Shown here in pieces: positions 1 to 64,000 of a stretch of 64,000 nucleotides of DNA. The position numbers and the translations under genes are program-made. Within the stretch, counting starts at the first letter, position 1; every line of letters begins with the position of its first letter. Source of the DNA: Selaginella tamariscina (lineage: Eukaryota; Streptophyta; Lycopodiopsida; Selaginellales; Selaginellaceae); NCBI GenBank assembly GCA_003024785.1, contig PUQB01000047.1, forward strand, positions 429,652-493,651, written 5' to 3'. The notes beneath the pieces are model-generated. The model was not told the origin of the DNA and ran no database searches. It saw nothing but the letters and a program-made list of their open reading frames with translations.

Positions 1-2290
1 ATTATACAAATACACAAACACAAACACACACAAATATATATATATATATATATATATATCTGTGTGTGTATATGTATACGAGTGTGCGTGTGTGTGCGAG
101 AGATAGAGATCTAAATTATATTATTAAGATGCACACACATATAAATATATATGTGAATAAAAATAAATAAATAAACTCAGGAGTGTGCGTGAGAGAGAGA
201 GAGATCTCACCTGTGTGTGAGAGAGAGAAGGAGATTTCACAGCCACCGCCTCCATCGCTTTACTTCTTAAAACCCTAGGAATATACCTAAACCTAAAAGG
301 CATAGAATATATATTAACCCTAATCAAATATTCTTTTTAAGAATATACTTCAACCCTAAAAAGAATAAACTATAGATTCGCCTAAACGAATATTCTTTTT
401 TATATATGAGAGTGTTAAAGTTCACGTGCAGCGATACATATACACACACATAGTATTATATACATAGACATACATACATATTAGTACATATTAATATTAA
501 AGAGACAGAGTACATGATCATGCATGGTGTATATGTATGAAAGAAGAGTGACAATACATATTATGGATCATGCATGGTGTGTATGTTTGAGAGAAGAGAG
601 ACATACATATTAATATGGATCATGCATGGTGGTATGTATGAGAGAAGAGAAAGAGTGTTAACAAATTAAATTCATACACATTATATATATTAGTACACAC
701 ATATACATACACACATGTATACACACAGACATACATACAATTACATGTGTAAATTCAATGTGTTACATAGGGTTTAGGTTTAGGGTTAGGATGGATCATG
801 CATGGTGTTTATGTATGAGAGGAGTGAGTGTTATACACAAATATACATTATACATATTACATAATATTATAACATCAGTACATATTATGGATCATGCATG
901 GTGTGTATGTATGAGAGAAGAGACTGGCTACATATATTAGATCATGATCATGCATGGTGTGTATGTATGAAGAAGGGATTATGCATGGTGACACTGTGTA
1001 TGTATGAGAGAAGAGATAGAGTGTTAACAAATGAAAATCGTACACATTGCATATATTAGTACACATATATACATACACACAGATATACATATATATTACA
1101 TGTGTAAATTCAATGTGTTACATACACAAGATTGAGTACATATAAATCATACATGCGTTGAACATGATGTTTTTTAATAAAGAAGCAACATATAATTTCT
1201 CAAGTTTGGTTTAAGGCAATGTGCATGTGTCTCTGTAAGTGCTTCTAATGCGTGTGCACGTGTATATATAAATTTATGATTGTATTTATATATGTGTGCA
1301 AAACAAACATCGAATAATTAAGAAAATAATATTAATAAACACATTATGAACATATTATAATAATATATGATTTTATCTAATATATAGCCATATATAGTTT
1401 TAATAATATATATTAATTTAATATTGATAATAAGGTTTAACACATTGAATATTCTTGAAATAATAAGAATTAATTGAGAAAATCCCATTAATATATACAA
1501 ATGTAGATCAAGTACTGAAATAATTAACTAAATTAATTATGATAATCATGTTTAATATTGGAATATTCTTGGAATAATAAGAAAATAATAAAGAATATCT
1601 CATTAATATAAAGAAGATTAATTACTCAAGTATTAAGAAAATGAATTAATATACATACTATGAACATATTTTAAATTATACATAATAATACATCATTTTA
1701 TCTAATATATAGTCATATATAGTTTTAATAATATATATTAATTTAATATTGATAATAAGGTTTAACATAGGAATATTCTTGAAATAATAACAAATTAATT
1801 GAGAAAATCCCATTAATATATACAAATGTAGAATAATTACTGAGATAATTAAGAATAAGACTAATTTAATTATGATAATCAGTTTAATATTGGAATATTC
1901 TTTGAATATTAAGAAAATAATAAAGAATATCCCATTAATAGTAAAATGTAAATTAATTACTCGAGTAATTAAGAAAATAATAATAATAAACAGACTATGA
2001 ATATATTTTAAATGATACATAATAATATATCAATTTATTTATTGTATTAGTGTATATATATATATATAATATAAACTTAATAATATATACTTGAATATTA
2101 AAATGTCAGCTTGAAGCACTTGAATGACATTAAATGCAATTTTAAAACACTCATTGGAATTGGAGAGTATATATGTCAGACTGTCGGTTATTTGTTTCAA
2201 CTCATCTTAAATATTTTTTCTGTTATTTCAAATTGAATTTCTGACATAAGTATTATCAGTCTGACATGTAAATTTGAAAATACATTTAAT
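1..2290. repeat. Microsatellite and AT-rich left arm of transposon copy 1
   Basis: This stretch has no credible gene. It begins with TA/TG/GA microsatellite (about 35-240), then a telobox-like AAACCCTA-rich patch (about 270-400), then repeated units starting GGATCATGCATGGTGTGTAT (about 510-1010). After about 1300 it is an AT-rich region dominated by TTAATATATA and GAATATTC motifs. The same order of blocks is found again at 39420-42405 and 49924-50230, so this is the middle part of a second copy of the 32721-54910 transposon. Its ParB half would lie to the left of the window. Confidence 0.7.
500..1020 (+). repeat. Interspersed GATCATGCATG repeat units, copy 1
   Basis: At least six units of roughly 35-40 bases with the core GGATCATGCATGGTGTGTAT followed by ATGTATGAGAGAAGAGA are spaced irregularly between about 510 and 1010. 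The core contains overlapping palindromes (TGATCA, ATGCAT). The same unit is repeated at 40915-41400 in the second copy, so the repeat belongs to the transposon and not to the flanking DNA. The short open frames here come from the repeat and are not genes. Confidence 0.75.
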
Positions 2291-2450
2291 TTCCCACTCA
2301 AATTCAGATCTGGTTCTTTCTCCGGCAAGGGTTTCTTCATTTTCACTCTTCAGATTTTCTTTTTCTTCTTAGTGATCAGCTCAGGAGCGACATTAAATTG
2401 GGTGCGCTATTGTTTATAGGAAAGCACGGCGCCTTCAGTGCTGTTTACAA
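2291..2450 (+). promoter_or_regulatory. Likely leader exon and splice donor of transposase gene, copy 1
   Basis: A pyrimidine-rich stretch leads to a block ending CTGTTTACAA|GTAAGTATT, a strong plant-type 5' splice site with the intron starting at 2451. The block is conserved in copy 2 (50240-50412) although the surrounding AT-rich DNA has drifted. The matching acceptor is TGTGCAG at 3527. The exon has no clear conserved start codon, so I read it as a mostly non-coding 5' exon. The transcription start is not visible. Confidence 0.5.
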
Positions 2451-2613
2451 GTAAGTATTATAAACAAATTTAATATATTTATAAAGATTCACTCTCTTAC
2501 ATTCTCTCTTAAATTTTAGAATTTAGGGATTTAGGAATGCATTAGGATTACAATATATTCTGTTAGGGATTTATCCCGTTTAAATATACTTTTAACTTAA
2601 TATTCTCGGTTAG

Positions 2614-3378
2614 CCGGGGCGGCGGGATTAATCCGGCCATTTTTTTTCGCCTCTTTGAAGAGGTGGCGGGATTAATCCCGCCACCATCTCTTTCATAGCT
2701 ATGGCAGAATTAGTTCGGGCAATGCTTCTCCGCCTCTTAAAAAGAGCGGCGAGATTAATCCCGCCGATAACTCTCTCAACTGATAATGATTTACTTGAAT
2801 TTATTAAAAGAGTTGTCGGGATTAATCTCGCCAACCATTTTAGGAGGCAGAGAAGGGGTGGCGGGATTAATCTCGCCACTTCCCTGTTTTAAATATTTGT
2901 GGGCAGAATTCATCCCGAATCTCTTTGAAATCATAGTTTCGGAGAGAGTTGTGGGCGGGATTAATCCCGCCGCTTATTCCCCGTCGTCAGAGTTGTGGGC
3001 GGGATTAATCCCGCCGCCTATTCTCCGTCGTCAGTGTTGTGGGCGGGATTAATCCCGCCCCCTCTTCCTCGTCGGAGGATTTGCGGCGGGATTAATCCCG
3101 CCGACTCCCGAAGGAAGATCGGCGGGATTAATCCCGCCGGTACTTCCTCGTCGGAGGGAGCCCGGCGGGATTAATCCGCCGCTCTTCCTCGAGGGAGTCG
3201 CGCGGGATTAATCCCGCCGACTTCTCGCGGAGGGAGGCGGCGGGATTAATCCCGCCGCTCCTCCGAGGGTAAGTCGGCGGGATTAATCCCGCCGACTCTC
3301 TCCGAAGGGGTAGAGTCGGCGGCGGGATTAATCCCGCCGACGTTCCTCGTCGGATAGTCTGGGCGGGATTAATCCCGC
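2614..3378. repeat. Array of 18-bp palindrome GGCGGGATTAATCCCGCC, copy 1
   Basis: I count about 16 units of the perfect palindrome GGCGGGATTAATCCCGCC or one- to two-base variants. Typical variants are CTCGCC for CCCGCC and GGCGAG for GGCGGG. From about 2950 the centre-to-centre distance is 36-44 bases. The spacers are GC-rich and related to one another (TCCTCGTCGGAGG-like). The array lies wholly inside the first intron of the transposase gene (donor 2451, acceptor 3527). Open frames across it read GGINPA/GLIPPP on both strands because of the palindrome and are not genes. Confidence 0.95.
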
Positions 3379-3527
3379 CCATCAGTTGTATTAATAAAGC
3401 ATGAGATATTATCTTTATACATAATTATGTATTATTGCACATGCATATTATTAAGCAACCGCAGTTATGATTTCTTAAAATATTGCATAAACAGATATCA
3501 TATAATAACACAATTATTTATGTGCAG

Positions 3528-6500
3528 GACAATATGTATAATACTGGAGATAAAGTATGTCTTCTTCGGAACAACGAGATAGTTGGCACTGGAACTGTGG
3601 AAGTTCGAGATGATAATGCATCATGTCACAATATTGCCCAAGGATCTTGTGTGTACGTATGGGTGAACACCATTTTCAAGCATGTTGAGGTTCCTGGAAT
3701 GGAATTTGAGGAGGGTTCTCCTGTATTGTGGAATTTGGATGAAGTCAAGGCTGACACAGAATATACAGAGTCACAAACAAACAGTAGCACGAGTTTTCCA
3801 GATGATGGCTTGCCTGCTGTGATGGATGAGGTGATTCTCTTTCTTCATGAGATTGAGGTTGGGAGAGGCATCATCACAGCTATAAATCCAATGGAAGCAG
3901 TGTCAGAAGAGAAACTAGGGTCCGACTTCGTGGGTGTAGTTGTGACAGAGGTTTCACCTAATGGCACTTTGCATCCTGGATCCCTCGTGAGGTGGCGAAC
4001 ATCTGAATTAAGACGGCAAGATGGTTCAACATATTCTGGGTTGGATTTCAATAATAACAACCCGGAAGAACAACTCATATTTGAAGAGGTTCCTTGCATT
4101 GGTCCTATTGTAAGAAAAAGGCGATTCATGGGTTGCAGATCTTCCCCTGCAAGTTTCAGCAAGAGGGTGAAGATGGATCCTACATCTTCCGAAAGTGTTA
4201 CGAGCATTTCCACGATTGATTGCTGCAAGAAGAAGTGTTGTCAGATGGCAGACCGGAATGAAATTACCCAATGTAGACATGTCTTTCGTACGCTCACCCA
4301 AAAGCAAAGGCATGAGTTTGTATATGCTGCACTAACTGGGTGTATTGATGGAATGGCTCGGACACAGGTTATAGAGTACATCCATGGTATTTAATAAGGT
4401 GGCCATCTGCTTCAAAGCTTGGTACAGTATATACGGGATCCCAAAGACCACGTTCTACCGTCGGAGGGATGAGTGGTTAGATGGAGCGCGAACCTCAGTA
4501 CATGGGAACACTGGCTTGGTCAAAACCCGCTCTCACATTATGGCAGCCATAGAGATACTCAAGGCTTTTGTGGAAGCAAATGCAGACAGGATGCCTCACA
4601 AATGCCGAACCACAAATGCAGGGGTCAGGGAAAATCTCAAGGTTTTGCCTTCGATCTACACTCAATTGAAGCTGTGTGAACATGTGAACAAGTGCCTCAG
4701 TTTGATGGGGCTGCAAGCAATCTGCACTGGTACCTTCAACAACATATGGAATACTCATTTTAAGGATGTGGAGATTGCAAAACACTCTAGCTTTTCCAAG
4801 TGTGACACTTGTACATCATTGAAGGCTGCAGAGGCTTGTGCAAAAACCTTGGTGGAGATCACTGCCATTCAAAAGAAGATGGAGGCCCACATGATTGCAC
4901 AACAAACTTGCCGGTCTCAGTACTATGCACACCGCATGCTTTCTGTGTCACGCCCATCAGAGTACCTGTGCTTGATCCATGACAAGATGGATCATTCAAA
5001 GACCAGCATTCCAAAGCTCGTTGCAACACCAAAGTGCCTTGGAAATGTCATGAAACTTCCGATTTCATTGACAGGTGTGCTAACACATGGACACGGTTGT
5101 GAGTCATATGGACACTTTTCACTTCCCATTGGTCTAGCGACTCCAATTTCACTATTGGGTCGTTGGCCATGTGTTTCAGAAACCTTGAAGCCACTCACAG
5201 ACACGTCCTATCAGTGATCTCAAAGTGAAGAAATAACACCTTCAACCTTTACATAATGCTCTCATGAACACGTTTGCACTTGAGGCTACTTGGGAATATG
5301 AGAGGCATTGTCAGCAGCCTGTACAAAAACAGATGGCCCTGTTGAGAGCTTAGGTTCAGTGGAGGGATCTAGCTCAAATAGTGTACATGTGTCTTCAACA
5401 TCAAATAAGCTTCCTCATCATTTGCTTTTACAGATGGATAATTGTGCAGGCGAGAACAAAAATAGGTAAATCATTTTAGTTAAGGGTTTCAAGCTCATAC
5501 TTACTTTTATTTTTAGATATGTGCTAGCATACTTGTCAATGCTTATTGCCAAAGGTGTGTTTGAGACAATCACGCTCAGTTTTCTTATGGTTGGTTACAC
5601 TCATGAAGATATTGATGCGTTCTTCAGCAAGGTCTCCAACTCTACAAAAGGACAAGTGCACTTACCTTACCGCATATGATTTTGAAAACTGCATCTCCAA
5701 AAAAAAGTTGTGCTTTGCTTGTGACTGAGGTGCCAAACTTTAAAAAAAATTTCAATGAGTATATAAAAGAGGGGAGTGATTCTTTAGTTGGTCACCTTGT
5801 GCTGCTACAATTCTTTTTCTCATACGAATGGTATACCTATTATGCAGTACAAGTTACGGCCATCAGAGCAGGAGTGGTTACCAAAAGAGGGGTTAATGCT
5901 TTTCAAAAGTGGAGAGAATGGAAAGCCACTTCTCCTAGAAGGACACTAGACCCTATTCCATTGAGTGCCCAGCTCAAGGAAACAAGAGGTTATTATTGAT
6001 GGCAAATATGTGGCATGGGTTCAAAAATCGATGCCAAAAAATTCTAATAAGGCAACTGGTTACTCAGAACTATATAAGCATGTGGTCGACTATTGGGAGA
6101 CTGTTGTTCGAGAGTTGGAAGGGCCTACTGTCAGAAGTACAGAATTGCAACACCCTTTTTTAGCCTAAAACAAGGTGGCAAGAAGAGATTAAAATAACAT
6201 CACTGAGCACAGACGACATAGAAGCCAGTAGTGATGTGGAAGTGCAAACCCCACACTTTGTTGGATAAAGGAACCAAAAACCTAAAGCATACTTTGATTG
6301 CTATCAGGATCTTCAAAAACTAATGATGATTCTCATTACTCCAGATGCGTCATATAATCAGCCTATTTGGATGGATCAAATTATCGACACACCTGAAGTA
6401 ATCACAAAAAATAGTATTGTTAAGGTTGCATGGTTCAACCACAAAAAAGGCGACACAAGAAGGAGAGCGAAAGATATAATGGATGCCTAAAGAAAACAGG

Positions 6501-6629
6501 TCTCCCAATCAAAAAGACCCAGCATGTTTTATAAATGTTAAATCCATTCGATATGGGTGGATGTCAATAAGCGTTGATAAAGTCACAATTAACAAAACTG
6601 CAAGGGAATGTATGTTTTCTGAAGCTTAA
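3528..6629 (+). pseudogene. DUF7869-type transposase, copy 1 (frameshifted)
   Basis: This is a relative of the DUF7869 family of RNase H-fold, transposase-like proteins. The coding part starts at the acceptor TGTGCAG|GACAAT; the first Met follows at 3534. In order it shows two similar beta-rich modules (about residues 5-55 and 105-165, each with a V/GxGTV or VGRGI core), a Cys cluster CCKKKCC, a helix-turn-helix-like segment (IPKTTFYRRRDEWL), a CDTC pair, the first acidic motif (IHDKMDHSK), the second motif DNCAGENKNR (near 5432-5465) and, after a 51-bp intron, GHTHEDID-like residues (here GYTHEDID). Against copy 2 it has lost single bases near 4355 and 4373 and carries several further shifts after 5200, so it cannot encode one protein. 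It keeps the DN..ENKN motif that copy 2 has lost. The stop codon is at 6627. Confidence 0.8.
5466..5516 (+). other. 51-bp intron in transposase copy 1
   Basis: The intron reads AATAG|GTAAATC to TTTTTAG|ATATG. Removing it joins the ENKN motif in frame to RYVLAYLSML, the usual continuity in DUF7869 proteins. It also explains the remnant of intron sequence translated in copy 2. Confidence 0.7.
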
Positions 6630-7137
6630 AGCAATTACAAAATTATAAAATATCATATATTTAATATTTATAATTATTATAAACTCTTTATAATAGTACC
6701 AAATTGTTTACTTAACTATATAAATTTAAAAAACGATATGGAAGATTGATTATATTATTATAGGATTTTGTATATTATATATATATTATTACTACTACAA
6801 ATTTTTAATTAATAATGTTATATTTAATATTAATATTTTAATAACAACATTAATATTTATATAATGTAGCTCTTATGCTCTTCCTTAATTGTTATATTAG
6901 GCAATATATTATATAATTTAATACTTTCTACTTTTATAATGTTATTAATTTTTGTCCAATGAATGCTATAATTTATTAAAGGGTCAAATACAAAATAGAA
7001 TATTCTAAAGAATATTCTGTTTCAAACATATTTCTAAAGAATATTCCTTTAATATTAAAAAATGCTAATTAAATAACTAAAATTGCTAATTATTAAGAAA
7101 TGGGACTATAGCCATGCCATTTTAATTACAACTTGCA
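6630..7137 (+). mobile_element. 3' AT-rich end and right terminus of transposon copy 1
   Basis: About 500 bases of non-coding AT-rich DNA with GAATATTC motifs (about 6995-7050) end in the terminal sequence TTAATTACAACTTGCA at 7122-7137. Identity with copy 2 (54415-54910) stops within about two bases after this point, where copy 1 runs into a gypsy gag sequence and copy 2 runs into unrelated DNA. This marks 7137 as a true element end. Confidence 0.75.
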
Positions 7138-7599
7138 TAATTCGAGTCGTAATCATTGGCACTTCTTCATCCTAGTCCTTCTCATTTGTAAGAACTTTCG
7201 TCGTATTCACTCCTACTTGACTTGTATCGGTTTGAATATTGCTCACATCCAAAGCATTTGTTATCTGTATTCGCAAAAATGGTGCTAATGTCAGTAACTC
7301 CTTATAGTTAACTGTACATGTTGTTGCAGAATCACAGCAACAATACAATCTCCAAGTGGTACTGTTGATGTGGATTGTTGTGAATGCATGCTCATTTCAT
7401 TAGTCATAGAGTCTTGATTTTCCTCTTGTTGCATTTTCTGAATTTGATCAATCACTCTTTGTACTGTAGCCTTTTCTTTCTTCCAATTCTTGCGTATTGG
7501 TTCTTCTTTTGCTGATTCGACCCGTGTTACGCATATGTCTCAGTTGAGGGTAGTTTTGTATCTTGCTCCCATTTGCACTCGTAATTTTGTTCATGATGG

Positions 7600-9000
7600 T
7601 CATCTGCTAGATCATTCTCTTGTTGAACTTCTTCTCCGTGTCACTGGTTCAGTGGAGGATGTTCCGGTGTTAAATTCGCGTTGTGGACATTCTGGTAAAT
7701 AATGTCCCATCTCACCACATGTGTAACAACGAATACTGTTGAGTCGATTACATTCAGTAGAATAGTGTCCTTTTTCTCCACATCTAAAACATGTCACATT
7801 AGGATTCTGACCTCGTAATGCTGATGGAGGTGGTATTGGTGGTAATAACGTGTGGTCCTGTCTATGCTGGGGCTGGTAATAAAGATTGTCCCTACATGAC
7901 ATTTCCGTATTATTACCTTGTTGGAAAAATATTCCGGATTCATGAGGAAATCTCTTTCCATTGCCATTCCTACATTCCCCATTATATGCTCTTTGTGGAT
8001 AATCATATGAATTAGCATTTTGTGACTGTGAATAATCATATGAATTCGCATTCCAGTTGTTGTTCCATCTGGGTGGTGGTGGAAAACTCTCAGTACGTCC
8101 CATCATTTGTTGGGTTTTATATCCAGTAGTCCGACATTGTCTCGCTTCATGTCTTATTCCTCCACACATCTGACACTTGGGTACTTTACATTCAGAAGCA
8201 TTATGTCCTTCATTTTTGCATGTTGTACAAATATTATTTTAGTTCTTGGCTGTATTTGGCTCTCCCTCCGATATTGTCTTCTTGATTCTTGTTCATCATC
8301 ATCGATGTATCTTGGAGGTATCAACACTTCAAGTTGTTCTGCTTCTTTAATTGTTTCACTTAAATTAGGCAGTTTTATTAGTCGTACTTGAAGCTGTAAA
8401 TTGTCCTGTAGTCCGTTTATATACCATTTCTTTGCCAACTTATCACTGACATTTCCGACCTCGCAACGGTTTTATAATCTCCGAAATCATCGAGTGTAAT
8501 CTTTCACTGCCTCAGTAGGTCCCTGTCGTATTTCCTGTAACTATACTGTCGAGTCTCGCTTCCGATATTTTCGTACATAATAATTTTTGAATAGTGCAAG
8601 TAGTACACTGTACTTATCGATTGTGTTAGCATTTTCGTAATACCAATCGTTAGCGTCTCCTTTCAACGTAAATGAAAATATTCGTAGTCTATTATGTTCA
8701 TTCATGATTTCGTTAGCTTCACGTGTGCCTTCTCAAACTGCTGAATATGCCGATTCATATCCTCATTCTCAAGACCTGGAAAAGTAAATGGTATGACCTT
8801 CCCCGTAATCGTTAGTGTTCCCATCTCGTCAGGTACGTCCATTGACAACAAATCCCAGTTTCCTTGCGTTGGTACACGTTGCCCATGATCTTCACCCTCC
8901 TGATTAGTATCCTTTTCTTATGTATCCTCGTCGTGCGTTGCCGTTGGTTGCTCCTCTCCTCGAGCTTGAACTTGCTCCTTCCTTCTCTATTCCTCATGCG
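7600..9000 (-). pseudogene. gag: Retrotransposon Gag with four CCHC zinc knuckles (broken)
   Basis: Gag packages the element RNA. The core near 8640-8700 reads FTLKGDANDWYYE, typical of plant retrotransposon gag. Four CX2CX4HX4C knuckles follow: CTTCKNEGHNASEC, CQMCGGIRHEARQC, CFRCGEKGHYSTEC and CYTCGEMGHYLPEC (about 8235 down to 7690). Between them lies an Asn/Tyr-rich stretch with repeated NSYDY units. The frame is broken near 8154-8230 and again towards the N-terminus, so no full Gag can be made. Four knuckles are more than the usual one or two. Confidence 0.75.
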
Positions 9001-9350
9001 CTTCAATCCTCTTCCGTGTCTTTATTATTGCTTGTCGTCGTAAATATCACTCCTCGCGCTCTCTTTGCTGTCTTTACTTAATTTCTTCATATCTTTGGCG
9101 TTCTACAAGAATACGTCCATAATCATCCATTCACTTACTATTATATGTTACAGGTCCATTCTCACGCGGTCTTTGGTGCATGTTCTTCCATTTCCACAAT
9201 AGCTGCGCTAATCATATTAAGGACTCTCGCCTAGCCTCAATTTTTCTTCTGTCACGATTTCTCTTTAAACTCCAACACTCCTTTGGGTATCGGTCTACCC
9301 ATCCTGATACATTCTACAACACATTATCAATTACCTACTAACACGACCAT

Positions 9351-9366
9351 CCCTCCGTGGTCGCCA
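9351..9366 (-). other. Primer-binding site of the minus-strand gypsy fragment
   Basis: On the minus strand TGGCGACCACGGAGGG begins two bases after the LTR end (TTCAACA). TGGCGAC-type sites are common tRNA primer sites in plant gypsy elements. Its position fixes the LTR as the 5' LTR. Confidence 0.7.
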
Positions 9367-9368
9367 TA

Positions 9369-9892
9369 TGTTGAACCTTCAAATCTTACCATCTGCACAT
9401 AGGTAAGATTGCCTTTGACAAATCCATATTAAGGGTGTACCATAATAAGATAGAGAAGAAATCAGACATCAAAAGGTCGGGAAAGGGTAAGGATGGCAAG
9501 GTATATAGTAGGCAGCAGTACTATGGATCCCGTCACAGTATTGGGAATAAGAATAGTATACCACATAACAGAAATACGAGTAAGAGATAGACATATTGAG
9601 AGAGAAAGAAAACTTATATTATGTCCGCGCACGGCACATGGTACAAAATAATAATATACTTGGGATCCCCTTCTAGTCCTAATCTAGTCTATTTATTACC
9701 CGTACTCTAGGTCCCAACTAGCAGTTATCGCAACTACCTCTCAACCTTATCCATTCAGTTACTGTAACTTCTTTTTATCCTTATCCAAACATGCCATACT
9801 CTGCTGGTATCGTATTGCGATGATAACTCGTATTGCGGTATTATGTTAGTAACTCGTACTCCGATATATCTTCCCACTCTCAGTTTTCAACA
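9369..9892 (-). repeat. 5' LTR of the minus-strand gypsy fragment
   Basis: The 524-bp LTR starts TGTTGAA and ends TTCAACA on the minus strand, a perfect 7-bp terminal inverted repeat with TG..CA ends. It is followed directly by the primer-binding site. The partner LTR is not in the window. Confidence 0.75.
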
Positions 9893-10870
9893 ATATATAT
9901 TTTTTTTGATATTTTTCCATTATATTGCCCATGAAATAACAAGAAATCCTATCATGTCTAACTATGATCCTAACAGCATACACACCATCTATCTCTCTCA
10001 CACACACAAACACAAATGCATGTATACACGCAATCTTTTTTTTCTCTCTCTATAATCACACACACATACAAATGCAAACACATGCTCACACACGATCTCT
10101 CTCTCCCTATCTCTCACACACACACAAATGCGTGCAAACAAAGATCTTCTCTTTTTGTATGTAATCTCACACATATAACACAAATACATGATCATCATTT
10201 ATAATTAACACAATTTAATACCTTTCCATTTATGTAAACTTTTTTCCTCTTATATTCATGGAGATGTCAGTGTGCTAATTTGAAGCGTGTTTAAGATTTT
10301 AACTTTAAAATCTAATAATGATGATAATAATATAAAAATGAGAGTGTTGAGGTAAGAATTTTTGAACTTTATTATAATTTCTTAATTTGATATATATATT
10401 ATAGAAATCAAAAAATGATCATGTGGAACTTTCAAGCCCTCTGTAACTTTTTTGAAGAAAGAGGAAAATAAAGATAAACACCAATAAACAGGAGCATAAA
10501 AACAACATTTGAAGAAGAAGTAAGAGATGTAATTAAAAAAAACAAGACCACAAAAAGGCTCTTGACAAAGGTAAATTACTCCTTTATATCTTGAATAAAT
10601 GCTTTTTAATAGGTGTATCAAACAAACAAATTAACAGTCAACTAGTTAAGAAAGAAGAACTAAACATGGTTGTAAACAAAGGTAAATATGCATGTTTTAT
10701 AATAATCACTACATGCAAACATACACATTTAAGAATTCATAGATGTGCTAACATACATAAATACATTTTACACACCAATCATTATACACACACACATAAT
10801 AAGTATTGACACTTGTCTTATACAATAACCAAGTGTGGCACATGCATCTTCATAAACAATATAATGTAGT
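9893..10870. other. AT-rich intergenic DNA with CT/CA microsatellite
   Basis: Two CTCTCT/CACACA-rich patches lie at about 9985-10170, and the rest is AT-rich. I see no gene, no conserved motif and no repeat shared with the large elements. Confidence 0.5.
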
Positions 10871-12041
10871 AGGAAACAAGCCCGCTTAGTGCACTTGGGT
10901 ATATAATGATGATCCGGTCAAGTGTCATTAAGTATTTATAGAAAATTCTAAGCGAAGCCTAGAACTTACCTTTTAGAAAACCCATCCCTATCCCAATTAA
11001 GTTAATTGGTTAATGCAAATGAGTTTGATGTGTTAAGTAGGGTTAGAAAAACCCTAGGGTTGCCCTAACCCATGCCCTAAAAACCCCCATGGGTAGGGTT
11101 TAGGGGTAAAAAGTAAGGTTAAGTTTAATTAACTAATTAAGGGCTAACTAATTCCATGCCAACCCACTTACATATATAGGAAAGAGGCTTTGTCACATAA
11201 ATAAGGTACAATATGTAGGAGTGAGGGTTCATGGGTTCATGACTAAGTTCGTTACTCAAGCTCTAGCTTATGTTGTTCAAGGCACAACCCTTGTCGTGCC
11301 GCCTCAACTCCTAACAATAGAGGTATGTCCACCTTCAGGGTAGCCTACCCTTAACATTGGCAAATCCATGCTAGGAGGTCTTGTCCAATTGTACATTTCA
11401 AGAGTCAAGGGTTGAGGTTTGTCTTCAGCCTCCCTCCTCCACGTCAAACTAAGATTAAAACTCACAGTTAAGCATGGCATGTTTGTGCTTTGGGCCTGGG
11501 ACCTTGGCTAGTGAGGTAAGTGAGAGGAGTTTTAGAGTTGGCATTGGAGAGCTACAGTCATGGCACTTGGTGCAACTCTCGAATATAAGGGCTATAACAT
11601 GATAACCCACATATAGAAAAAGTGCCACATGAAAATGTAACATTGGGCCAGATGGCACATAATATAACACTTAAGACACACTTTTAAGGTTGTCTTATGG
11701 GGGTTAACGTTGAGGGGTTGAATACTCTAATAAGCAGGCGTGTTTGTGTCTTTATTAAGGTGCTAAGCCTTGGGCATCGGCTCAAGGGAGGTTGGGTCTC
11801 ATAACTAGGTGTGCTAATTGCCACTTAGCTATGGGGTGTTCTCTTTGGGATCCAAGGTTGAAAAATTAGTAAGAGCCCTTTCATGAAACACTTGTGGGGT
11901 TATCCAAACTTAGTCTTGGGGAGTTTGCTTAGCAAAACACTTGGTTCACCTTATTGCACACTCATGTCCTCACTAAATACTAACTCTAGGATTAAGGTAT
12001 AACTTGACCACTCAAACCCTTAGGGGTTAGTCATGGTTCAG
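10871..12041. repeat. Degraded LTR part related to the 7.5-kb non-coding element
   Basis: This matches, in reverse complement, the LTR at 42406-44244, from its CGCTTAGTGCAC region to GGGGTTAGTCATGGTTCAG. Recognisable blocks include the AACCCTAGGG-rich part (11041-11110) and the GGAGGTCTTGTC part (11370-11385). Divergence is clearly higher than between the two LTRs at 42406 and 48088. It stops abruptly at 12041. The continuation (GGGTGATTCC onwards) is at 29385, so other elements inserted between. Confidence 0.75.
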
Positions 12042-12057
12042 AGCAAGATGTCCTATG

Positions 12058-12703
12058 TGTCACGACCTGATACAGAATACAGGATTCTGGATACAGGAAC
12101 ATGGGTTGCAGGACTTTCCTACAGGATCCGGATACAGGACATGGGTTGCAGACTTTCCTACAGGATTCCGGATACAGGATATGGGTTGCAGGATTTTCCT
12201 ACAGGATATTCCTACCAGATTCCGGACACAGGATTCGGTTGTAGGATATTCCTACAGGATATGCCACAGGATATGCCTAGAGGATAAGGGACATGTGGAC
12301 TCATCTTAGCCTTTGCATGCATGCATGCAACAACTTTTGCATGCATGCCTAGATTAGCTCTTGGAGTTGTGAGCATAAAAGCTCCGACCTAATTGTTGTA
12401 CAATCAGTTACTATCAACACCAGTCTTACTACGATCAATTTCGTCTTGTCTTGTTCTTGTCTTGTTTCCTATCCTGTTCCTGTCTCGCTCCTGTTTCCTG
12501 TCCTGCCCCTGGATCCTATCCTGCTCCGGATCCTGTCCTGTTCCTGTCTCGCTCTCCCGGATCCTATCCTGATCCTGTCTTGCTCTTAGATCCGTCCTGT
12601 TCCTATTTCCAGTTCCTGTCCTGCTCTCGATCCTGTTCCTGAGTCAGGCCTTCCTGTCCTTGGAATCCTGTTCCCTTCCTAGTTCCTGGATCGTGGCTTG
12701 ACA
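12058..12703 (+). repeat. 5' LTR of chromovirus 1
   Basis: It starts TGTCACGACC and ends GGCTTGACA. The first 250 bases hold a run of ATACAGGATTCCGGATACAGG-like units, and the last 250 bases are built almost only of TCCTG-containing words. It is 43 bases longer than the 3' LTR, mainly through one extra GGATTCCGG-type unit and similar slippage. Confidence 0.9.
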
Positions 12704-12797
12704 GTTTGATAGTAATGCTTCATAGTTCTCCGTTTTCCAGCTACCTTTTTCTTGATTTCTTTCCTTCATTTTCCTCCTTTTTTTCCTTTCCTAGATC

Positions 12798-13837
12798 ATG
12801 GCTGATTTTGAGCGTTTTCAACACGAGCACCAAATGCTACTTCATGAGCTGGCCACTTTGCGCCAAGTGGTCACCGACCTGCAAGTTCCACCACCTGCGG
12901 CACATGCAGCTGCTGATGCATCCTCCAAGGCTGCTGCGCAGGCTCTCTCCCAGGCATCGGTGGTTCCTCTTCATCAAACTTTTCTTCGGAGCCGAAGGTT
13001 AGCATGCCAGAGAAGTTCAGTGGTAATCGTGCCGATTTCCAAGGTTTCCTGAATCAGATCCGGCTCTTGATCCGTATGCAACCACGGCGCTACTCGACTG
13101 ATGCTCAAAAGGTGGGTCTTTTGGCATCCTTACTAAGTGGATCTCCACGGGCTTGGGTTGCCCCCTTGCTGGAGCGTGACGATCCATTGATGGAAGACTT
13201 TGAAGGTTTCGTGGCTGCCTTTGAAGCCTGTTTTGGAGATCCTGATAAGTACCGTTCTGCATGCACGAAGTTACGGAAGCTCACTCAAGGATCCCGACCA
13301 GCTTCCGTCTATGCATCCGAATTTCAGCAACTTTGCACGAACATTCCATGGGACGAGACTGCATTGATCGAACACTTCCGTTTTGGGTTGAGGGACGACG
13401 TGAAGGACCTTCTCCTTACGTTACCGGATGCCCAAACATTAGCGGAGATCATGCAACAAGCTGTTCGTTGCGACAACCGTTTGTTCGAGCGTCGTCAGGA
13501 AAGATCCCGTCAACAGTTCCTGCAAACCAATCCTGCAGCTGTGGTACATGTTCCTGCACCACCTTCTGGAGTAGTTCCTATGGAGGTTGAGAAATCCAAG
13601 CGTGGCTCTCTTTCCGCTGCCGAGAAGCAACGTCGTCGCAGTGAGAACCTGTGCTTGTATTGTGGTGGAGCAGGACACAAGGTGGCAGATTGTCCTATTA
13701 AAGCCAGGAACTTCAAGACGCGTGAAGTGAAGCTGAAGTTCAGTCGGAAAACTCCAATGTCCACTTCGTCTAGGAGCCGCGAAGTTGGACGTAGGTGCAG
13801 GCTCCATTGGTGCTGCTCATACCATCCCGTCACTTAA
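12798..13837 (+). pseudogene. gag: Gag of chromovirus 1 (one-base frameshift)
   Basis: The start is ATG 12798 (MADFERFQHEHQ). The frame shifts near 12965, and the main part continues from 13004 (MPEKFSGNRADFQGF). The relative at 22661-22945 reads through this point in one frame, so copy 1 lost one base. The retrotransposon gag core has LLASLLSGSPRAWVAPLL. A single zinc knuckle CLYCGGAGHKVADC lies at about 13654-13695. It is the nucleocapsid/capsid precursor and ends at 13837, overlapping the protease frame. Confidence 0.85.
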
Positions 13838-14711
13838 GTTTCCTGTACACATTCATCTTAATAATCGAGAGCTCATGGAGTTTGCCTTGTTAGACACTGG
13901 TGCAAATGCATGCTTCATGGATGACACGTTTGCAACTCAACATGGCATTTCGGTGGTGAAGTTGAAGCGTGCAGTTCCTGTAGAGGTGGCCGATGGGCGT
14001 CTAATTGCTTCTGGTGCAGTTACCCATGCTACCGAACCTCTCTCCTGCAGGTATGGCACATTCAACTGTTCAATTTCCTTCAACTTGATCAAGACTCGGT
14101 CGACTCCCATCATTTTGGGCATGCCATGGTTCGTTGTTGCAAATCCGCAGATCGACTGGAGGTCTAGGACGCTCACGTTTTCCTCTCCAACTGCTAGGAT
14201 CAATCCTGTACCTTCCTGCGTGCAGGATACATCCTTAGTATCTGAGGCAGTACAAGCTACAGGATTGACCGTGCCTGTTCCTGTACCAGTGTTGAAGACT
14301 CCTCCTCGACAGGATTCACCTCATATCAGTTCCTCAGCACATCTGCAGGCTCTCTCCACTCCTGTAAGTTGCGGTGTCCTGTACAGGGTTCTTCCAATCC
14401 TGTATCAGTGTCGAAGGTTCCTCCTCAACAGGATCCACCTCCTGTTGATTCGTCAGCACATTCGCAGGCTTCTTCCACTCTTGCGCAACCACGGACTCCT
14501 GTACAGGATTCTTCCAATCCTGTACACTCATCACCCACACAGGTTTTTTCCAATCCTGCTTCTTTCTGTTACCCTGCTTCTGTTCCATCCCCCAAGATCC
14601 TTCCTCTTTTTCAGTCACAGCTCCCTCCTTCTCCTCTCCGAGTTCTTACCACTACCATGCATGAACTCGCCACTGATCCTGCTCCCTTCCACCTTTTTGC
14701 CTTTCAAGTAA
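13785..14711 (+). CDS. Aspartic protease region of chromovirus 1
   Basis: This retropepsin-type protease cuts the Gag-Pol polyprotein. The active-site motif is [13 protein letters not shown] (about residues 35-47) and the flap/C-terminal part is [18 protein letters not shown]. After about 14230 the frame becomes a Pro/Ser-rich linker with repeated PVPV and SSNPV words and slips out of frame near 14360, so the natural product would continue in the next frame into reverse transcriptase. The frame overlaps gag by 53 bases, which could reflect programmed shifting or decay. Confidence 0.8.
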
Positions 14712-16385
14712 CTCCTACGTCCTCTTCTACCTTTCCTGTATCCGACTCCCCTGTTTTTTCTCCTTCTCCTTCTCCTTCTCCTCCTTCTTCCCTACCATCC
14801 AAGTACCACGACTTTAAGGACGTTTTTGACAAGCACAAGGCTGCAGTTCTTCCTGTTCACAGGTCCTACGACTGTCCTATTGATCTTGCGGAAGGAAAGA
14901 CTCCACCATTCGGACCGATTTATGCATTGTCACCCACAGAGTTGGAGGTTCTTCGTCAGTACATCGAGGACAACTTGGCATCCGGCTTCATTCGTCACTC
15001 AAAGTCCCCTGCAGGAGCTCCTATCTTCTTTGTCAAGAAGAAGGATGGGAGTTTACGTTTGGTTGTGGACTACAGGGGTTTGAATCAAGTCACCATTCGG
15101 AATCGGTACCCGTTGCCATTGATCCCGGAACTTCTCGATCGGCTGCGAGGAGCAAAGGTGTTCACGAAGATCGACTTACGAGGAGCCTACAACCTTGTAC
15201 GGATTCGTCCCGGCGATGAGTGGAAGACTGCCTTTCGTACAAGGTATGGACATTTTGAGTACACGGTAATGCCTTTCGGCCTTACCAATGCCCCAGCTGT
15301 TCCAACACATGGTGAACGACATTTTCCGTGACTTCTTGGACCAGTTTGTGGTGATCTACCTCGACGACATCTTGATTTTCTCCAAGGACCAGGCGGCACA
15401 TGACAAGCATGTACGACTAGTTTTAGAGCGGCTTCGCGAGCATGGCCTGTACGCGAAGTTGGAGAAGTGTTTTTTCGATAGGGATTCGGTGGAGTTCTTG
15501 GGCTACATCGTCTCTCCTGCTGGCGTTTCCATGGACATGCACAAGGTGAAGACCATCGTGGAGTGGGAGAGGCCCAAGTCGGTACGAGATGTACAATGTT
15601 TCCTTGGCTTTGCAAACTTCTACAGGCGGTTCATACAGGACTTCTCCAAGCGTGTACTTCCACTCACAGAACTCACCAAGCGCACAGGACTTTTCTCTTG
15701 GTCCGACAAGGCGGAACACGCGTTCACAACACTCAAGGACGTTTTCACGACAGCTCCGATTTTAGCACATCCTGACCCTTCTCATCCTTTCTTCATTGAA
15801 GCAGATGCCTCGGATTTTGCAGTAGGATCCGTGCTATCGCAAGTTGGAGAGGACAAGTTGCTTCATCCTGTAGCTTTTCACTCTCGTAAGTTCCTGTCGG
15901 CGGAGATCAACTACGAGATTCATGACAAGGAACTCAAGGCCATTGTGGATTCGTTTGAGGAGTGGCGGCATTTCCTGGAAGGTGCTGCACATCCTGTACA
16001 AGTTCTTACGGATCACAAGAACCTGGAGTACTTTCAAACGGCTCGGGTCCTCAGTCGGCGACAGGCTAGGTGGGCAGAGTTCCTATCACGTTTTGACTTC
16101 GTCATCGTCTACAGGCCCGGCTTTCGGAATGGCAAGGCGGACGCATTGTCTAGGCGCTCTTACCTTGCACCAAGCCCGGGCGATCCTGCATTTGACGGTC
16201 AAAGGCAAGTGTTGTTGGGTCCTGATCGTTTCCGGCTTGCGGCACTGCAGGTTCATCAGGCTCCAGCAAATTCAACACTCCTACAGGACGTCCGTTCGCA
16301 GTTGGCTACAGACGACTTGGCAAAGAATGTGTTCTCACACATTCATCCTGACGTTGCAAGTTCCTCTTCCTCCAGTTCCCGTTAG
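14369..16385 (+). pseudogene. pol: Reverse transcriptase-RNase H of chromovirus 1
   Basis: Reverse transcriptase copies the element RNA into DNA, and RNase H removes the RNA strand. Motifs in order are [38 protein letters not shown], then after a frame break near 15290 the catalytic VIYLDDILIFS (about 15351-15383), FLGFANFYRRFI, and RNase H motifs IEADASDFAVG, TDHKNLEYF and GKADALSR. The frame ends at TAG 16383 through another one-base shift just before the integrase. Apart from the shifts all catalytic residues are present. Confidence 0.9.
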
Positions 16386-17760
16386 ACTACAACCTGTTCA
16401 CCATACAGGATGGACTCCTGTACCGGGAAGGTCTCCTGTACGTTCCTGTTGGTATTTCCAGGACTCGCGTGGTACAGGATTGTCATGATACCCCGGCTAC
16501 AGGACATTTTGGTGTGGCCAAGACAGTGGAGTTGGTGACTCGCAACTATTGGTGGCCTGGGTTGCGAGGTTTTGTGGAGAGGTTTGTACGGAGTTGTGAC
16601 ACTTGTAGCAGGTCGAAGATGCCTCATCATGCACCCTCTGGTCTTCTTCGTCCTCTTCCTGTTCCGTCTGCTCCTTGGAGATCCATTTCTATGGATTTCC
16701 TCACAGATCTTCCTCCTTCTCGTGGATTTGATGCAGTTCTTGTGGTTGTTGACCGTTTCACCAAGCAGGCTCATTTCCTACCCTGCAACAAGACAGCTAC
16801 AGGTCAGACAACTGCCGAGTTGGTGATCCGCGAGGTGTTCCGACATCATGGTCTTCCTGAGAGCATTGTTTCCGATCGAGGTCCACAATTCATGTCCAAG
16901 TTTTGGCGAGAGCTTCTTCGGAGTCTACAGGTCAAAGCGGATCTTTCTTCAGGATATCACCCACAAACCGATGGGCAGTCCGAACGCACAATTCAGACCT
17001 TAGAACAGTATCTTCGTTGCTTCATCAGTTACCAGCAGGACAACTGGTTGGACCTCCTTCCAATGGCGGAGTTTGCCTACAACAACTCCATCCACGCATC
17101 TACAGGACAACACCTTTCTTTGCTCTTACAGGCCACCATCCACGTTTTGACTTTGCTCCCGCTTCTCCTTCTTCCGCTCCTGCAGTACAGGATCGTCTTC
17201 AGCATCTTCGGCAGGTACAGGATGATCTCCAGGTTCATCTTCAACAGGCACAGGAACGATACAAGCATCATGCTGATGCTCACCGTCAGCCGGCACCTGC
17301 ATACAAGATTGGTGATCTCGTGTGGCTTCTTCGTCGACACATTCGCACCAACAGGCCTTCTTCTAAGTTGGATTTTCAACGATTGGGCCCTTATAGGATC
17401 GTGGCGGAGGTAAATCCTGTAGCTTTCCGACTCGAGTTACCATCCACGGTGAAACTTCATCCTGTGTTTCACACCTCTTTGTTGGAGCCGTATCATCCTT
17501 CTTCTCTTCCCGGTCGTGTTTCTTCTCCTCCCCCTCCTGTGGTCATTGACACGGAACCTGAGTACGAAGTCGCAGCCATCCTTGACTCTCGTCTTCATCG
17601 TCACCAACTCCAATACTTGGTGGATTGGAAAGGGTACCTGCCTACTGATCGCACTTGGGAACCTGCATCCAACTTACTCCATGCTTCTTCCAAGGTTGCT
17701 GCCTTCCATCGGCATTATCCTGCTAAACCAGGTCCCAAGACTCGTGGAACTCGTCTTTAG
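16386..17760 (+). pseudogene. Integrase with chromodomain of chromovirus 1
   Basis: Integrase inserts the cDNA. The zinc-binding domain has H..H (DTPATGHFG) and CDTCSRSK. The core shows the DDE residues in SMDFLTD, SDRGPQF and TDGQSERTIQTLE. A frame break near 17100 separates this from ALTGHHPRFDF and the C-terminal domain (KIGDLVWLL, LGPYRIV, VFHTSLLEPY). A chromodomain follows at about 17556-17680 (EYEVAAILDSR, YLVDWKGY, TWEPASNL). The chromodomain places the element in the chromovirus branch, whose chromodomains are thought to direct insertion to marked chromatin. Confidence 0.9.
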
Positions 17761-17769
17761 GGAGGAGGT
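17759..17769 (+). other. Polypurine tract of chromovirus 1
   Basis: AGGGAGGAGG lies immediately before the 3' LTR (TGTCACGAC at 17772), where second-strand synthesis is primed. Confidence 0.7.
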
Positions 17770-17771
17770 GC

Positions 17772-18374
17772 TGTCACGACCCGATACAGAATACAGGATT
17801 CCGGATACAGGACATGGGTTGCAGGACTTTCCTACAGGATTCCGGATACAGGATATGGGTTGCAGGATTTTCCTACAGGATATTCCTACCAGGATTCCGG
17901 ACACAGGATTCGGTTGCAGGATATTCCTACAGGATATGCCACAGGATATGCCTAGAGGATAAGGGACATGTGGACTCATCTTAGCCTCATTGCATGCATG
18001 CAAACCACTTTTGCATGCATGCCTAGATTAGCTCTTGGAGTTGTGAGCATAAAAGCTCCGACCTAATTGTTGTACAATCAGTTACTATCAACACCAGTCT
18101 TACTACGATCAATTCGTCTTGTCTTGTTCTCGTCTTGTTTCCTGTCCTGTTCCTGTCTCGCTCCTGTTTCCTGTCCTGCCCCTGGATCCTATCCTGCTCC
18201 AGGATCCTGTCCTGTTCATGTCTCGCTCCCGGATCCTATCCTAATCCTGTCTTGCTCTTAGATCCGTCATGTTCCTATTTCCAGTTCCTGTCCTACTCTC
18301 GGTCCTGTTCCTGAGTCAGGCCTTCCTGTCCTTGGAATCCTGTTCCCTTCCTGGTTCCTGGATTGTGGCTTGAC
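17772..18374 (+). repeat. 3' LTR of chromovirus 1
   Basis: It starts TGTCACGACC and ends GGCTTGACA, followed by the target duplication CTATG. It matches the 5' LTR with few substitutions and some small length changes in the TCCTG words, so the insertion is moderately young despite the coding frameshifts. Confidence 0.9.
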
Positions 18375-18379
18375 ACTAT

Positions 18380-19862
18380 GTTCTTAACTTTCTACTTTTA
18401 ACAACCCTCATTAGGGAGTACAACCCCGTTAGGGTGACAAGGGAGAGAATAAAGGTAGGAAGGTCCATAGTTAATTTCTACATAAAAAGGAAATCCTTAC
18501 TGAGAGGAAAATAATTTAAAAAAAGGAAAAAAACATCTTGAAAGGAAATGAAATGGAAGTCTCAGGAAGGAAGGACAGTTGTGATAGTTGGAACTAACAT
18601 GGCAATGGAGATATGGAGAGTAGGTAGGTATGGGGAAAAGGGGGATTTTCTCCATATGGGAGTTTTCTATATGGGAGTCTTCCCACTTGCGTCATTGTAC
18701 TTATTCATATTCTTAAAGCAAGTGTGTTGTTAAACAAGAAAACTCACCTTTTCTTATTTAACCATTTCTTTTCTTTCAACCGTCAAGAAAGGCTATACAC
18801 TTTCCTTTTATCAACTTTCTCTCTCTCTCTCTCTCTCTCTTCTCTATAATTATATATATATATATATATATTCATATCATATCACCTTCTCCCAGTGCCA
18901 CAATGACTAGTCTCCAAAGTTAAAGGCAAGAACAGATTTTGGCTATTGCCTTTTTAAATCCATTTATTGGAAGTATACATATCACACACACAAGATCTTA
19001 TAATATGCACCTTTATTTCTAACATGAATACAAGAGAATAAGTGTGGAGACTCTTCCTCATGTTGGAACTTCTTGTGGAGACCCTTTCTCCCTTGCCCTA
19101 ACTACCTTTAATTACTCTTCCTCTCGCCATGTCATCCTTTTTTTTTTCTTTATTCCCTTTTCCTCTCAATAAGGTCTTTTTTCATAGCTTTTCCTTCTAT
19201 GCTTCCTACGGACCTTCTTACCCTTATTCTCTTCACAGTAGGATGTCCTATGCTTCTAACTTTTTACCTTTAACACTGTCCTCTCCTTATTCATTGTTGT
19301 GTCCTCACGGCAACACATCTTGAGCATCCTTTTGATACTCCACCTTTTCATGGTCCTTGTACTTCTAGAACTCAGCTTTCTCTTTGTCATAACCTGAAGA
19401 CAAAAAGCCTGCCTATCCTTCTTGAGTTGCTCATTCTCCTCTTGGAGATGCTAAACCTCATCCACCATTACTGACATAATAGTAGTGGTTTGCTGGCTCT
19501 CATCTCGAGCTCGCACCAACCTCTAAAATAAGGTCACCGGCTCCTACACTGTCTACGAAGGCTTGATCTCCACCACTGATCTTGGGTTCCTCTATTTGGC
19601 TTGCCATTGAACACCCTTGTTCACCATCCCTTGGATGGCAGTCATCTTGGGCGCCATAACACTCTCCACTGCTTGAATAATTAGTTGCTAGATATCCTTG
19701 ACTATATACCTTATATTGACCAGATGGTTGAAAAGGCTCATTGCTAACTGCGTTGCATCATACATCTCATTCCCACCTCCAACCACCCTCAATTTCCTCT
19801 CCTTCCAACGTTTCCAACTCTACCACTCCTTCCTTTATAGATTTAACCTAAAAAGGGCCTAT
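18380..19862. other. Non-coding stretch with scrambled retroelement remnants
   Basis: I see no intact gene. At about 18410-18448 a short block (AGGGAGTACAACCCC, GGTGACAAGGG) matches the non-coding element's LTR but in the orientation opposite to 10871-12041. Next come a (CT)n/(AT)n microsatellite (18815-18870) and, from about 19330 to 19800, minus-strand gag-like low-complexity remnants. GATGTCCTATG followed by a TTCTAACTTTTTACC-like sequence at 19230 resembles the DNA flanking the chromovirus 1 insertion. Confidence 0.4.
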
Positions 19863-20356
19863 CCAATTAGGAATTAGGAATCAAGAGTCAAGAGTAGGAC
19901 AGGATCAAGAGCAAGACAGGAACATGATAGGATCCAGGAGCAACAGGGCAAGATAGGATTTAGGAGCAAGACATGAGTAGGACAAAAAACCAAAGTAAGA
20001 CATGAGTAAGACAGGAGTAGGACAGGATTCAGGAGTGAGACAAGGAAGGAATAGGACTAGGAAAAGACAAAGAAGCAAGGAGCAAGACAAGAACAAGATA
20101 AGACAAGATTGATTGTAGAAAGACAGTAACTGATTGACAACAATTAGGTCGGAGCTTTTATGCTCACAACTCCAGAACTAATATGGTCATGAGCCTAATC
20201 TAGTCATGAGCTAAAAATGGTGACCCTTATCCTCTAGGCATATCTTGTAAGAATATCTTGTAAGAATATCCTATAGGTATATCCTGTATCCCGTATCCCG
20301 TATCCTGTTTTTATATCCTATATCCGGAATCCTACATCCTGTATCGGGTCATGACA
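19863..20356 (-). repeat. Truncated 3' LTR of the deleted chromovirus
   Basis: On the minus strand it begins TGTCATGACCCGATACAGG after GAAGAGGTGC (polypurine-like) and runs into TCCTG-rich words. The expected terminal GGCTTGACA is missing; sequence identity fades near 19863. Confidence 0.75.
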
Positions 20357-20365
20357 GCACCTCTT

Positions 20366-20902
20366 CCCTAAGGACGAGTTCCACGAGTTTTGGGACCTAG
20401 TTTAACAGGATAACGCTGATGGAACAGCAACCTTAAAAGAAGCATGGAGTAAGTTGGATGTAGGTTCCCAAGTGCGATCGGTAGGCAAATAATCTTTCCA
20501 ATCCACCAGGTATTGAAGTTGGCGGCGATGAAGACAAGAATCAAGGATGGCTGCCACTTCGTACTTAGGTTCATTGTCAAGGACCACAGGAGGGGAGGAG
20601 AAAAAGCACGATAGGAAGAGAAGGATGAAATTTGAAAGGAAATCCATAGAAATGGATCTCCAAGGAGCAAAAGGAACAGGAAGAGGATGAAGAAGACTAG
20701 AGGGTGCATGACGAGGCATCTTTGACCTGTTACAGGTGTCACAGCTCCGTATAAACCTTTCCACAAAACCTCGCAACCCAGGCCACCAATAGTTGCAAGT
20801 CACCAACACAACTATCTTGGCCACACCAAAATGTCCTGTAGCCGGGGTATCATGACAATCTTGTACCACACGAGTCCTGCAAACACCAACAGGAATGTAC
20901 AA
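20366..20902 (-). pseudogene. Integrase zinc finger fused to chromodomain by deletion
   Basis: On the minus strand the HHCC domain (DTPATGHFG, CDTCNRSK) is followed by SMDFLSNF and then, without the catalytic core, directly by PPVVLDNEPKYEVAAIL and the chromodomain (YLVDWKDY, TWEPTSNL). In the full element these parts are about 800 bases apart. The open frame is continuous across the deletion (166 residues), so a small zinc-finger/chromodomain protein could in principle be made. The frame breaks soon after the chromodomain. Confidence 0.8.
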
Positions 20903-21497
20903 AAGACCTTCCTGATACAGGAGTCCGTCATATATGGCAAAACTTATAGTCTGTACGAGAACTAAAGGAAGAGAACTTGGATGTCAGGACTAATGTGTGA
21001 GAACACATTCTTTGCCAAGTCGTTTGTAACCAATTGTAAACAGATGTCCTATAGAAGTGTTGAATCTGCTAGAGCCAGATGAACCTGTAGTGCTGATGAA
21101 CTGACAAGAGTGAATCAGGAGTGGAGAGAGCCTGTGGATGTGATAAGGAATTGACATAAGGTGAAACATGAGTGGAGAAAGCCTGCGAACGTGCTGAGGA
21201 ACTGACATAAGGTGAATCCTGTTGAGGAGGAATCTTCAACACTGATACAAGATTGGAAGAACCCATATAAGTTGTGAATGCACAGGAGTGAGGAGAGCCT
21301 GAGAATGTGCTGACGAACTGACAAAGGTGGATCCTGTTGAGGAGGAACCTTCAAAACTGATACAGGATTGGAAGAAAACCCTGCACAAGAATCCGCAAAC
21401 TTACAGGAGTAGAGAAAGCTTGCGGATGTGCTAAGGAACTGACATGAGGTGAATCCTATCGAGGGGGATCTTCAACACTGATACAGGAACAGCACGG

Positions 21498-21979
21498 TCA
21501 ATCCTGTAGCTTGTACTGCTCAAACACAAGGACGTATCCTGCACGCATGAAGGTACAAGATTGATCTGGCTGCCGGAGAGGAAAACGTGAGCATCCTAGA
21601 CCTCCAGTTAATCTGAGGATTTGCAACATGAACCATGGCATGCCCAAAACAATGGGAGTCGACCGAGTCTTGATTAAGTTGAAGGAAACGAACAGTTGAA
21701 TGCACCATGACTGCAAGAGAGAGGTGGTAGTATAGTAACTGCGCCTGAGCAATTAGACAACCATCGGCCACTCCTACCAGGAATTGCACGCTTCAACTTC
21801 ACCACCGAAATGCCATGCTGAGCTGCAAAAGTGTCATCCATGAAGCATGCATTTGCACCAGTGTTTAACAAGGCAAACTCCTTAAACTCTCGATTGTTGA
21901 GGCGAATGTGTATAGGAAACTTGAGTGATGAAATAGTATGAGCAACACCAATAGAGCCTTCACCTATGTCCAACTTCAC
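21498..21979 (-). pseudogene. Protease of the deleted chromovirus, active site changed
   Basis: This is the retropepsin region homologous to 13785-14230. The catalytic motif reads [13 protein letters not shown] where the intact relative has LLDTGAN, so the catalytic Asp is Asn. The frame breaks after VVKLKRAIPG. This protease is dead. Confidence 0.8.
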
Positions 21980-22029
21980 GGCTCCTAGACGAAGTGGACA
22001 TGAATTTCAGCTTCAACTTCATGCGTGTT

Positions 22030-22945
22030 GAACTTCCTGGCTTAGCAGGACATTCTGCCACCTTGTGTCCTGCTTCACCACAATACAAGCATAAGTTCTC
22101 ATCGTGACAATGTTACTTCTCCGCAACTAAAAGTGGACCACGCTTGTATTTCTCAACCTCTATAGGGACTACTCCAGAAAGTGTCGCAAGAACATGTGCT
22201 ACAACTGTAGGATTGACTTGCAGGGACTGTTGACGGGATTTTTCCTGACAACACTCAAACAAACGGTTGTCACAGTGAACGGCATGTTGCATGATCTTTG
22301 CTAAGATTTGGGCATCCGGTAATGTAAGGAGAAGGTCCTTCACGTCATCCTCAACCCAAAACGGAAATGTTTGATCAATGTAGTCTCGTCCCATGGAACG
22401 TTCGTGCAAAGTTGCTGAAATTCGAATGCATAGACAGAAGTTGGTCAGGATCCTTGTGTGAGCTTGCATAACTTCATGCATACAGAATGGTACTTATCAG
22501 GATCTCCAAAGCAAGCTTCAAATGCAGCCACAAATCCTTCAAAGTCCTCCATCAATAGGTCATCATGCTTCAGCAAAGGGGCAACCCAAGCCCGTAGAGA
22601 TCCAACTAATAAGGATGCTAAAAGGCCAACCTTTTGTGCATTAATCAAGTAACAGCGTGGTTACATGCAGATCAAAAGCTTGATCTGATTCAGGAAACCT
22701 TGGAAATCGGCACGATTGCCACTGAACTTCTCTGGCAGGCTGATCTTTGGCTCTAAAGAAGAGTTCGATGGAGAGGAAACCACGGATGCTTGAGAGAAAG
22801 CTTGCGCAGCAGCCTTGGAGGATGCATCAGCAGCTGCATGCGCTGCGTTAGTGGAACCTTGCAGATTTGTGATCACTTGGCGCAAAGTGGCCAGCTCATG
22901 AAGCAATATTTGGTGCTCGTGTTGAAATTGCTCAAAAACGGCCAT
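22030..22945 (-). pseudogene. gag: Gag of the deleted chromovirus
   Basis: It starts at ATG 22945 (MAVFEQFQHEHQ) and reads through PEKFSGNRADFQGF without the shift seen in copy 1. It then breaks near 22650 and 22450. The zinc knuckle CLYCGEAGHKVAEC lies near 22050-22095. An in-frame stop near 22112 precedes the knuckle. Confidence 0.8.
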
Positions 22946-23048
22946 GATCTATGAAAGAAAAAAAGAGGAAACGAAGGAGAAGAACCAAGGAACAAAAAAA
23001 AAAAAGTAACTGGAAATTGGAAAGTTATGAAAGGAGTTACTATCAAAC

Positions 23049-24104
23049 TATCAAGCCATGACCCAGGAACAAAGAAGAGAGTAAGATTCTGAGGACAAGG
23101 GAGCTTGACTCAGAAGCAAGATAAGGAGCAAGACAGGAACTAGCAACTCAGGAGCATGACAGGAATTAGGAACTCAGGAATCAGGAGTAGGACAAGGAAG
23201 CTTGACTCAGGAGCAAGACAAGGAACAGGACAGGAACTAAGAACTTAGAAGCAGGACAAGGAGCAGGATAGGAACTAAAGTAGGATAGTAAAATAAGGAG
23301 CAGGATAGGAATTGGAGCAGGTTAGCAGGACAAGGAATAGGATAGGAACTGGAGCAGGTTAGCAGGACAAGGAATAGGATAGGAACTAGAGCAAGATAGC
23401 AGAATAAGGAGCAGGATAGGAACTGGAGCAGGTTAGCAGGACAAGAAACAGGATAGGAACTAGAGCAGGATAAGGAGCAGGATAGGAACTGAAACTCAGG
23501 AGTAGGATAGGAACTGGAACTCAGGAGCAGGATAGAAACTGAAACTCAGGAGCAGAACAAGGCGCAGGACAGGAACTAGGAACTCAGGAGTCAGGAGTAG
23601 GACAGGATTTAGGAGCAAAACAGGAATAGGACAGGATTCAAGAGCAAGATAGGAGCAAGATAGGATCTAGGAGCAAGACAGGAGCAGAACAAGAACCAGG
23701 AACGAGACTGGAGCAGGACAGGATCCAAGAGCAAGACAAGGAGAGAACATGAACTAGGAACAAGACAAGAGTAGGAGGCAAGGAGCGAGACAAGAACAAG
23801 ACAAGACAAGATTGATTGTAGAAAGACTGGTGTTGATAGTAACTGATTATACAACAATTAGGTCGGAGCTTTTATGCTCACAACTCCAAGAGCTAATCTG
23901 GTCATGAGCCTAATCTAGTCATGAGCTAAAAATGGTGACCCTTATCCTTTAGGCATATCCCATAGAAATATCTTATAAGAATATCCTATAGATATATCCT
24001 ATAGGAATATTTTGTAGGTATATTCTGTAAGCATATCCTATATCCCGTATCTTGTATCCTATATCCTATATCCAGAATCCTGCATCCTGTATTGGGTCCT
24101 AACA
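23049..24104 (-). repeat. Expanded 5' LTR of the deleted chromovirus
   Basis: On the minus strand it starts TGTTAGGACCC and ends GGCTTGATA. It is 1056 bp long against about 600-650 bp for chromovirus 1. The extra length is a run of AGGAGCAGGATAGGAACTGG-like units at about 23150-23600, on the plus strand as read here. The run looks like tandem expansion of the family's TCCTG words. Confidence 0.8.
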
Positions 24105-25206
24105 GCCATTCGCATGGACGACACAATATACTCTATCGGAGTTATGGCCTTTAATCCATATGTGAGCTTAAAAGGTGTCATGCCTGTAGTCACTTTATAA
24201 GCGATCCTATAGGCCCAGAAGACTTCTACTAATCTTTCATCCCAATCCTTTCTACTTTCTTAAACCACCTTCTTTAAAACATTTTTAAGGACTTTGTTTG
24301 TAACTCAGCATGTCCATTACCCTATGGATAATATGGTGTGGACTTTTTATTTTATCACAAACTCTTTCATGAGCATTTCTATCGTTTCATTATGAAATGC
24401 TTTCCTTTATTACTCACAATTTCCTTAAGAATACCATAACATACTATTACAGTATTATATATAAACCTTTGCTATATTATACACATCAAGCCTTCTTATA
24501 GGCTCTGCCTTTACCCATTTAGTCATATAATCTATTAAAACCAATATATATTGATTCCTCCTTGAACTTGATTAATTTGTCATATAAAGTCTATTCCCCA
24601 TTTCTTGAAAGGTTGTAATGGGAGAATTGGATTATAAGGTTGTATTTGTTTTTTTGGGGGCAATTGTGCACATTGGCATTTATCACATGCCGTACAATAG
24701 CTACCTACATCTCTCCATAAGGTAGGCCATCATAATCATGCTTAAAAGATTTTCCTTCTTGTTAATTCCTTTGCAAAATGGCCTCCTACAATGCCTAAAT
24801 GAATCTCTTTAAGAACCTCTGAGACATCTAAAAGGTCTACACACCTTCGTAACACTCCATCAAATCCCAATTTATATAACTTTCCTCCACGAGAGAAAAG
24901 TGTCGTGTCCTCACAACAAATAACTTTCTTTCGTCTGTTGTCTTATAAATAGGCGGATTTATTTCAGTGGTTAGATATTGTGTTATATGAACTAACCACC
25001 TTAATGTAACACCTACACAAAATAAATTTGCGTCAAGAAATCATCTATAGTGTTGATAGGAACTTTGCATGTTTTAATGCGACTTAAGTGGTTAGCTTGT
25101 TTATGCTACCTTCCTAGTTTATGAATTATCTCAAAATCATATTCTTGCAGAGTAAAAACCATCTGGCTTACTTTCTTGTAAGTACAAATTTATTAAGTAA
25201 ATATAG

Positions 25207-26060
25207 TTAAGCCTTATGATCCACAAAAATTTTAACTTTATTAATCAAAAGGTAGTGTTTAAACTTGTGAATAGCATATACCATCCCCAATGTTTCCTTT
25301 TCTATGGTAATGTAATTTACTTCCGCAAGTGTCAGCCTACGGCTAGCATAATAAATAAGACAATCCTTTTTGTCCTCCTGCATTTGCGTAAGGATGACTT
25401 CTATAACAATATCAAAGGCATCTACTTGTACATGGAATTTCTGATCCCACTTAGGACTAACCAATTTCAAGGCCTTAATAAGAGCCTTCCAAAGTTGGTC
25501 AAATACTTCTTGACACTCTGATGTCTAATCATATGGTACATCCGCCTTAAGTAAATTTGTTAAAGGTTTTGCGATATCAGCATAATGCTTTATAAATCGC
25601 CTATGATAGCCTATATTGCTTAAAAACCTTTGTAACTCCTTTATATCATGTGGTGGTTATAAGCCCATGATAACCTTAACCTTATCCTACCAATATACCT
25701 TCCTTATAACCACATGTTCTAAACGGATTCCTAATTTGATAAAGAAGTTACATTTTGCTGGACAAAGTAACTAAATTCTGTTTACATTTCTGAAAACATT
25801 TTTATAGATAAGGTATAAACATTAAAGTTTTTCATAAAGACTTTCATAAAATCTAAAAGATATTCTTGAAAGGTATATGTTATAATCATTTGAAATGTAA
25901 AGGGTGCAATACATAAGCCAAAAGGCATAACCCAATAGGCATATGCACTACATGGACTTATAAAAGCCATCTTATGTTGATCTTCAAGAGCTACCATCAC
26001 TTGATTATATCCTGAAAGCCATCTATATTTCATGTCCAATTACATTATTCAGCATTTCCT
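25207..26060 (-). pseudogene. Reverse transcriptase-RNase H remnant
   Basis: Two open segments remain: 25782-26039 has the RT palm part (SGYNQVMVALEDQHKMAF, VMPFGLCIAPFTFQ), and 25207-25470 has RNase H (FHVQVDAFDIVIEVILTQ, TIEKETLGMVYAIHKFKHYL). The YxDD motif region between them is lost or shifted. The family is gypsy by the order of domains. Confidence 0.75.
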
Positions 26061-26860
26061 ATGTGAAAGGAATAGGAAAAGTATCTTTAGCTATAACATC
26101 ATTTAACTTTTTATAATTTACACATACTCTTAGCTTCACATTTTTTTAAGGACAATCACAATTGGTGATAACCATTGTGCTCCTTATATTAGATATATAA
26201 AGCCAACATGTAACAACTTATTAATTTCATCTTTAACCAACTTCGCATAATTGGGATTCATCATGTATGTACTTTGTTTAGCCAGTTGGCATCTCGACCA
26301 TAATTGAATAGTGTGCATAAACAACTTTAGGGGTATTTATTTTAGATCTTGATAGGACCATGCAAATACATCTTTATACTTTACTAACAATGTCAATCCT
26401 TTATCTTTAAAATCAGAATCTAGTCTTGAGCTATAGTCAGCACCTTAGGTTCCTTCTCTGTACTTATATTGACTTGTTCTAAAGGATTGTTAATATAAAT
26501 ATAAGTGTAGTTTACAGGTTGTTCCTATAGATTAATTTCATAAGGTACAACCCCAACTTATCACGTCTCTTTTCCTTTTGGGAGATCTTCCTTTTCTCCT
26601 TCACAATAACATATAGATCAATCTCTACAAGGGCTTTCAGATTAGGATATGTCTTTAAAATTTCTTCCTCTTCCTGATCATAGCCATGCATCCAATCATA
26701 TTCTTCCAATGCAATTGGTTTATCCTTCTTTGCTAGATATCTCTTAGCATGAGTATAGATATCCACCTTCATATCACTTGTCATTTTTCTTAAACCCTAG
26801 TCCTGCACAACTTGGGCAATCTTAAGCCAAGGTCAGGCCAACAACATAGTATATGTTGTG

Positions 26861-27094
26861 TCATGTCCTTTCATTCGTAAGACTATTAAGAATATTTGAA
26901 TTTAAGTCCTTAACAAATATGGTAATTGTTCTCATTATGCCTAATGGCCTTACATTTTGTTGATCAGCCATTTTAAGGTTAAATGGCGTAGGTTGAATTG
27001 GTCCTAAACTCATTCTTTTACATTCACCCGCTTTAATAAAATTCACACTTGAACCTCTATCTATTAACACTCTCGTTAACTTATTCCTACCCAC
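26861..27094 (-). pseudogene. Retropepsin-like protease remnant
   Basis: The motif RVLIDRGSSVNFI corresponds to the D-T/S-G-S/A active site with Thr replaced by Arg. The following IMRTITIFVKDLN fits the usual strand after the flap. It is open for 77 residues, then broken. Confidence 0.6.
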
Positions 27095-27805
27095 ATATAC
27101 TGTGGTACAAGGAAGTTATCCATCATAATGACCTTTATACAATACTTCCTTATGCATTTTACAAATTGTACATCCTTCATTTGAAGGTGATGTTTATTGA
27201 ATCAAACTTAAATGCATTCAATATCTAATTTCTTATGTAAGGAGCTACATGTATCAATTGTCCAAGCATAACTTTTACCTCCTGATTTATAACTTAGTGA
27301 TACATTGAATCCATTGTCTTATCCTATAATAATAAAAATGAAAAACCTTGTTTACTTTTGTCTATAGCACCTATCATGGAACTATCTAATTCGTTATCAA
27401 TCCAACCTTTTTGGTTAGGGTTTCGCTCTTGATCATTTACCTTTTCTTGTAACAAACCCACCTTCTTGTTAGGAATAATACCTATCTCTCCTTCTCCTTA
27501 ACAAGAATATTCCTTCTCATTCCTTTGAAGAGCTGAAACTACCCTTGCTACCAGTAGATACTCATCTTTTCCCTCCTCCATTTGAATTAACCGTGTTGTA
27601 GGGTGCACATTATTCATCCTAGTAGAAGTAGGAGGTTGTCCATTCTGCCTAGGACATTCCTAAAGAGATGTCTTATTTCACCACATGTATAATTCCTACC
27701 CTGTGGTCCTTGCTTATCACTTGTCTGATTATATTGATCATTTCTACCTCTTTAACCTTAATACTCTTTTATATTGTTTGTCATTTCTTTCTCTATATCA
27801 ACACA

Positions 27806-27886
27806 ACAAAGGGTTGTACCTTAACGACACAAGCTGAAGCTTGCACCGACAGAAGAGCAACGAACTCAGTCATGAACCCTTTTGTC
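27806..27886 (+). repeat. 80-bp patch of the non-coding element's LTR
   Basis: The block beginning AAGGGTTGTACCTTAACGAC and running through the GAAGCTTGCACC and AGAGCAACGAACTCA words is almost identical to 43676-43745 and 49367-49435. It sits inside gag remnants of the old gypsy element. The high identity of such a short patch suggests a recent small capture or conversion event. Confidence 0.7.
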
Positions 27887-29384
27887 GTCCATTTTATGGA
27901 CCATTTCTTTCTTATAATACATGTCCTCTCTATTTATGTAAGGAATATCATTCCTTCTCTCATAATATTCATTATTTCTATTTTGATAAGGAACCTCATT
28001 CCTTATACCATATGATATATTATTTCTATTCTTATAAGGAATAGCATTATCGTTTATATCATTCCCACGATTCCTATTAGGTGGGAACCTTTTAAGAAGT
28101 GGACGTTCATCTGTTCTCTTTTCTCTCTCTATATGAGCCACATTCTAATTCAAGAAATGTTTATAATTCCGAGTCACATATCCTTCCTTTTTGCATTTTG
28201 GCACGTAGGCAGTTGCAACCTACATTCTTCCATTGTATGGCCAAGATTATTACACTTAGTGCATCATACCTTTGCCTTTATCTCCTCATTAATTATCATT
28301 CCCTTTAAAAGTTTTCATCATTTTGAGTCAATGCTTTCTCATTTATTGGATATTTATAAACCTTTATTACATCAGCTTCTTCTTCCTCTTCATCAGAGGA
28401 TTCTTCCTTTCTTCTATATATTTACAACTTTCCTTCTGCAATTTTTTTTACTCCTTCTCATATATTTTTAATTAATTAATAAGATCCTCTTTATCCTTTT
28501 CATTGATAGTGAGTGTTAAATCTCTATATGGTTTTAGCAACCCTTGCTTATAAAGACATCCATCTTTACATATGCTTTAGACTTTTCTCATGTTTCTTAA
28601 AACAATGTGTATATTCATCATCTTTTTGTTTTGCCATAAAGGATGGTTCTTAACTTCTTTGAATGTTCCTCAGGCAATTCCTCATTTTTAAAATATTTTT
28701 TAAAACCATCAATAACCTTTCGATAATCCTCTTTGATTTTCTTTTCAAGATCATAATGCCAATCAGAGCATTTCCTTTCAATATATGTGGAAATATTAGT
28801 TTTTTTGCATCCGTCACCTTATATAGTTTTACTACCTCTTTGAACTATTGTAAATGTCTTTTTGGATTCTCTTTCTTTCCTGTAGAGAATGTGGTATACA
28901 TCACCTTACCCCAAACATTCCCGGAAAAAAGTGCCATATTTGAAATAATCCTTTGCTCTGGTGTACTTCCTCTTACACCTTCCTCCCTGTTCTCATGAGA
29001 TCCTTTTCCTTGCAATTTTAGTATATGAACATGCACTCTTTCCCTTCCTCTCACATTCTCTTCTAAACCAATTGTTTCATATTGCCTCCAATTATTTGGA
29101 TCAACATCAAATTTTTGTATTTTTTTGCAATATATATGTCTAAGTCATATATATATGATTCTTTTTCATTCAATAGCCTATGCCATCCTTATCCTTGACC
29201 TTGAAGATGGGTCTGAGGAATGAAATAAGCATTCATGGGCAATAAGTAAACTTTCCTTTTCTATGCATGAACAATATTTTCGCATGTAGTAAAAAAGATA
29301 GTCAAAAAGGAAAACGTTTAGTTTTTCTTGACGGTTGTGAAAAGGTTTCGATTGAATATGAAAAGTTTATTCAATAAGGGTGAT

Positions 29385-29690
29385 TCCTTAAGGGGTAAGT
29401 CACAATGCCTTAACTCTATCAAGGCATGTCTCCTCAACGGGGTTGGTGCATGAGTCTGTCTAAGTCTTTTGGACAAGATCCTAAGGTCTACTCAGGTTAT
29501 CTTTTACAGTTTGGAGGATAGTCATTATAAAGGACTTAGGGTGAAACCCTAAGTCTTATGCCTACTTGGACATCTAAGTTAGGCTCTAGGGGTTGTCTTA
29601 GAAGACTTGGCATTGCTCACATACGAAATTGATGTCGGAAAGCCATTTGATAGCCACGTGTTAGCCCCTAGGTTAAAACTCTGAATATTT
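29385..29690. repeat. Second part of the degraded LTR begun at 10871
   Basis: Read on the plus strand this matches the reverse complement of the first about 400 bases of the LTR at 42406: GGGTGATTCC, then AAGGGGTAAGTCACAATGCC, two GACTTAGGGTxAxxCCTAAGTC-type blocks, CACGTGTTAG and finally TTAAAACTCTGA. It continues almost exactly where the 10871-12041 part stops. Confidence 0.7.
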
Positions 29691-32600
29691 GAGAATATGA
29701 AAAACCACTTTAATAAATGCTTCTTAAAATTATATCATTAAACATATGAAAAACTACCAAAAAATCATTTTCAAAACAATACAAAAAGTTGAATGAAAAA
29801 TCACATTAAAACCACATCTTAAATCACATATCAAAACATATAATAAATCATATCCAAAGTTAGGTAAAAATAAGAGATGTAACTATACAAAAGCCACATC
29901 GAATATGTTACAACAAAATAAAAAACATTAAAAGATTACATGAAATACTAGATGAAAAAGTCGTATATAAAACTGTTAAAAAAAAAACTAGTTGACATGT
30001 GATTTGCAAAAATCACATTTGGTTTTGGTTTTGTATGAGTTTGTTTGAAAAAAAACATAACCCTATTAAAGAGCAAATTAAAAAATCATGTAAAACATCT
30101 AAAAAAACCCTATACATAGTAAAAAAACTAGTCAAACAATCTGCTAATAATGTCATGATTCAACATGTCAACCACCAGTACATGCCACAATTCACAGTAA
30201 CCACCTGACTAAGTCATACATTTTGACTTGTTTTGTATTGTTTATTATTTTTACACACATATAGAGAGAGAGAGACAAATTTAGATGCATGTAGTGTTAA
30301 TCTTGCCAATTTTCTAAACACAAAGGCAATTTACCATGCACATTATATGTATGTTCTATCCAATAAAACCTGAAAAGTAATTTCTTCTTAACCATGCTTA
30401 GCTTATCATATTATGCTTATGCTGCTTAATTAAGTGTTAATCTAAAATGTTCTTAAACCTATCATATAAAAATTACATTTATGAGATTTGAATTAAACAC
30501 CTTTAGGTTTATAGGCAACCAACTTAACCAATATGTCAATATTGTAACCTTCAATTTAATTTCACATGCATAGTATATATTACCATTGCAAACATCTTAC
30601 TACATAAGCTCCTTTTTAAAACTTAATTCTAGGGTTTTAGTCTTATCAACTATAAGGTAATTACATCCATTTAGTTATTGTGTATATTTTTTTCAATTCG
30701 GGTTGTCAATGTTAATTATTATTCCAATTAAATTCAATGAAAGTCAAATTCAACTTTTAATTTCTTAATTTTCATATTCAAAATTGATTTATAATATGCA
30801 ATGACTCTTTTTATATGATTTGGTTTTACATGTCCAAATGCCAATTTGTTAATTGGAAGTGATGTAAAACATAGTGTTGGACAACTTTGTAGAAAACATG
30901 AAAGTAAGATTCCACCTCCTAGATGCTCTATTTTTAATTTTATTTACTACTTACTTTCTCACATAGTTTTTTGTTTTTATAAGAAATCACTTTTTTCATC
31001 AACGTGAACGCATGGTAATACTATAATTAAGGTTAGTCCACATGCTAAATGCTGTATTCATATGCCGTTTTTCAATGCCATATAATGTCGTATTCTAATG
31101 CCATAATGCTGATACACAATGCGAAATTCCAAATTCCCCTAGATTTTTTTTATTTGGCCTAATTATTAGGCTCTATTGGCTCTTCTAAGCTTGTCTTTTG
31201 TGTGTAGTTTTAATAATTACTATTGCATCCCACACATGCCATTGGCATTTGATGAGGTAATTTCTCTATTTTTATCATTGTTTTTCATCCAGATTATTTG
31301 TTACATGTCTTAACTTTAATTTATGAATTGGATGTTATATAAAACATATACCTAGACAACTTTTTAGAAAGAATAAAAGAGAAATTTTGACCTCCTTAAG
31401 GAGTTTTTTTTTAATTATTCACTTTTTCTTTTATGACATGAATTTCTCTGCTTTTACAGTATCTAAGCTTTTAAAGGAGCATGAGCATATACAGCAATTC
31501 AATTAAGATTAATCATGTGCATGTGCTTTATTATGTGACTAAGTTGCATGTCAATGTTATGTGGTTTGCATGCCATATGTTGTGTTAATAGGCATAAAGC
31601 CAATTCCAATGCCAAATGTTATATGCCATATGCCATATTCCGTAAAATGCCTTATTCCGTATGATGTAGTTGTTGTTACAATCCATTGCTATATCCCATA
31701 TATGCCATATGACAATTCCATGTACCAAATGCCAAGTACCATATTCCAAAGCCATATACCGAATACAGTATTTCAATGCCAAATCCTAAGTCTATTAGTA
31801 CATGTTTATTGCATAGTTTTTTTTGTTTGCTTTGCCTGAGTTTTTAGAGTGTAATTGCATTATGTGTATATGTGCTATCGATATAATAGCTCCTCCAAAT
31901 GCAAAATTCCAAATTTAATTGTCATTTGCCAAATGCCAAACTCCAAAACCAACCAATGGTTCACTACTATCATCGCGCCAAATTGTTACTAAACACCTTG
32001 ACAAGACAATAGCAGTTTGAGCTGTGGTGGTTTTAAAAATGACCAAATGATAGTATGAACGCAAAGCATGTACATGTTAATACATGAATGTTTATTAAAT
32101 AGAGCTTATTTACAAAATCAATCATAGCTTTTTCATTACAACATGCAATCCATATTTTGGATGTCATTCCTCGTAAAAGAACTATCTCTCCCACCAAAAA
32201 ATCATAATCCAAAAATGTGTTACATTCCATAAATAACCGACATAAACCACAATGCCAACACACTAGCATTACAAGTAACAATATGATGTACCCCACATAA
32301 TACCAGACAAACTATAATGCAAACAAAATTCAAAATACCCATACACAAACAAACCAGTTGCAAATTGGACAAAATGCCTAGTCAAGTGCACTGATCTTCC
32401 ACAAGCAAACACATGCCCTCTGAATTTAAAAGAACTAATCAGTGGCATACCCACACAAATCCACCGTCGGATTGGTTTTCAATATGAACCACTCACTCCT
32501 GTATATAAGTTAGAGTTCTTGAAACTAATGAGTTAATAAGCACAAAGCTGTAATTCTTCCTATTCACAGGTCCTCGTAATATTTCATTCCAAACATAACA

Positions 32601-32720
32601 TAACCATGCTTAGCAATATTAAAACCTTGCTTATTTAGATCTAAAACGTGCTTAAACCCTTGTACACACCACATGGAACTACAAGCTATAAGTATGCATG
32701 AAAGTAAGACAATACAAAAA
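29691..32720. other. AT-rich intergenic DNA with degenerate ATGCCATAT repeats
   Basis: I see no supported gene. Two patches (31065-31130 and 31560-31940) are built of degenerate words such as ATGCCATAT, CCAAATGCC and CCATATTCC. A segment at 32240-32450 resembles 54990-55115, on the other side of the large transposon and in the same orientation (for example ACATTACAAGTAA, CCCCACATAAT). The remainder is AT-rich and featureless. Confidence 0.5.
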
Positions 32721-32746
32721 TGCAAGTTGTAACTAAGTGGGGCATG
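32721..32746 (+). repeat. Left terminal inverted repeat
   Basis: TGCAAGTTGTAACTAA followed by GTGGGGCATG. The right terminus read on the minus strand is TGCAAGTTGTAACTAA followed by AATGGGCATG: 23 of 26 positions agree. Confidence 0.75.
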
Positions 32747-33007
32747 ATACGTGAAAATGGGAATATAAAATAAATTACTAATTAATACTTAAGTTTTAAT
32801 TATTAATTAATCATTTAATTAATATGTAATTAAGCCTTAAATATTAATTAATTAATTAATTAATCCTTCAATAACCTTACTTAGTAAGGAATATTCCTAA
32901 AATATCTTAGAATATTCATATTATTCTAAAAATAGTTTACAATAATGAAGAAATACTATCAAACATAATTACAAATGAAATCATTTTCTTATCAACATGT
33001 TAATTTT

Positions 33008-34153
33008 TTATAAATACTTTCTTTCTATCATACAAAGAAATCTTTTCATTTTGTCTAAATCATCACTCTCCGGATTAATCAAATCATTTTGGTCAATATC
33101 TTGATGTTGTTGCCACCACTTAACACTCTCACGAATGCAATTGGGAGTTGCCATCCTTGTTAATACATAAGATGTGATAAGAGAAGGTCTGCATAAAGGC
33201 TCATCTAAAAACTGACGTTCCTTAAGAATAATATTATAAAGCGCCCGGTTGCTATCCTTCATTTTATAAAATTCAATATCACGAGAAAGAAAAGCTTCAG
33301 GAAATGTATGATACGGTGGATACTGCTCACAAAAATTTTCGAGATTCTTCTTTCTGAGGCACGTATCCAAGTAGTTCACTAGCTCATCCATGATATCGGT
33401 ATCAGAATATGGATCGAAAGTGATTGGATGAATACAAAATGTTTTGGTTGAGCATAGCCTTCTGAGGAGAGTCGTCTACTACTAACATCTGTGCGTTCTT
33501 CATTATCCTTAAGCGACTGATCTCCCCATGAGTCCCAATTATTCTTTCATTCTTGAAGAAGTATGGCTTGCTTTCCTTTCTTATATTGTGAAATTCGAGA
33601 GGTTTATGACACATTCGCTGGTCAAAAATCCAATCTTTACGAATCACCTCTTCTGCAACTACAATGTTTCTTAAGTAAATTCAACAGCGGTGTTAAGTTA
33701 TGAATCTGCATGCATGACCAAATCCCCACAAGCGCACCCATCTCCTTAAGCTTTTGAAAGAGACGATCCAACCCTGGACGAAAAATAATATCATATCGAA
33801 ATTTACCATGACAAGGAATGAAATCTCCTTGTTTGATTTCTTTTTTCTATCCTGGGCCTTTGTCGATGAAGCAGAACACCATTGACATCCAACAACACAA
33901 TATGGCCATGAGTAACATGAGATGCGTTTGCCTCTTGAATACTTTGCAAATCACTTGTTTGCTCCCTTTCACATTTATCCGTTGCCACTATCTCGTTGCC
34001 TATCCCTTCATCATTTAATTGTACATCATCCTTACAAGATTCAGATATTGCATGCGCTGAAGAAATTGATTTCGGAACTGAAGCCAATAAAAATGATGAT
34101 GAAGTGGCCCCCATGGTAACGATGTTTTGAGCTGCATTATTATCCATTTCCTG
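33008..34153 (-). pseudogene. NLI-interacting factor (FCP1-like) HAD phosphatase-like gene, frameshifted
   Basis: The fold is that of the NIF/FCP1 branch of HAD phosphatases. Motif I is HIVLLDVNGVLLHR (about 33870), with Asn where the canonical DxDxT/V has its second Asp. Then come IIFRPGLDRLFQKL and LVGIWSCMQ (about 33700-33790), and motif III/IV MLVVDDSPQKAMLN (about 33450-33500). The tail FDPYSDTDIMDELVNYLD follows the family pattern. The N-terminal about 90 residues are acidic and low in structure. At least three shifts (about 33830, 33660, 33400) break it. It sits 260 bases inside the left terminus and downstream of the methyltransferase-like region in the same direction, so it may be the 3' end of the same transcription unit. 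It could be captured host DNA. Confidence 0.6.
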
Positions 34154-34468
34154 CATGAACTCTGTCATTCTGACATGTGGCACAAGAAATTGTCGCCAAA
34201 CCCCTCTCTTACCTCATGGCAATGCTGAAAATCCATGTTCTCAATTATTTCATTACATCTGCAAAATGATAATTAGCTGACCTTAAAATTATCAAGGTAT
34301 ATTATTTACCTTGTTAATGTGTGACCCATGTTTGAACTAAAAGCTTCATTAATCCTTGAGAATTTATTTTCTGTACAAATATAAAAAAATATACAAAAAT
34401 GCCTTATGTTACACTCATTTACAACTATTCGTCACTCTATCAATTCATTATCAATTCTTCTTCGCTAT

Positions 34469-37400
34469 TTACCTTTCTGAGTGAGGCGAAGAAGGTCTAA
34501 GCCGCTTGTGAGATGGTTCAAGATCTTCTGCATCTTCTATTGATGTTTCCATGGGTCCTGGAGTGTGCGAATGTTCTGTACTCCTCGAGATAACTTCCGG
34601 TCTAATATCTGATTGAAGTTCGTTCTCAGACTCCGAGATTGAACCAGATTCACCTTCAGAGCTATCGCACTTATCTGGAGGGAACTTTCTCAAATACGCC
34701 TTTATGGAATCGTTGGGGTACTCAGTTGAGACCCAATCTATCCACTTGTTCAGGTCCTCAACCATGGTCTTATCCTTTTCAACGGCAAACACACATGTAT
34801 GCCGAAGGTAACACTCCTTCAAGACGGACCCCCTAGTGCAGTAGTCAAAAACCCACGCATCACTGTGAGGACCCCTAATCAAGTTGACGATGCTCCGTGC
34901 CGCTTGACTTGTAATGTTTGGATAACGTACATTGTCGAATACGTCACTCATACCTATCGGTGTATCGGATGGAGGTTCAGGGCCGTTGGAGTGCAAACAG
35001 ATGCCTGGCCAGTCATTTGGAAGCTTGAAATTGTTTGGCGCATTCCTAACAACCAAGTGAACAACGGTATCAATGCACTTGGGATTAGCATCGTTCATAT
35101 AAAATCCTGTCCAAACGATGTCTATTCTTCTTGGCGAAGGCGAAGGCAAAAGTATCGGTGACATGAGCAAGAATCAAGAAATAAATACCTGAAAAAGTAG
35201 GTATCAGTGAAGAGCGCAAGCATGAATTCAATAATAAATACCTTCTATGTATATGCTTGCACGGCTAAGTTTCTCCACCAGATCCTCTAGTGCCCTATCT
35301 GTCGAAAGATTTTTTGACACCCGCCGATCCATCACGAACAATTGAAACGGTTTCCTACAAGCAGTGATGTTACCCCATAAAGTCTCCGAATCTAACAACA
35401 AACATCTGTAGGGCTTGTCGTGATTTGTAGCATCCTCCTTTATAAGGTTCAATTCGGTTCTCCGCTGCTGAAGGACTGCCATAAGAGAAGGCGTCATCCC
35501 AATGTTCTCCTTTTTGGCGTTGGCGTGCAATAGATTCTTGCCCAGATCTTCCGATTGGTTCACCCATTCGACAAGCATATCATCGTTCGTCACATGCAAA
35601 TATTTGCTGACCTCTTCATATGTTGAAGTCGAGGTCCAACCCAGTTTGTGGCAGTGTATTCCCAACCACTCCTTGAAATGCCTGACCGTCTTCAACTCCA
35701 TTGCCTTGAGATGAAAAGGAGAGGTTGGGCTGCTGTTATTAATTTGTAGTTTGCCATCGATCACCAAATCAGCCAAGACTTCCATCTCCTCCATCGTTGT
35801 TCCATTTAAAGGCTTCAACCATGTGAGCTTGAAATCGTTGTCTACATCCTTTGTAGATTGAACAGACTTAGCCTTCGGCGTCTTACTGGGTTTCTTTGCA
35901 GACTTTTCTGAGGGCTCCCCTTCACTTGTCTGCTTCTTCTTCAGTGTTCCTTTTGAAAAGGATTCCATAATCCCCAACCATTTGGCAAAGATCTTATCTT
36001 CGGGGCAAGAAATCAACATCATCAGAAAGGATGTTTCCTTCCCGCCCACCTGGGCAAAATCAACTGCTGCAATTTCTTCAACTCTCTGAGGAAAAAGACA
36101 GATTATACCGGCGAGATAAATCCCGCCCAAACAATTTGCTTACCCGGTATTCCGCAGATTGTGTATTCCCTGCGGTAGCTCTTTGTGGTCGCTGAAGAGA
36201 TTCCCACACGGCTCGCGTGTGTTTAAACTTCTCCCATATTTTGCTGTTGTAGTGGTTGGTGTCGGCAGCGTCCCATTCCGCCGATAACTTATGGTACTGC
36301 TCGATTGTGAGATTCGGCTTAGCTAAAAACGCCGATCTTTTTGTCAGCTTCTCACGGGTATGCTCGGAAAGTTTTGTTGCCATCGTTCCTTTGTTGTGTT
36401 CCTCGAGAAGTCGTTGGGCTGCCGTTATTGTGTGCTGGCCACTAATGATGTAGTACTTGATAGATTTTTTATTCTCCGTCTGAATCTTCATGAGTTGTTC
36501 TGGTGTTGTGATCCAGACTTTGTCAGCGCCCTTCCTTCTTTCATAGTATGGACACAAAACAGCATTATGTGGAACGGTATAAGAATTGTCGTCCTTCATC
36601 TTCTCCATGAGCTCAGCTACACGTTCCTGGTTGAGTGGCCTGTAATTGAAGTTTGGGTTGACGCTGCAATATTTAACCCTACAAGGATAAATCTTATCAT
36701 CCAACATCATTTCCTTGTGACTTATTGCAGCATGAGATGCCACAGGTGCAGCTGACAAAACGATTGATGATTTTCTTTTGCGATCCGAATCAACATGTGT
36801 GATCCCCGACTGCAGCTGTTCTAGTGTTCTCGGTACACTCTTCCAGCTCCCAAAGCTCCCTAAGCAAATTGAACGTGATCTGTAGAGAACCTGAGACCGA
36901 GCCACCCTCTCAATCTCCATTATGATGTCGCTGTGTTCTTCTTCAATGTGAAGAGGGAGATTGCTCCACTTGCTGATTTTCTGTATTGTGAAGCAATATC
37001 TCCTGACAATACACCTACTCGATGAGTCTGAAGATTTTCGAAGTAGACATCCAGATGGATCCCCTCCATAGATGGGCTTTCGTTGAGTTGAAGAAGAACT
37101 CCAAGGTCAACATCATTAGTGAACACGTGAACGTCATTATCCACAAGTCGACAAAACCACCCGAATTAATGTTGTAACTGACGACCTCTGGATCCGAGAA
37201 CGTGACATTGGATGGAACAAGGCATATGTGTCGAGCATCGTCCAATCTGGGTTCGCAGCCTGCTTTCGGGTGCTTGACTAGCGAATCTACTTTCCATTGT
37301 TTTGCTTGTCCATGAGATGTGACAGAGGTTAATTTGACAGCAGCCATGGTTGCTCCAATGCGCTTCCCATTTATCTTAAAATATGGCCAAGTTGATTCCA

Positions 37401-37582
37401 GAATCCCCCTGCCCATCTCTTCTCCTGCTCTTGTCTTTAATGTCACCTCAATTCCACATCTGAATACAAAAATGATTAGTTCAAGTATCCGAGTATAACA
37501 GATTTTATTTTAATTCTTACCCAGAATTTGACGACGACTCCATACTAATGACTCGATCTCCTTGTTTGATCAAATCGTCCTT
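34469..37582 (-). pseudogene. ParB-like domain plus probable permuted DNA methyltransferase, broken
   Basis: Minus-strand exons I can place are 37582-37521, 37459-36144, 36085-35242 and about 35188-34469, with small introns between (61, 58 and 53 bp). An N-terminal beta module (VTLKTRAGEEMGRGILES) resembles those of the transposase. A ParB/sulfiredoxin-like domain follows (about 36700-36440): YRPLNQERVAELMEKM and YYIISGQHTITAAQRLLEE. A Lys-rich linker then leads to a region resembling circularly permuted N6A/N4C methyltransferases: PYRCLLLDSETLWGNI..FVMDRR where DPPY would be expected, and near the C-terminus WVFDYCTRGSVLKECYLRH and FAVEKD, which fit the AdoMet-binding motif. The end is acidic and Ser-rich. 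Two frameshifts between 36980 and 37160 and one near 35170 break it. ParB-methyltransferase fusions are known in phages. The methyltransferase call is the weaker one. Confidence 0.55.
36086..36143 (-). other. 58-bp intron carrying one palindrome unit
   Basis: The donor CCGG|GTAAGC and acceptor CCTCAG|AGAGT on the minus strand join AEYR to RVEEIAAVDF. The intron contains GGCGGGATTTATCTCGCC, a variant of the array palindrome, at about 36106-36124. This is the only unit I find outside the three arrays. Confidence 0.65.
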
Positions 37583-37885
37583 CTGCAAAATAATACACTA
37601 TAAATATAAATTATATAAAAACGCACACACACTTGTATAAACCCGAATATACAAAAATAATACACAGAGAGAAGTAGACGTAATTAACTGTCCGAAGCTC
37701 ACATTTGTGTTAGTGCAAAAGAAAGATAACATTTCGTTTTAGAACCACCACAAATGTGAGCTCTGGACAGTTTTACATAGATTCCTAGCTTTTACTCGAA
37801 ATATTATGATAAGATGATAAAAGTAAATAAAATGAGATATGCAACTTATATATACTAATACACATATATATTCACATGGAAGGTG
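37583..37885. other. Upstream flank of the ParB-like gene
   Basis: The acceptor TTTTGCAG lies at 37583-37590 and is preceded by AT-rich sequence. A short inverted repeat pair (CACATTTGTGTTAG near 37700 and CACCACAAATGTGAG near 37745) could form a hairpin. No promoter motif can be assigned with confidence. By analogy with the transposase gene this may be the 3' part of an array-bearing first intron. Confidence 0.35.
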
Positions 37886-39410
37886 CGGCGGGATTAATCT
37901 CGCCACCCCTTCAATGCCTCCTGAAAGAGTGGGCGGGATTAATCTCGCCACCTTTCTGGAGGCCTTGAACGGGAGTGCGGAATTAATCTTGCCACCCTTC
38001 TCGGTCTCAGAGAGAACTGGGCAGGATTTATTTCTCACACCCCTTCAGTGACTCCAGAAAGGGGCGGGATTAATCTCGCCCACCATGTAAGGATGGTTAA
38101 ATGAATTTCCCACCCTTCCCAATTCTCTCCATTGGTATGTTGAAAACCTTCTACGTCTAGACAGAAACGTTTGGGATTGGTCCGACTCACCAATGGAGAA
38201 AAAAGGAAGGGTGGCGGATTCATTCCTCCAACAGGCATTGAAGACTCGCGGGATTAATCCCGCCGCCCAGGGCCTTCACTCGGTCCCTATGCGCGGGATT
38301 AATCCCGCCGGACGCCAATTCCCTGCGCGGAATCGGGCGGGATTAATCCCGCCGCCTAGGCACTTCAGGCAGGCCAATGGCGGCGGGATAAATCCCGCCC
38401 GATTCCGCGCAGGGAATTGGCGTCCGGCGGGATTAATCCCGCCTCCCAGGCCCTTCACTCGGCCTTAGTCGGCGGGATTAATCCCGCCGAACGCCAATGC
38501 CTGTGCGAAATCTTGCGGATTAATCCCGCCGCCTAGGCCCTTCAGGCAGGCCAATGGCGGCGGGATAAATCCCGCCCGATTCCGCGCAGGGCATGCGTAC
38601 GCGGCGGGATTAATCCCGCCCACCATGTAAGGGATGGTGAAATTAATCCCACCACCCTTCTCAGTTCCCTCCATTGGTATTTTGTAAACCTTCTCCGTCT
38701 CAGACAGAGTTAGTCGGGATTGATTCAACATACCAATGGAGGAAAAAAGAAGGGTGGCGGGATTAATCCCGCCACCGGGTAATGAAGGTTCGGAGAGACT
38801 AATCCCGCCGCCCTCTCGTAAATCATGCGCTCACACATATATATTGGCTGCGGCATTTTGAACAGGGATGGGTGGGGGCGGGATTAATCCCGCTTATATC
38901 CTGCGGAAGTGCCTGAGCGGCGGGATTAATCCCGCCGCCCTCCGCGAAGGGCATGAGCGTGGGGCCGGATTAATCCCGCCGTTCATGTCCTGCGTGAATT
39001 CCCTGGGCGGCGGGATTAATCCCGCCGCCTTACGCGCAGGACATGTCATGCAGGCTCTTCGGTTAGCCTTCCGTGCAGGATCTTTCATGCAGGCTCTTCG
39101 GTTAGCCTCATGAGCGGCGGGATTAATCCCGCCGCCCATCCCTGTAAATGCCCTGCGCGGAATCCGGCGGGATTAATCCCGCCCATTAGGCCTTCACACA
39201 GGCCATTGCCGGCGAGATAAATCCCGCCGCATTCCGCGCAGGGCATGGGTGAGCGGCGGGATTAATCCCGCCGCGAGGCCCCTCACGCAGGCCATGGGCG
39301 GCGGGATTAATCCCGCCGCTCTTCGGTTTGTCGTAGAGCGGCGGGATTAATCCCGCGCCCATCGCCTGCGTGAAGGGCCTCGGCAGCGGGATTAATCCCG
39401 CCGCTCGAGG
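37886..39410. repeat. Array of GGCGGGATTAATCCCGCC palindromes beside the ParB-like gene
   Basis: I count about 27 units, the largest of the three arrays. Variants include GGATAAATCCCGCC and ATTAATCTCGCC. Units are again about 40-45 bases apart in the dense parts. Spacers contain recurring words (TGCGCGGAAT, AGGCCCTTCA, GCAGGCCAATG) and are themselves arranged as larger direct and inverted repeats. Frames across it read GGINPA/GLIPPP in both directions and are not genes. Confidence 0.95.
38085..38775. repeat. Pair of about 170-bp hairpin-like repeats within the array
   Basis: Two related segments, 38085-38230 and 38620-38775, run CACCATGTAAG-GATGGT, CACCCTTC, CTCCATTGGTAT ... ACCAATGGAG, AAGGGTGG. 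Each can fold into a long stem (CCACCCTTCTC..CTCCATTGGTAT with its complement). They differ at many positions, so the duplication is not recent. Confidence 0.6.
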
Positions 39411-39419
39411 GGCTTAGCG

Positions 39420-39494
39420 TGTGTGCGAGAGATAAAATTAATAAATAAAAAAATTATACAGATAAAAACACACACATATATATGTGTGTGTGTG

Positions 39495-39530
<36 letters not shown>

Positions 39531-40153
39531 AGGAGTGTACGTGTGTGTGCAAGAGATAGATAAATAAATAAAATTATACAGTACTGGTACACATAATATA
39601 TGTGTGTACATAGGTATATATATGTGTATATGTATATCGTGTGTATGCGTGTGAGCGAAACAAATAAAATCATACAGATAAACAAACACACCACACACAT
39701 ATATATACACAGGAGTGTGCGTGTGTGTGCGAAAGATAAAACTAATAAATAAATAAAATTATACAGATAAACACACACATATATATGTGTGTATATAGAT
39801 ATATAATCCATAGAGAAAGAGAGAGAGTCTGTGAATATATAAGCATATATATAAACTAGTGTTGTATGTATGTATATATGTATATAGGTATATATATATG
39901 TGTATATGTATATTGTGTGTATGCGTGTGTGAGCGAAACAAATAAAATCATACAGATAAACAAACACACACACACACACACATATACATACACAGGAGTG
40001 TGCGTGTGTGTGCGAGAGATAAAACTAATAAATAAATAAAATTATACAGATAAACACACACATATATATATGTGTGTATAGATATATAACCATATGAATA
40101 TATAAGCATATATATAAACTAGTGTTGTATACTATTTGTTAATATGCATTGAT

Positions 40154-40199
<46 letters not shown>

Positions 40200-40500
40200 G
40201 CAGTGTGCGTGTGTGTGGGAGAGATAGATCAATAAAAAAAAATTTACAGATACTGGTACACATAATATATGTATGTATATATGTATATAGGTATATATAT
40301 ATGTGTATATGTATATCGTGTGTATGCGTGTGTGAGCGAAACAAATAAAATCATACAGATAAACAAACACACACCACACACACATATACATACACAGGAG
40401 TGTGCGTGTGTGTGCGAGAGATAAAACTAATAAATAAATTTATACGCACACTCCTATACATATATACATACATACACACACACACACACAGATCTCACCT
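39420..40500. repeat. Long TG/TA/GA microsatellite region
   Basis: Alternating TG, TA and CA runs with AAATAAAATTATACAGATAAA inserts recur about every 200-300 bases, so the block is a tandem repeat of a larger unit (for example around 39430, 39720, 40010 and 40400). It is homologous to the first 240 bases of the window but much longer. Open frames reading HTHIYI are artefacts. Confidence 0.8.
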
Positions 40501-41460
40501 GTGTGCACAGCCGCCCGCCGATTTCACAGCCGCGCCTCTTGAAACCCTAAGAATATACCTAAACCCTAAAGGAATTAAATATATATATTAACCCTAATAG
40601 AATATTCCTTCTGAGAATATACTTAAACCCTAAAAAGAATAAAATATAGATTCGCCCTAAACGAATATTCTTTCATTATATTATTAGCGCGTGCGTGTGC
40701 GTGGGTGTATCACATACACCCCAAAAATATAAATCATGCAGGGATTTAACATGTGTGTGTCCATGAGAGTGTTAAAGTTTCATGTGTATCAATACATACA
40801 TACACATTGCATATATTAATACACATAATATATACATACACACGTGTATACACACAGACATACATACATATTACATGGGTTTAGGGTTTAGGGTTTAGGG
40901 TTTTGGATTTAGGATGGATCATGCATGGTGTGTATGTATGAGAGAAGAGAGAGTGTTGAAAAATTATTTTTGTACACATTGCATATATTAGTACACATAT
41001 ATACTTACACATATTATACACAGATATACATACATAGTATATGAGAGAAGAGAGACAGTACATATTATGGATCATGCATGGTGTGTATTATACACACAGA
41101 CATACATACATATTAGTACATAATATTAGAGAGACCGAGTACATATTATAGATCATGCATGGTGTGTATGTTTGAGAGAAGAGAGACATACTTAACATGG
41201 ATCATGCATGGTGTGTATGTATGAGAGAAGACAGAAAGTACACATATATACATACAGAGTACACATATATACATGCACACGTGTATACACACAGACATAC
41301 ATACATATTACATGAGTAAATTCATTGTGTTACATATTAGGGTTTAGGGTTTAGGGTTTAGGATGGATCATGCATGGTGTGAAGAGAGAGTGTTGAAAAA
41401 TTATTTTTGTACACACATGTATACACAGGGTTTAGGGTTTAGGGTTTAGGGTTTGCTCCC
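40501..41460. repeat. Telomere-type TTTAGGG runs and GATCATGCATG units
   Basis: Three short runs of three to four TTTAGGG-type units lie at about 40877-40910, 41338-41363 and 41427-41453, interleaved with five units beginning GGATCATGCATGGTGTGTAT (40915-41400). In copy 1 the equivalent place has one imperfect TTTAGGG run at about 768-790. TTTAGGG is the plant telomere repeat, but here it is a few units inside a transposon. Confidence 0.75.
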
Positions 41461-42405
41461 AACAAGCTTAATATAAATATTACACATGTAAATTCAATGT
41501 GTTACATACACACAGATTGAGTACATATATCATACATGCGTTGAACATGATGTAAAGAAGCAACATATTTCTTCAGTTTGGTTTAGGGTTGTGCATGTGT
41601 GTGCATATGTGTTTTTGTAAGTTCTTGTAATGCGTGTGTAAATTTATGATTGTGTTTATATATGTGTGCAAAACAAACATCGAATAATTAAGAAAATAAT
41701 ATTAATAAACACACTATGAACATATTTTAAATTATACATAATAATATATGATTTTATCTAATATATAGCCATATATAGTTTTAATAATATATATTAATTT
41801 AATATTGATAAAAAGGTTTAACATTGAAATATTCTTGAAATAATAAGAAATTAATTGAGAAAATCCCATTAATATATACAAATGTAAATTAAGTACTCAA
41901 ATAATTAACTAAATTAATTATCATAATCATGTTTAATATTGGAATATTCTTGGAATAATAAGAAAATAATAAAGAATATCCCATTAATATAAAGAAGATT
42001 AATTACTCAAGTAATTAAGGAAATGATATTAATATATATATTATTAAAACTATATATGACTATATATTAGATAAAATGATGTATTATTATGTATAATTTA
42101 AAATATGTTCATAGTGTGTATTAATTTAATATTGATAATAAGGTTTAACACATGAATATTCTTGAAATAATAACAAATTAATTGAGAAAATCCCATTAAT
42201 ATATACAAATGTAGAATAATTACTGCAATAATTAAGAACAAGACTAATTTAATTATGATAATCAGGTTTAATATTAGAATATTCTTCAAATATTAATAAA
42301 ATATTAAAGAATATCCCATTGATACTAGGAAATGAAAACTAAATACTCGAGTAATTAAGAAAATAATAATAATAAACAGACTATGAATATATTTAAATGA
42401 TACAT
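41461..42405. other. AT-rich internal stretch of the transposon
   Basis: It has no gene and matches 1090-2015 in copy 1. Recurring words are TTAATATATA and GAATATTCTTGAAATAATAA. An inverted repeat is seen around 42000-42115, where a segment complementary to the neighbouring block (ATTATTAAAACTATATATGAC) lies in opposite orientation. It ends at the target TACAT (42401-42405) of the inserted LTR element. Confidence 0.6.
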
Positions 42406-44244
42406 TGTCAGAGTTTTAACCCAAAGGGCCAACACGTGGCAACACGTGGCTGCCAGGTGGCCATTCGGCGTCATCACCCTGTGTGAGCAACGCTAAGTTC
42501 CCCAGAACAACCCCAACGACCCCTAGGGTTAGACTCTAATGCCCAAGTGGACAAGAGACTTAGGGTTTAGCCTAAGTCTCCCTAGAATGTCTGCCCCCAG
42601 AACCCTTGAGGGATAACCCTAGTTGACTTAGGGTTTAGCCTAAGTCTCCCTAGAGTGTCTACCCCAAAACCCTTGAGGGATAACCCTAGTTGACTTAGGG
42701 TCTTGCCCTAGAAGACCTAGACAGGCTCATGCCCTAACCCCCATCAAGGAGACGTGTGTTCCACACATACCCCCGTGACAGAGCTAAGGCATTGTCACTT
42801 ACCCCTTGAGGAATCACCCTCATCCGGGAGTACAACCCCTTTAGGGCGACAAGGGGTACCCTGAACCATGACTAACCCCTAAGGGTTTGAGTGGCCAAGT
42901 TACACCCTAGACCTAGGGCTAGTACTTAGTGAGGACACGAGTGTGCGCCGTAGGCGAACACGAGTGTTCTGCTAAGCAAACTCCCTAAGGCTAGGTTTGG
43001 GATAACCCTAAGCACATGACCTTGCGAGTGCCTTACGAAAGGGCTTCTGCTAATGAGCTTAGGTTGTTCAACCCCTGGATTCCAAGGAGAACACTCCCTA
43101 GCCAAGTGTGCCAAAGCACACCTAGTTACGAGATCTAACCTCCCTCGAGCGGATGCCCAAGGCTTAGCACCCTAGTGCAAGCACAAGCATGCCTGTTTGC
43201 TAGAGTATCCAACCCCTTAGCGACAAGCCCATGACATAGCCCCAAAGGGCGTGCCTCGGGCGTTGTACCATGTGACGTTTAGCCCAGTGTCACATCCCAT
43301 GTGACACTGCCTTCCAAGATGTGGGCTATCATGCCATAGCCCTTAGATTCAAGAGTTGCACCAAGTACCACAAACGTGGTTCCTAAATGCCAACTCTAGA
43401 ACCCCTCAATGAACCCTCAGGAACCAGGTAACGTGAACATGTCAAACAAGATTCCACGCCCACAGTTGGATAAGGACACGGATGTGCCTTGCTTGGCCGT
43501 GAGTGCTACACCTAGTTTGACATGGAGGAGGAGGCTGGAGACAAGCCTCAACCTCTGCCTCTTGGAACGTGCATCCCGACAAGACCTCCCAGGCATGGAT
43601 TCGCCAACGTTAAGGGTAAGCTACCCCGAAGGTGGGACGTACCCCTGGCATCTGGAAGTTAGGGCGGCACAACAGAGGGTTGTACCTTAACGACACAAGC
43701 TGAAGCTTGCACCGGCAGAAGAGCAACGAACTCATTCATGAACCCAGGAGCTCTCCTACGTATACTCTACCTTATTTATGTGACGGAGCCCCCCCCCCCT
43801 CTTTTCCTGTTTGTATTAGTGGGCTGGCACTGAATTCTAGCCCCTTAGATAAATTAGCAATATGAGCCTATAACTCACCCTTACTCCTACCCCTAAACCC
43901 TACCCAAGGGGGTGGGGGTTTTAGGGCGTGGGTTAGGGCAACCCTAGGGTTAGGTCAACCCTAGGGGTGTTCCTAACCCTACTTAACATGCCGAACTCAT
44001 ATGCAAAGACCAATCAGCTTATTCGGGACGTCAAAATTGGGGGTGGGTTTTCTAGAAGGTAAGTGCCACCTTCGCTTAGAGTTTCTCGCGACATCTAAAG
44101 ATAGCCGGCCGGACTACCCTTAAACACCTAAGTGCACTAAGCGGGGCTGTTTCTCACTACATCTAGGGTCCGTCAACATAGTACAGTAGGTAACAACAAT
44201 CAACGTCCAAAGTAAAGGGTCGAGTCATAGTAAAAACTATGACA
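42406..44244 (-). repeat. 3' LTR of the non-coding element
   Basis: On the plus strand it runs TGTCAGAGTTTTAACCC to AAAACTATGACA. It is GC-richer than its surroundings, with many CCCTAGGG and GACTTAGGGTTTAGCC words, including a tandem duplication at about 42560-42690. The minus-strand start TGTCATAGTTTTTACTATGA is a small hairpin. Confidence 0.9.
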
Positions 44245-47200
44245 CACTCCCCGCCTTTGAAAATGTCAACGTCCTCGTTGACGTCCAACTCCAAGACTAG
44301 ATAATGTTAGAGAAAACTAACCAAAACTAACATATCACTCTATGCGGAGTCAGCCAAAAGTTCACATAATTTTTATTACCCCCCTTGCATTACGCGAAAC
44401 CAAGTACTTCAGAACCGTCGTCCACTGAGTCGTAAACCCAGCTGCCGGAGGAACCACCTGCGACATGAAGTCACCTAGAGACCTTTTGCACGTCTGCAAA
44501 GTCTGTCACCCGACGCACACAACACAATGGTTAATTTCTTTATTTAACTAGAATTTATATTGGAGGCCTCTAGTTAGTGTTGTTGCCGGCCCCTTGGTTA
44601 ACAAGAAATAAAGGCTTGCTTTATTCTTTAATATCAAACATTGTTGACGACCTTGTCGTCTTAGCGCACAACAAGCACGTTGAGTCATCTCAAGTGCTTA
44701 ATTCAACACCTTTGCATTTCTTGAATTTTCCAATGGTTTCCACATGGTACGGTATTATAGCCTCACACTTCTGTATCCCTCGGTGTTTCTCATTACTCCT
44801 TTACATAAGGGTCTGCTACTATATCTATTCCCGTTAGTATATAGCTACGCTAGACTAAGTATGAGACTTTCATCGGAAACAAGCTCTTTTCCGATATAAG
44901 AGTACAAGTTGTAAAACCCTGTTCTTTGTAAACATGTCAATCTGGCCAGAGGCGATCACAGAGGCGCATGGCTGTACACATGTATACAACAAGGTCTTGC
45001 CTACCAAATGCCATCCACTTGGTGTGTCATTAACATAATTTATTCCCGATAAGAATCAAATTCAGTCAAATCTACAACCAAGTGCGATAGCTTTACCATT
45101 CGTCTTTCGCAACCAACTTTGTACTCTTTCATAACACCGACCAGTTCAGGGACCAGATAAGCTAACATACCTTTCTTATAAACCCATGTGGGACCAGGAA
45201 ATTCAACTCATCTCTAATGTCTCCATCGATAACCTTTAGATAACTTGTCTCTTAATTGTCACTCTCATTGTACTCATTCCCCAAAGAGCACATCATGCTA
45301 GATGCATTCAATAATTCCTAACTCTAATCTCGCTAAGGCTACATAACTTAATCCTAGAATTAAGTTAAGAGAGTCCAGCTTTATGATAAGAGTCTCCCTA
45401 AACTCGAATACTAAATCATCATAATATTATACTTTTCCAACTCGTAAAACTGATTACACAAGATTTCAATAAGTTAATATTGAAACACAGCAGCGTCACT
45501 AATTTGAATCATTCAATTAAAGTAACTTACTTTCGAAAAAGTAATGCTTTTCATCTAATTCAATTAGTGTTCGTGAAATACCTTCAAACATCCTTATTTC
45601 ATATAACCTTTGCATTCTTGATATTGATAATATTTTGTTCTCGTGATCATTGACTAACCTTGAAGTTCAGAATTTAACAAGTGATGGGTTTGTTAAATAC
45701 TTCGCATACTCAAGTGCTTTGCTCTTGTGAACGCATATAGTTACATTATCAAACATAACTACATGAACTATCAAAATATCAAGCTGCGGTAGTTATTATG
45801 GAATGAGGACTTAGTTCTTGATATTACCCGAACTTCAGTTTCAAGACGGAAATATAATGTTATAATGCATTAAGCAACAGTTCAGGGACCAGGAGGAATC
45901 ATGAACTAGTGTCTGGTTCATCTAATTGATTTAGTAAGATATCAACCTCCACATAAATTATCATAACACTGAAGTGTTATATCAACTTCATGTTTAGTCA
46001 TACCTTAATTCAATAGATCCCCAAACATGAAAAATATCTAATTCAGTACATTGAACTAAGATACATTATTCACTCTAGACACCTAGCAATCCAGAAAGTA
46101 TCCCATTGCCCCTCAAGCGTATTAAAAATGTCTCATTTCTCAACTAACTTGAAAACATGTTTCAAGTTATAACACTAAGGTAGTGCCTTACCAAAGTGTC
46201 AACTCAATCTGCTTGAGTCTTATATGATTACGGCCACCTCATGTGATCATAACCAAGTTTAATATTGAGCGCTCCAAACTCAATATTGAAGAGATATCAT
46301 ACCATACTTTGACAAGTCATTTATAACCAATCTTGAAAAGATTGTCACAAATTTATCAAAGTTTAGAATATAAATATCTCAACAGATGAGGTGATAGGAA
46401 ACCTCATATTCTCGAACCGGATATTGGACAGAACCTTGAACTACAATCATCAAGAAGGGACACCATCTTCTTGAGCTAATCCCGCTACACAATATCATAC
46501 TTACAAGAATATTGAACCAACTCAAGGAACACCATCAAACCTTGAGATAGAACAACAACTAACCCAAGGAATACAATCAAACCTTGAGTCAAGAATAGTT
46601 CTATTTTCAATATTCCGAAAGATTGAAGATACATACTTTATTTGTTCTTTAAGTGCCCACATTTGCGACCATGATGCAAAGTCAAGAAACCGTCTTTTGA
46701 ATAATCGTATTCGACTCTAAAATGAAATCGTTATTGAAAATCAATACCAACTTCTAATTCTCATCGAATACCGACTCTTGAGGAGGTACATGCACTTAAA
46801 CCTCCAAAATGTATCCGACTACTTTGCTCATTTGACATCACCAACATAACTTATTAAACTTAGCAAGTTTCCTTACTTAGTCAATAAGCAAGTGGAGAAT
46901 CCCAAATCATGCTCTTCTTAACCAAGGAATCACCCTTGTTCAAGAGCTTATCCCACATTGCAAACAATTACAATTTCAAGATTAAAGAGTTAACAATGAA
47001 AATGCACAAGTGTGCGCCGAACGCCTTCACTATGCAAGTCCTTATTACTCAGTAAACTGAAAATGTAAACGTATGTTTCCAACATTACTCTTTCTGATAG
47101 ATCATGCCATCTATCCCAAAACTGCGATAAGAAACCGAAACTTAAGCGTTATCCAAGTCTCTCCATGATCCCATATGAGACAACTTCATAATCAAGTTAG

Positions 47201-48087
47201 TCGAGCTAGCTAACTTGAATACGAGTGCGCGCTTACAACTAACTAAGGTTTCAAGTTGTACTTTGTTCAAATTAACGACTTGAACTTAGTAAACTATTTC
47301 ACCTAATGTTACTTGCAGCTAGCGTCATCAAAGTATTACGTCCATCGGACAATACTTTGATTACATTGGATCTTCGAACCAACTGCTTAACATATTCATC
47401 ATATGTTAATATTGACATTCCGTTGTATTATAAGTTCATACCATAGTCTGCTTCTAGAGTTACACTCTCGGAAACATGCACTATAATAAGAGCTTATTTT
47501 ACACTTTATGTCAAAATGTAGTGTTCATTCTTATGTTTGAATATGCCCCTTCTCCCGAAGTCAAAGATGCACTTCTGAACATAAGTCTTTCCCCGTTTGA
47601 ACACTACAGTTGGATCCGATATTGAATCTTGACATAAGCCAAAACTCAAAGGACACTATCTGTTTCCAAATCATGTGTTATCCCAAATTCAAACACCTTA
47701 AAGAAAAAGAAAAATTTTCAATAATGGTAACTTAGCATATCACATGATCCACTTCACAAGACTTAGTTTGTAAGCCAGAACAAACTAACACGCCACGTCT
47801 TGTGGAAGTATATGGTAAAGTAACCTGGACAACCTTAAGGTAAAATAACCTGGCATACAACTTGGAAGCTGACTTCCAAGTGCTACCTTCTAAGTCCATA
47901 ACCCACACCCACTTATGAAGTAGGTGTACTTGAAGAGTTATAGATCTCAGGACCAACTCTCCACGCAGAATTCAGACATTAGCCAAAAGTGATAGAGTAC
48001 TTCAAGAATTTAGAACTAACTAAACCCTAAAATACACTACACTTTAGGTAGTCCTACTGACCGCAGAGAATAGGCTCCGCTACCAAT
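44245..48087 (-). other. Non-coding interior of the LTR element
   Basis: About 3.8 kb contain no open frame that resembles a protein and many stops in all frames. The sequence is moderately AT-rich with frequent CAAGTT, CTTGAG and ACTTGAA words. This is typical of large retrotransposon derivatives. Purine tract AAAGGCGGGGAG (minus) lies at 44247-44258. Confidence 0.75.
48073..48085 (-). other. Primer-binding site of the non-coding element
   Basis: TGGTAGCGGAGCC on the minus strand begins two bases after the LTR end CTCTGACA. It resembles the usual plant initiator-Met site TGGTATCAGAGC but differs at three positions. It sets the element's orientation. Confidence 0.65.
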
Positions 48088-49923
48088 TGTCAGAGTTTTA
48101 ACCCAAAGGGCCAACACGTGGCAACACGTGGCTGCCAGGTGGCCATTCGGCGTCATCACCCTGTGTGAGCAACGCTAAGTTCCCCAGAACAACCCCAACG
48201 ACCCCTAGGGTTAGACTTCTAATGCCCAAGTGGACAAGAGACTTAGGGTTTAGCCTAAGTCTCCCTAGAATGTCTGCCCCCAGAACCCTTGAGGGATAAC
48301 CCTAGTTGACTTAGGGTTTAGCCTAAGTCTCCCTAGAGTGTCTACCCCAAAACCCTTGAGGGATAACCCTAGTTGACTTAGGGTCTTGCCCTAGAAGACC
48401 TAGACAGGCTCATGCCCTAACCCCCATCAAGGAGACGTGTGTTCCACACATACCCCGTGACAGAGCTAAGGCATTGTCACTTACCCCTTGAGGAATCACC
48501 CTCATCCGGGAGTACAACCCCTTTAGGGCGACAAGGGGTACCCTGAACCATGACTAACCCCTAAGGGTTTGAGTGGCCAAGTTACACCCTAGACCTAGGG
48601 CTAGTACTTAGTGAGGACACGAGTGTGCGCCGTAGGCGAACACGAGTGTTCTGCTAAGCAAACTCCCTAAGGCTAGGTTTGGGATAACCCTAAGCACATG
48701 ACCTTGCGAGTGCCTTACGAAAGGGCTTCTGCTAATGAGCTTAGGTTGTTCAACCCCTGGATTCCAAGGAGAACACTCCCCTAGCCAAGTGTGCCAAAGC
48801 ACACCTAGTTACGAGATCTAACCTCCCTCGAGCGGATGCCCAAGGCTTAGCACCCTAGTGCAAGCACAAGCATGCCTGTTTGCTAGAGTATCCAACCCCT
48901 TAGCGACAAGCCCATGACATACCCCAAAGGGCGTGCCTCGGGCGTTGTACCATGTGACGTTTAGCCCAGTGTCACATCCCCATGTGACACTGCCTTCCAA
49001 GATGTGGGCTATCATGCCATAGCCCTTAGATTCAAGAGTTGCACCAAGTACCACAAACGTGGTTCCTAAATGCCAACTCTAGAACCCCTCAATGAACCCT
49101 CAGGAACCAGGTAACGTGAACCTGTCAAACAAGATTCCACGCCCACAGTTGGACAAGGACACGGATGTGCCTTGCTTGGCCGTGAGTGCTACACCTAGTT
49201 TGACATGGAGGAGGAGGCTGGAGACAAGCCTCAACCTCTGCCTCTTGGAACGTGCATCCCGACAAGACCTCCCAGGCATGGATTCGCCAACGTTAAGGGT
49301 AAGCTACCCCGAAGGTGGGACGTACCCCTGGCATCTGGAAGTTAGGGCGGCACAACAGAGGGTTGTACCTTAACGACACAAGCTGAAGCTTGCACCGGCA
49401 GAAGAGCAACGAACTCATTCATGAACCCAGGAGCTCTCCTACGTATACTCTACCTTATTTATGTGACGGAGCCCCCCCCCCTCTTTTCCTGTTTGTATTA
49501 GTGGGCTGGCACTGAATTCTAGCCCCTTAGATAAATTAGCAATATGAGCCTATAACTCACCCTTACTCCTACCCCTAAACCCTACCCAAGGGGGTGGGGG
49601 TTTTAGGGCGTGGGTTAGGGCAACCCTAGGGTTAGGTCAACCCTAGGGTGTTCCTAACCCTACTTAACATGCCGAACTCATATGCAAAGACCAATCAGCT
49701 ATTCGGGACGTCAAAATTGGGGGTGGGTTTCTAGAAGGTAAGTGCCACCTTCGCTTAGAGTTTCTCGCGACATCTAAAGATAGCCGGCCGGACTACCCTT
49801 AAACACCTAAGTGCACTAAGCGGGGCTGTTTCTCACTACATCTAGGGTCCGTCAACATAGTACAGTAGGTAACAACAATCAACGTCAAAGTAAAGGGCGA
49901 GTCATAGTAAAAAAACTATGACA
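48088..49923 (-). repeat. 5' LTR of the non-coding element
   Basis: It is almost identical to 42406-44244. Observed differences are mainly lost or gained bases in runs (CCCCC, AAAA, CTT). The nearly perfect match means the insertion is younger than the frameshifts in the host transposon are likely to be. Confidence 0.9.
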
Positions 49924-50239
49924 TACAAAATAATAAATATAACAATTTATTTTATGTAATAATATAATTTATTTTATATAAATATAATATATATAATATA
50001 AATATAATTGAATACTAAGAATGTAGAATATAGTCTAAAATTTCGTAATATTAAACAGCTTGAATCACTTGAATAACATTAAATGCAATTTTAAAATACT
50101 CATTGGAACTGGAGAGTATATATGTCAGAGTGTCGGATATTTGTGTCAACTCATCTTAAATTTTATTTTCTGTTCTTTTTAAAAATTTGAATTTCTGACA
50201 TATGTATTGTCGGTCTGACATGTAAATTTGAAAATGCAT

Positions 50240-50412
50240 TTAATTTCCCACTCAAATTCAGATCTGGTTCTTTCTCCGGCAAGGGTTTCTTCATTTCTGT
50301 ATTTTTCACTCTTTAGATCTTCTTTTTTCTTCATAGTGATCATCTCAGGAGCGAGATTAAATTGGGTGCTATTCTTTATAGGAAAGCACGGCGCCTTCAG
50401 TGCTGTTTACAA
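50240..50412 (+). promoter_or_regulatory. Likely leader exon and splice donor of transposase gene, copy 2
   Basis: This is the same block as 2291-2450: a CT-rich stretch, then GGAAAGCACGGCGCCTTCAG and TTTACAA|GTAAGTATT with the intron starting at 50413. The acceptor is at 51367. Conservation of the exon and donor between copies supports its role. Confidence 0.5.
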
Positions 50413-50579
50413 GTAAGTATTATAAACAAATTTAAAAATACTTATAAAGATTCACTCTCTTACATTCTCTCTTAAAATTACAATTTAGGGGTTTAGGAAT
50501 GCATTAGGATTATAATATATTCCGTTAGGGATTTATCCCGTTTAAATATCCTTTTAACTTAATATTCTAGGTTAACCGG

Positions 50580-51220
50580 GGCGGCGGGATTAATCCGGCC
50601 ATTTCTTTTTCGCCTCTTCGAAGAGGTGGCGGGATTAATCCCGCCACCATCTCTCGGGCAATGCTTCTCCGCCACTGAAAAAGAGTGGCGGGATTAATCC
50701 CGCCGATAACCTTCTCAACTGATGAAGAGTTACCAGAATTTATTAGAAAGAGTTGTCGGCGGGATTAATCCCGCCAACCATTTTAGGAGGCAGGGAAGGG
50801 GTGGCGGGATTAATCTCGCCACCACATCCCTGTTTTAAGGATTTGGGGACAGGATTTATCCCGAGATCTCTTTGAAATCATAGTTTTGGAGAGAGTTATG
50901 TGCGGGTTTAATCCCGCCACCCATTCCCCGTCGTAAGAATTGTGGGCGGGATTAATCCCGCCGACTCCTCCGAAGGGGTTGAGTCGGCGGCGGGATTAAT
51001 CCCGCCGACTTTCCTCGGAAGGAGTCGGCGGGATTAATCCCGCCGGACTCCCCGAGGAGGAGAGGCGGCGGGATTAATCCCGCCGGCTCTTCCTTGTCGG
51101 AGGGAGTCCAAGGCGGGATTAATCCCGCCGACTCTCTCCGAAGGGGTTGAGTCGGCGGCGGGATTAATCCCGCCGACCGTTCCTCGTCGGAGGGATTCGT
51201 GGGCGGGATTAATCCCGCCC
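50580..51220. repeat. Array of GGCGGGATTAATCCCGCC palindromes, copy 2
   Basis: I count about 13 units of the same palindrome, inside the first intron of the transposase gene (50413-51367). The order of spacers matches copy 1 at both ends, but the middle is shorter by about three units, so arrays change length by unit gain or loss. Confidence 0.95.
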
Positions 51221-51367
51221 ATCAGTTGTATTAATCAAACATGAGATATTATCTCTAAACATAATTATGTATTATTGCATATGCATATTATTAAGTAACC
51301 GTAATTCAGATTTCTTAGAAATATTGCATAAACAGATATCATAAATAATACAATTATTTATGTGCAG

Positions 51368-54300
51368 GACAATATGTTTAATACTGGAGATAAAGTATGT
51401 CTTCTTCGGAACAACGAGATAGTTGGCACTGGAACTGTGGAAGTTCGAGATAATAATGCATCATGTCACAATATTGCCCAAGGATCTTGTGTGTACGTAT
51501 GGGTGAACACCATTTACAAGCATGTTGAGGTTCTGGGAATGGAATTTGAGGAGGGTTCTCCTGTATTGTGGAATTTGGATGAAGTCAAGGCTGACACAGA
51601 ATATGCAGAGTCACAAACAAATAGTAGCACGAGTTTACCAGATGATGGCTTGCCTGCTGTGATGGATGAGGTGATTCTCTTTCTTCGTGAGATTGAAGTC
51701 GGAAGAGGCATCATCACAGCTATAAATCCAATGGAAGCAGTGTCAGAAGAGAAACTAGGGTCCGACTTCGTGGGTGTAGTTGTGACAGAGGTTTCACCTA
51801 ATGGCACATTGTATCCTGGATCCCTCGTGAGGTGGCGAACATCTGAATTAAGACGGCAAGATGGTTCAACATATTCTGGGTTGGATTTCAATAATAACAA
51901 CCCGGAAGAACAACTCATATTTGAAGAGGTTCCTTGCATTGGTCCTATTGTAAGAAAAAGGCGATTCATGGGTTGTAGATCTTCCCCTGCAAGTTTCAGC
52001 AAGAGGGTAAAGATGGATCCTACATCTTCCGAAAGTGTTACGAGCATTTCCACGATTGACTGTTGCAAGAAGAAGTGTTGTCAGATGGCAGACCGGAATG
52101 AAATTACCCAATGTAGACATGTCTTTCGTATGCTCACCCAAAAGCAAAGGCATGAGTTTGTATATGCTGCACTAACTGGGTGTATTGATGGAATGGCCTC
52201 GGACACAGGTTATCAGAGTACATCCATGGTATTTAATAAGGTGGCCATCTGCTTCAAAGCTTGGTACAGTATATACGGGATCCCAAAGACCACGTTCTAC
52301 CGTCGGAGGGATGAGTGGCTAGATGGAGCGCGAACCTCAGTTCATGGGAACACTCGCTTGGTCAAAACCCGCTCTCACATCATGGCAGCCATAGAGATAC
52401 TCAAGGCTTTTGTGGAAGCAAATGCAGACAGGATGCCTCACAAATGCCGAACCACAAATGCAGGGGTCAGGGAAAATCTCAAGGTTTTACCTTCAATCTA
52501 CACTCAATTGAAACTGTGTGAACATGTGAACAAGTGCCTCAGTTTGATGGGGCTCCAAGCAATCTGCACTGGTACCTTCAACAACATATGGAATACTCAT
52601 TTTAAGGATGTGGAGATTGCAAAACACTCTAGCTTTTTAAGTGTGACACTTGTACATCATTGAAGGCTGCAGAGGCTTGTGCAAAAACCTTGGTGGAGAT
52701 CACTACCATTCAAAGGAAGATGGAGGCCCACATGATTGCACAACAAACTTGCCGGTCTCAGTACTATGCACACCGCATGCTTTCTGTGTCACGCCCATCA
52801 GAGTACCTGTGCTTGATCCATGACAAGATGGATCATTCAAAGACCAGCATTCCAAAGCTCTTTGCAACACCAAAGTGCCTTGGAAATGTCATGAAACTTC
52901 CGATTTCATTGACAGGTGTGCTAACACATGGACACGGTTGTGAGTCATATGGACACTTTTCACTTCCACATTGGTCTAGCGACTCCAATTTCACTATTGG
53001 GTCGTTAGCCATGTGTTTCAGAAACCTTGAAGCCCACTCACAGACAAGTCCTATCAGTGATCTCAAAGTGAAGAAACAACACCTTCAACCTTTACATAAT
53101 GCTCTCATGAACACATCTGCACTTGAGGCTACTTGGGAATATGAGAGGCATTGTCAGCAACCTGCACAAAAAACAGATGGCCCTGTTGAGAGTTCAGGTT
53201 CAGTGGAGGGATCTAGCTCAAATAGTGTACATGTGTCCTCAACATCAAATAAACTTCCTCGTCCATACTTACTTTTATTTTCTAGATATGTGCTAGCATA
53301 CTTGTCAATGCTTGTTGCCAAAGGTGTGTTTGAAACAATCACGCTCAGTTTCCTTATGGTTGGTCACACTCATGAAGATATTGATGCGTTCTTCAGCAAG
53401 GTCTCCAACTCTACAAAAAGGACAAGTGCACTTACCTTACCGCATATGATGAATCTTTTTGAAAATTGCATCTCCAAAAAAAGTTGTGCTTTGCTTGTGA
53501 CTGAGGTGCCAGACTTCAAAAAATTTCTCAAGGAGTATATAAAAGAAAGGAGTGATTCTTTAGTTAGTCACCTTGTGCCGCTACAATTCTTTTTCTCCAT
53601 ACGAGATGGTATACCTATTATGCAGTACAAGTTACGGCCATCAGAGCAGGAGTGGTTACCGAAAGAGGGCTTAATGCTCTTCAAAAGTGGAGAGGATGGA
53701 AAGCCACTTCTCCCAGAAGGACAACCAGACCCTATTCCATTGAGTGCCCAGCTCAAGGAACAAGAGGTTATTATTGATGGCATCAAAAAATATGTGGCAT
53801 GGGTTCAAAAATCGATGCCAAAGAATTCTGATAAGGCAACTGGTTACTCAGAACTATATAAGCATGTGGTCAACTATTGGGAGACTGTTGTTCGAGAGTT
53901 GGAAGGGCCTACTGTCACAAGTACAGAATTGCAACACCCTTTCTGGCCTAAAACAAGGTGGCAAGAGGAGATTGAAATGACATCACTGAGCATAGACGAC
54001 ATAGAAGCCAGTAGTGATGTGGAAGTGCAAACCCCACACTTTGTTGGACAAAGGAACCAAAAACCTAAAGCATACTTTGATTGCTGCAAGGATCTTCAAA
54101 AACTAATGATGGTTCTCATTACTCCAGATGCGTCATATAATCAGCCTATTTGGATGGGTCAAATTATCGACACACCTGAAGTAATCACAAAAAATAGTAT
54201 TGTTAAGGTTGCATGGTTCAAACCACAAAAAAGGCGACACGAGAAGGAGAGCGAAAGATATAATGGATGCCTAGAGAAAACATGGTCTCCCAATCAAAAA

Positions 54301-54414
54301 GACCTAGCATGTTTTATAAATGTTAAATCCATTCGATATGGGTGGATGTCAAGAAGCGTTGATAAAGTCACGATTAACAAAACTGCAAGGGAATGTATGT
54401 TTTCTGAAGCTTAA
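51368..54414 (+). pseudogene. DUF7869-type transposase, copy 2 (frameshift and active-site deletion)
   Basis: This is the better preserved copy, in two frames: 51374-52663 (two beta modules, CCKKKCC cluster, helix-turn-helix-like IPKTTFYRRRDEWL) and 52660-54414 (IHDKMDHSK near 52816, VGHTHEDIDAFFS near 53359, then about 340 residues of C-terminal region). A one-base loss at about 52637 removes the CDTC pair and breaks the frame. A net 77-base deletion at about 53260 removes the DN..ENKN motif together with the 5' splice site of the 51-bp intron. The rest of that intron is translated as PYLLLFSR. Both changes should abolish transposition. The family normally runs 700-900 residues, which the combined frames match. 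Confidence 0.8.
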
Positions 54415-54910
54415 AGCAATTACAAAATTATAAAATATTATATATTTAATATTCATAATTATTATAAACTCTTTAATAATAGTACCAAATTGTATACTTA
54501 ACTATATAAATTTAAAAAATGATATGGAAGATTGACTATATTATTATAGGATTTTATATATATATTATTACTACTACAAATTTTTAATTAATAATGTTGT
54601 ATTTAAATATTAATATTACATCAATATTTATATAATGTACCTCTTATGCTCTTCCTTAATTGTTATATTAGGCAATATATTTATAATTTAATACATTCTA
54701 CTTTTATAATGTTATTAATTTTTGTTCAATGAATGTTATAATTTATTAAAGGGTATAATACAAAATAGAATATTCTAAAGAATATTCTCTTTTCAAACAT
54801 ATATTCTAAAGAATATTCCTTTAATATTAGAAAATGTTAATTAAATAGCTAAAATTACTAATTATTAGGAAATGGGACTATAGCCATGCCCATTTTAGTT
54901 ACAACTTGCA
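54415..54910 (+). mobile_element. 3' AT-rich end and right terminal inverted repeat
   Basis: Non-coding AT-rich DNA holds GAATATTC motifs (54770-54830). The terminus TTTTAGTTACAACTTGCA ends at 54910. Its reverse complement matches the left end at 32721. It matches 6630-7137 closely up to TGCATAA and then diverges. Confidence 0.75.
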
Positions 54911-56959
54911 TAAAATGGTATATCGACAATTACGAATAACCACCAAGGTTGGGGCATATCCAACACAACTAATCCATTTCATCACAAGTCTAACATAAAC
55001 AACAATGCAAACACACTTACATTACAAGTAAGAATCCATGACATACCCAACATAATCCCACATAAACCAAAGTATGCATTTCTTTGGATTTACAAGTACT
55101 AATTAGTGACATACACCACACAATTTCCCCAAGAAACCATTTACATGTAGCTATAGCCACCATGTGCAAATAAGGAGTTCCATGCCTTTGCCCTAAAGGC
55201 CATAGGAATGTAGTTGAAATCAACAACTGCTAGACCAATAAAAAATAAAGTAATCTCCATGTGTATGTTCACAAATCTAGTGTTCTTAAGATTTAGAATG
55301 CTAGACTTTTCTAGCTTATAGAGGTCCTTATGACATGATTGTATAAGTCCCTCCACATGCTCCATACATTGCATTATAATTTAGGATAAATACCATTGAA
55401 TTTTCATTGTAATTTGTTATACCTGGTTATGTACGTTGCTGCCAAGAATAAAAGTTTGCTCTCCAGACCATGAATTATTCATGTCTTCCTTTATAAAACT
55501 AAACTCCCAAGTAAAATCAGATCTTATTATCTTCAATCATCTAAACTTCTTTGTCATTTCCACATATACATCAGAAATAATAGTTACATTCTTTTGTGTG
55601 GCCACTCTTATTACTACAATGTAGCTTATGCCACTATATATGATTGCATGTGTATATATGTCACAACAATCCAACTTGCAATGACCTAAAAATAAATGAA
55701 AAAAACATTATTACGACATAATATGTCACACAATGAAGTATTTATTATACGATCATTCCATGTAATAAACATTCCACAACCAACAACACACATGACACCT
55801 ATTAACGATGTGCACTATCACCATTGTTGAGTGTTAAGAATAGTTCTTTATCTCAATCCTTTCCCTACTCTAAATTTTCATGACATGTGAATTTAAAATT
55901 CTTAAAGCCTCATATACAACATCACAACTCATTCCAAGTTTTATTATATACAATATGCTCGTGGCCATAACAAAACCCTAACCTAGTGCATAAGTACTTC
56001 ATGATAACAAATGCAAAACTATCTCTACAATATCAATAACACTCTTAAATGTGAAAACACTAATTCATGAGCCTATAGAGTATGGTATAGAGTTATATGG
56101 TCAGTTTCTAATTGATTACAATATATGTCATATGTAAGCTATAACCCCATAGTTGAAAAGATCATATGCAAACAGAAACTCAAAACAGATCTTGTGCATC
56201 CATAACTATTAAAGCCATTTTGTTATTGAGAATAAAAAAGCAATCTTGTTAAAAATGTTATTATTTTTCAAATCCTATGTATTGCAAATAATTAGTTTAT
56301 AAAAAGTAAAATGTAGCTTCTTATTAAATAACATCTTTTTAATTTCATCAAAAAAAATTTAAACCCTTTTTAACTTATAAATCAACAATCATTATAAAGA
56401 ATAAGCAAAAAAATTGCTTAATCACACTCTTTATAATGCAATTAATTTTTTGAATGGCAATTTTAAGAATTGGATTAAATGAATGACATTGTGTGAAGAA
56501 AAAATAAAGAGATTAGATACAGAGATGCAATAATGCATAATAAAAATGAAAACATATATTTAAGGTTATAATTCCCCAAAAATATCTTTTTATAATCCAA
56601 ACAGATTTCAAACAGATTTTTGACTCATAACTACTCATTTTACAATGCTCATTTCATAAGTAATTTAATTCACAAAAATGAATCACTTCTCACTTGGTAA
56701 ATCAAATTGCTCATGAAGTGACAAATGTACTCATTTCATCGTCCAAATGAGTCACAGAGTAGCCTCACTTTGCAAACCAACTAACTTTGCTTTTTACTTT
56801 TGACTCGTCAAATAAGCATTGCAGAATGCATGAGTATTTTGCATGGCATAATAATCATGCATCCATACTTTATGTCATGTATGACTATCATGCATGCATG
56901 CATTATAATGTTTTGCATTTCTTATTCTACCTAGTGGACTTGGACTTGATAAATATATA
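54911..56959. other. AT-rich intergenic DNA
   Basis: I see no gene. About 54990-55115 resembles 32240-32450 left of the transposon in the same orientation. The rest has no recognisable repeat or coding signal. Confidence 0.5.
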
Positions 56960-57175
56960 CTAACAGATAAATGTAATGACAAGCAGGCGCTCCTGCTGAT
57001 CGTCGTCCTCGCCAACATAGATTGATACAAACCCCGACTTGATGCCGCTCTTCTTCTTCTCCGAGGGATCCACGGCGCCATAACCGTGCGACCAGGCGGC
57101 TATGGTGTTCAGAAGCTTACCGCGGTGCTGGCGATGGCGTTCCTCCATGGCCCCCATGCGCACGAGCTTGCCCAT
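56960..57175 (-). pseudogene. Truncated SAUR-like auxin-responsive gene
   Basis: A GC-rich intronless frame of 71 residues starts at ATG 57175 (MGKLVRMGAMEERHRQ) within AT-rich DNA. Residues about 46-67 (KSGIKSGFVSIYVGED, ERLLVI) match the start of the SAUR domain (K-G-x-V-x-V-Y-V-G, R-x-V-I). The family then continues with a conserved HPxFxxLL..AEEEFGF block of about 40 residues, which is missing; the frame runs into AT-rich sequence and stops. It is likely a broken copy. The open frame extends upstream to 57256 but with AT-rich residues, so I prefer the Met at 57175. The family assignment is moderate. Confidence 0.45.
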
Positions 57176-57256
57176 CTGTGTGCCGCTTGCCCTTTTTTCT
57201 GTATATTTTAAAAATGTCTTTATATATAAAATAAAAATAATTTTAAGTATATACAT

Positions 57257-58328
57257 ATAAACAGTTTATATTTGTATAAAACATTTTATAGTAAGTATGT
57301 AAGTATATACAAAGTCAGGAGATTTATTTTTGGTATTCCATCATGCAAATTTTATTATATATTTGTTATATAATTATTCAATCGTATAAAATATATTATA
57401 TTTATACAGCTCTATCATTGAAAGTATATGACGTATGCATTATATTATACTTTCTGTGTAGTATACAACAAGACTGTATACGTCTATACACTGTATATAT
57501 GTAGATAAGAAACATTGTCATCAACTTGTAATATATGTATATGTAACTAGTGTATAATCAGTGTACATACCTCTTTTTAGATATATACTTCACATTAATA
57601 TGTTTATAATACACACCCGTACAGATCAGATATATACATATATATACACCACAGATCGACAATGTACGGTGGTATATAAATTTCTTCTTAAGATTTAGTT
57701 GTTAAACTATTATCATACACACAAAATACCATGTATGTATGTCCCACACGCACAGACATATATATTGTTGCTGCCTTAAAACTCAAAAAATGTGACCAAA
57801 CTTAACTCATATAACATTTAAATAAAACTAGTATAACTGCAGTTTATTTTTCTTACTTAATATTTTTAAGTGTTAGAACGGTACAGAATTAACATTAATA
57901 ACCCTAAACCCTAAATCTAATTAAGTTTGATGATGAAAATTAATTTATTTATAATCGTTAATATGTATAATTGTCTTTAAATTTAACTTGAATAACCTTA
58001 ATTTTTAAATCTAATTTAAATTTAACAGTGAAAATCAAAGTATTTACAACCGTTGATAGTTGATAATATAAACATTAAATTATATACGGCCATTGATAGG
58101 CTCACAATTTTATAATTGTTTTGAAATGAACAAAAAGTTTAAGTCAATTATATATTTGCATTAAACACATTAGTTTAGCTTTTAATTATAGCTTTGAGTA
58201 AATTTAATAAAATGTTTAACAGTTAATTAATTTACTAAACTATAGTATGTATGTGTGCGTGAGAGAGAGAAACTTTTTTAATATATATTTGGGCTGCACA
58301 TATTTTATATATAATAATATACAGATTG

Positions 58329-58378
<50 letters not shown>

Positions 58379-58382
58379 TTGT
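57257..58382. other. AT-rich intergenic DNA with microsatellite
   Basis: No gene is visible. (TG)n and (GA)n runs lie at 58327-58372. A short AACCCTAAACCCTAAA telobox-like stretch lies at 57900. Confidence 0.5.
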
Positions 58383-59799
58383 TTAATATGCGAGTTTAAA
58401 TGTACAAACACGGATTATATCGTCGTCAGTTTCTAACCTCTTCTGCACTGGGTTGATACTCGTTGGCTTGGTTGCATACGTGAACATGTAGTAAATTCCA
58501 TCAACGTATGTATTCTTCTCTCCTCGTGTGTTCTTCTTAACAATGGGATATGCCAATGGCATTATTCCCCTGTTGAATATCTCCACGTCCATGCCCCCGC
58601 CCCTATTATCATCTGCATATTCATTAAATATATCATGTCAATATACTACTTATTAATATAAAACTCACATATTCAATGTTATATTACTTCACTCTAACAA
58701 ATTAAAACAGTATCAAGTTGATACTTATCGAAGTACACACGATCAATCTACAAGTAATGCCATATAGTATAAAAATGTCACACACATCCTACAAGAACAT
58801 GGGTGACACAAACCTCTATAACTGAAAATAAGTTCAGTAGATAACTATACACATAAACATGCATACACAGACATATGTATGACTTTATGCAAACACACAC
58901 ACACACACACAATCCTCTTCTTATCATGATATTACCTTTTATTTTATATACAAACGTGTAGCACGTATATACACATATATATTGTAGGCCATTATGTATA
59001 GTTATATGTGATACATCCAGCTCATGCCTGTGCCTGCGCTTGTGTGGTGTGTGTGTAAGGAGAGAGAGTTACCCTTGGGACGGGACAAATTGTGTGAAAC
59101 TTTGCGTTTTATTCTAACGTTTTCAGTGCGTGCAATGAAAGAAAATGTAGAGATAACGACATAGCATCTCTCATGGAATATTATTATATATTTTACAACA
59201 CCATAAGTTGAGAGAGAGAGATGTACGCATTATCTACAAATATATTGCTTAGTGCGATATAAATAATACAACACACACACACACATGCATGTAAGATATA
59301 GCATACCTCCTCGTACCGCTGAGATAGTTGTAACCTTTGCTCCTCAGTTATATCCGGCCGAAGAACGGCCATTGTCTCATAGCGTGTAAATCCCTTCGGA
59401 TAAACAACTCTAGGCTTCTCAGCCTCGTCTTTCTCATCAGTTCCTTCACTCTGTACACCCTTCTCCGTATCCATTTCACCTGCATTCACGATAAACATAT
59501 ATGTGTGTATACATATACACAGCAGGCTACATAATAAGTGCTATCTACACACGCATACCCGCATTTTCGACAGCAGTAGTCACAGAAGAGGATGAATCCT
59601 CAGGTGTCTTCATAGAAGATGATATATCCTCAGCCATAGCCAGAAATCTCTTGCTAAATCTGCTACTTACACTACTTTTTACCCGGATCGATCTAGAATA
59701 AACGCCTGTATATGTAATCGATCTACTGTGTGAAGATACATAAAGAAAATGCGTGCCCTGCACTGCTCCCGGCATAGCCATCGCCATCGCCATCGCCAT
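58383..59799 (-). CDS. RPS6: Plastid 30S ribosomal protein S6 (bS6c), nuclear gene
   Basis: bS6 binds the platform of the small ribosomal subunit; this nuclear copy is predicted to act in the plastid. Exons on the minus strand are 59799-59559, 59479-59307 and about 58612-58383 (stop TAA at 58385). Exon 1 starts MAMAMAMAMPG and is rich in Ser/Arg, a plausible transit peptide. The S6 domain follows: GFTRYETMAVLRPDITEEQ in exon 2; GGGMDVEIFNRGIMPLAYPI, NTYVDGIYYMFTYATKP and LETDDDIIR in exon 3. The junction of exons 1 and 2 is in frame (G|GT). The exon 2/3 junction at canonical sites is out of phase by my count, so a tiny exon, another splice site or a base error may be involved. The C-terminal tail after DDDIIR is short (VCTFKLAY). 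Confidence 0.85.
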
Positions 59800-59923
59800 A
59801 TCTATTGATAACCAAGAACCCTAAAACCCTTCTCCCCCGTTAATTTCTGACGGAATATGCTTCATATGTCGTAGCAGAATATTCGATATGTAATCGAATA
59901 TTCTGGTTCTTCTTTCCTCGGCT
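59800..59923. promoter_or_regulatory. Bidirectional promoter between bS6c and CPP1-like genes
   Basis: Only 124 bases separate the two start codons, which point away from each other. The segment contains a telobox-like AACCCTAAAACCCTT next to the bS6c start and two GAATATTC-containing inverted repeats (AGCAGAATATTCGATATG and AATCGAATATTCTGG). Teloboxes are common in plant ribosomal protein promoters. No TATA box is obvious. Confidence 0.6.
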
Positions 59924-60554
59924 ATGGCGGCTGTTTGGCATGTTAGGTGCCCTTTGTCGCAAGCGCGATTGCAAGGGAGGTTATATCCTTCGTCTTCTGC
60001 GGGTTTAAATTGGTGGGTTTATTATGTTAATTTTCTGAGCTAAGTATGATTTTTTAAATGTTTTTTTTCAGGAATAATAGAAATTTTGTGGAATATGGAA
60101 GGATTAGGAAGGTGGGTGTTGTTTTGTGTTCAATGGGAGCTTCATTTGGTGCAGAAAGCTCAGGTATTAAGAAATATATACGCACGCGTTATATATGCAT
60201 TGTGTGTGTGTCTTTGTAGAATATATCCATAAGTATGATTTTAAAATATATATATATCAAGTATATTTATCAGACATATATGCATTGCACGCTAGGATAT
60301 ATAGCAACATGTAATGTACAAAATGATATACTCACACGTTTTCATTTACATGTATTTGTGTATGTATAATGTATATATAATGATTTTTATATTTTTATAT
60401 CTGGTGGTATATTGATAATATTTTAACATGTAATACAACAGAGACCATTATATTTTGTACACACACAGATTTGTATATAAGAATTCATTTTATGCAATCA
60501 AACATGATGTACTCCAAATTGAGTTATATGGATGTGTTTGTGTGTATGTTTATA

Positions 60555-60625
<71 letters not shown>

Positions 60626-61667
60626 TAACAACAAATTGTTATTTATTTAACAGATCATTAAGTGTTAATTAACTAAATGAACTATTAAATAATTACTTAA
60701 TCCAGGATCAACGCCAGTATTTCCTAGGATCAACGTGAGAGATCCATACAAGAGACTGGGAATATCCCCTGAAGCATCTGAAGAAGAGTTTCGTGAGGCT
60801 CGTAATTACTTACTCAAGTTATATGGAGCTCATCCCAAAAGCAAAGCCTCTATTGAATCAGCCTACGATAAAGTCATCTCGGTAACACACACACACACAC
60901 ACGTATGTGTGGTATACACGTTTTAATATAAAATGTTAAACAGGAGAGCTTAAAGAAGTGGAGGAGAAAGCCAAAGGTTATTAAACCTCGGCCAGTTTGG
61001 ATACAAAAGGTTTATGAGAGGTTTGACACACCTCCTACTATTCTTATACTTGCAAGAGCGTTTGCGTTCTTTGTACTCGGTGTATGGAGTGTGTTAGATA
61101 CCTCTTCAGGTGGCCCTAGCCTTCAGGTAATTTTCTACATGCGTGTGTTAATGCGGTAAATAACATATATTTTCTTATGTGTGTGTATCCCTGTTTGTTT
61201 GTGTTTAGGTGTGTGTTTGTATATATGTATGTAATTCATTCTATTATCTATTACATTGACTCCTCTCTCTCTCTCACACACACACACAGTCATTGCTCTC
61301 CAGATTCAGCTTTGTGACTTATATATGCTTATGCATTGTGTGTGTGTGTGTAATATTACCTATTTCATTCTACAGGTGATATTAAGCCTTGCAGCTTGCA
61401 TCTACTTCTTAAAGAAAAGGTTTAAAGTTCTGTGGAAATCTTCTTTGATAGGGTAAACTCTGCGTGCGTGCGTGCGTGCGTGTGTGTGTGTGTGTTTATG
61501 TGTACTATATATGCAGGGTGGCAGCATTTATATTGGCCTGGGTATTTGGCTCTTTTCTCGTTCCAGTCTTGCCTACGGTAATATTCCCGGGATCATGGAA
61601 TATTGAGTTGATGACGTCTTTGATATCTTATGTGGTGCTTTGGCTTTCATGCACTTTCCTCAAGTGA
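59924..61667 (+). CDS. CPP1-like (DUF3353) plastid membrane protein
   Basis: CPP1-family proteins are plastid envelope/thylakoid proteins with a J-like domain; CPP1 itself acts as a holdase chaperone for protochlorophyllide oxidoreductase. Six exons are 59924-60012, 60072-60163, 60706-60881, 60944-61126, 61376-61452 and 61517-61667, all with GT..AG introns and matching phases. The N-terminus (about 60 residues, Arg/Ser-rich) fits a transit peptide. The J-like part has PRINVRDPYKRLGISPEAS, EEEFREARNYLLKLYGAHP and IESAYDKVI. Then a basic segment (KKWRRKPKV) and YERFDTPPTILILARAFAF lead into three to four membrane segments. The end SYVVLWLSCTFLK matches the family. It looks closer to the CPP1-like Arabidopsis paralogue than to CPP1 itself. 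The frame is intact. Confidence 0.88.
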
Positions 61668-61743
61668 TCAATCAATTTTTGCAGTTTTTCATACATATGG
61701 TGTGAGTACATGCCTGCGTGCGTGCGTGCGTGTGTATAATGGC

Positions 61744-61792
<49 letters not shown>

Positions 61793-61795
61793 TGT

Positions 61796-61833
<38 letters not shown>

Positions 61834-63861
61834 TTTAACATACATGTATTGTTATTCAGAATTCATACTTAATTTTACTTAATAATTTAGCTAAAAACTG
61901 CTGATTAGGAATTCTCGAGTTATACAGTTTTGATTTTGTCATTCAATGGTCTGTGTGTACACGTTACGCATACCAAAAGGTGTATGTGTATATGAAACAT
62001 ACATACATATATGCACATTTGCATAAAGAGCTTGCACAAATCACACGACGTCTCTGCATTTGAGAGTTGACCATACCTGATTACCCAAATATATTATGTT
62101 AATCACAAATTACTTGTAATTAATTAATATATATCAATCTTACATGTACGTAGTTATTATTTGGAATTATTTATATAAAATACTCCACAATTACCTTTTT
62201 TTAAACATTTCTTATGTATCCAACTATAGACACAAAGATATACATAAATTTACACTTGCAGTATATTCATGTGATATATTAATCTCTATAATATATAGTT
62301 TAGAAGTACTTATATATATGTGTGTATAAATAAGTAAACCAGTATGAGTGGATGGATACATATTTCTTCATATGTTGTATGCATACACAAACATTCGTAT
62401 GTGTGCACACATATACACACATAATATGTGTGCATGTCATAGACAATACATATGCATCTATAAATACTTCTATGAACATATATACATGTATAATATAAAC
62501 TTTGCTTTCAAATAATACTTTAAATGCATTCTTACAGATTTTATAATCTTTATTTTCATGTTATAATGTTTAAATAATTAATTATAATTTCAAACCGATA
62601 ACCAACTGATTATTAAATGGATATAAACAAGTTTAACTAGATATAGAATCATGCTATTTTCATAAATCTAATTTTAAATAAATGCAAATCAAATTTATAA
62701 AATACCACATGTTTTTTTTTAAATTTAAATTAGGTTCACATTCATATATTTATAGTGAATAGCTTATTAAAAGATACATACATAATAAAATTAAAATGTA
62801 TGGTTAAAATGAGTATACATAATACATTGTATGTTGTAGCTATAATGCACCTAGAGACATGAGAATGCTTACTAGTATGATACATGTGCTATGCACATAT
62901 AATCTTTACATATCACATAAAAGCAATATGATACTGATATAATCAACTTTTATAATCCATATATAATTAGTGGAATCAAAGCCAAACTTTAACATTTAAT
63001 AAATTACATTATATTATTTAGTGTATAGCTCATGATTCGGTCTTTTTTTCCCACAACATTTAATAATATAAATATCAGTTAAAGTCTGCATTGAAATATA
63101 ATGGAAATGTTATAAAATCTTAAAATATTTAGAATCAGGGAGTAACTTTTACATTGTATATATGAATGATTTTGAGTGTGCGTACGCGTGGGTTGAAGAA
63201 TACAATATAATATGTGTATGTAGATACATACACACACATACATACATACATACATACATACACATATATATATATATCTGTGTGTGTGGGAAGAGCTAGC
63301 TTACTATGTTTATTTTACACAGCCTGATATAGTGTGTATTCCATTTCTAGTAGAACTTCACTAGGTTGCATATCATGCATTTAATGATAAAAATGTATTT
63401 AATATATAAATTTCAATAGCTTATTAGATACATACGCGTGTATGTGTGTATACAAGTGAAATATACATACATGTATCTGTACAATATATTCCTACATACA
63501 TCTGTGTAGGTGTATAAATTCTTTACATTGTGTATATATAGTATAATACATAAAGGTAAATAAGGATACACATATACTTAATTATTAGATATAGATATTA
63601 TATATGTAATAATTATAAATTCATATATAATCAACCAGAGAAATTATTATTATTATATTGTAGGACAAAGTATAAGTATACATAAACGATAATAGAAAAA
63701 TATTAATCCCTATCATTTAAAAGATGCAATAATATATGTGTCTATATGCTTATAAATTAATTGCGGTTATCTGTTCATGTATGTGTATTTACATATATAT
63801 CCACGACTGGTTAGCATCTATCATGCATTTGATTATTTATAAATTTCTAAAAAACACAATT

Positions 63862-63910
<49 letters not shown>

Positions 63911-64000
63911 TTATTTATTTATAATATGTATTATATACCTCTCTTGGTGGCCATCTCTGTATAAGTAGTGTGTAGAACATGTCATTAATACTATATCTTG
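61668..64000. other. AT-rich intergenic DNA with microsatellites
   Basis: I find no gene, RNA or element. (TA)n(GA)n runs lie at 61743-61831, (CATA)n at 63228-63270 and a long (AT)n at 63866-63909. Words such as ATACATACAT are frequent. Confidence 0.6.

Follow-up and report, generated by a model that had tools for sequence, protein, structure and literature searches.

The window, as we call the whole analysed stretch of 64,000 nucleotides of Selaginella tamariscina DNA, contains between positions 32720 and 54911 a genuine two-armed DNA transposon, with inverted ends in the window sequence (ATGCAAGTTGTAACTAA) (Table 1). One arm carries a DUF7869-type transposase gene; the other carries, on the opposite strand, a NIF/HAD phosphatase-like gene and a gene for an orphan protein. 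Arrays of an 18-bp palindrome, GGCGGGATTAATCCCGCC, which the original prediction did not mention, are found upstream of both start codons. This anatomy is hardly in doubt. The 22-kb span is not all transposon: a nested LTR element of 7.5 kb interrupts this copy (copy 2) and, because that insertion accounts for the rest of the span, about 14.7 kb belong to the transposon proper. The genes are broken in both window copies. In copy 2, there are frame breaks and a loss of 76 bp of the transposase, which are present in copy 1 (itself broken elsewhere). The orphan gene exons are predictions, placed by splice signs and reading frames in the sequence.

Table 1. Features of the two-armed transposon and its second copy (window positions)
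Feature	Position	Strand	Remarks
Second copy (copy 1), right part of element	1–7138	+	left arm and left TIR extend to -6266, outside the window
Palindrome array of copy 1	2621–3379	.	16 sites
Left TIR	32720–32746	+	ATGCAAGTTGTAACTAAGTGGGGCATG
NIF/HAD phosphatase-like gene	33008–34250	-	frame-broken in copy 2; start approximate; motif I reads DVNG
Orphan gene	34455–37543	-	exons ~37543–37521, 37459–36144, 36085–35242, 35188–34455; broken in copy 2
Lone palindrome site, orphan gene intron	36110–36127	.	2 mismatches; six fetched copies have a site at the equivalent position
Palindrome array, upstream of orphan gene	37887–39402	.	27 sites at ≤4 mismatches
Nested LTR element	42406–49923	.	LTRs 42406–44244 and 48088–49923, 99.2% identical; foreign to the transposon
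Palindrome array, upstream of transposase start codon	50583–51219	.	13 sites; presumed leader intron 50412–51367
DUF7869-type transposase gene	51374–54414	+	minus 76 bp at 53264 (DN...ENKN motif); frame break near 52640
Right TIR	54885–54911	-	ATGCAAGTTGTAACTAAAATGGGCATG

The most fitting reading of the element's termini is ATGCA...TGCAT; where TGCAA stands in this copy, most of the further left ends examined so far have C as the fifth letter. The 16-mer TGCAAGTTGTAACTAA occurs exactly at 32721–32736 (+) and 54895–54910 (-) and with one mismatch at 7122–7137 (-). With up to three mismatches, the window holds five matches (two of them with three mismatches), for a chance level of 1.08 on average and 4 at most across 100 shuffles. 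The right border had been proposed with a second support from the copy at 1–7137, and it holds: this copy aligns with the right arm of copy 2 at 93.6–95.4% identity, with the alignment continuing into the spacer. In the 300.7-Mb genome, the exact 16-mer is present 1,231 times (647 + 584) and the reversed pattern, used as control, is absent. Under the best of the 144 scan settings, 6 of the 12 usable copies have an exact 4-bp target duplication; an exact one is absent from copy 1, C1_16905, C1_796443, C2_182401, C91, and C113b. With inverted repeats at many independent loci and a target duplication, the element is a high-copy class II cut-and-paste DNA transposon of about 14–15 kb, moved putatively by its encoded transposase.

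The original prediction treated the inverted termini and the two divergent gene sets as one unit, and the same ends do occur with both arms at other loci. Both window copies have the two arms and the left end, as do 6 of the 10 TIR sites fetched, so that the arms do not occur only separately. In copy 1, for which the existence of a second arm had been left as a question, the left arm and left TIR are found just beyond the window edge (position -6266), and a one-armed copy 1 is rejected. In the fetched site C1_182273, the left arm is absent within 20 kb. C2_162010 keeps a partial left arm and encloses another copy of the family, with no left end found over 20 kb. At C1_2054337, we find a relative that has diverged and been rearranged, and C2_515029 is a short right-end piece with TIR-like ends and no palindrome.

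The assignment of the right arm to a DUF7869 transposase is borne out by the match to PF25273 (E = 1.1e-33; 116.9 bits for a curated cut-off of 26). The DKMD, QxDN..KN, and GHTHED motifs are invariant and common to the transposase and its DUF7869 relatives. Similarity to unnamed relatives is 38–55% over the full length, and the transposase is conserved, like the orphan protein. Proteins with DUF7869 (PF25273) and DUF8039 (PF26133), for example in the liverwort Riccia sorocarpa, share the domain and the motifs; unlike here, we found for DUF7869 proteins elsewhere no described element with ends and a second gene, and a literature search for DUF7869 by name returned no paper. The NIF/HAD-like region, predicted on the strand opposite to the transposase, is confirmed by PF03031, with E = 8.8e-10 on the window read-through (with X) and 5.1e-12 on the open frame of another copy; at L014:8405-9472, the score is 46.2 bits (cut-off 21.8). 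The selection ratios of this gene range from 0 to 1.4, with too few changes.

Of the cargo labels originally given, the NIF/HAD-like gene thus stands, whereas the names ParB and methyltransferase do not: no tool supports them, and they go back to a motif order which, judged by eye, may resemble the ParB core. The orphan protein has no significant match in Pfam, NCBIfam, PHROGs, the PDB, a 5.8-billion-protein set, or phages. Pfam, NCBIfam, and PHROGs give weak matches alone, to unrelated or uncharacterised families, with no ParB model at E up to 5. In the PDB, no ParB appears up to E = 10, and there are two chance matches (E = 1 and 1.6). A tblastn search of phages gives a single match (E = 7), annotated as RNA polymerase. 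Among 7993 candidate homologues scored, none is found at E = 0.01, and a second search of 3927 gives none at 0.1. The N-terminus compared with the transposase profile has a probability of 0.4%. The structure models (mean pLDDT 33 and 43) and the fold searches are too poor to be informative; no ParB is among the fold matches listed. As to a methyltransferase, exons 3 and 4 have no family match. The DPPY-type motif, a hallmark of N6/N4 DNA methyltransferases, is missing: the corresponding stretch is MDRRV in 8 copies, those in which a pattern search built around these residues located it. We found no literature joining ParB, methyltransferase, moss, and transposon. The orphan protein is nevertheless conserved and under purifying selection, with an open frame of the orphan exon in 88 of 96 scored matches and a pN/pS of 0.14–0.24 among more distant copies. 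The gene is therefore not dead cargo, a reading rejected on pN/pS.

Each copy has 38–48 near-exact palindrome sites, mostly spaced by 44–45 bp. The palindrome is present 27,128 times in the genome (reversed control, 0) as against 49 stretches across 257 Gb of prokaryotic DNA; no related paper was found for its core in the literature. The arrays sit deep inside the element, immediately in front of each gene; ~3.7 kb separate them from its right end and ~5 kb from its left end. Their size varies from copy to copy, and they are present in every complete copy examined. Compensated symmetric variants are scarce (44 vs. 27,128 palindromes). The test of compensated symmetry, a weak one, is mostly at expectation, exceeded by one outer pair (76 vs. 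53 expected) and one inner pair (104 vs. 92).

The closest parallel is with the VANDAL transposons of Arabidopsis (Mutator-like) and their VANC anti-silencing proteins. These are also multi-gene DNA transposons with a second protein besides the transposase, and they have a family-specific short motif dense in introns and upstream of their own genes, in arrays that grow by tandem repetition (PMC5735166; PMC10398659). The placement of VANC sites is likewise upstream and intronic (PMC5735166). Dense arrays of a family-specific motif in non-coding parts are present here too. On the other hand, the transposase type is unrelated, and the motif is here an 18-bp palindrome whereas that of VANC has nine bases and a direction. 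In sequence, the orphan protein resembles no known family.

Because of the palindrome arrays, the element likely recognizes itself through them. The DUF7869-type, DDE-like transposase (a presumed role) would act on the ATGCA...TGCAT ends and produce the 4-bp duplication, and the second gene, on the opposite strand, encodes the orphan protein, kept by purifying selection. The palindromes upstream of both genes are candidate binding sites of a dimer that the element itself would encode, with the orphan protein as the likeliest candidate. Bound across the arrays, this dimer might switch on the genes of the element, or keep them open, in a VANC-like manner; the NIF-like gene would be an addition. 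Such putative dimer binding and anti-silencing are supported by the placement of arrays before both genes and of a site in an intron, as known for VANC sites. We consider this model as a whole, with an element-encoded protein reading the palindromes to control the element, to be somewhat favored; as to which of the two binds, orphan protein or transposase, the odds are about even. If the palindromes do address an element-encoded protein, this would be another DNA transposon recognizing itself via its own motif arrays, with unrelated parts and a site that is longer, palindromic, and very abundant. A role would follow for a protein without detectable relatives, and DUF7869 proteins would be seen to drive a large element with several genes. 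The element may show how a jumping element recognizes and controls its own DNA. The question is directly testable with a single orphan protein and a single 18-bp site that has 27,128 copies in one genome.

The palindromes could instead be bound by the transposase for transposition, with the orphan protein doing something else. In CACTA elements, repeated subterminal motifs are needed for transposition. Here the arrays accompany the element in every complete copy and the transposase is conserved too, but the arrays lie far inside, before the genes, and do not adjoin the ends. C2_515029, a short end piece of at most presumed mobility, carries TIR-like ends without the palindrome. We regard transposase binding as possible, though rather unlikely. 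Less likely still is that the palindromes are passive, a GC-rich unit read by no protein and spread by unequal exchange in leader sequences. The leader and intron positions, the varying number of sites among copies, and the fast expansion of such arrays fit this view, but only the 18-bp core is kept (88–100% per position, flanks at most 60%), and it is retained in a relative ~80% identical whose spacers differ. In the right array, 34 of 1876 motif-column positions are changed vs. 333 of 3710 in the spacers, above the roughly twofold bias of a consensus-based choice of sites; in the left array, motif columns change just twofold more slowly than spacers, which that choice may explain.

Taken literally, the first reading has the DNA of the element partitioned or methylated by a protein that is ParB-like and has a methyltransferase fold. 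In its favor are the motif order already mentioned and the clustering of sites beside the gene, as annotated for parS beside parB in phage P1 (of which 47 ParB loci were collected, nearly all identical). Against it stand the lack of a significant match in any sequence library searched, the poor models with no ParB among listed folds, the absent DPPY-type motif, and a chromosomal location with no evident need of partition; we hold it very improbable. Compared with parS, the palindrome sites occur in much larger numbers and lie upstream of genes, and no ParA-like partner was found among the open frames read. A variant, in which a ParB-fold protein loads at the ~40 palindromes per copy and spreads, shielding the ~1,200 copies from silencing or keeping transcription open as an independent parS-like system, is unlikely, if a little less so than passive arrays. 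As the role of the palindromes, regulation is likelier than partition.

The element is a DNA transposon that carries several genes together with its own arrays of a motif. As the original prediction had it, the right arm codes for a DUF7869 protein and the left arm ends with a NIF/HAD phosphatase-like gene. The predicted inverted termini of the copy at 32720–54911 (copy 2) are both exact (see the table), and copy 1, which continues left of the window, also has the supposed ParB arm there, with a terminal inverted repeat (TIR) at window position −6266. The transposon is ∼14.7 kb long once the nested element is subtracted, and the range among five further complete copies free of long N runs is 13.8–15.4 kb.

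Features of the window (palindrome sites with ≤4 mismatches)
Feature	Position	Strand	Remark
16-base end	32721	+	exact
16-base end	54895	−	exact
16-base end	7122	−	one mismatch
Nested element in copy 2	42406–49923		direct repeats 42406–44244 and 48088–49923 (1.84-kb LTRs), 99.2% identical
Palindrome sites before orphan gene			27
Palindrome site in orphan gene intron			1
Palindrome sites before transposase			13
Palindrome sites in copy 1			16
Zinc-knuckle open frame	7612–8238	−	208 residues
Pieces related to nested element	near 11.0–12.0 kb		opposite orientation to it
Ty3-like copies	∼12.1–18.4 kb and 19.9–24.0 kb		mutually inverted
Pol-type open frames	14246–17760		in Ty3-like copies

In the whole genome (300.7 Mb, 1391 contigs, the window being 429652–493651 of contig 804), the exact 16-base TIR occurs 647 + 584 times and the reversed pattern 0 times, which suggests about 1,200 copies. 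Up to 20 kb was read inward from the first ten listed of these 1,231 places. Both arms and the left end are present in six of the ten (C1_16905, C1_323971, C1_796443, C1_2087176, C1_2368661, and C2_182401), with the first bases altered in C1_2087176; the predicted two-armed arrangement thus recurs in the same genome. Within 20 kb, the left arm was not found at C1_182273, and C2_162010 has a partial left arm and a second family copy, without a left end. The last two are a diverged relative (C1_2054337) and a short piece (C2_515029). Of eight additional pairs, two showed no left end in the predicted stretch. N letters number 2500 in C1_323971 and 647 in copy 1. Left ends usually read TGCACG and right ends TGCAAG. 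With the preceding A and following T counted as end parts, the best among 144 settings scanned, an exact 4-bp duplication is present in six of 12 usable copies (in a thirteenth, the flank contains N).

Among 4079 candidates, 51 are related to the transposase at E 0.001, several of them under the name Riccia sorocarpa (liverwort). The motifs DKMD, QxDN..KN, and GHTHED are invariant in 12 aligned sequences. Missing from copy 2 are 76 bp that include the middle motif, and its reading frame is interrupted near 52640; copy 1 retains this stretch and is broken elsewhere.

The orphan gene, predicted to encode a ParB/methyltransferase protein, has four exons as read from splice signs and reading frames. 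To us too, the motif order of its product resembled that of a ParB-like core, but no sequence search supported either label, and both structure models, like the fold searches, were of too low quality to use. The methyltransferase catalytic motif is missing in the eight copies where the corresponding stretch was located. Neither name should be used in annotation.

Among the best 96 of 6577 first-look candidates scored for the orphan main exon (the query included), 88 have no stop, 72 are full-length and stop-free, and 91 are 94%–100% identical to the query. On contigs 1–202, the span of the 100 TIRs listed, nine of 12 matches have an exact right TIR at a distance of 9.8–10.6 kb, with side and strand as expected, one has it at 18.7 kb, and two have none. 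In simple uncorrected counts against one open copy, pN/pS is 0.23 (pS 0.14) in C1_16905 and 0.24 (pS 0.13) in C2_162010 for exon 2, and 0.19 and 0.14, respectively, for exon 3. Nearer copies, with few changes, give 0.35–0.56 for exon 2 and 0.07–0.21 for exon 3; exon 4 ranges over 0.27–1.36. For the transposase main exon, values are 0.16–0.35 in copies with at least 14 changes, 1.12 in a copy with 5 changes, and 0 in one with 3; its last exon is scattered (0–1.04), and the NIF part is uninformative. For the orphan gene of the relic C1_2054337, the ratios are 0.37 and 0.30 and the stops number 4 and 5, respectively. From these counts, therefore, the orphan protein is maintained by selection, together with the transposase.

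The palindrome GGCGGGATTAATCCCGCC, arrayed upstream of both start codons, occurs exactly 31 times in the window (0 in 100 shuffles), and 57 times with ≤4 mismatches (0–1 in five Markov controls). Complete copies without long N runs carry 38–48 sites. In the pooled element sequences fetched (one overlapping stretch entered twice), 383 distances between neighboring sites fall below 120 bp, and 174 of these equal 44 or 45 bp. The genome holds 27,128 exact sites versus 0 reversed, or ∼22 per exact TIR. No site with ≤3 mismatches lies outside the element in seven of eight element regions examined; the 13 in the C1_2087176 region lie in an adjoining diverged relative. Changed columns amount to 34/1876 in motifs versus 333/3710 in spacers in the right array, and 28/2133 versus 118/4765 in the left; consensus-based site choice biases this comparison up to about twofold, and therefore only the right array is telling. 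In the diverged relative, coding parts are ∼80% identical, and the palindrome is present with different spacers. On contig C1 from ∼2054337 (L017/L020), a diverged relative shows a right-type end, followed by a transposase 3′ remnant and the orphan gene, without an intervening NIF gene, and it has palindrome arrays of its own with different spacers.

In VANDAL elements, the motif that VANC proteins bind is short and stands in arrays within introns and upstream regions; binding lifts silencing from their own VANDAL family (PMC5735166, PMC10398659). The likeness to that arrangement is one of kind (a family-specific site, arrays before both genes, a conserved second protein), and we therefore propose a palindrome binder encoded by the element. 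This putative binder, most likely the orphan protein, would occupy the arrays and so control or de-silence the element. In the open-access literature, to which the search was largely confined, no description of this element came up under DUF7869, the palindrome core, or, among the papers listed, ParB with transposable elements.

In 257 Gb of prokaryotic genomes, 49 stretches match the palindrome, and one match occurs in 2.9 million viral contigs. A Saprospiraceae MAG contig, JADLHE010000379.1 (L107, L136), has three exact palindromes, two of them 201 bp apart. In the Prevotellaceae bin JAIRUB01, an exact palindrome lies within 50 bp of the end of four contigs (L122, L128, L132, L134), as if belonging to a repeat at which the assembly broke off.

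The nested LTR element is missing from copy 1 at the matching place. No open frame of 150 residues was found between its direct repeats, and it is thus probably non-autonomous. Elsewhere in the window, the two Ty3-like retrotransposon copies have inverted matches of 82%–95%, and the open frame adjoining copy 1 encodes CCHC zinc knuckles (PF00098, E 1.9e-13).
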